Below, one piece after another: positions 1 to 64,000 of a stretch of DNA of 64,000 nt. The notes under the pieces are model-generated. The model ran no database searches. It was not told where the DNA came from and saw nothing but the letters and a program-made list of their open reading frames with translations. How positions within the stretch are numbered: position 1 is the first letter of the stretch; each line of letters starts with the position of its first letter. The stretch comes from Ascidia mentula (Eukaryota; Chordata; Ascidiacea; Phlebobranchia; Ascidiidae): NCBI GenBank assembly GCA_947561715.1, contig OX387199.1:22821001-22885000 (forward strand). Direction: 5' to 3'. The translations under genes were made by a program, and so were the position numbers.

Positions 1-256
1 GCTGGGGCATTTCATGTTGTTATTCACAACCACAATCTCTGTAGATTTCTACAAAATCAGTGTCAAATTTTAAATAGGTCAGAAAACGTCAATAAAATAT
101 CCTAGACTTTTTGTCAGAAATAAAATATCCTACAGTGTTTTTGGTCAAGAATACACAATTTTGAAATCTTATTATTTTTAAAATTAATTCAAGAACACAG
201 ACAGCTCTATTTCAAAAAGTGTTGAAAACCATAAAAAAGATTTAGATCCCAAAGAC

Positions 257-1340
257 CTGTTTAAAAGTATAGGAAGGGTGGGAAGCAATGACTTTATATT
301 TCCCAGGCAGAACTCCCTCAAACGAATAATGTCCATCTTCAACTGTGGTTGTTTTAAGGTAGGAACCACTGTCAGGGGTGCTTAAGGCAACTTCAACATC
401 TTTCGGACCCCCAGAATTTGATCCAACAGTCAAAATCTACATTAAATGAGAATTCAAAACCTCAAATTTAAGTTTGGATTACCGGTTTCTGCAACTACTT
501 ATTCAAATAGAATTAAGACATAGAAAAGTACATTTTATTTGATAACAACATGTTATGACCAGGTATGCTCCTTCATCGCTTTAAACTAATGTTATTTAAA
601 ATAATTAAATGTTACGGCTGGTTTGTTAACTTACTTGTTATTACAGGAAAACTACACATTACTCATACCTGTCCAGTCAGCATGAACCCTTTAAAAATAA
701 AGTTGATGTCTTTCCCAGTTGTGCATGGGTCGGTCATTCCATCGACATTCAAATTTACTGAAGTAGGCTCTGTAATGTATTCGTATATTTTCAACGTTTT
801 GTTCTGTTTAGTTCTGAAACATTAAAACTTACCAAACTTCCATCCCTTGGGAGGTTCAATCTTCAATATGAAAGCACCCTACAAAGTATATATATGATCT
901 GTTATATATAAAGTTATCAATATTTTGGTCGACAAAAGCTGGAATGTCATTGGGTTTCACAAAGTGCTTTACCTTGTCCACAAATGGAACCATGAAATAA
1001 CCATTATTGGGGGCACATTCAGTTTGATATTTTAAAATCCCATCCACAGTTAAAAGTTGAATCTGCAATGTAAATTATGGAGTCTCAGAATGGTTGAGTA
1101 CAATTTTTTGATTAGTTTGCGTTTGCAAATTAATACTACAGTAACTTACCCTAATACAAAATTTTTTGGGTAAAGTAATATTTTAACCATTACAGGAAAA
1201 GATAATGTTTTATTGCACGTTACCTCAATTTGCGAGAAATCAATGCCGACATCAGCTTTTACAAAACCACCACATCCAAGAATTTCCTGGCTGGTCGCAA
1301 CAGCAATAAAATTCAAGAAAGCGATTAGATGCAACTGCAT
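257..1340 (-). CDS. NOMO1: NOMO (nodal modulator), first five coding exons, 3' part outside window
   Basis: Large ER-membrane glycoprotein with a luminal stack of Ig-like/carboxypeptidase-regulatory-like beta domains; in vertebrates it works with nicalin and TMEM147 in the BOS complex at the ER translocon. Five exons join in phase with GT-AG borders: 1224-1340, 973-1062, 833-878, 669-769 and 257-436. The start ATG at 1338-1340 opens a signal peptide (MQLHLIAFLNFIAVATSQ) followed by EILGCGGFVKADVGIDFSQIE, the conserved NOMO N-terminus. Exon 2 holds KYQTECAPNNGYFMVPFVDK, exon 3 FILKIEPPKGWKFG, and exon 5 has the motif GxYSFEGVLPGKYKVIASHP typical of these beta domains. Only about 150 of roughly 1200 residues are in view; the rest lies left of base 1. 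A possible upstream in-frame ATG at 1350-1352 would add four residues before the hydrophobic stretch, so the inner ATG is preferred. The deiodinase gene lies upstream in the same direction. Confidence 0.9.
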
Positions 1341-1999
1341 TGTGTTATCCAATTACTCGAACAGTTATTGAGACTCTGTGAAGTAATTTTTCCAAGCGTT
1401 TGCAGGCGAATTACAAAGCAACATTAACCAAACTCTTCCAGACCAATTCTTCAGACGAACAAGCAAACTTTTCAGAATTGCATGTGAAACACTTGCTGCA
1501 ACATTTACAGCTTGCTTAGAAGTACAAATGTTACATTTATTCACAAGCAAGTATTTTTTTAGAAATTAAAAAATTCCATTCAATGAGTGTTTTTTAAATA
1601 ATTGTTTCAAACAGTTTTGTTTTTGACATAATTATGTATGAAAGCATGGTATACCGAACATATGTTTAGTATACTACGATAAAAGGGACTCTAAGTGGCA
1701 CCTTTAAAGTAATTACGTTTAGAGCGTGACCTACATTTATTCATGCGTTGAAAATGAGAACCAATGTTTTTATTGATTCTAAAAAATCAAATCAAATCTT
1801 CCTTATTATTTTCTTTCAAGCAAAATCCTTCTTTAAATGTTGGTTGCAAGTTGTGGAGCATTAAGTTTATTAAAGGTGCGATTGTTGCAAAAGGTTGTAA
1901 ACAGAAACTTGTACTCGACTTCAGTGTAAGCATTAAAAGCAATAAGTTGACCGTTTTCTGTAAATCATTTTATTTTACAAGCAACGAAACGCGACAAAA
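1341..1999. other. spacer between NOMO start and deiodinase SECIS
   Basis: No gene seen. It should hold the NOMO promoter and the end of the deiodinase 3' UTR. An AATAAA on the minus strand at 1769-1774, about 540 bases after the deiodinase stop and beyond the SECIS, is a plausible poly(A) signal. No clear TATA box was found for NOMO. Confidence 0.5.
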
Positions 2000-2067
2000 C
2001 AAACAGACATATTTCGGTTTCTGGCAGTAAAGATTTTTACCAGAAACGTCATAAATTTTTGTGTTTG
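2000..2067 (-). promoter_or_regulatory. SECIS element of the deiodinase mRNA
   Basis: On the minus strand a hairpin shows the SECIS core. ATGAC at 2048-2052 is followed by GTTTCTGG (2040-2047), an apical loop that begins TAAAAA (2034-2039), the perfect partner CCAGAAAC (2017-2024), then CGAA (2013-2016). This gives the TGAN/NGAN non-Watson-Crick quartet, an 8-bp helix and unpaired adenines about ten bases above the quartet, as in known eukaryotic SECIS elements. A lower helix forms between CAAACA (2062-2067) and TGTTTG (2000-2005). TAAA and TTTA in the loop can form a small extra helix, as in type II SECIS. The element lies about 250-315 bases after the stop codon, the expected 3' UTR place, and explains how the in-frame TGA at 2939-2941 can be read. 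Confidence 0.85.
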
Positions 2068-2315
2068 CCAAATTTGTTGCTCGTTGACGGTAAAAAAACG
2101 CCATCGTGGCGCAAGCATTCCTCACCAAACAACAGAGAAATCACATCAAAATAAATACATTTGAGGTTTGTTTAAACGATGAGTGGGTGAACTGGACCTC
2201 ATGTCACTCCAATTAACAGCATGAAAACAGACATAAAGCTAATTCAGTTGAAATCTTTGTCTCAGGTTGGTAGAAATGCAATGATTGTTTTCCGGCGACT
2301 TTTTAATTATTAATA

Positions 2316-3121
2316 TCAGGAAGCTCGTTTGGTTTGGCGTTCCAAAACTTTTTCAAGTTTCGAAATCTTGTAACTGAAAGGGCCTCGACCTCCAATGAAG
2401 GTGATTTTTCCATCCAAAATCATGTAAAGTCGTTCCGGCATCGCGCCGTACGCTCGATTCGCTTCATTGTTCATATTGTCGGCCAGCACGATGACGTCAC
2501 CCTTCAATACGTCATCGCTGAATACTTGGGCGGCGGCAAGACGGTCTTGGATGGTTTTGTGGGCGGGGTACTGATATTTGTTGCTCTTTCGTTTCCATCC
2601 ATCGATCGGATGGGATTCCATGATGTAAACTGTGATGAAGTCGGCTTTGTCGCTGTAAGTTTCAACCAATCGGATGAAGCGGTCAGTCTGCAACACAGGT
2701 TACGCTTGGTTTGGGACGTGAATGGTGTTAAGATCAAAACACAATGTTTTAAAGACAGTTATTATTTTGCTGGAGGTTCCCCTTAAATGATTGGGAATTA
2801 AATGAAACTCGCAATTAATGTAAATATCTAACCGGATTAATTCAAGATTCATTGCGGGATTGACAAAATTGTCTCAAGCTCTCACACATGCTGTAACCCC
2901 GCCCCATCCTCCACACAAACCTTCGCCATGAAATACTGTCATGTCGACGATCCGAAGTTCACCACCAGGGGGCGCCCCGGAGTCGCGCATTCGAGAAGTT
3001 TTATTTCCTTTCCAGTCCTGAGCATGTGGAGTTGCACGTCCGGGGCATCCCCGCCCACGGTGGTCACTCTGCTCGATTGAATTCGACGAAATTCCAACAG
3101 TGCGGTCACTACGTTGGCCAT
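2316..3121 (-). CDS. DIO: iodothyronine deiodinase, selenoprotein (two exons seen, N-terminal anchor exon not found)
   Basis: Thioredoxin-fold selenoenzyme that removes iodine from thyroid hormones. Exon 2921-3121 encodes GRPLVVNFGSST, then TGA (2939-2941), then QYFMAK; this is the deiodinase active site NFGSCT-Sec-PPF, so the TGA is selenocysteine. The usual Cys two before Sec is Ser here. After a 233-base intron, exon 2316-2687 reads in phase through TDRFIRLVETYSDKADFITVYI, the catalytic ESHPIDGW block (family: EEAHPSDGW), DRLAAAQVF, AYGAMPERLYMILDGKI and GGRGPFSYKISKLEKVLE. The stop TGA is at 2316-2318. The visible part is about 190 residues against about 250-270 for the family. The missing part is the N-terminal membrane anchor. 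ATG 3119-3121 directly follows a cag acceptor, so I think an upstream exon exists in 3200-4500 but could not identify it. Start uncertain, identity firm. Confidence 0.9.
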
Positions 3122-3199
3122 CTGCGCGATTGTAAAGTATTCAGTTAGCTGATGTTGCTCGAAAATGACAAGACGCACGGAAAATTAAGGATTTTAATG

Positions 3200-4500
3200 C
3201 GGATTTGATTCTTGATACAGATTTTCCAGATTTGTCTCGAACATTTTTGAACAATTCCATTGACAACAATTTCTCGAAGAAATCATTTAATTTTCGACTT
3301 TGTTTGTTTCAAACCTTCAAACTAAAACCTTCACTTTCCTATTCACCACAACAACTTTCCTATCGACCGATTTCAAAAAACAACCACACGCAAAATATCC
3401 TCCATCAAAGTCCAAGCAATTCTAACGCCGGACGAATTTTAAACAGCTTCGTTTGTTTATTTGATTTCCAATTGTGTTTTTCCAGCTCCTGCGTTTATTT
3501 TAAATCCTCCCACCTCCGGGCATAACGAAACGTAATTGAATCGAGCTTCTCTATTATGACGCAATAGGACGGGCTGATTTTAGTAAAGTTTAAGAAAACA
3601 CGTCGAGATTGAGAAGAAATTGCGACAAAACAAGTTTTAATTTCTCGGGAAGTTTCTTTAAGCGTCGAGAATTGCGCGAACAATGACAGAGTTGAGATAG
3701 CGGTTAAAATGCGGAGGAAAAATTAATCGTTTAAAAAATCAATTAAGAATGGCGAAACTTTATACATGCCCTTGGTTAATTGCTTTATTCCGTCTACATT
3801 GCAATAATTTTACCGTGATTTGGTGAAGAGTGATAGAAAGTATATTGGATCTAAACAAGCTACCCTGACCGACTGTCAACCAATAACCTTGTCAAGAGTT
3901 TTTGTCTAAGGCTGAAGGGATCGATTAAACAGATCTGCTTCTATGTCATAGAATATATTTTGTGCTCTTTCAGGCAAAACATACGTTCCTCAGTCGCATG
4001 TTTAACCGGTATTCCAGCTTTGCGCAGAAACTACATTTAATGTTCTTCAAACAAATATTTTTAGAAACAAAATGTGCGAAAAAAATATTTGCTTCTTTTA
4101 ACCCAAACTGCAACAAAAACCCTCGATATTGACGGAATGACACCGCTGTCACTCCACCTTCGTATTATTGACTGTTTGTAGCCCATAATGTGTTCTCGTT
4201 TGCAGCGACTGCAACTTCTACCATCGTCACTGAGTTGTCTAGCGCTGATTGGTGGCTGGTAATCCTGCTTCCTTTGTATTCTGGTATTGTTTTCACAAGC
4301 AGATCTTCCAGACAAGCATCGACCGCCTGCGGTAACCGACCCATTCCGCCTCGTCATTGTGACTTGCTTGTCGTGAACCACTTAATTACTTCATTTTGGA
4401 AGCGACACCGTCTAGCTAATTCGAGTTTTGGGACGCGCGGCGGTGCATTGTTACAATTGATTACGTCACGGTATTGCACACATTCTCTGCCAACACGTGG
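3200..4500. other. stretch without a recognised gene
   Basis: Several short open frames occur on both strands (for example 3205-3525 plus and 4061-4381 minus). None shows a domain, a repeated family or a splice pattern I trust. The deiodinase promoter and its N-terminal exon probably lie here. Confidence 0.4.
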
Positions 4501-4530
4501 ATGAAACAATCTGGTATTTGTTTAATTTGA

Positions 4531-4660
4531 CTTCAAAAATTGAAATATTGGGATTTACTCAAAACTGGAGATGCAGGCCTAGCGATCACTGCAACTTTCG
4601 TAATCACACTAAAAAAAGCATTAGCTTTTGCTGCAGGATCAGCCTGGCTATGATCAGGAA
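4531..4660 (+). repeat. dispersed repeat R1, copy 1
   Basis: A segment beginning cttcaaaaattgaaatattg and containing gatgcaggcctagcgatcac and ggatcagcctg recurs in reverse orientation at 46646-46760 inside a dynein intron, with about 80-90% match by eye over some 115 bases. It has no coding capacity, so it looks like a short non-autonomous mobile element. Confidence 0.7.
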
Positions 4661-4838
4661 TATATATTTCGCCCCATGGGCATCTTCAGTTCCTTACAGT
4701 AAACACAATAAACATTCGTTCAGAACGGTTTAAACACAACTTTGATCAGGTGTATCTCAACAACCATCAGTCGCTGTATCAATCTAGTTTTTTCGCCAAA
4801 AATGTTTCAAAATTATGAACATCTCTGTCACACGCCCT

Positions 4839-4896
4839 TTAAGTGATTGTGATTCGTGGTCAGGATAATCCGGGTTCGAATCCCGCTGTGGCAAAA
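4839..4896 (+). repeat. tRNA-related SINE fragment, family 2
   Basis: The stretch gattcgtggtcaggataat followed by ccgggttcgaatcccgctgt has a perfect pol III B box (GGTTCGAATCC) flanked by a T-arm-like stem, and matches the reverse complement of 42411-42500. No full cloverleaf or A box was found, so it is a SINE piece rather than a tRNA gene. Confidence 0.55.
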
Positions 4897-5153
4897 CAGT
4901 TTTGACTTTGTTACATGTTTTTTGCACAGGGGTTTTGAACTCGAGATGTTCGTGTTTATGAACCTTTGACTAAACATTTCGTACAGTACAGCATAGCACT
5001 GGTATGTTGGTGAATGGCCCAAAATATGGTCGGCAATTAGGTGAATTCTTATCTAAACTGGACAAAAGCAAAACCAATATGTCACAAGTTTTGAAATGCA
5101 GCTGGGTATTTATTTTTAAACAGGAAACACCAAGACCGGGTTCACGTTTTAAT

Positions 5154-5711
5154 TTACTGACTGAGAAGTTGCTTCAGCTCATCCGGTATTTCATCTTCCT
5201 CGGGCATGTTGTCGGTCTCAGCTGTGAAGAAAAAACAAATTTTATCAACCTTGCTCTGTGTGTGGAACATTCATCGTTAACAACCTGCAGGCTGCGTCGT
5301 AAACAAGCAAGTGGTCAATTGTAAAAGATTCCCTATTGCACCGGATATATAAGATTGGTGGTCGAGCATTCTTATCAAGAAATCGAGAATAAAGGAAAAC
5401 ACGAGTAATGAAAGTTCCAGTCGGATGCACACGATGTTAAGTTTGAATCGAACAATTCTTTATCCCACAATGAGCTAATCGGATAGTTTAAGCATTCCAC
5501 GCGATTCAAGTGATCGTGAATGTAAGAATAGATTTGCTTGCTACTCACCTTCTTGTTGGTCGTATCGACGTCGCCTGGCGTAATATCGTCGTCGCCTGGC
5601 GTAATATCGTCGTCGCCTGGCGTAGTATCTTCGCCTACGAGCCCAAAGCCAACCTTCGCTGACCGTGCTGGCCACGAGAAGAAGTCCAAGAATGAGAAGA
5701 AGCTTGTTCAT
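5154..5711 (-). CDS. Arg/Tyr-heptad cationic peptide precursor, copy 1 (four heptads)
   Basis: Small secreted precursor, 76 residues, two coding exons (5549-5711 and 5154-5221) plus a 5' UTR exon starting at 5771. Exon 2 encodes the signal peptide MNKLLLILGLLLVASTVSEG, then WLWA and four Arg-rich units of the type RRRRYYA, ending YDQQE. The core has 16 arginines and 2 acidic residues. The last exon joins through a split codon and encodes an acidic tail (ETDNMPEEDEIPDELKQLLSQ split after residue 20), with eight acidic residues, which could neutralise the core until it is cut off. Signal, cationic core and acidic tail is the layout of ascidian antimicrobial peptide precursors (Ci-MAM-A, Ci-PAP-A, styelins, clavanins), but the sequence itself is not one I recognise. 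A poly(A) signal lies at 5109-5114. Unlike other copies it lacks the intron minisatellite, and its intron 2 and 3' flank are unrelated to theirs. Confidence 0.75.
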
Positions 5712-5770
5712 GTTCTGCAAATAGTAAGTATTAGACGTCGATCGAGTTGCGAGTGAATAAGCTCACTTAC

Positions 5771-5830
5771 CGATCTGTTGTCCGATACAAACTGTCCAAT
5801 CCCCTGTAATCATTTACTTTTATAAACGTT
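5771..5830 (-). promoter_or_regulatory. TATA promoter and 5' UTR exon of peptide copy 1
   Basis: Minus strand TATAAAAG at 5817-5824 sits about 30 bases before the probable start of a noncoding exon (from about 5805 down to 5771) that ends in a consensus gtaagt donor. A 56-base intron then leads to the exon with the ATG, whose acceptor is tttgcag at 5715. Confidence 0.7.
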
Positions 5831-5890
5831 TCACTGAAAACTTCCCACCAATTTACTTCAAAATTCCTGATAAACTTCCGTGAAGTTGAA

Positions 5891-6416
5891 ATGATTACGC
5901 GAATTCCTGGGACTTTATTTCCTCTGATGGGATTTCCGCTGTTGGCCGCACAATCTGTTCCAGCTTGCAAATATCATGGTGTATCTCGCGGAAGGAAGAG
6001 GTTACAAAGAACAATTTGTCTAAATATTAATCCTAATTTTCCTGTAACCAGGGTTGCAACCACAAAAATATGCTCTCTGCATTTTGATGCCGAAATTTAT
6101 TTGTATGTGATGACGTAAGTCAGAAACAAGCACGTTTACAGAAATAAGCAGATTTGTATCTTCCAAGACACTGCTTGTAAAAATAAACAGAAATCTTAGA
6201 ACTAATGTAACGCTACCCTGTCTACAATAAACCACATGTGTGTGCAAAATGACTGGGTTTCTTTCAACAATATTGTGGCTGTCGTGGTGATGCAACCACG
6301 CAGGAAAAACAACAAAACTAATCTTCGAATTCTGCCAACATGGATTGAAGCAAAATTAGGATATCCAGGAAAGAAGCTGAGGATATTGCGTTTATTCTGG
6401 AAGTTTCAAGCTTAGA
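5891..6416 (+). pseudogene. possible two-exon gene divergent from peptide copy 1, broken
   Basis: An open frame from ATG 5891 runs 75 codons to a gtaagt donor at 6114-6119. A second frame after tttctttca at about 6266 could add about 48 codons (QPRRKNNKTNLRILPTW and so on). Near the end of the first exon TTKICSLHFDAE recalls the C-x2-H-F end of a THAP zinc finger, but the earlier Cys pair and Trp are not convincing. In this unit the acceptor is caa rather than cag. Units 2 and 3 keep the acceptor; unit 4 has small indels in both parts. Probably a decayed exon pair or chance. Confidence 0.25.
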
Positions 6417-6687
6417 GTTCCACAGTAAAGCCAAACTTTTACGAAACAAAGTTTGAATCCCTTAGCTATAAGTTTTAGAAGTGCCCAAAATAATTCCAGA
6501 CTCGGCTTATTTCTCGCACAGATCGAACAAATTTTATAATTTCAACACAAATTCTCTGTGGCGACCTTTTCATCTAAAGTAACCTCCACCCACGTGACTG
6601 TGGGTTATTTACAACCGGTTTATACAAAGTGAACAAATATGTTTACTTAATTTAAGGATGGCACACGTTCCCTGCATGCAGAACTAA

Positions 6688-8055
6688 CAAACTTCCTATG
6701 ATATTGGTTGGGAATATTCGGCATATAGTGATTTTGGACACCGCCCTCCTGTATACGTTCACTTTTATTTACACTTTAATTTACACTAGAATCGTAATGT
6801 ATAAATTCCATTCCACCTGATGCCATAGGTTGCATAGCCGCTGTGGCCACTAAATGCACGTTCCATGCATGCAGCACTTAACCCAGCCACCTATATTTGT
6901 CATTGCTACGCTTAGAAATACAAAATCTTTAGTATGTGCAATGCCTTTAATTTGGTGCAAGTTGCAATCCAGTCCGTAAACCTAAGTGTCCACGCTAAAC
7001 TTGTCCTGCAGAAAGTTGGGGTCCTCGGTCTGAACACAAGGCAGGAAGATCCACTCACGAATAAATCTGTTTCCACTGCTTTCGTGAATTTCCATACTCG
7101 AAAAATTTCGGGATTTCGTCGTTAACATTCACAGTCGTTAGAAATGTGTGAACATAAAATACGAAACCGCAAGATGACAAAGTTTAGAATTGCATTGAAA
7201 CAACAGCTGCAAAGTGACATTCGCACATGCAAGACAACAATCGTTTCGGCTTCACTGATGGATATTTCGCTGCATTTTAGCTTTTTACAAACTTGTAGAG
7301 GGCAAAACGGAACAAAAGAACGCAGAATTGCATGATGTTTCTGTTGCTTCCAGGCATAATGTGTTTCAATAACATCACGTGATTTTACAAGCGGTGTTAG
7401 CGTTATTTTTTCGTTTGTTTCGTTTTCTTGGTGTTAGTTGTGTGCTGTACCTGTATCATTACCCTGAGAAAGCCTTGCTGGATAACAGGCGAAACGTCAG
7501 TTAATACAAGTTACGTTTTTAATGTGCCAGAAGAACAGACTAATAGAATACAGTAACGCATCTTGCTGCCACATGGCAAGGCAGAATCGCCATAACTGCG
7601 AAGGTCCTGACTTGACGGTCTCAGCTATCGTATACAGATCATTATACAGGTTCACTGGCATTGCAGCTTGATCATCCACTTTTCCCGAAGTACAGGCGAG
7701 ATCTGAAAAATCAAGCTTCCGGTGAGATTTGAACTCACAACCCTGTGCTTACTCAACGCTCCACCGACTGAACTACAGAAAAAATAATTGTAAAAGTTGA
7801 TGAGTTGTGAATGAGATTGTGGATTGATTTCTAGTTTTGTGAATTGGTTTTCTTTACTTTAAGCTGATCCAAACGTATCTGTTTAACAAACTTCCTATGA
7901 TATTGGTTGGGAATATTCGGCATATAGTGGTTTTGGACACCGCCCTCCTAAATACGTTCATTTTCTTACACTTTGATTTACACTAGAATCGTAATGTATA
8001 ACTTTCACTTATTACCATAGTTAGCATAACGCTGTGGCCGCTAAATGCTGAACTA
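6688..8055. repeat. inserted 1.2-kb block flanked by direct copies of a 170-bp segment, unit 1
   Basis: A segment beginning aacaaacttcctatgatatt and running through ggacaccgccctcct and cgtaatgtata occurs at 6688-6856 and again, about 85-90% alike, at 7885-8055. The same pair occurs in units 2 and 3. Unit 4 has the segment only once (16405-16565), so the DNA between the two copies (6857-7884) is extra there. It contains a tRNA-like SINE piece and a cgaaacgtcag repeat motif but no credible gene. Confidence 0.75.
7716..7780 (-). repeat. tRNA-derived SINE fragment, family 1 (unit 1)
   Basis: On the minus strand CTGTAGTTCAGTCGGTGGAG resembles a tRNA D-arm with A box. GGGTTGTGAGTTCAAATCTC carries a B box, followed by ACCGG. 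The anticodon stem is not tRNA-like. The same sequence recurs in units 2 and 3 and, diverged, at 18207-18276, so it is a mobile or carried-along SINE piece. Confidence 0.6.
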
Positions 8056-8342
8056 CCCACATTTCCCAGCGCCCTCGATTCTTTAGAACCTCCTGTATTA
8101 TTTCAAACGCGCTGTAGGAGTTTAAGTCAACCCAAAACTATTTTGGAAAACGTCATCAAACCGAAATTGTAACAATTATTTTCAAAATTAAACTTAATAA
8201 CTGTGGCCAAATTTATCTTGTAGAAACATAAACTAAATCTCAACAGAAACCAGAAATCAAGCAGAGGATTTTCAGGTGCAAGAAGTGAATTTATTTTGTT
8301 TTCATAACGAAACAAAAAGTCATTTTTGATTCCATGTCGATA

Positions 8343-8931
8343 TTAATGACTGAGAAGTTCTTTCAGCTCATCCGGTATTTCATCTTCTTGGGGCTTGTTA
8401 TCAGTCTCAGCTGTGAAGAAAATAAAAAGATTTTGATTCGGGAGTTCTTTGTAAGAAACGAGCATAAATAATACGTCATATGAAACAGTAAATTTCAGTG
8501 ATATTTTTGCAGTGATAAGTTCCGTTAATTCGTTATTGGATTTTCGTAGTCGTATCTCTCAATATGGAGGCGGTACATCAGCACGAAATGTCAATAAACT
8601 GGCATTGCTTGACTGGAAAATATGCACTGTAGGTGTGCACTGCAGATGTGCACTGTAAATGTGCACTGTAGATGTGCACTATAGATGTGCACTGTAGATG
8701 TGCACTGTAAGTGTGCACTGTAGATGTGCACTGTAAGTGTGCACTGTAGATGTGCACTGTAGATGTGCACTGTGGAGATGAAAACTTACCTTCTTGCTGG
8801 TCATAATATCGTCGTCGCCTGGCGTAATATCGTCGTCGCCTGGCGTAGTATCTCCTACGAGACCAAAGCCAACCTTCGCTGACCGTGCTGGCCACGAGAA
8901 GAAGTCCAAGAATGAGAAGAAGCTTGTTCAT
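8343..8931 (-). CDS. Arg/Tyr-heptad cationic peptide precursor, copy 2
   Basis: 69-residue secreted precursor from exons 8790-8931 and 8343-8410, spliced through gtaagt and ttcacag borders. The signal peptide MNKLLLILGLLLVASTVSEG is identical to copy 1. The core is WLWSRRRYYARRRRYY then ARRRRYYDQQE, with 11 arginines, six tyrosines and two tryptophans. The tail AETDNKPQEDEIPDELKELL plus SH is acidic and probably amphipathic. The core repeats every seven residues because the DNA repeats every 21 bases. The family role is inferred to be haemocyte or epithelial antimicrobial defence from the precursor layout; binding of nucleic acid or of another polyanion is an alternative. AATAAA lies at 8290-8295, about 50 bases past the stop. 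The promoter is identical to those of copies 3 and 4. Confidence 0.78.
8622..8775. repeat. 13-bp GTGCAC minisatellite in intron 2 of copy 2, 12 units
   Basis: Twelve head-to-tail copies of gtgcactgtagat with variants (gtaagt, ataga, gtaaat). The last unit runs into the splice donor of exon 2. On the coding strand each unit reads atctacagtgcac, so each carries an acceptor-like acag. Confidence 0.95.
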
Positions 8932-8990
8932 GTTCTGCAAATAGTAAGTATTAGACGTCGATCGAGTTGCGAGTGAATAAGCTCACTTAC

Positions 8991-9050
8991 CGATCTGTTG
9001 TCCGATACAAACTGTCCAATCCCCTGTTAGCCTTTACTTTTATAAACGTT
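8991..9050 (-). promoter_or_regulatory. TATA promoter and 5' UTR exon of peptide copy 2
   Basis: TATAAAAG on the minus strand at 9037-9044. The noncoding exon ends at 8991 with donor gtaagt, and its sequence is the same as in copies 1, 3, 4 and 6 apart from a few bases near the start site. Confidence 0.7.
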
Positions 9051-9110
9051 TCACTGAAAACTTCCCACCAATTTACTTCAAAATTCCTGATAAACTTCCG
9101 TGAAGTTGAA

Positions 9111-9636
9111 ATGATTACGCGAATCCCTAGGACTTTATTTCTTCTGATGGGATTTCCGCTGTTGGCTGCACAATCTGTTCCAGCTTGCCAACATTATCGT
9201 GTATCTCGCGGAAGGAAGAGGTTACAAAGAACAATTTGTCTAAATATTAATCCTAATTTTCCTGTAACCAGGGTTGCAACCACAAAAATATGCCCTCTGC
9301 ATTTTGATGCCGAAAGTTATTTGTATGTGATGACGTAAGTCAGAAACAGGCACGTTTACAGAAATAAGCAGATTTGTATCTTCCAAGACACTGCTTGTAA
9401 AAATAAACAGAAATCTTAGAACTAATGTAACGCTACCCTGTCTACAATAAACCACATGTGTGTGCAAAATGACTGGGTTTCTTTCAGCAATATTGTGGCT
9501 GTCGTGGTGATGCAACCACGCAGGAAAAACAACAAAACTAATCTTCGAATTCTGCCAACATGGATTGAAGCAAAATTAGGATATCCAGGAAAGAAGCTGA
9601 GGATATTGCGTTTATTCTGGAAGTTTCAAGCTTAGA
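9111..9636 (+). other. possible divergent two-exon frame in unit 2 (intact)
   Basis: Same layout as at 5891. The first frame 9111-9335 leads to a gtaagt donor and the second frame follows tttctttcag at about 9487, ending TTCTGGAAGTTTCAAGCTTAG. Spliced it would encode about 123 residues rich in Arg/Lys near the end, with THAP-like CSLHF-type residues (here CPLHF). Because the older unit 4 copy does not keep the frame, coding is doubtful. Confidence 0.25.
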
Positions 9637-10934
9637 GTTCCACAGTAAAGCCAAACTTTTACGAAACAAAGTTTGAATCCCTTAGCTATAAGTTTTAGAA
9701 GTGCGCAAAATAATTCCAGATTCAACTTATTTCCCGCACAGATCGAACAAATTTTATAATTTCAATATAAATTCTCTGTGGCGACCTTTTCATCTAAAGT
9801 AACCTCCAACCACGTGACTGTGGGTTATTTACAACCGGTTTATACATAGTGAACAAATATGTTTACTTAATTTAAGGATGGCACACGTTCCCTGCATGCA
9901 GAACTAACAAACTTCCTATGATGTTGGTTGGGAATATTCGGCATATAGTGATTTTGGACACCGCCCTCCTGTATACGTTCACTTTTATTTACACTTTAAT
10001 TTACACTAGAATCGTAATGTATAAATTCCATTCCACCTGATGCCATAGGTTGCATAGCCGCTGTGGCCACTAAATGCACGTTCCATGCATGCAGCACTTA
10101 ACCCAGCCACCTATATTTGTCATTGCTACGCTTAGAAATACAAAATCTTTAGTATGTGCAATGCCTTTAATTTGGTGCAAGTTGCAATCCAGTCCGTAAA
10201 CCTAAGTGTCCACGCTAAACTTGTCCTGCAGAAAGTTGGGGTCCTCGGTCTGAACACAAGGTAGGAAGATCCACTCACGAATAAATCTGTTTCCACTGCT
10301 TTCGTGAATTTCCATACTCGAAAAATTTCGGGATTTCGTCGTCAACATTCACAGTGGTTAGAAATGTGTGAACATAAAATACGAAACCGCAAGATGACAA
10401 AGTTTAGAATTGCATTGAAACAACAGCTGCAAAGTGACATTCGCACATGCAAGACAACAATCGTTTCGGCTTCACTGATGGATAATTCGCTGCATTTTAG
10501 CTTTTTACAAACTTGTAGAGGGCAAAACGGAACAAAAGAACGCAGAATTGCATGATGTTTCTGTTGCTTCCAGGCATAATGTGTTTCAATAACATCACGT
10601 GATTTTACAAGCGGTGTTAGCGTTATTTTTTCGTTTGTTTCGTTTTCTTGGTGTTAGTTGTGTGCTGTACCTGTATCATTACCCTGAGAAAGCCTTGCTG
10701 GATAACAGGCGAAACGTCAGTTAATACAAGTTACGTTTTTAATGTGCCAGAAGAACAGACTAATAGAATACAGTAACGCATCTTGCTGCCACATGGCAAG
10801 GCAGAATCGCCATAACTGCGAAGGTCCTGACTTGACGGTCTCAGCTATCGTATACAGATCATTATACAGGTTCACTGGCATTGCAGCTTGATCAGGCACT
10901 TTTCCCGAAGTACAGGCGAGATCTGAAAAATCAA

Positions 10935-11000
10935 GCTTCCGGTGAGATTTGAACTCACAACCCTGTGCTTACTCAACGCTCCACCGACTGAACTACAGAA
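10935..11000 (-). repeat. tRNA-derived SINE fragment, family 1 (unit 2)
   Basis: Same A-box/B-box piece as at 7716, carried along in the amplified unit; it follows the same 170-bp segment order as unit 1. Confidence 0.6.
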
Positions 11001-11562
11001 AAAATAATTGTAAAAGTTGATGAGTTGTGAATGAGATTGTGGATTGATTTCTAGTTTTGTGAATTGGTTTTCTTTACTTTAAGCTGATCCAAACGTATCT
11101 GTTTAACAAACTTCCTATGATATTGGTTGGGAATATTCGGCATATAGTGGTTTTGGACACCGCCCTCCTAAATACGTTTATTTTCTTACACTTTGATTTA
11201 CACTAGAATCGTAATGTATAACTTTCACTTATTACCATAGTTAGCATAACGCTGTAGCCGCTAAATGCTGAACTACCCACATTTCCCAGCGCCCTCGATT
11301 CTTTAGAACCTCCTGTATTATTTCAAACGCGCTGTAGGAGTTTAAGTCAACCCAAAACTATTTTGGAAAACGTCATCAAACCGAAATTGTAACAATTATT
11401 TTCAAAATTAAACTTAATAACTGTGGCCAAATTTATCTTGCAGAAACAGAAACTAAATCTCAACAGAAACCAGAAATCAAGCAGAGGATTTTCAGGTGCA
11501 AGAAGTGAATTTATTTTGTTTTCATAACGAAACAAAAAGTCATTTTTGATTCCATGTCGATA

Positions 11563-12200
11563 TTAATGACTGAGAAGTTCTTTCAGCTCATCCGGTATTT
11601 CATCTTCTTGGGGCTTGTTATCAGTCTCAGCTGTGAAGAAAACAAAAAGATTTTGATTCGGGAGTTCTTTGTAAGAAACGAACATAAATAATACGTCATA
11701 TGAAACAGTAAATTTCAGTGATATTTTTGCAGTAAGTTCCGTTAATTCGTTATTGGATTTTCGTAGTCGTATCTCTCAATATGGAGGCGGTACATCAGCA
11801 CGAAATGTCAATAAACTGGCATTGCTTGACTGGAAAATATGCACTGTAGATGTGCACTATAGATGTGCACTGCAGATGTGCACTGTAGATGTGCACTGTA
11901 GATGTGCACTATAGATGTGCACTGTAAATGTGCACTGTAGATGTGCACTATAGATGTGCACTGTAGATGTGCACTGTAAGTGTGCACTGTAGATGTGCAC
12001 TGTAAGTGTGCACTGTAGATGTGCACTGTAGATGTGCATTGTGGCGATGAAAACTTACCTTCTTGCTGGTCATAATATCGTCGTCGCCTGGCGTAGTATC
12101 GTCGTCGCCTGGCGTAGTATCTCCTACGAGACCAAAGCCAACCTTCGCTGACCGTGCTGGCCACGAGAAGAAGTCCAAGAATGAGAAGAAGCTTGTTCAT
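11563..12200 (-). CDS. Arg/Tyr-heptad cationic peptide precursor, copy 3
   Basis: 69 residues, exons 12059-12200 and 11563-11630; the protein is identical to copy 2. The middle heptad differs from copy 2 only by a synonymous change (TAC for TAT). Poly(A) signal at 11510-11515. Its intron 2 has the longest minisatellite of the array. Identity of protein with variation in intron length supports true separate copies kept alike by conversion or selection rather than a simple assembly repeat. Confidence 0.78.
11839..12045. repeat. 13-bp GTGCAC minisatellite in intron 2 of copy 3, 16 units
   Basis: Sixteen units of the same 13-bp repeat as in copy 2, with internal order partly shared with copies 2 and 4 (the last seven units match), so the tract grew in its middle and distal part. 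Confidence 0.95.
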
Positions 12201-12259
12201 GTTCTGCAAATAGTAAGTATTAGACGTCGATGGAGTTGCGAGTGAATAAGCTCACTTAC

Positions 12260-12320
12260 CGATCTGTTGTCCGATACAAACTGTCCAATCCCCTGTCAAC
12301 CTTTACTTTTATAAACGTTT
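12260..12320 (-). promoter_or_regulatory. TATA promoter and 5' UTR exon of peptide copy 3
   Basis: TATAAAAG on the minus strand at 12306-12313; noncoding exon ends at 12260 with gtaagt. Confidence 0.7.
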
Positions 12321-12379
12321 CACTGAAAACTTCCCACCAATTTACTTCAAAATTCCTGATAAACTTCCGTGAAGTTGAA

Positions 12380-12907
12380 ATGATTACGCGAATTCCTGGG
12401 ACTTTATTTCCTCTGATGGGATTTCCGCTGTTGGCTGCACAATCTGTTCCAGCTTGCCAACATTATCGTGTATCTCGCGGGAGGAAGAGGTTACAAAGAA
12501 CAATTTGTCTAAATATTAATCCTAATTTTCCTGTAACCAGGGTTGCAACCACAAAAATATGCTCTCTGCATTTTGATGCCGAAAGTTATTTGTATGTGAT
12601 GACGTAAGTCAGAAACAGGCACGTTTACAGAAATAAGCAGATTTGTATCTTCCAAGACACTGCTTGTAAAAATAAACAGAAATCTTAGAACTAATGTAAC
12701 GCTACCCTGTCTACAATAAACCACATGTGTGTGCAAAATGACTGGGTTTCTTTCAGCAATATTGTGGCTGTCGTGGTGATGCAACCACGCAGGAAAAACA
12801 ACAAAACTAATCTTCGAATTCTGCCAACATGGATTGAAGCAAAATTAGGATATCCAGGAAAGAAGCTGAGGATATTGCGTTTATTCTGGAAGTTTCAAGC
12901 TTAGAGT
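12380..12907 (+). other. possible divergent two-exon frame in unit 3 (intact)
   Basis: Third copy of the frame described at 5891, starting ATG 12380, donor at 12603-12608, acceptor tttctttcag before 12757. Nearly identical to unit 2. No independent support for translation. Confidence 0.25.
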
Positions 12908-14203
12908 TCCACAGTAAAGCCAAACTTTTACGAAACAAAGTTTGAATCCCTTAGCTATAAGTTTTAGAAGTGCCCAAAATAATTCCAGACTCGGCTTATT
13001 TCTCGCACAGATCGAACAAATTTCATAATTTCAACACAAATTCTCTGTGGCGACCTTTTCATCTAAAGTAACCTCCACCCACGTGACTGTGGGTTATTTA
13101 CAACCGGTTTATACAAAGTGAACAAATATGTTTACTTAATTTAAGGATGGCACACGTTCCCTGCATGCAGAACTAACAAACTTCCTATGATATTGGTTGG
13201 GAATATTCGGCATATAGTGATTTTGGACACCGCCCTCCTGTATACGTTCACTTTTATTTACACTTTAATTTACACTAGAATCGTAATGTATAAATTCCAT
13301 TCCACCTGATGCCATAGGTTGCATAGCCGCTGTAGCCACTAAATGCACGTTCCATGCATGCAGCACTTAACCCAGCCACCTATATTTGTCATTGCTACGC
13401 TTAGAAATACAAAATCTTTAGTATGTGCAATGCCTTTAATTTGGTGCAAGTTGCAATCCAGTCCGTAAACCTAAGTGTCCACGCTAAACTTGTCCTGCAG
13501 AAAGTTGGGGTCCTCGGTCTGAACACAAGGCAGGAAGATCCACTCACGAATAAATCTGTTTCCACTGCTTTCGTGAATTTCCATACTCGAAAAATTTCGG
13601 GATTTCGTCGTCAACATTCACAGTGGTTAGAAATGTGTGAACATAAAATACGAAACCGCAAGATGACAAAGTTTAGAATTGCATTGAAACAACAGCTGCA
13701 AAGTGACATTCGCACATGCAAGACAATAATCGTTTCGGCTTCACTGATGGATAATTCGCTGCATTTTAGCTTTTTACAAACTTGTACAGGGCAAAACGGA
13801 ACAAAAGAACGCAGAATTGCATGATGTTTCTGTTGCTTCCAGGCATAATGTGTTTCAATAACATCACGTGATTTTACAAGCGGTGTTAGCGTTATTTTTT
13901 CGTTTGTTTCGTTTTCTTGGTGTTAGTTGTGTGCTGTACCTGTATCATTACCCTGAGAAAGCCTTGCTGGATAACAGGCGAAACGTCAGTTAATACAAGT
14001 TACGTTTTTAATGTGCCAGAAGAACAGACTAATAGAATACAGTAACGCATCTTGCTGCCACATGGCAAGGCAGAATCGCCATAACTGCGAAGGTCCTAAC
14101 TTGACGGTCTCAGCTATCGTATACAGATCATTATACAGGTTCACTGGCATTGCAGCTTGATCAGGCACTTTTCCCGAAGTACAGGCGAGATCTGAAAAAT
14201 CAA

Positions 14204-14269
14204 GCTTCCGGTGAGATTTGAACTCACAACCCTGTGCTTACTCAACGCTCCACCGACTGAACTACAGAA
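14204..14269 (-). repeat. tRNA-derived SINE fragment, family 1 (unit 3)
   Basis: Same piece as at 7716 and 10935. Confidence 0.6.
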
Positions 14270-14831
14270 AAAATAATTGTAAAAGTTGATGAGTTGTGAA
14301 TGAGATTGTGGATTGATTTCTAGTTTTGTGAATTGGTTTCCTTTACTTTAAGCTGATCCAAACGTATCTGTTTAACAAACTTCCTATGATATTGGTTGGG
14401 AATATTCGGCATATAGTGGTTTTGGACACCGCCCTCCTAAATACGTTCATTTTCTTACACTTTGATTTACACTAGAATCGTAATGTATAACTTTCACTTA
14501 TTACCATAGTTAGCATAACGCTGTGGCCGCTAAATGCTGAACTACCCACATTTCCCAGCGCCCTCGATTCTTTAGAACCTCCTGTATTATTTCAAACGCG
14601 CTGTAGGAGTTTAAGTCAACCCAAAACTATTTTGCAAAACGTCATCAAACCGAAATTGTAACAATTATTTTCAAAATTAAACTTAATAACTGTGGCCAAA
14701 TTTATCTTGTAGAAACATAAACCAAATCTCAACAGAAACCAGAAATAAAGCAGAGGATTTTCAGGTGCAAGAAGTGAATTTATTTTGTTTTCATAACGAA
14801 ACAAAAAGTCATTTTTGATTCCATGTCGATA

Positions 14832-15433
14832 TTAATGACTGAGAAGTTCTTTCAGCTCATCCGGTATTTCATCTTCTTGAGGCTTGTTATCAGTCTCAGC
14901 TGTGAAGAAAATAAAAAGATTTTGATTCGGGAGTTCTTTGTAAGAAACGAGCATAAATAATACGTCATATGAAACAGTAAAGTTCAGTGATATTTTTGCA
15001 GTGATAAGTTCCGTTAATTCGTTATTGGATTTTCGTAGTCGTATCTCTCAATATGGAGGCGGTACATCAGCACGAAATGTCAATAAACTGGCATTGCTTG
15101 ACTGGAAAATATGCACTGTAGAAGTGCACTATAGATGTGCACTGCAGATGTGCACTGTAAATGTGCACTGTAGATGTGCACTATAGATGTGCACTGTAGA
15201 TGTGCACTGTAAGTGTGCACTGTAGATGTGCACTGTAAGTGTGCACTGTAGATGTGCACTGTAGATGTGCACTGTGGAGATGAAAACTTACCTTCTTGCT
15301 GGTCATAATATCGTCGTCGCCTGGCGTAATATCGTCGTCGCCTGGCGTAGTATCTCCTACGAGACCAAAGCCAACCTTCGCTGACCGTGCTGGCCACGAG
15401 AAGAAGTCCAAGAATGAGTAGAAGCTTGTTCAT
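14832..15433 (-). CDS. Arg/Tyr-heptad cationic peptide precursor, copy 4
   Basis: 69 residues, exons 15292-15433 and 14832-14899; protein identical to copies 2 and 3, with silent changes in the signal peptide (CTA for CTT) and tail (CCT for CCC). Poly(A) signal 14779-14784. The spacer upstream of its promoter (15550-16860) is the more divergent short form without the 1.2-kb insertion. Copy 4 is therefore where the recently amplified left part of the array meets the older right part. Confidence 0.78.
15110..15276. repeat. 13-bp GTGCAC minisatellite in intron 2 of copy 4, 13 units
   Basis: Thirteen units; the last seven have the same variant order as copies 2 and 3. Confidence 0.95.
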
Positions 15434-15492
15434 GTTCTGCAAATAGTAAGTATTAGACGTCGATGGAGTTGCGAGTGAATAAGCTCACTTAC

Positions 15493-15550
15493 CGATCTGT
15501 TGTCCGATACAAACTGTCCGATCCCCTGTTAGCCTTTACTTTTATAAACG
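15493..15550 (-). promoter_or_regulatory. TATA promoter and 5' UTR exon of peptide copy 4
   Basis: TATAAAAG on the minus strand at 15539-15546; noncoding exon ends at 15493 with gtaagt. Confidence 0.7.
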
Positions 15551-16404
15551 TTTCACTGAAAACTTCCCATCAATTTACTTCAAAATTCCTGATAAACTTC
15601 CGTGAAGTTGAAATAATTACGCGAATTCCTAGGACTTTATTTCCTCTGATGGGATTTCCGCTGTTGGCTGCACAATCTGTTCCAGCTTGCCAACATTATC
15701 GTGTATCTCGCGGAAGGAAGAGGTTACAAAGAACAATTTGTCTAAATATTAATCCTATAATTTTCTTGTAACCAGGGTTGCAACCACAAAAATATGCTCT
15801 CTGCATTTTGATGCCGAAATTTATTTGTATGTGATGACGTAAGTCAGAAACAAGCGCGTTTACAGAAATAAGCAGATTTGTATCTTCCAAGACACTGCTT
15901 GTAAAAATAAACAGAAATCTTAGAACTAATGTAACGCTACCCTGTCTACAATAAACCACATGTGTGTGCAAAATGACTGGGTTTCTTTCAGCAATATTGT
16001 GGCTGTCGTGCTGATGCAACCATGCAGGAAAAAACAAAACTAATCTTCGAATTCTGCCAACATGGATTGAAGCAAAATAAGGATATCCAGGAAAGAAGTT
16101 GAGGATATTGTTTTGATTCTGGAAGTTTCAAGTCTGGAGTTCCGCAGTAAAGCCAAACTTTTACGAAACTAAGCGTGAATCCCTTAGCCAAAGTTTTAGA
16201 ATTATGCAAAATAATTCCAGACCAGACTAATTTCTCGGACAGATCAAACAAATTTTATAATTTCAACATAAATTCATTGTGGCAACCTTTCATCAAACTA
16301 ACTTACAACCACGTGACTGTGGGTTATTTACAACCGGTTTGTACAAATTGAACAAATTCATTGTTAATTTAAGGATGGCAGACGTTCCATGCATGCAGAA
16401 CTAA

Positions 16405-16565
16405 CAAACTTCTTTGAAATTGGTTAGGAATATTCGGCTTGGGTTAATTTTGGACAGCGCCCTCCTCAACCAATTAATTTCTTACACATTAATTTACACT
16501 AAAATTGTAATGTATAAATTACACCTAATACCATAGGTTGCAGAACCGCTGTGGCCGCTAAAACT
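16405..16565. repeat. single copy of the 170-bp segment in unit 4 spacer
   Basis: Aligns with both flanking copies seen in units 1 to 3 (shared aatattcgg, ttttggaca, cgccctcct, tgtggccgctaaa). Here it is directly followed by the acatttcccagcgccctcga block, showing the spacer without the 1.2-kb addition. Confidence 0.75.
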
Positions 16566-16859
16566 TGAACTGTCCACATTTCCCAGCGCCCTCGATTCTT
16601 CAGAACCTCCTGTGTTATTTGAAACGCGCTGCAGGAGTTTGAGTCGACCCCAAACTAGTTTGGAAAACGTCATCAAACCGAAATTGTAACAATTATTTTC
16701 AACATTAAACTGAACAACCGGTGCCAACTTTATCTTGTAGAAACATAAACTGAATCTTAACAGAAACAACGAATAAACCAGAGGATTTTCAGGTGCAAGA
16801 AGTAAATTTATTTTGTTTTCTTGACGAAACAAAAAGTCAGTTTTTATTGCAAGTCGATT

Positions 16860-16930
16860 TTAATGACTGAGAAGTTCTTTCAGCTCATCCAGTATTTCAT
16901 CTTGTTGGGGCATCATGTTGTCATTCTCAG
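16860..16930 (-). pseudogene. peptide copy 5, last exon only
   Basis: An intact last exon encodes ENDNMMPQQDEILDELKELL plus SH and stop, one residue longer than other copies (a second Met) and with Leu for Pro before DEL. Upstream on the minus strand there is a degenerate minisatellite (17020-17095), then unrelated DNA. The signal/core exon, exon 1 and promoter are absent. Compared with copy 6 this is a deletion, so copy 5 cannot make the peptide by itself. Confidence 0.75.
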
Positions 16931-17118
16931 CTGTGAAGAAAATAAAGGATTTTTATTCGGGAGTTCTTTGTATGTTAAGAACATAATTATTTCGTATACA
17001 CGAGGAGCACTTTATATCTGCACTGTAGATGTGCACTGTACATTTGCACTATGTACGTGCACTATAGATATGTACACCAGAGGTGCACTGAGCATATGGT
17101 GAAATAAACGATCACGAT

Positions 17119-18425
17119 TGGAGGTGTTTTGATTTACTCGGAAGAAATCATTGCGCTTCCAACGGTGGGAAGTTTGTTTGGAGCTTAAACGAGATTTCAG
17201 AAACGTTGTTGTCAGAGTTTGCGAAAGTTTTTGGTCAGTGCCATTATCCTTCCTGTCGCACGCGATTGAAATATTTCGAGGAAAACCTCTAAAGATCGTA
17301 TAATTCCGGGAAAGATACAGGACTTAACTGTTTTAATCTTTCGTAGAAATACACGCGGCTCATGTTGAATATTTCCAAGAACTAAAAACAAAGAGACAGA
17401 CGATCAGCGTTAGTGTTTTTCTTTTCAAAACAAAATTGTCAATTTCGCCTGCAGACATCGTCAGTTTCAAATGATCGTCTGTCACTCTATTTTATACTCC
17501 CGGTTTATCCTGACACAAAATAAATAATACAGTCGGTCAACACAGACGTTTTCTGTTGTTGGAGCATGATGCGTAGAAATGAATGTGTAACTGAGGGATC
17601 TTTCATTAAACCACAAATGACTGTGCCCTTAAGCGAATCATTTTTCTGCAAATATATCCTGAAGTTTGAGCTGACTTTTTAGTTCAATTTGTTCCCGGCA
17701 CCAAGTAGCTTCCTAATTCAAAGCGCCCAAAACCCACTAAAACTGCCCAAAACTGGACTTAAATTCCCCCCAGTTTAAAGCACATGCATATATGCTCACT
17801 CAACCGTATAATCAACCCCCATGCGCCACTGGTTGCTCTGTGACGTCCAACTTATTGTGACAGATGGCCACACGGTGGGCATTTCCCGCCGGCAAAATTA
17901 GAAATAACAATATGCGTTCTTAATGCAAAAGTTGCTAAAAAAGGGAAAAACTTCTTACGGACTAAACAGTAAGTGATTCCAATTTTTTTGAAAAACAATC
18001 TGTTTTGTTTGGTTGATGTACAAACGTCATTATCTCTTATCATTGTATATCTCGTTGTCATGGTGACTCTGGGAGGCATTTCGTCACAAAAAAGCCAATG
18101 GATTTGTTTTATCATGAGGTATTCATGCTTGGCAGCCCAGACAATGCAGCCTAGCTGGATCAGCCACATTTTCCTGACATGTCGGAGCGAGATTCGAAAT
18201 ATTAAGTTCCCGGTGAAGTTTGAACTCACGACCCTGGGCTAAACCAGGCCCAACGCTCTACCAACTGAGCTACAGGAGCTCAGTGGTTTCACGGGGTATA
18301 TTGTTGCCAAGGTACACTGGTGCGCAGGCGCACAACTACCCAGGCAACCTTCACATATACGTGCTCAGTGGGGCGATCTTGCCTATCATGCCATTGCCTG
18401 TAATATTACTGGATTTGTTTTATTC
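17119..18425. other. non-array DNA between peptide copies 5 and 6
   Basis: Starts with ggaggtgttttgatttac, which also follows copy 6 at about 19350, so it is the promoter-side flank of a unit. 18015-18118 matches 19555-19660 (tcttatcattgt, gtgactctgggaggcatttc, ggatttgttttat). 18207-18276 is tRNA-like. No gene recognised. Confidence 0.5.
18207..18276 (-). repeat. tRNA-derived SINE fragment, family 1, most tRNA-like copy
   Basis: On the minus strand CCTGTAGCTCAGTTGGTAGA carries a near-perfect A box, and GTCGTGAGTTCAAACTTCAC a B box. GCCTGGTTTAGCCCAGG gives a pseudo anticodon arm. It lacks an acceptor stem that pairs, so I call it a SINE head, not a tRNA gene. Confidence 0.55.
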
Positions 18426-18644
18426 GCGTTAACCCCAAACTGTTTTGGAAAACGTCATCAAACCGAAATTGTAACAATTATTTTCAACATTAAACTGAAC
18501 AACCGGTGCCAACTTTATCTTGTAGAAACATAAACTGAATCTTAACAGAAACAACGAATAAACCAGAGGATTTTCAGGTGCAAGAAGTAAATTTATTTTG
18601 TTTTCTTGACGAAACAAAAAGTCAGTTTTTATTGCAAGTCGATT

Positions 18645-19156
18645 TTAATGACTGAGAAGTTCTTTCAGCTCATCCGGTATTTCATCTTGTTGGGGCATGT
18701 TGTCATTCTCAGCTGTGAAGAAAATAAAAAGATTTTGATTCGTGAGTTTTTGAAAGAAAAGAACATAAATAATACGTCATATAAAACAGTAAAGTTCAGA
18801 GATATTTTTGCAATAAGTTCCGTCAATTCGTTATTATATTTTCTTAGTCGTATCTCTCTTTGGAGGCGGTTCATCAGCACGAGATGTCAATAAACTCGCA
18901 TTGCTTAGTTGGAGAATGTGCGCTGTAGATGTGCACTGTAGATGTGCACTGCAGATGTGCACTGTAAATGTGCGCTGTAGATGTGCACTATATATGTGCA
19001 CTGTGGAGGTGAAAACTTACCTTGTTGCTGGTCGTATCGTCGTCTGGCGTAATATCGTCGTCGCCTGGCGTAGTATCTCCTACGAGACCAAAGCCAACCT
19101 TCGCTGACCGTGCTGGCCACGAGAAGAAGTCCAAGAATGAGTAGAAGCTTGTTCTT
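18645..19156 (-). pseudogene. peptide copy 6, start codon lost
   Basis: Exons at 19021-19156 and 18645-18712 keep splice sites, signal peptide and tail, and the TATA promoter and 5' UTR exon are present. The initiator ATG found in the other copies is AAG here (19154-19156), and no upstream in-frame ATG is seen in the 5' UTR exon. The core is shorter and altered (WLWSRRRYYARRRRYY then ARRRYDQQQ), with 10 arginines. The tail reads ENDNMPQQDEIPDELKELL plus SH. Either a recent pseudogene or a copy using a non-ATG start; the intact frame suggests the loss is recent. Confidence 0.65.
18915..19010. repeat. 13-bp minisatellite in intron 2 of copy 6, 7 units
   Basis: Seven units, including gtgcgc and tatat variants; the shortest tract of the array. 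Confidence 0.9.
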
Positions 19157-19204
19157 GTTCTGCAAATAGTGAGTATTAGACGTCGATCGAGTTGCGAGTG
19201 AATA

Positions 19205-19275
19205 AGCTCACTTACCGATCTGTTGTCCGATACAAACTGTCCAATCCCCTGTCAGCCTTTACTTTTATAAACGTT
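19205..19275 (-). promoter_or_regulatory. TATA promoter and 5' UTR exon of peptide copy 6
   Basis: TATAAAAG on the minus strand at 19262-19269 and the same noncoding exon with gtaagt donor as in the other copies, so the copy is probably still transcribed. Confidence 0.65.
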
Positions 19276-19680
19276 CCACTCAAAACTTCCCATCAATTTA
19301 CTTCAATATTCCTGATAAACTTCCGTGAACTTTGTGGCCAATATTAACCGGACTCGGAGGTGTTTTGATTTACTTGGAAAGAAATTATTCTGGTGCATTT
19401 GAAATACGCACTTTTTCATGGCTTTTTTAATGCAAAAAAGTTTGTTGAAACATTTCTATAAACTTTCATTCCCCGGTCGTTATTCAATGAACGATTTGAT
19501 TATGAAATATTCGGTTTCATTAAAATTATATGGAAAGAAATTTGTGGCCAGTATTTCGTCACAAACGTCATTCTATCTTATCATTGTGCTTGTAGTTGTC
19601 ATAGTGACTCTGGGAGGCATTTCGTCAAATCAAAACGAAAGGATTTGTTTTATTCTTGGTAAGTAGGTCCACGGTCGACT

Positions 19681-19701
19681 AAGCAAGCAAGCAAGCAAGA
19701 G
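19681..19701. repeat. (AAGC)n microsatellite
   Basis: Five tandem aagc units just beyond the QRSL1 3' end. Confidence 0.9.
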
Positions 19702-19756
19702 GCGAGTAGTTCATGCATCAGAGATTCCACCAAAACGTTTTTACTACAAACTTTCT

Positions 19757-22700
19757 TCAGGTAAATTCAAGACGCAAACTTGGAAACTCTGCTTCCTGTT
19801 CGAGAAATTTTGCCGCGCGTAAAAGAATTCCTTCCTCTGTCCTCGGCGCCATTAACTGGAGGGCGAGGGGATGTCCCCTTTCGTCAATACGGATAGGAAC
19901 ACTGACCCCCGGAACCCCGGCCATGTTGGTTGGCTGGGTATAAATGTCATGTTCTGCGCATCGAGATTGGTTGTTTTCTTGAATAAAATCGCGATATTTC
20001 GGTGCGGAGGAGATCGACACCGGAGCCAACAGGACGTCAACACCCCTGGTTGTTTGGGGGGAAAACACGGATCCAAAATCCTCCACAATCAACCGACGAA
20101 CCCGCAACGCTTTCTCGTAATATTTCTCGTAGTTTCTGCAAAACACAGCCAGGATGCAACAGGAAAAAGTACGATGACAGGATTTGCACCAAAGAAATTA
20201 AATAACATTCAAAAAAATAAGTTTTTTTCTTGTACTTTACAGCTAATTGTTCAAATATATTTTGTCACCATAAAATCAATAACTTTCAACCAAAAACAAA
20301 CCCTTCAGAATAAACTCAAATTACAAAAAACTTGAGTTAGTAGATATGTGATACGCCGGTGATTTAAACACAAACACGCATTTATGACGTATTTCCTACT
20401 TCTTTAACAGGAAGAAATTCCCCGCAATAATCCTTTGCTTGACAGTCGTCCCAAACCCTTCCGTTCTAGTGTTTACCAACATTTCGTTGAAGTTTGAACC
20501 GTCGGCCCGATGACCGAATTCCACTCCGTCGTATCTGAAACAACGTATTTTTCTGTTGGTAAAAACGTAATGGTGAAAATGTTATGGTGGCTGTTGTACC
20601 TTGACATGTTCGATGCAACGTCGCCACAGCTCAGGGCGTAGTAACACAAAATTGAATGCTGGGTATTTGGAAGGCTTACCTGGAATGTTGGAAATGTTAC
20701 AAGTTTTAACCGTTAAAATTCCATCAGCGCGGAGTAATACTAAGAAAATTTACTGGTTTAAGAATGTTCAGTAAAACAAACACATAACACACAAAATTGC
20801 CAGAATATTACCCCCAGCTGATTAATATATGATGTGAGTCATATTAGTATATTGTTGGATTTTTCTACTTACAGGGACAACTTTAGCTCCAGCATCACTA
20901 AATTTTCCAGCTGCCCAATCCCAAGCTTCCACAACCTCGGGTGAGAGGTTTGGGCCGTGATATTCCTGAATAATCTCAGTATGAACAACAATTTGTGTAA
21001 AGAAAGATAAAAGCCTATCGTTTGGCATGTAGTTGAAACTGGTGAGCATTAGAAAAAATTATAATCAAACTAGCTTTAATGTTTTGAACAGTGGAGTTTT
21101 TTAAGGCTTACAACTTTGCTAATTTTTCTGGTTATCAGGTTTCTTCACCTTATGATCAAGTTGAGTTATCAACATTTACCTTTGGTATACCCACGACTAA
21201 TCCCTTGACATCTTCAACTTCTTTTAACTTTACGGTTGGAATAGAACTTTGTGCCGTTGTGGAGTCCATGGGGTCATGGCCAGCTAACATATCTAAGAAA
21301 CACCTTTCATTACTACTGGATGTTAGACAGGTGGGAAAAATAAATTATACTTTGTAATATTAAGCATTATTTATCATAACCTTCACAAATGCGCCTTTGT
21401 TAAGGTTATGATAAATAATGCCTAATATTTAAAAGTATAATTTCATTATATTCAGTAACCCCATGTACACTACAAAAATGTTGCTCACTAAACACTAATG
21501 CAGCATCATCAACACATTTTGCAAAAATCCCAGGTGTGTCCATGGCATTAGCGAGACTGATAAGTCCATGACGTGATAAACATCCGTACGATGGCTTTAA
21601 ACCAACAATTCCACAGAAGGAGGCAGGGCCTCGCACAGATCCACCTGTGTCAGAACCCAGTGAACTGGAACACACAAAATGTAAATAGGGGAGGTAATTG
21701 TGTAGCACAATAAAAAATACTTATTCCTGCTATTGTCAGGGCAAATATCAAGGTTTTATTAATCAAAGATAATTGGCCTTGATATGACTTAAATTCAAGC
21801 AAGGGTTGTCATGAGTTTAATGTTAATTTATATCCATGCAATTACCAAAAAGTAAAGTCAAATTTTAACAACAACTTGTTGTAAGAGTCCTAATTAATAA
21901 AAAAGACTTACAAGAAACAGCTTCCAGTAGCAACGGCGACAGCGCTACCTCCAGAACTCCCACCAACAATCAACCAATCATTTTCCTCCTCAGATTTTGA
22001 GAAATTGTACTTCCAGGGGTTTTTCACAGGACCAAATGCTGAGTCGACTGAACCAGACCTGTTGAGATTATCAATGTAAAAGAAATATATATTTAAGGAG
22101 CTTGCGATTCCTGCACTTTCAAAAATGTGGTACAGAGCAGAAGTTAGAAAACATTGTAACCATATGGTGAGAATTGGGAGCGGTTTCCTGCAATTGTTTG
22201 ACAAAGTTTTGGAAAAATATAATAACATCTACATTACATATAATGCATGTAAACTAAATTGTTAACAGAAATTGAACAACACTATTTGTCACATGTTTTA
22301 AACTATTTTTGAGCAATAAACTAATCAAAACCATCAAAAATTAGCAAAATTTAAACATAAACTAAAATAAACATCCTTACAAACCCCATTGCAAATTCAT
22401 CCATATTAGTTTTTCCCATCAAAGTTCCACCAGCATCAACCAACTTATCCACAAGAGTCGCATTGTAAGTTGGAACAAACTCCCTCAGCGTTTTGGATGC
22501 ACAGGTTGTGGGGTGGGATTTTGTGCAAAAGTTGTCCTTCACAGCAAAAGGCAATCCCATCAGTGTAGACCTGCAGGTAATTGCACATTTACTAATGTTG
22601 TTTTGCAATCTTTGGCATCACGTGTATGATACCAGCATTACACACTTGAAAAGAAAGTATATTACTAACTAACTACTTTATAAGGTTCAACACAGACGTC

Positions 22701-23399
22701 CAAATATTGTGAGGCTTGGCCATGAGTAGCAGAAATTTAAAAAGAAAAAAATCTGAAAATTCCGCCAAAATATTAGGACCACTTTCCTTTAAAAATTGTG
22801 GACCTGCCTTTGGTCAAGGATATCTGATATGTTTATCTTACTTCTCACATGAGGGAGTTTCCTTTGTGCAATATGAAATATATGAGTTTAAAGGTTTGCT
22901 CTGCTCTGCTCTTCTAACACACGCTGCAAATACTTCAGGTGAGGTCACAGTACCAGTTTGCAACATTTTGAGAACCTGAAAAAATACAACTTTTCTCGAA
23001 CATTTGAATTTACCAATCGAAAAATGGTTTCGTGGAAAATTAAAAAAGACACAAATTTGATGATGAATAAGAGAAAATACCATAACTTGATATCACAATA
23101 AGCATTAAGAAATAAACATCACTGACTTATCATCAAACTGATGGAGTATGTGGAGGAAAACTAAAGTACAACATTTGCCAAACAGCATGCATGGCTGTTG
23201 ATTGTGTGGACAATGCACCGGCAAACCTTATTTGTATTTTAATATATTCACTAAGTTTTTCAGAGTCGGCAAAGTATAACTAACTTTTCATATTCAGGTT
23301 GCAAATACCTACTAACCAGCCAATAGGTAACCTACTTAAACAGAATATAAGGTGAATAGTTACCTGCACAGCTGTTTTGTTGACAATGTCAGCAGCCAT
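19757..23399 (-). CDS. QRSL1: QRSL1, mitochondrial glutamyl-tRNA(Gln) amidotransferase subunit A (GatA)
   Basis: Amidase-signature enzyme that, with GatB and GatC, converts Glu-tRNA(Gln) to Gln-tRNA(Gln) in mitochondria. About nine or ten exons. Exon 1 (23364-23399) [12 protein letters not shown]; exon 2 (22842-22975) [20 protein letters not shown]; exon 3 (22385-22570) with catalytic Lys in LPFAVKDNF and [20 protein letters not shown]. The exon near 21912-22056 has [11 protein letters not shown] and [14 protein letters not shown]. The exon near 21500-21665 has [20 protein letters not shown] with the catalytic serines and [11 protein letters not shown]. Exons near 21180-21310 and 20870-20960 follow. 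The exon ending near 20400 has [10 protein letters not shown] and GNFFLL. The last exon (19757 to about 20145) has [15 protein letters not shown]. Stop TGA 19757-19759, AATAAA at 19649-19654. The order matches the whole human protein. The first Met is followed directly by the conserved helix, so a classical mitochondrial presequence is short or absent. An inverted-repeat hairpin sits in one intron. Confidence 0.93.
21342..21443. repeat. fold-back hairpin in a QRSL1 intron
   Basis: Left arm from aaattatacttt through cattatttatcataacctt and right arm aaggttatgataaataatg through aaaagtataattt pair over roughly 45 bases with few mismatches around a loop of about six bases (tgcgcc). Looks like a MITE-type fold-back element or hairpin RNA source. 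Confidence 0.8.
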
Positions 23400-24919
23400 T
23401 TTGGTTTTTGCAGTGGCTCCACTGGAATTTCGTTTAGTCTTTTATATGTTGTAAGAAACAAATTTAAATGAAGATTAAATAATTCTCCTTAAAAAGTCTG
23501 AATAAGATGAGACGTTGACACAACAACATTTCAACAATACAAGCTTTTGCCGAATTCAATTACCTTTTTTACTACATTTAGTTTTTTTAATACCGAAAAC
23601 AACAATCGTAATTAAACAACAAAACCAAAACCACTTTTTAATGAGTGTCCAGAAGGAAACAGCAAATTATAATTTCCTTTTCCTCATCTTACATAAAAAC
23701 TATCATGTTTCCAAAAAGGGAAAAGCACCTAGTCACGCTTGACTAGTTCTGCAGTAATTTTTTGTTTCTTGGTTTAAAATCGATCATATTTTTAATCTGA
23801 AACATTTCTCTTTTTGCATTGATTGTTGGCAATGACTTGGTTTGGTTTCCATATTAATCGTTTCGCCGCACCGGCAGTAACCCCGTCTTCTGGTGCCCTG
23901 GCAAGACGTGAGAACACAGCAATTTAATGGTGGGTGGACAATTTATCTGCTGCGGAGCTCAAGTGCGTCACGGACTTGTGGGCAGAAACTGAACGAGATT
24001 TCACATTCTCTATGCGTTTTTCCCTCAAAACTTGTTCAGCCGTAAAGACTGGTTGCGCTTTATGCCAATGTAGTTTGTCAGTTTTCCAGGCTTCGTTGGC
24101 GCTACAAAGTTCACTCAGATTAAACATTTCGGTGGAACATTACTGCTAAAGTTGAGGATGTCGTCACCGGATCCAACACATAGACGTACTTCAGCCGAAC
24201 AACAAATTTATCCGCCCCTGTCAACACCTGCGGAGTATGCACACAGAAGCAAGGTAACTTAACGAATGTTGTTGAATTTTCGTTAACATCGTTGTTGAAC
24301 GCGCGATATTCCGGAACAGAGGTTCAATTAATCGGTTGAATTCACACTTGGATTGCCATCAATCCATCTTCACGTTTAGCATCAAGCCAGCAAATTATTT
24401 TAATGATATTCATGCGTTTTTTACTTACACAGAATATTGTAACATGTTGATACGGAGTGAACACTTAGATGAAAGAAGGGTTAGCAAAAAGTTTAATTCG
24501 TCGCATAGAAATATCATACTTTGTATATTACCATGCAGGTGAGCGCATCTCGAGGGAAAATGTTACTGTGTTGTTGTAACACCACGTAGAATTCATGCTT
24601 ACAAATTTGCCACACGGTTAGCACGAAGCGGTCGATTACGTCTCACTAGCGGCAGTGTAACCTGTCGACACATTCGCTAGCATAAAGGTTCAGTTGTAAA
24701 AGCGCAACGCCAATCAGTGGTGTTTGTTTGATCACGTTTGTACACCGCAGACTGCAGCGGTCGGCACGCAAACCCTGTCCTATTTGTTCAGTGCAAGTCA
24801 CACAAACTGCAGGTAGTTTCCTTTCGTTGAGGTTAGTCATCGCTGCGGGGTTCTGGTGGTGCTGAAGAGAGTACGCCACAGTTTGTCTTTGTTACTGAGA
24901 GAGTCTCATATATGACATC
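23400..24919. other. head-to-head spacer between QRSL1 and the first PH gene
   Basis: No gene recognised. It must hold two divergent promoters. CpG-rich short stretches occur near 23860-23950 and 24600-24800; no clear TATA box for either gene. Confidence 0.45.
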
Positions 24920-27372
24920 ATGAGTGACGACGGAATTAAGAAGCTGGAAGAAAAGATGAAAGTAAGGAGATTTTGCGATTAGGTTTTTGGCAGAGTTAAG
25001 ATTGGCTGCAGGACTTTTCGATGCAGATCAAAGAACATTCATTTCGCATTAGTTAAATTCTTGCGATACAAACTAGTAAACAACAGCATAAGAAGGGAGA
25101 GAGAAGTTAGATTGCGAACTTGTAGTTTTGTAATTTGAAGGATGTTGTTTCAGTTCATAATTCTGCCCACAGATGAGGATCGCCCGCCACTACCTAAACC
25201 CCGGGCTAAGCGGGCCTCAGAAAGTGACGTATTTCCTAGGGTGAGTTCGAATCTGGCCAGAAAATCAACTGAAAAAAAGGAATCAACTCAACCACTGCAA
25301 AAAATCGTTGGCAAAAAGTTTTTGTCCAACTACAGATAAATTTGCGCAAAAAAAGGGGCCGCGGATGCAAAACTCCAACATTTTAATCTTTGATTTTCTA
25401 ATTTAGTTACACAGATTTCTTTTCAGAACTGACAGACTTTAAACCCGGCAAATATTTTAGTTTTTAACAAGAAAATAATACCCATGCCAAAACTTACTTC
25501 AAATGTTACCCTGCATGTACTGATGAGATGCAGTATAAATTCATCAAAGATTTTGTTCTATTTTGGCTTCAGTTTCATCGTTTTAAATCATAAACTTCTT
25601 AAGGCCATGCTATGCAAAATTATTATTTTTCTTCATTACATATTAGTTGGATTGTACAAAATCATTGGACAGTAAAACTCTAAACAAAAAAAGGTTTGCA
25701 AGTCCATTGATGTGGATGACAGCAGTCCTTTCCTCTAATGGTCATTTTATCGTTAAAGTGATTGTTCAAAATTTAACAGCGATTTTTTCAGATGCGAGGT
25801 CCGGGATCTGCTTCATCTCTACCTGGTTATACGTCATCATACACTCCCCCTGTGCCGTTCCCTATCATGAGCGGGTTCCTGGAGAAAGCTACAGGCAAGT
25901 GCATGGATCGATTCCCATGTATTACCAGTGTTGGAGATGTGTTTAGTTTAGTGGGCGAGTTGATTTTTACCTTATGGCATTTTTACATGACAAGCAAAAC
26001 ATAAACAAATCAGGAATAGTTTTTACCAGTATTATTACGTCATAAACAACACCAATATCACATTCACAATTCCATACCCCCCCCCCTAGCATCAATTGCG
26101 GATCGATCACGTGTTTACCAAAAGAAACCAGTCAACCGTAACCCAAACGAAACCAACAATTTTCAGCATATAGTTTCGTTCTCGTGCGACGTTATTTTCG
26201 TTGTGCATTCATGCGGATCGTTCGAAGAGTTGACAGTGAAAAAAGCGCGGCGGTGCGTGACGGCTTGAAAGAATGCGTGGCATGAATAATAGAGAACACA
26301 ACATAAACCATTGCAAAGCACTCTTTTGGCAAATTTCGATCAAAGAAGTTTCTTGACATTAACAGGAGATCATGATTTGCCGATCAAAAGTCAGACCTGG
26401 GCGAAGAGGCTGGTGGAGGTTTCAGAAGGAACTTTCAGATATTTCAACAACCGTGCTGAGAAAGAGGACACGGGTGTGGTGGTTCCCCTTCCCGGAAGTT
26501 TCGTGTCCGTACAAGCCAAACGTCACATCCGGTTGGAAACGAAGAGTGGGCTTCGAATCTTTCGGGCCCAGACTGAAGCTAGAGCTTACCAGTGGGCGCT
26601 TGCGATATCCCGGTATTGCTTTACAGCCCCTATCGCTGAAGGTGGGTGGAATATTGCGTTAAATAATTAACTGTCCGTGTCGTTAGGTGGAGGAAATGAA
26701 ATGGAATCAGCAATTTCCAACTAATTACTCGCATGGGTTTCTGGGTCATTCAATTTCAAAAAATGGCACATCAAGCAAATTGTTGTACATTTTAAAGAAT
26801 TGACGAATTGCAACCAAGACATTTTGTAACAAATAATAACTCTTTGAAGATGAAAGCCAAAGCTAAAATGCTGTTATACATTAGAAATAGTAAACGTTTC
26901 GAACACTAACTATTTCTAATGTATAACAGCATTTTAGCTTTGGCTTTCATCTTCAAAGTTATTAACTCCAAATATTTTGCACCCTAATAACTCTTTCAAA
27001 GCTGGTTTTCAACTTTTCTCGATGTAATTTTTTGACTTTGTAGGATTTTGCATGAAGATGAGCGGAGGAAAGAATATTATGGAGGAGCGGTACGTTAAAG
27101 TAGGTCCGGATGGCGTTCTCTCGTGGTACAAGAATGATAAGGACGATGCGGATTGCAGAGGATCGCTCCTCATCTGTGGGGAGTCAGTGGAGGTGAATCC
27201 GGACGACGGATCTGAGATTTGGGTTCAAACTGATGAGAGGAGATTCATCTTCAAATTCCCCGACGCCTACGAAGCCGGTGAGTGGATTCGAATCCTTTCT
27301 TACCATTCGAATCGACCGGTTGTCAAGAATCCCGGATCTGGAATCAGGAACAAAGTAAAGAAACAACCATAA
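24920..27372 (+). CDS. two-PH-domain protein, paralogue A
   Basis: 278 residues from five exons that join in phase: 24920-24961, 25154-25240, 25792-25894, 26366-26641, 27044-27372. A short acidic/lysine start (MSDDGIKKLEEKMK) is followed by a proline/arginine linker (PPLPKPRAKR) and SYTPPVPFPIMSGFLEKATG, which opens a first PH domain. QTWAKRLVEV, GTFRYFNNRAEKE, HIRLETKSGLRIFRAQTE and AYQWALAISRY give the PH strands and the C-terminal helix with its Trp. A second PH domain runs from MKMSGGKNIMEERYVKV through LSWYKNDKDDADCRGSL, EIWVQTDERRFIFKFPD and AGEWIRILSYH. PH domains bind phosphoinositides or proteins at membranes; the lipid choice cannot be read here. Intron 3 has a GC donor (ACAG then gcaagt). 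AATAAA at 27665-27670. Family not recognised beyond PH; an adaptor role is inferred. Confidence 0.8.
26835..26965. repeat. long fold-back hairpin in intron 4 of PH paralogue A
   Basis: Arms of about 55 bases (left from aataactctttgaagatgaa to cattagaaatagt, right the reverse complement ending cttcaaagttatt) are almost perfect and enclose about 17 bases containing aaacgtttcg. A partial third copy of the tip (aataactctttcaaag) lies at about 26985. Confidence 0.9.
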
Positions 27373-27672
27373 AACAACGATTGCTTCGTTCACGTTTAGT
27401 CATTTTTCCTGCTGTGCACAATGGTACCATTGTTCCCCTGTATGTCGTCATTCTCCCGAACGCCGTTCCATTGTTACTTCTTTATGTCGTCATTTACATC
27501 GCCTGTAAAAATCAATCATTGTGAAATGCATGGAAAGATAAATCCCTCTTTGGTTGAACATTGTGTTAGTTGGATTATAGGATCTTCGAACAAATCACAT
27601 TGTTTCCATTTGATCCACCATGGACTCTGACATATTTCTTTACGACGTACTGTTTGTAAAAGTTAATAAATC

Positions 27673-29282
27673 AGAAACGCAGTGGGATGAAGTGGAAGGG
27701 GTTTCCGCTCTTGTCAATTCAAAGTAAATGAGTTTACGTTATGTTCACTTGCTGGGGGAAAATAAATTATGTATCTATGTGTGAATGACCAAGACAGACA
27801 CTGCGATTGAAACTGAACCCTGCGGTTTACAGGGATAACCAGTAAGGTTAGGTACAAGTATCCAATTCGGCCCTGCGGATCCTCCAGAACTCACATTCAA
27901 CAAAAGCTACAACGCTTGACCAGCGATGCATGAAACGAATGTCGTCACGTGGATTTAAGGTTACATTTCAAGGTTAAAGCATTCTGTTCGTCGTTAAACG
28001 AAATTATCCCCAAGTGCAATGTTGATGTCTTGTTCCCCGCAGCTTATAATGACATTTTAGTTTTCAGTTCGCAAACAAATTTAATGAACAAATTTTAAAG
28101 GCATTATTTAATAAAACATGGAAACTTTTTGTTTGCTTTCTGTCTCCATGCTTAGGTTAAACATAACCTTGTGCACTACATTAGGGAACAAAACAACTTG
28201 TACCATCATGTGTGTAGTGGTGCAGTTACTTCAGTGCTACTGTGTTGTACAGGAGAGATTCAGAAAGCACAACTATACGCTCTGCTCACCAATGATAATG
28301 GGGTCAGGTGAAGATATAAACGTCCGCTGTGTTTCAGTTGAGAAAAACACACCAGGATTCATACAAGCGTGCATAAAAGTTTTGCTGGAAGGAAGTGACG
28401 AGCGTACAATGCATGAAAACAATTTAACCTCCATGCGTACTTAAAGTCAGATGACCTCCGTTCAGTAACATGAAGTGTTTGCCTCCAACAAACAAACCTG
28501 GTACGGAATTAGTTGATGGGTATTTTGTGTTGCAATTTCCTGGTCGGGATTTCCACATTGTTTGCAGATCTGCATTCATGCAAAGGGTTTATGGGAACGG
28601 ATGAGCAATAAACCAACATATCATTGGACCTTGCAACACAACTAACAGAGACTCGCACGTACCCATAGTTTAAACCGCAACTAACTTTACTACTTCAAAA
28701 CGAAAGTACTTCGTTTGCTTGCTGAAGCCGGAGTTCGTTTGTGACGTCACTGTGTGTCGCGCAATATAGCTCGAACCGATTGTTTGTTGTCGAATAATGC
28801 TGGTTATTGGTCGTCTGCGGGGAGCTGGTTGTTTCCCGAGAACAAGTTTCGTTTACTTTATTTCCGTTGCTTCAAAGATAGGTTTTACAACCAGGTTTTG
28901 TGATATCTGATGCAAAGCGCTTAACATGGCATGCTGTTGTCTCGGGTTGTGTGCAATGGGACGGTGGTGTTGATATTTGATGCAAACAAAGAACGAAAAT
29001 TGCTTACAATGCAGTTTGAGGAGATTGGAAACGTGCAGTTTTAAACGTAGACGAATAATCAGTGTTTAAATCAAACAGCAGCAGGCGGCGTTTGTTCTGA
29101 TTTGTAAAACCTAATCTTTTATCTCATCTTCCCTACCTTTTACCAGGTTCAGGTACATGACACCGAGTGAAGTGCTGGTTGTAACATTGGTTGCTGAACG
29201 AAACAGTTGTTTCATGTAAGATTTGCTGAGTCAGAATTAAGACTGTTTCGAAACAATTTCTCGTTTATCCATTGTTGTTGCC
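27673..29282. other. spacer between the two PH genes
   Basis: No gene recognised. An open frame at 28118-28444 has no family features. It presumably holds the promoter of the second PH gene. Confidence 0.4.
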
Positions 29283-31826
29283 ATGGACAAGCATTATGAC
29301 GTACCATCATCGCGACCAGCTTATCCCCAACCGGTTCCAGCGCAGAGAAGACCGGTAAAAGATGTTTTTTTATAACCTGGCGATTTAATGTGTGCAAAAG
29401 TGAATGTTTAAGTGCTTTCATATGTTAGCAGTTTGTAGGAAGTCACAACCAAATGAAAGCAAATGAATCTCATTTTCTCAAACATTTCTTTCTAGCTCTG
29501 CGACCACTTTCTGATTTCTTTGGTATTTTTCCCATATATGAAGTCTTAATGCTTAGGTAAAATTATTGTCGGTGTTTGAAGGTTTTCAAAAGTTTAAACT
29601 GAATGTTCCAGGTTGACAAATGTCCTCCCCACCCACCACCAGAGTACAGACCTCCCATCCCAGACCCCATCATCAGCGGATATCTGGACAAGGCCACTGG
29701 TAAACAGAGGAATCTATTAAAAGTTATCTTAGTTGGTGACACCGCTTCCCAGCGTCGACGATATTTACACAGTGTGTTCATTCAGCTGCTGGCAAGACAT
29801 TCAATTAGGCTGTGGTAAAAACCAAACTCAGCCAAACTAAGTGTTATATCAGTATCAGTGTAAAACCGACACATACAAATATATAATGGTAACCTTTCCA
29901 GCTTATACCGTTCAAATATTAAAGCTGGTGCTACAAGGTTGGCAAACATTCAAAACTAAAAGCACACACTTTGTTGTAACTGGAGACGAGGTAATAATTG
30001 ATCTTGAACCAACGTTCGTGATATATGGCACATGTCACCACCATGCAGCATGCGTGACACGTGACACATGTCACTACTAAACACATGTCTTGCCGAAACA
30101 AAGTGTGCTGGAAATTACGAATATTTTAATCGGGGTTGAATATTGCGGTTCGTGCAGTTTGTGGTCAAAGTACAAGTTTAACAAGTAAAACCACAATGTT
30201 GGTTGGTCAACACAGTCATGACTGGTTAATCAACAACCTTGTAGGTTTACCAACTACAGTAAGCAAAAGGACATGGCCAAACAAGTTGCTGTGCGTATTT
30301 TTATCAATAACCAAATTTCCTCATCACCAGAAAACGTTCTTTTGCGTTTTAACACCAATTTTTCACGACAGGTGAAATAAATTATGTAAGAAATTTGTTG
30401 CTCCTCGATAAACAACTCATCAAACTAAAAGTGAAAATCAAGTTATTTGAAGAATTATAATTATGTTAAAACCCCGATGAAATCTTGCTGTAAATGCCAT
30501 ACGAAATGTCGGAGAAATATACTGCGTTAAATTTTATGCCAGAAGATCGGTGCGATTTAAATTGTAGCATGCCTGGGGCAGCTGTTTTTGGGTTGATTCC
30601 TGAAGTTCCTGTGCAATATCTGTATTTAACCTCACAACCTCCACAGAAGACTCGAACAAAGGTCAAGTGTGGGTCAAGAAGTACGTGGAGGTCGCAGATG
30701 GAATATTCAGGTTCTTCAACAGCAGGGAAGAAAAACATGACGCGTCGGCCGAGATCAATCTCACCGAAGCTCTGGTTTCTCTCATTGGAAGGAAAGTGAT
30801 TCGACTGGAACCTGCTCCTCCTTTTCAATGGAAAATTGGACGAAGAGTTTTCAAGGCTTGTACTGAAACAGTCGCCTATCGTTGGTTCAGCGTCATATCT
30901 AAATACAGCAAGGTCACCCCAACAGCAGAATGTGAGTAACTGTGACGAAACTGTGAGCGTCTGTTTGCGGTATGGGTTCTTCTTCTGGTTGCTTCAAATA
31001 ATGGTGGTTGGAAGTAAGATAAGGATCGCGCGTATTCCCAAATATCCCAATCACCTCGTTCACTTTTAACTAAAATTTCTCGCATTTGTGACTTTTACGT
31101 AATACAGAATACATGGAACGTGACAACTGTTGTTTTAAGGAACTGAAATCAAGCATAATTTAACCTAGACCATAGCCTGGGAGCACAATTCAAACAAGGA
31201 TATGTGCCATACATGTTGTACACAATCCATCGCCAGCCAAATATTTGTCCTTAATATTGCGAAAGGCATAATTGCAACAGATACATATTCTCACAATCTA
31301 TGAGGCACAAAATTGTCCGCGTGTATTTTTTAACCAGTGGTTTGCCAAGTTTGGCACCCGTGCACTTTGCTGTGCAACCCTGACATAGACTTTCCACATA
31401 CATTCTGAGATGGTCCTTTAAGATTGATCCGCAACAACAATGACACAATTCCATTGCTATTCTTGTGACAACAAACGTAAATTGTTCCCAGGTTGGTGCA
31501 AAAAGCTGAGCGGGGGAAAGGCGGTCTTCGAAGAACGTCACATCCGGCTGACCGGCGAAGGGCGCCTCTCGTGGTACAAGAGTGACAGAGAGGACGCGGA
31601 AATTCGCAGTTCGGTTCACGTCAGAGGCTCGTTGGTGACGATTAATCCGGAGCAGCGCAGTGAGCTTTGGGTGGAGACAAAAGAGAGAAAGTACGTGTTT
31701 GTGTTGATTGACAGCCAGGAGACGGAACGGTGGCATCGGATTATCAGCTGGCATGCTTGCAGACCGTATGCAGGCCAGTACAGTATGACTGATACCATGG
31801 AACGAGGGAAGAAGAAGTCGCATTAG
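29283..31826 (+). CDS. two-PH-domain protein, paralogue B
   Basis: 254 residues from four exons: 29283-29354, 29612-29699, 30662-30931, 31492-31826. The N-terminus is a tyrosine/proline-rich tail (MDKHYDVPSSRPAYPQPVPA), then PPEYRPPIPDPIISGYLDKA and the first PH domain (GQVWVKKYVEV, GIFRFFNSREEKH, VIRLEPAP, RVFKACTE, AYRWFSVISKY). The second PH domain follows (CKKLSGGKAVFEERHIRL, GRLSWYKSDREDAEIRSS, ELWVETKERKYVFVLIDSQE, ERWHRIISWHA). Exon borders and phases after the first PH start match paralogue A, which shows tandem duplication. The N-terminal exons differ and the phase-1 junction before the second PH gives Cys instead of Gly. The tyrosine/proline tail could be a docking or phosphorylation site (inference). 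Candidate AATAAA at 32285-32290. Confidence 0.8.
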
Positions 31827-33133
31827 AGTAGTGATTCAAAATCTTTTATCCAATGAACCCCCTCAACTGCTATTCAAATTCCTCTCACTGGAGCTTTAGT
31901 GTGTAAATAATGTGTTTATGTCGGTACATTAAGCAGAGAAACTAAACTTATTTCCCATTTGCAAATTGAAACCTGTTGGGGAATTACCCGTGATTGAGAA
32001 TCCCTGCGTTACAAACTTTCCGCTTCTTTTGTTTTCATGGAATTTATTTCCTGGGAGTATTTTTAAACCTTTCAAATTCACATGTTATTGTCAGAGGACA
32101 CCTCTAGATGTAGAATTCTATAATTGTTTACTTTGCGTAAATGCACTTGTACAATAGCATTAAAACAAGCTGATTTTTGAAATGTTGTCTTTTACCATAC
32201 ACGATGTGAATTAACTTTAATGAATGATTTGCAAACGTACTTTCACCGTCATATATTAGTAAGCTGTTCGGCAATTTTGTGATCAATAAATGTTTAGTCG
32301 AGATTAAAGGTCTTATCGAAGCTACGTGTTTTGTACATATACGGTTTGCATTCGTTTTGGTCACCCTTTTTTAATGTTAACAGGTTAACGTAATGTTAAC
32401 GTAGCAGTAACTGCTTTCTTGTATTTAAAACTGAGAGCGGTTCGAATTGACAATTGCTTTCATAATCTCACTATGACGAAACAAACACGATTGTAGGGAA
32501 TTTAAAATTTTGGCGGGAAATTTAGGGGAATCCCAGGAATGCTAATAGTTGTCATCTAGATTCAAAACACAGCGGCCGCAAATGTTTGTACATCGCTTCA
32601 CTTACAACACACTTCACAAAACACTTTATTATCGACAAACATCTGATTTATATTCTATGGGGGAATATGATTTCTATGTAGCGTCGGTAAAGTACCTGAA
32701 ATTTGTTTGCCGACTACAGAGAACAACGCAATAAATACCACAATTGACAAGATAACTAACGCCTTCAAAAGGATGTATTGAGTCACTACATTCGCTTCAG
32801 TCTGGTAACAAATACGTCAACTGAGTGTGTTTTCAGCCTACCATTAGCATACAGAGTCATTACTTCCGCTTTATAGCAGGTAGTAACTGTCCCGACGCGG
32901 TAGGTTTAATTGACGATTGGTGGCTTAATATCAAATACGGTTAGACAGGTATAATATTCGCAGGCATTTCGCAACACTGCCCAATCACTGCATTTGCAAG
33001 TGGTTAGAAGCGTGTATGAATATTCAGCTGCAATACAGAGAACACGAGGTTTGATTCTTGATATTACTCTGTATATTTGTATGTCGTAGGTTAAGTTTAC
33101 TGCAAATGATATTGAACAGAGGTTCAAACTATT
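31827..33133. other. spacer without a recognised gene
   Basis: Holds the 3' UTR of PH paralogue B and the promoter of the next gene. The short frames present have no family features. Confidence 0.4.
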
Positions 33134-34626
33134 ATGTTGGAGTTTGCATTTTCCACAAAGCAGAGCAGTAACTTTGAATGGAATTCGGAATGTAGCGAAA
33201 CCCAACGTGGTTTGAGGTGTTTGTCAACTGGTAAACTTAGCTACAATCCAAAGAACACCGAAGACAAAGATTTAGCTTCAACCCCTTGTATCGTTTTGGC
33301 ACCAGGAGCCAATATCAGTCTCCTGTTTGCCAGCAACAATGACCCATTCTTTATTGAAGTATGGAAGGTATTGTTCTGTAACAATTCAAGTATTCTTGAA
33401 TATCTTGGGTCAATAAAATGTTCAGCAACTCAGATCACGCCAAGGTTAGCTTGCAAGACCGCTCAAAGTCATAAGGACGACATATCAACCATGTTATGGA
33501 TATCACACACCGATACAAATTGCATTTATTGCCTTAAATTCAGTTTAAGTTGTGGCGGTAAAGTTACTATGACAACTTTGGATACAATTGCATTTGAAGG
33601 ACTGTACAGGCCCACAGCTATTGCTATTAGCACTTCGGTTCCAATGTCCTTGGCTGTAATCGACGGTTTGTCAGGAAGCATTCATGTTTTTAAACATCGC
33701 GGCAAGTTCGAACATTTTAAAGAAATATCAGACGAACAAACGAGGAAACTTTCAAAGAATTCCTTTGCTTGTTTTGATGCCAACCAGCAATTATGGGTGT
33801 CCGATTTCTCCACAAACTCACTTTTAAAATGCACAACACAAAGCTGGAATACCCAAGTGAGAATTTAGTCTCATGTGAGATATGAATATCACTTAGAAAT
33901 ATGCCGAAGTATTAGCGAACTTACACATTTTTTCCTCAAGAAATTGTAAAGTCAGCGATGATTCAGGCCATTCCATGCGACTAACGCAAACCTAATCAAA
34001 TGTTTTTCTTGTGTTTTGGGTGTTTATGCGCTTTTTGCATTATCGCTGCTACGTAACCCTGTGGAAGTCTCGCCGGATGGTCGTAACTTAAGTGGCAGAA
34101 GAACAATTCCTTTAATTACTATGCCTGGCAGCAAAAATAGCACTGTAATCAAATTCATCTAAAAAGCGCGCATTCTTAATTCGCAAAAGCTCAAAATTAT
34201 AAATGTTTCCAATATTTAAACCCAAACAACAATGTTTGGATGACATGTGCATTCTATTTATGCAATATTCGACAAACAAAACTTCATATAAAGGTGTCAT
34301 TTAATGTACCAAAATCTTCAATAACAGATTATTTGCCATTAAAATTGTTGCTTTTGATTTTTCAGGTTTTTGAAACCAGGCAAGGAATTGAAGGACTGGC
34401 CGGCAACTGCAGTGGGAGTCACCAAGTGGTAGGATGTTTGACGAAAGCCAGTCGCGTGGTGGGGATAGAGCACGAGCAAAGTAACTACAAAGAAAGTGAC
34501 GTCATTCCTCCCATTTGTGACGTGATTTCCCCGTTGTTTGTGGCAGCAAAGGAAAACTTCTATGTGGTTTCCGGTAGATGTCGAGACAGAAACTTTCCAG
34601 TAATTGTTTTCTTTCGAGTTTTGTGA
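33134..34626 (+). CDS. orphan protein, possibly beta-propeller (NHL/WD-like)
   Basis: 327 residues from a large first exon (33134-33856) joined in phase through gtgaga and tttttcag to 34366-34626. I do not recognise the family. The sequence alternates short hydrophobic strands and turns as in a propeller. RPTAIAISTSVPMSLAVIDG with SIHVFKHRGKF, and FACFDANQQLWVSDFSTNSL, look like NHL or WD blades. ACKTAQSHKDDISTMLWISH and the C-terminal SPLFVAAKENFYVVSGRCRD could be further blades. No signal peptide or membrane segment. Codon usage is smooth and the 241-codon open exon is far longer than chance here, so it is very likely coding. The start ATG is the first in the exon. A further upstream exon cannot be excluded. 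Confidence 0.7.
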
Positions 34627-35760
34627 TTCTTTCTTCGGGATTTATTTTACGTTTGCTTCGTATAAATAGAAATTTTAACAAGACTTGTGTATTTTTTTGG
34701 AAAGTAAGTAAAACTTATGTGACAAAGTTATATATTACATTATAAAACCATAATATACATGGGTGTACATTGAGTACATGGATGCAGTGTAGAATGTTAT
34801 TTGTACAAGATTATTTCATCGATTTCTGTCTAATATTTTGTACATTTCAAACGTTCGACGGTAATCAGGTTCTTGTGTTAACATTCTGTCCTCCATGTTG
34901 CTTTGATTGCACTTTCATACGATGACAACTATCTAATGAAATCAATCGCTCTCAGTGTTATCTCTTTATCTCCCCGCATTGGATGTAAACAAGAAACCTG
35001 ATTAAAATATCTTTCCATCAAATCTGTGGTTGCTGGTGAGGAATTTAACCTGTCCTGTGGTACCGTGGATTTACCATAGCTTTATCTGGTTGGTGTTTGG
35101 GTGGAAATTTGTTGGCGGATGGAAATTTTATGGAAACCAACGTCCAGATGTAAACGAACAGTTCCACGCACGCATAATTGCTATCATTGACTTTGTGTAA
35201 CCAGGGATCACCACTCTTTTCACACATATATATATATCACGTTCCAGCGGTATAGGAGAATGTGTGATACGATTGAATGTTAGTTTAAAGTTGATTACAA
35301 TGGCTTGTACGTTTAAAAGTAGAAATGTTCGTACCAGTTGTTGGTTTCAAATAATTATAAATCAGTCATTAAAGTGGATTGCATGAACCCAAGTTAATAA
35401 AATATGAAAAGTTCCGTCAGCAACAAAAACAGCTAAATTTTTTCGTCAAAATTTTGGACGACAAATGCGTGAGAACGAAGAAAAAAAAGGAAAACAAAAC
35501 ATCAATCGTTGTCAAAAAATTCGGACAAAACGGTTGGAAACTCTCTTGGTGAAAATGTTGTCGCTAGCATGCAGAGTTTCAATGGAAACATTGTTCTTTC
35601 AAATAAAAGTTTTGCTAGCATCTAAACCTTGCGTAATTACACAATATTCCACGACCTTAAGAACGCCCTTGAGAATCTAATACAACCTCCTTACCATAAC
35701 ATTATGTTGCGTCACTTACATCACATGTGGTGACACACCCCCCTATGGTGGCACAGACAC
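34627..35760. other. AT-rich spacer
   Basis: No gene recognised. A short ta dinucleotide run lies near 35226-35237. Confidence 0.4.
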
Positions 35761-35774
35761 GCCCTTGCGATCAA

Positions 35775-35960
35775 CCAATCAGCAAGCAGCATCGATATTA
35801 CTATAAAACGTGAATGCGGATCGTAGTCATTCTGACCACGAGTGTCTGGCGGCGTGCGAGTTGGTAGCAGGCCGTGTTTCAGTCGTACGTGCGAGGTTAT
35901 ATTGTCACGTCACAGTCGACGCAGAATCGTTAAGAGCAGATCAAGCAACAAACAGGGTAA
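35775..35960 (+). promoter_or_regulatory. CCAAT/TATA promoter, possibly with the TAT 5' UTR exon
   Basis: CCAATCAG at 35775-35782 and TATAAAAC at 35802-35809 are spaced as in a pol II core promoter. Downstream DNA is more GC-rich until a possible donor (caacaaacagggtaaac, about 35950). No open frame of note follows. The nearest gene in the same direction is TAT, whose first coding exon has a cag acceptor at about 37558, so this may be its promoter and untranslated first exon. Confidence 0.4.
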
Positions 35961-37605
35961 ACTTTAGAGCAAAGAACAGTAACACATTTGGGACAAGGAT
36001 TCACCAGACTTCTTCCTGCATAAACATAAGTCGCATAACAGTGGTTTCAAAACATTCAGGATAAAGTTTGACTTCTTTCTATTACTGTAGCTGAAGATAT
36101 TCTGTAGTAACGAAAAGTTTTTCACTGCGCAAGGTTTTAATACTGGTCAGATGGCACCACGTAATTTAACACCTTCGGTGTCAATTATGAATGACCCGAA
36201 GTAACCCGGGGACTGCTTTTAGCCTCTGCCCTTTGTTACGCAACAGCTTTCACTCGATTTTGTAAAAGAACGAAGTGATTGTTGTAAATTCCCTTGAAAG
36301 AGCTCCATTTTGTAGAAATATACTTTCAGCAGTAAAGTGTCACCGGTGCAGGGTATAGAGATGGGTCAGGATACTTGGCAACTGAACGTATTGCTTTGTT
36401 CAAACACCTGTGCCACAGGAACCCGATACTGTATGTTTATATGGGACGAGATTACAGTGGGCTGAGTACTGTACATTGGAAGCAGTGTCGGACATTCTCT
36501 GTGTTGGTAAGAATAACTCCATGAACATCCGTATAATGTATAGCCAGTAGGTCACCGAATTTCTTCATCAATCCTACTGAGCATAGTCTTGCATTACCGC
36601 CCAGAAATTTACCTAAAACCAGAATTGGGTCTGAAAGTGGAATTGGATTTAAATATGGTGAGCTTGTTTCAGGTAGTTGTGATGTAACAAGGCTCTGTGT
36701 GACGATAAGAGAGGCTTGAGTGACGTCACAAAACGTACAATCGTGTAAATCAAGTGAAATTACGACGCAGATGTGAGAATGCGCAAATCTTAATTGTTTT
36801 TGAATCCACCCGAAAATCATATGGTGGCACAATGAGTTTTATATTCTTGAGTCTGAAATCTTTCGCTTGCCTAAAACACATGGGACGTTTAATGCGTGTA
36901 TTAACGCAGTATTAAGTTGTATTTGGCGCTTAACACAGCTTGTTAAGCGTTGATATATACGAGCTGAATCAGCTCACTGTAAAGCCACTGTAAACGGAAA
37001 TGACGCAGCACGTCATCACATTACGCGGTTGCTGCAAGAACGCACAATACTGGAGAGATTGTATTTTGCACATAGAAAACTTCATGTAGTTTGTTTGTCG
37101 AACGAAACGTTTGAAAGCGGGATATTTAAATGTGACTGTGAAGTTGTGGTTGTTCATACCTCCGTACCTCTGTGCTTGCGTGCCTGGCTTTAATGGTGAG
37201 GAAGCCGCTTTAAACTAAAACCATTTGATCTTGTCCGCACTTACCGAAGATTAAGTGTTTGATGTCACAATAGACAAGCAAGCAATCGACAGTGCGTGTT
37301 TGTAATTACTCTGAGCGTGCATAACTTCCACATTCACTGCAAAAATGTTTGAGATAAAGTTAGTCCTAAACCACACGGAAGTTAGACTGAACTATATTTT
37401 ACAGGTTTTCACCAGTGCTCAGTTTAACAAAATCTCGGTTGTGTTTCGTATAAATGTAAATGTTAGTCGTTGTTTAGCATTCAGACCATTCTCCTTGCAG
37501 CTTATACTTGTTAGTATGCAAATATATTTACATACAGTTGTTTATAACGTCATACAGGTGCCGCAATAGTGTTACGAAATATTTATTGCAATTTGTTAAT
37601 ACGTT
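35961..37605. other. stretch without a recognised gene
   Basis: The longest frame (36452-36832, minus) shows no domain. Probably the first intron of TAT if the promoter above belongs to it. Confidence 0.35.
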
Positions 37606-40600
37606 ATGGAGAACGCCGCTATAACCAACGGAAACGGCCACAGCAAAGTGTAAGTGTACTTATCCCAATACATAATTACAATATATGTACCAGACATCAT
37701 GCGTGTGTGTTTAAAAATTGCCGTGAACCTACAACTTGTTACAAACACATGAAAAACTTTTATCTTTACGATATTACTGGGTAAAAAGCGGGGATTTTGG
37801 GATGCTTCGCTTTGTGTCCATCGGCTTTTTCAGCTTTAAACATTATCATTCTGAAAGTTCAATAAGGGAAAATATATTCCGTTCTATGGCGATCGTCAGT
37901 TTTACATAATGACAAACCTCAGTTGTTATGCAAGGGGATTTAAACTAAATGTACTTTTGTTGGTACTTCCAGAAGTAAACCATGCAACAGAAGCAAGTGG
38001 GAGGTTGGCGCATCTGTAACTGCCAGGAACACATTTAACCCGATTCGTGCAATTGTTGATGGAATGAAATTGACACCGAACCCAGATAAAAAGATGATTG
38101 CTCTTTCCTTGGGTAATTTCTGCAAATAACCTGAATGTACATAGAAGGGTCAAAACGTGCCTTTGGAAAAAGTCGTTAAGTTAATTAAGTCGTGCAACCG
38201 GGTCGTGTTGTGAATGTGTGAGTTTGCTGCGTGCAAGATTACTGGTTCCCTTGCATTGCAACAAACAAAGTCATTCGTTGCTGTCAACTTGAGGTTCTTG
38301 AGTTCTTTATTTTCAAGTTTCAACAATAAGAGGAACTAGCCACAATCTGCCACAATCTACCACTTATACAGCCCTAAAATATTTCTGTTGTCCATGAATA
38401 ACTTACAAACGTTGAGTCAATATACGTAGTGCCTTCATTTCCTGAACAGTGAAAATATTTTATACCTCACGAAATCAATCTTGTACCAAAATTCAAGGTT
38501 TTAAAGTTAAACCATGACACCTGGTGGTAAATCTGAAACATTTTGTTTCAAACAATTCAATTCCCAGCATATTAAGTGATCTTGGTTTTTGTCGTAACAC
38601 AGTTTGTAACAATGCAGGCGACCCTACAGTGTTCGGAAACTTCCAACCACCCCAAGAAGCCGAACAAGCAATTGTTGACGCCGTACGCAAGGGTACCAAC
38701 AACGGGTATTCCCCCTCGTACGGAATTGAGAGTGCGAGGACGGCAGTTGCGTCATTTGTGTCGACAGGTGGCGCTACCGTCAACGCTGGGGTAAGGTTGT
38801 GGATGCACAGTTGTGTTTAGTCATTGCGTTACCAAATCATTACTTTGTGAACTAAAAAAACATATAACAGTTTTAAGGCAATGCCATGTCAGTACTTAGG
38901 CTGTTTAAATAACAATTCTATTGTTGTATAATTTTATCATCAATTTATTTCCCAGTTATTTTCAATCTCATACCGATATAACGCGTTGCTTTGTCCATGA
39001 TTAGGGTATTCCCCACCTTATGTACGGCGACTGCAGCTGGTTTTAACGTAAATTACTTGGCAGGATGTTTATCTTGCGTGCGGGTGTTCGGATGCAATCC
39101 AAATGGCGATCACAGTTCTGGCCAGTCCAGGTGATAATATTGTTGTACCAAGACCGGGGTTTTCCCTCTATAAAACCCTCGCTCTGTCCCAAGGAATTGG
39201 AGTGAAGTTTTACGACTGTTTGGTGAGTAATGAAAGTTGTTCGTCTTCGTTCAACCTAAGGCTGCATTTGGAAAGCGTTGATTGTTCACAATCATGAAAG
39301 AAATTCCCAGAAAACATTAAATGATTCACTGGCAATGTTTCGTGCAATCGCATGATTGTCAGGATCGCCCCACTGCAAAGGTTGGCGATCACAGCTATCG
39401 TATCGGGATCATTAGGTTTGGAGACCAGACCTTACATTCATTAAAGCCACCGGATCAAATTCTCATGCGAATACATAGAACACTTAGTTGTTTGGCCGTC
39501 ACACAAAACCTTCCACTCACTTCCAACCACAAAACCCGGCACTTATTTCTTCGCATGGGACGAGAGGTCACGTACCACAGACAACGCCCCTTAAATCAGC
39601 CAATCAGCAGCGAGTGTACGCATGTGTCATTTGCTTGAAAGGGAAGCGGTGTAGATTTCAGTAATACGGGGGTGTGTCTGTTTCTGTGTTATACATATCA
39701 CAATAAACCTTTTCAATCAGCTGTTTTGGTTGACGTCAAAGGTTGGATGGTGACGTAACAATTTTCCGTCAATAGAAAGTTTTCCACAAAGCGCCCCCGT
39801 GTGGCTAAACGAAAGATTTTGAAAGAAAAATAATTTTTGTTTATTCTGAGTTAATTGCAACGAAAATCACGCGACACATTAAAACGTGTTTCCACTTGAT
39901 TCAAACCTGCTTTATATTTTATTTTATTCACTGCTGGTGCTGCCGGGCATATTTATTGCTACAAGGCACCAGCAGTACTACAACGTTTCGATTGCTATGC
40001 AATAGCCTCCACCAGACTGTTATATTTCATACTTTAGATTACTTTCAACATGACCAAACTATATTATGTCAAAAAAGACTTACTTACTTAGATTTTGTTG
40101 AAAACGAAAACTAAAAGTAAAATAATTAAATCGAACCGAATTAACCTCTAGATTGCAACCCCTTCCGATATTATGTTGGTCGTGTCCGCTTGGGTTGCCG
40201 ACAGATTCTTGAAGGTTGTTCACAATCTTGAGAGAGATAATACTTCCTAGAATGATAATTATCAGAATGCCGATAATAATTTCGAATGCGACGCCGAGTG
40301 CCTGTGACGTCATAGTTGCTTAGTTGTGCGATATTTGGAATACTTTGTGCCTAATATTTAATCCATGGCACCTCCCACCCAACAATTGATTTTTCTGGGG
40401 TGCTCAAGGTGTTTACGTTTATCGAAAATCCTTCAGAAGGGTGAACTTCATAAACTTTTGAAAGATTATTTAGTTGATTTAATTATTTAATATTTAATAC
40501 TTGATGTCGTTTTGGATCGCATGGTTTATGTGTTGAAAAACTGTAAATCTGCATGCTTTGTAAAACTGCTTTGCTGTAATTCCTCTCAATCTAGTTTAAA

Positions 40601-42946
40601 CCAGCAATGTATATCGCGGTTCCCGAACTCGTGTTACAAGCTACGTGTCTCAAACCACACGTGCGGTGACCTCTAAATCACGTGTTGTGACCTTGCAGCC
40701 GGCTAGAAGGTGGGAGGCGGACTTGGAACACATGGAAAGTTTGGTGGATGAAAATACCAAAGCCATCGTGGTCGTGAATCCTTCAAACCCGTGCGGTTCC
40801 AACTTCAGTCGCAACCACATCCGGGATATCTTACACGGTAGATCTCGATTTGATTATTTTCCCGCCTCTTTTTCGATCTCAATTCAAATATTTTCGCTGG
40901 TTTTATTTCAGTCGCGGAGAAACACAAAGTCCCGATCATCGCAGACGAAATCTACTCTAAAATAGTAAGTCCAAAGCCGTGTTTACAAATATTATGGGCA
41001 GGAATAAGTCAATTGTTTAATGCAGTAATAACCCTGTTAGTTTAAATATATTCTGTCATGGGGTCACCATGCACCAATGCCGATGTTAATCATTGTTTGT
41101 TTGATTCCAGGTGTTTAGTGGCGAAACGTTTGTATCCTGTGCGTCAGAGTCCACCACGGTACCAGTTCTCTCCTGTGGGGGTCTCGCCAAAACGTGAGTA
41201 ATTCTCCAGGGAGAAGTAATTCTTTTAGTTAAACTTGCCATGTAAATTGTAAATCAAATAAAATGTATTTTGCGCAAAAAGCAACTACCCAGATGAACAA
41301 TATACAAAGAAATGAAATGGCGTGGGCACCTATAAAACCATAAAGGTTATCGAGTCAGGCGCCCATAAATTGTAGCCCGATTTACGCGACTATAACAATC
41401 ATACTCGTGTCAAACAAGTACACAAGATGTTAAAACCCCGAGAAAAACTGTGTAAAGCAAGTTGGAAATACTGAGCTTGTTTCTGTTGTGTTATTGAGGT
41501 ATTATTTCTTGCAGGTTTCTGGTTCCTGGTTGGAGGTTAGGGTGGTTGGTTGTTCACGACAGGGGTGACGTTTTCGGCAAAGACGTGAGTTGGGATTTCA
41601 CACAAGAAAGTGTTTTTCTTTTATCTGCGGTTACATTTCAGATCCGTAGCGGTCTGGTGCAGCTCTCGCAACGAGTTCTAGGCCCGTGTACTCTCGTTCA
41701 AGCTGCTTTGCCAGCCATTCTCAACACCCCGCAATCTTTCCACGACAACACAGTAGCTAAGATAGAAGTCAACGCCAAATGTTTGTTCGAAAGAATTTTA
41801 GCCATCCCTGGTCTGAAGCCGATCAAACCGACAGCAGCAATGTATATGATGGTAGGTATCTGCATCAAACAATGTGGTGCGAATATAATATAAGTAGTGT
41901 TTGTCAAATGGGTAAACTTCTCGTGTATTTTCTGACCAATTTGTGGGTAAAGTATGAAACATGTCTATGAAAGTAACGCACATACATAGGATGTTTGGCA
42001 AATTGGAATCGAGTTCATAGCAAACGTGGTTTCCCAATGTCTTAAAGGCAAAATTATTAACTACTATGGGCCTACATGACAGTAAGTTATATCAAAACCC
42101 AAGTTGATGATCGTTAGTTTGTCTAGTTAGTAGTTAGGAACTTGATATTTGTGCAAGTTGAAACTTTAAACAACATTCCCGACAATTTCAGGTGGGTTTT
42201 GAACAGGAAAGATTTCCTGATTTAAAGGATGACGTGGCCTTCACAGAACGACTCGTCACTGAGCAAAGTGTATTCTGCCTTCCTGCCAAGGTTCGTTCAA
42301 TAAACTAAGAGTTTTAGGTAAACATAGGTCGGTAATACCGCGCTAACTGAGAAAATAAACGCAAGTCAAAAACGAATTCTAACATGAATGTAAAACTCTT
42401 AGTACTTTTTTGACCACACCGGGATTTGAACCCAGGATATTTTGTTCACGAATCCCGATCAGGTTTTCTTCTTGGAATACGGGTCAGGCGCTTGGCCTTT
42501 CAATACTTGCTTGTTATTTGATTTCTACCGACAAATGTTGACTCTTTTTATACTGGAGGTTGAATTTGTTAAACGGAGCTCATCACGCGTTACGTCACAA
42601 ATGGGAGGGTGGAAAGTGAACATGACGTCACTTGATAAGTTTTGTCTCTCTCATGTGGAAACACGAGCACATGAAACACTTTGAATCAACCTTCAGGGCA
42701 CACAAAGCGCTGGTTTGGCAAAATAACACAACCGATAAAATCACACCTCTCGTCCTTCATAAATCTCACATTATGTAAAGGATAGCAAGAGTTGTTTGTA
42801 CTGAACTCATGGTATTTTGTTTTGTTCAGTGTTTCGAATATCCAAACTACTTCCGGGTAGTTCTGACAATCCCGGAGGTGCAGACAGAGGAGGCTTGCAG
42901 AAGGTTGGAGGAGTTTTGTAAGAAATATTACAAGAAGTCGATTTAA
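37606..42946 (+). CDS. TAT: tyrosine aminotransferase (TAT), complete
   Basis: PLP enzyme that transfers the amino group of tyrosine to 2-oxoglutarate, the first step of tyrosine breakdown. Eleven exons join to exactly 428 residues (human about 454): 37606-37649, 37973-38112, 38618-38790, 39064-39222, 40699-40837, 40912-40964, 41111-41193, 41515-41584, 41642-41851, 42192-42290, 42830-42946. Landmarks in order: [87 protein letters not shown], then [20 protein letters not shown]. The last holds the PLP lysine (AK-T) and the substrate-binding PGWRLG. Then [23 protein letters not shown], and [16 protein letters not shown] with the carboxylate-binding Arg. Stop TAA 42944-42946. The N-terminus ([15 protein letters not shown]) is unlike vertebrate TAT. 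Intron 4 is large (1.5 kb) and holds an opposite-strand open frame. Confidence 0.95.
39932..40025 (+). repeat. dispersed repeat R2 (CAACGTTTCGG family), copy in TAT intron 4
   Basis: Reads tgctggtgctgccgggcata, then caacgtttcgattgctatgc aatagcctccaccaga. Same order of motifs as at 50062 and 54036 (gctgccaggcata, caacgtttcggttg, atgcag, cctccatcaga). Confidence 0.7.
40080..40313 (-). CDS. possible single-pass membrane microprotein nested in TAT intron 4
   Basis: ATG at 40311-40313 (minus) opens [20 protein letters not shown] followed by [19 protein letters not shown], a strong transmembrane helix of about 22 residues ending in Lys, then a polar tail with [17 protein letters not shown]. The frame either runs on to a stop at 40080-40082 (77 residues) or splices at CTAGAG/gttaat (lower edge 40146) to an exon I did not find. 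The helix composition and a following basic residue are unusual for intron DNA, but no homologue is recognised. Could also be the first exon of a nested gene on the opposite strand of TAT. Confidence 0.35.
   Translation of the reverse strand: MTSQALGVAFEIIIGILIIIILGSIISLKIVNNLQESVGNPSGHDQHNIGRGCNLEVNSVRFNYFTFSFRFQQNLSK
41314..41375 (+). repeat. dispersed repeat R3, copy in TAT intron 7
   Basis: The stretch aaatggcgtgggcacctata aaaccataaaggttatcgag then tcaggcgcccat matches 56633-56684 in a dynein intron (aaaatggcaccgataaaacc, ttggaggttaccgagtcagg, cgaccat). Confidence 0.6.
42411..42500 (-). repeat. tRNA-related SINE fragment, family 2, in TAT intron 10
   Basis: On the minus strand GGGATTCGTGAACAAAATAT then CCTGGGTTCAAATCCCGGTG TGGTC, the same family as 4839-4896, with a clear B box and flanking stem. 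Confidence 0.55.
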
Positions 42947-44054
42947 AATCAAATTATCTTTGTTCATATAAACTCGCACTTGTACGTTCCACATCAGCCG
43001 CAGTAAAAACTCAACAAGAAGCAAAACCTTTTCAGTCGCGAAATTAATTTTAAATTACAAATACGATTTGTTGGTGTCTGCATATTTATTAATCGCCTCT
43101 TCTATGTAGTTTGTAAAGCTTTATTTACATTCTGTGATACACAAGTTCCGTTAATTCGTTTTGGGGAAGCCCTGTATGTGATACCACCTTTTCATCGTTG
43201 TACTACACTAGTCGTCGTGCTGTTACCTTGAAGCCGTAACTAGCCCTTTTATTTACCACAAGACTGTGAAACCTTCGTGCAGTTTTTATCACATACTTTT
43301 TACCGAAACTTTCTGACACCTCATTATGCCGGTATTACACACAATTTCCACCCCCGTTTATGACAATTGTTGAAAGATGAACGACTTTTGCAAAACCGAT
43401 TTCTTGTTTCCAATTTAGCGAAAACAAGCTGAAACGTTTACAAGTTCCAATCCCCATAGTTTTATTTTGTTTAAATGTGTTTGTTGTCAGAATGTTTACT
43501 GTGGCAAGTTCACTTTTTCTGCAATCTGTTGAGTTAAACGTACGTAATTTATTGTAGGACCATGCTGTGTTAAAATCGTTTATTGAAGTAATTTTTGTGA
43601 TGACGCTTTGAAGTTTTAAATAAAACATCTGCTAGAAAGTTTAACCCCAAAATATGTTCCAAGTTTGTGTCTTGTTATATGTTAAAAACTCATTATTAAA
43701 ATAGTTGCCAACTATTTATGGCCACAAAAAGCAAACAGTAAGTGTGAAAATATATTCTATGTATTTAACGGTCTACTGCATTTATAAAGGTACAGAAACA
43801 TAGAAACTATAATTGCTCTTAGTTAAATTTAATCAAACTTTAAGTAAAAATTGGAATGCAACCATAATTATTTACGCGGGACATCCACAGTACAAGCACT
43901 TGCCGAACAAGAATATAAAATATAACTAAAATAATGTGCATCAACTTTATATAGCTAATAAAAACTACGTGATTTTAAGGCATGTATACGAGTACAGACA
44001 TTTCCCTATTAAAGCTAACTTGCTACATAAATCTACATTATGACGACATAATGT
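42947..44054. other. convergent 3' spacer between TAT and dynein
   Basis: The two genes end toward each other. No gene recognised; AT-rich. A perfect 9-1-9 palindrome (aaatagttg c caactattt) lies at about 43699-43717. Confidence 0.4.

Positions 44055-64000
<19,946 letters not shown>

What the first reader, a model, noticed from the sequence alone, without database searches (positions are those of the whole stretch)
5154..19340. Amplified family of Arg/Tyr heptad-repeat secreted peptides, a candidate new ascidian antimicrobial family
Four intact precursors share a signal peptide, a core of WLW plus repeated ARRRRYY, and an acidic tail on its own exon. This is the precursor layout of ascidian haemocyte antimicrobial peptides, yet the core is unlike any member I know. 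The residues chosen (Trp, Arg, Tyr) are those known to be modified in styelin D (bromotryptophan, dihydroxyarginine, DOPA), so the peptides could be DOPA-bearing. Function is inferred from layout and composition only.
Basis: partly seen in the sequence, partly recalled or inferred. Interest (0 to 1): 0.92.

Follow-up and report, generated by a model that had tools for sequence, protein, structure and literature searches.

The report
Sea-squirt Arg/Tyr repeat defence-peptide gene family
A sea squirt carries dozens of duplicated genes for small secreted peptides made of alternating arginine and tyrosine blocks, related to peptides of another sea squirt that kill microbes, and they may be the genetic source of the strongly modified tyrosine peptides long known from sea-squirt blood.

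Summary
It holds four intact minus-strand genes, a fifth without its ATG and a lone tail exon. Each of the five has a TATA box, a 5'UTR exon, one exon with signal peptide plus WLW-(A/S)RRR(R)YY repeats, an acidic tail exon and AATAAA. Selection on the frame is purifying (dN/dS 0.07 in the signal, 0.22 in the core). Genome searches and a script that sought an MNK-like signal plus Arg runs gave 36 loci in the regions fetched, one cluster with Trp-rich, partly amphipathic cores. The core is not unprecedented: Ciona KH.C1.640 (RRRRYDQQ junction, acidic tail, antimicrobial, LPS-induced) and KH.C7.94 resemble it beyond regional shuffles. So the immune-peptide reading is supported, as a tyrosine-enriched variant of a described ascidian kind. 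The cores are not amphipathic helices. DOPA/TOPA modification is untested, but attractive: tunichromes and morulin Pm come from relatives of this species, and cutting at the frequent Tyr|Asp junction would leave the C-terminal tyrosine those compounds need. No expression data were available.

The parts
5819..5824 (-). TATAAA of copy 1 (54 nt before the first intron; same spacing in copies 2-5 at 9039-9044, 12308-12313, 15541-15546, 19264-19269)
   Evidence: coordinates worked out from the spacing
5771..5795 (-). copy 1 exon 1, 5'UTR, ending GATCG|GTAAGT; its 5' end is only an estimate from the TATA box
5549..5714 (-). copy 1 exon 2: signal peptide MNKLLLILGLLLVASTVSEG + core WLWARRRRYYARRRRYYARRRRYYARRRRY + DQQE; phase-1 donor (signal cleavage site is my reading; no predictor was run)
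5154..5221 (-). copy 1 exon 3: acidic tail AETDNMPEEDEIPDELKQLLSQ and stop; AATAAA 39 nt downstream
8790..8934 (-). copy 2 exon 2, core WLWSRRRYYARRRRYYARRRRYY
8343..8410 (-). copy 2 exon 3, tail AETDNKPQEDEIPDELKELLSH
12059..12203 (-). copy 3 exon 2, same protein as copy 2
11563..11630 (-). copy 3 exon 3, tail
15292..15436 (-). copy 4 exon 2, same protein as copy 2
14832..14899 (-). copy 4 exon 3, tail
19021..19159 (-). copy 5 exon 2: start codon lost (AAG at the ATG position), otherwise open
18645..18712 (-). copy 5 exon 3, tail AENDNMPQQDEIPDELKELLSH
16860..16930 (-). remnant copy: lone acidic tail exon; the pattern scans show no core exon between it and copy 5
   Evidence: exact ends read by eye from the sequence rows (one search gives 16863-16943 for the matched stretch)

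Best explanation
These are genes for secreted host-defence peptides, probably made by blood cells. A signal peptide (seen in the sequence) sends the precursor into the secretory path. The acidic tail probably neutralises the strongly cationic core until a protease cuts before the Asp of the ...RRRRY|DQQE junction, as the Ciona paper reports for styelins (inferred here). The freed core has an N-terminal aromatic patch (WLW, WWW, WFW) and blocks of three to four Arg alternating with two to four Tyr, charge +11 (copies 2-4) or +16 (copy 1). It would bind anionic microbial surfaces and insert its aromatic residues, probably not as an ordinary amphipathic helix (calculated). Recent tandem duplication would raise dosage. 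Tyr hydroxylation to DOPA or TOPA by haemocyte phenoloxidase, adding oxidative cross-linking, is plausible but unproven.
For: Complete gene anatomy in the five window copies apart from the lost ATG of copy 5. Purifying selection on frame. A multi-locus family: matches of three exon-2 queries mostly begin at query residues 1-2, i.e. they include the signal peptide, while the cores differ widely; at C73:12.80-12.81 Mb are 6 loci, several with Trp-rich cores, of which the one scored (L048:5031) has a helical moment of 0.49 against a shuffle mean of 0.17, 1 of 2000 shuffles as high. A conserved signal with diverse cores is typical of antimicrobial families (recalled). Similarity to Ciona KH.C1.640 (copy 1: 2 and 3 of 2000 shuffles as high; C2c: 0 and 0) and KH.C7.94 (copy 1 and C2c: 0 and 0). 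Their synthetic peptides have MIC <3.125 uM and 6.25 uM against E. coli and S. aureus, and KH.C1.640 is LPS-induced in haemocytes (PMC7387483, passages).
Against: No transcript or peptide could be examined. Core helical moment is below the shuffle mean in all 7 repeat cores scored (0.14 vs 0.25 for copy 1). In the same Ciona paper two other peptides with Arg runs (KH.L63.9, KH.S1007.2) had no or weak activity on E. coli, and KH.C1.640 and KH.C7.94 peptides were negative on Pseudomonas aeruginosa; KH.C7.94 is not among the genes it reports as LPS-induced. The tested KH.C1.640 peptide stops before RRRRY. A Ciona KH.C1.640 query against the whole genome gave one weak hit elsewhere with two stops (E 0.028) and not this family, so orthology is not shown. 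Member C2d did not beat shuffles against KH.C1.640 or KH.C7.94 (586 and 139 of 2000), and copy 2 was weaker against KH.C1.640 (31 and 20 of 2000). No kB consensus in 1 kb upstream of the four intact copies. Intron 2 aligned, with many gaps, at 79-86% identity in the 7 between-cluster pairs and the signal region at 77-97%, so exon-over-intron conservation is not shown.
Confidence: 0.7

Rival explanations
1. The family encodes DOPA/TOPA (and bromotryptophan) polypeptides of morula cells of the morulin Pm kind. Tyrosines are hydroxylated, the C-terminal Tyr left by cutting Tyr|Asp is oxidatively decarboxylated to dehydrodopamine or dehydrotopamine, and the peptides cross-link wounds, parasites or tunic. 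It overlaps with the best explanation.
For: The genome fits Ascidia mentula, Ascidiidae. Morulin Pm (TOPA + 6-BrTrp; C-terminal dehydrotopamine in the review's text, dehydrodopamine in its table) is from Phallusia mammillata and tunichromes An/Pm from Ascidia nigra and P. mammillata (PMC3039461, passages); that Phallusia is in Ascidiidae is recalled. Window cores begin with Trp and end in Tyr if cut as proposed; 24 of 36 loci keep Tyr-Asp at the junction. Tyrosinase domains are present (16 exon matches).
Against: The review says tests have so far not shown antibacterial activity of morulin Pm. The flavin Trp-halogenase family PF04820 was not found, though haloperoxidases are another route (passage). 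12 of 36 loci lack the YD junction, and not all cores begin with Trp.
Confidence: 0.3
2. Multi-peptide precursor: convertases cut at each RRRR and carboxypeptidases trim Arg, releasing YYA, YYY, YYYA and YYYY, i.e. ribosomal tunichromes.
For: Arg runs of exactly 4 are commonest (44 of 71 runs in 19 distinct cores, taken from 23 of the 36 loci). Tunichromes An and Pm are Tyr-Tyr-Tyr derivatives, and a 2010 review left a ribosomal or non-ribosomal origin open (PMC3039461, passages).
Against: Exactly YYY fills only 2 of 48 spacers; YYA fills 15, and no tunichrome in that review's table is YYA. The aromatic N-terminus and the YD junction are unexplained.
Confidence: 0.07
3. A secreted Arg/Tyr-rich structural or metal-handling peptide (tunic, adhesion, vanadium) with no antimicrobial role.
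For: Composition suits cross-linking and chelation (inference); ascidian DOPA peptides are linked to tunic and wound repair (PMC10531651, passages).
Against: Relatives in Ciona kill microbes and one is LPS-induced; a sister cluster encodes Trp-rich cores, one of them shown amphipathic.
Confidence: 0.1
4. Chance or decayed repeats, not genes.
For: One copy has lost its ATG, one is a lone tail exon, and one locus elsewhere (C2:792233) meets a stop after 37 aa.
Against: Conserved TATA, splice sites and poly(A) signal, and strong purifying selection.
Confidence: 0.02

Closest known systems
Ciona LCAMP KH.C1.640 (PMC7387483)
   Same: N-terminal W-rich segment, Arg runs with aromatics, RRRRYDQQ junction, acidic tail with EEDE; same order of parts; beats regional shuffles for 4 of 5 members tried, weakest for copy 2
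   Different: Core shorter and not an iterated R4Y2 repeat; tail longer; only the WWLSRRRSSLFYWR part was tested; orthology not shown
Ciona LCAMP KH.C7.94 (PMC7387483)
   Same: Iterated RRR-plus-aromatic blocks, tail ending DELMQMAE like DELMQLLA and DELKQLLS here (0-1 of 2000 shuffles for w1, w2, C2a1, C2c; not C2d)
   Different: Phe/Ile/Leu rather than Tyr between blocks; junction is FGD, not YDQ; not reported as LPS-induced
Ci-MAM family
   Same: Layout: signal, cationic core, acidic tail; several members (not Ci-MAM-A) have, by eye, an RRR..WN[EQ] junction resembling RRRRYDQ (Table 1)
   Different: Ci-MAM-A core is amphipathic (moment 0.59, 6 of 2000 shuffles); no similarity above shuffles to Ci-MAM-A; Ci-MAM-D only weakly to C2c and C2d
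Styelins / botryllin
   Same: Ascidian haemocyte prepropeptides with a pro-piece; styelin D has brominated Trp at position 2 and four DOPA (passages)
   Different: Styelins are Phe-rich, helical and amidated from a Gly; here no Gly precedes the tail and the core is not amphipathic; no sequence comparison was made
Morulin Pm and tunichromes
   Same: Ascidian blood-cell peptides built on Tyr (DOPA/TOPA), morulin also with Trp
   Different: Gene and sequence not available here; modification untested; tunichromes are mostly tripeptides

Membership tests
Ciona LCAMP type (KH.C1.640 / KH.C7.94) | signal peptide - cationic core - acidic C-terminal tail in a 50-100 aa precursor | tested here: met
   intact window precursors 69-76 aa, tail on own exon; the two C2a members are 103 aa
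Ciona LCAMP type (KH.C1.640 / KH.C7.94) | sequence similarity of core plus tail beyond composition | tested here: met
   for 4 of 5 members tried (w1, w2, C2a1, C2c; w2 weakest); C2d not; whole-genome query with KH.C1.640 did not return the family
Ciona LCAMP type (KH.C1.640 / KH.C7.94) | cationic amphipathic alpha-helix | tested here: not met
   moment at 100 degrees below shuffle mean in the 7 A. mentula repeat cores scored; the KH.C1.640 and KH.C7.94 peptides also fail this measure
Ciona LCAMP type (KH.C1.640 / KH.C7.94) | antimicrobial activity and haemocyte expression | not testable with these tools
   no RNA or peptide data held
Ci-MAM | similarity to Ci-MAM-A core and tail | tested here: not met
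   w1 438 and 408 of 2000 shuffles as high; no member of 5 below 166 of 2000
Styelin | amphipathic helical mature peptide with C-terminal Gly for amidation | tested here: not met
   styelin precursor facts from passages
Morulin / tunichrome DOPA-TOPA peptides | peptidyl DOPA/TOPA and C-terminal dehydrodopamine or dehydrotopamine | not testable with these tools
   needs mass spectrometry; the required C-terminal Tyr is available if cleavage is at Tyr|Asp (24 of 36 loci)
Morulin / tunichrome DOPA-TOPA peptides | sequence identity with the purified polypeptide | not tested
   the 1995 and 1997 Taylor papers are known only from a reference list
Pfam / PDB families | match to a described protein family | tested here: not met
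   copies 1 and 2: Pfam only below cut-off; copy 1: PDB hits E>=0.39

The most novel reading that the evidence does not exclude
The family is the gene-encoded, ribosomal source of the ascidiid DOPA/TOPA/bromotryptophan polypeptides (morulin Pm class, and by further trimming perhaps tunichromes): N-terminal Trp, R4-Y2-4 blocks, and a Tyr|Asp cut that leaves the C-terminal Tyr which becomes dehydrodopamine or dehydrotopamine.
Probability: 0.27. Interest if true: 0.88.

Novelty: new variant of a known kind. Interest (0 to 1): 0.6.

Why it matters
It gives many gene sequences, exact peptide masses and a species with public RNA-seq, so that a question a 2010 review left open, whether ascidian DOPA/TOPA peptides are made by ribosomes (PMC3039461, passages), becomes directly testable. 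It also links a plain Arg/Tyr block peptide, which is not an amphipathic helix, to a salt-tolerant antimicrobial lineage known from Ciona, and shows that kind of gene diversifying from R4Y2 repeats to Trp-rich cores behind similar signal peptides. Even if the modification idea fails, it is a large, freshly amplified candidate defence-peptide family whose repeat strings occur in no held paper.

Tried and rejected
Rejected: amphipathic-helix mechanism for the repeat cores; Ci-MAM-A kinship; any Pfam or PDB family; chance ORFs; NF-kB sites as support (two forms of a 10-base consensus, none in 1 kb upstream of the four intact copies, one at -721 of copy 5); exon-over-intron conservation as proof (not shown); pure YYY-tunichrome precursor (2 of 48 spacers). 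The pooled tail ratio is not quoted because synonymous sites are saturated and the tail alignment is uncertain. Of the 10 pairs computed, the pooled test uses 2 that I chose as independent contrasts. The 20 comparisons carry no multiple-test correction. Structure prediction was not run: I judged that a low-complexity peptide would give a meaningless model.

Limits of the locus count. The script accepts only frames that begin MNK/MIK-like (or copy 5), have a hydrophobic start and at least one RRR, so the shared start is partly by selection. It saw 17 sources (the window and 16 fetched regions); two of them, L051 and L052, fetched for weak hits, gave no locus; a signal-peptide-only relative at L017:6140 without Arg runs is left out. 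One search used 23 of the 36 loci.

Literature searches made: open-access PubMed Central only; only bear directly on this family. Strings ARRRRYY and RRRRYYA: 0 papers; RRRRYDQ: only PMC7387483; RRRRYYY: 12 papers, which by their titles are not about such peptides. No paper was read whole; I saw passages of PMC9966394, PMC3039461, PMC10531651, PMC10880069, PMC9395347, PMC4282715, PMC7387483, PMC11109543, PMC8659048 and PMC10608444.
Full report
Names used below: w1-w5 are the window copies; C2a (C2:15.56 Mb), C2b (C2:3.62-3.63 Mb), C73a (C73:9.75 Mb), C2c (C2:790 kb) and C2d (C2:5.40 Mb) are other loci of the same genome.

What is there. The region holds five copies of one small gene on the minus strand, spaced 3.2-3.7 kb apart, plus a lone tail exon near 16.9 kb. 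Each of the five has TATAAA 54 nt before the first donor, a short 5'UTR exon ending GATCG|GTAAGT, a 56-nt intron, an exon with the signal peptide and core, a phase-1 donor, an intron of 308-428 nt, an acidic tail exon and AATAAA 39 or 47 nt after the stop. Copies 1-4 are intact at 76, 69, 69 and 69 aa; copies 2-4 encode the same protein; copy 5 has AAG at the ATG position. Repeat units 1-2 match at 98.5% over 2767 bp and units 2-3 at 97.2% over 3273 bp; unit 4 matches unit 3 at 91.7% over 1790 bp.

Where it is. The window is G000:C52:22821001-22885000 of a 195.8-Mb genome in 79 contigs. Contigs C2, C67, C73, C70 and C72 are 19,883,144, 22,722,200, 15,447,500, 21,170,000 and 19,661,885 bases, against 19.88, 22.72, 15.45, 21.17 and 19.66 Mb for chromosomes 2, 4, 9, 6 and 8 of Ascidia mentula kaAscMent1.1 (PMC11109543, passages and table). 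Not all fits to the base: that assembly has 197.0 Mb in 95 scaffolds, and its N50 and N90 scaffolds (by size chromosomes 6 and 9) are 21,171,019 and 15,452,589 bases, 1.0 and 5.1 kb longer than C70 and C73. So the species is inference, but five of the five lengths compared agree to 0.01 Mb. GH6 domains, expected of tunicate cellulose metabolism (recalled), are present (2 matches over cut-off, one with an inner stop).

Family size. Exon-2 queries found 20, 19 and 30 places at the thresholds used; the tool calls such counts lower bounds. In the regions fetched, 36 loci pass a script that asks for an MNK/MIK-like start, a hydrophobic stretch and at least one RRR; the common start is therefore partly selected, but the tblastn matches behind it mostly begin at query residues 1-2 too. 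Two fetched regions gave no locus. One locus (C2:792233) meets a stop after 37 aa. Of the 36, 24 have Tyr-Asp-[NQEA] at the core/tail junction. The other 12 are 6 loci at C73:12.80-12.81 Mb, four of an RRRRHVY group on C2, one on C67 with RRRSPVY repeats and C2:792233. Several of the C73 loci have cores such as GFIRGVKKWVGKATKWAGHVVKWAGHVSKW; acidic exons lie downstream, but their splice chain is not resolved.

Selection. Pooling two contrasts between clusters (w1-C2b1 and C2a1-C2c), signal peptide: 14.0 synonymous changes in 32.2 sites against 4.0 nonsynonymous in 87.8, dN/dS 0.07, Fisher p 1.1e-6; core: 15.3 in 35.8 against 13.7 in 108.2, dN/dS 0.22, p 4e-4. Arg is written with four or five codons in each of six cores tabulated, which fits blocks kept at the protein level rather than simple DNA repetition.

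Grammar. In 19 distinct cores from 23 of the loci, 44 of 71 Arg runs are exactly four long and 14 are three long. Of 48 spacers between runs, YYA occurs 15 times, HVY 4, YYYA 3, YYY 2 and YYYY 2. Because spacer length varies, a strict heptad is not conserved; the blocks are. Helical moments of all seven repeat cores scored lie below their shuffle means (copy 1: 0.14 vs 0.25, 1594 of 2000 shuffles as high), whereas Ci-MAM-A (6 of 2000) and the one Trp-rich C73 core scored (1 of 2000) are amphipathic.

Relatives. Of 22 Ciona LCAMP candidates in PMC7387483 (passages and Table 1) I tested four, put together from the printed pieces. Shuffles (of the Ciona sequence, of the query) scoring as high, of 2000 each: KH.C1.640 with w1 2 and 3, w2 31 and 20, C2a1 4 and 5, C2c 0 and 0, C2d 586 and 581; KH.C7.94 with w1 0 and 0, w2 1 and 1, C2a1 0 and 0, C2c 0 and 0, C2d 139 and 210. 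Ci-MAM-D (KH.C1.1192) was weakly similar to C2c and C2d (18 and 23; 10 and 25), not to w1, w2 or C2a1; Ci-MAM-A to none. The paper reports MIC <3.125 uM for the KH.C1.640 peptide and 6.25 uM for KH.C7.94 against E. coli and S. aureus (both negative on P. aeruginosa), LPS induction of KH.C1.640, and no or weak E. coli activity for KH.L63.9 and KH.S1007.2, both with Arg runs. It also states that styelins are cut before Asp. Against me: the KH.C1.640 query did not recover this family from the genome.

How it probably works. A signal peptide is plain in the sequence (no predictor was run). Masking by the acidic tail, cleavage at Tyr|Asp and membrane attack are inferred from the Ciona and styelin precedents. 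Predicted mature window peptides start with WLW and end with Tyr.

DOPA/TOPA. A review (PMC3039461, passages) says that morulin Pm of Phallusia mammillata has TOPA, 6-bromotryptophan and a C-terminal dehydrotopamine residue (its table says dehydrodopamine), that tests have not shown it to be antibacterial, lists tunichromes of Ascidia nigra and Phallusia as Tyr-derived tripeptides, and leaves open whether synthesis is ribosomal. The window cores offer Trp at one end, Tyr blocks inside and Tyr at the other end, in an ascidiid. Tyrosinase domains exist in the genome (16 exon matches); the flavin Trp-halogenase family does not appear. This is the most novel reading and needs mass spectrometry.

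Verdict. Real genes, a large and partly freshly amplified family, most likely secreted defence peptides; a new variant of the ascidian prepropeptide kind already seen in Ciona. No held paper contains the repeat strings searched. I could not examine expression or other ascidian genomes.

Noticed in passing
window 8623-8773, 11840-12042, 15112-15275, 18916-19004; also 17007-17069: A 13-bp minisatellite (TGCACTGTAGATG) sits in intron 2 of copies 2-5 and near the lone tail exon; none is listed in copy 1.
   Followed up: partly
G000:C73:12795903-12808031 (loci L047, L048): Six loci with an MNK..LLLVDTDA signal peptide; several encode Arg runs plus Trp-rich cores (e.g. FIRGVKKWVGHAKKWAGHVVKWAGHVKKW, amphipathic by moment) with acidic exons downstream: antimicrobial candidates in their own right.
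   Followed up: partly
G000:C2:7196206, 7198807, 7569170, 7571373 (loci L017, L050): A sister group with RRRRHVY-type repeats; very acidic tail exons were found for the first three.
   Followed up: partly
window 2319-2699 minus: Exon of an iodothyronine deiodinase (PF00837, E 1e-36).
   Followed up: no
window 19760-22617 minus: Amidase-family gene directly beside the cluster (PF01425, two exons matched).
   Followed up: no
window 38518-38817 plus: Aminotransferase class I/II exon (PF00155, E 1.9e-4).
   Followed up: no
window 47676-55955 minus: Dynein heavy chain exons (PF03028, AAA_8, AAA_9).
   Followed up: no
window 18204-18280 minus: tRNA-like element (Rfam tRNA 42.2 bits; ARAGORN gives an odd 4-base anticodon), perhaps a SINE head.
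   Followed up: no
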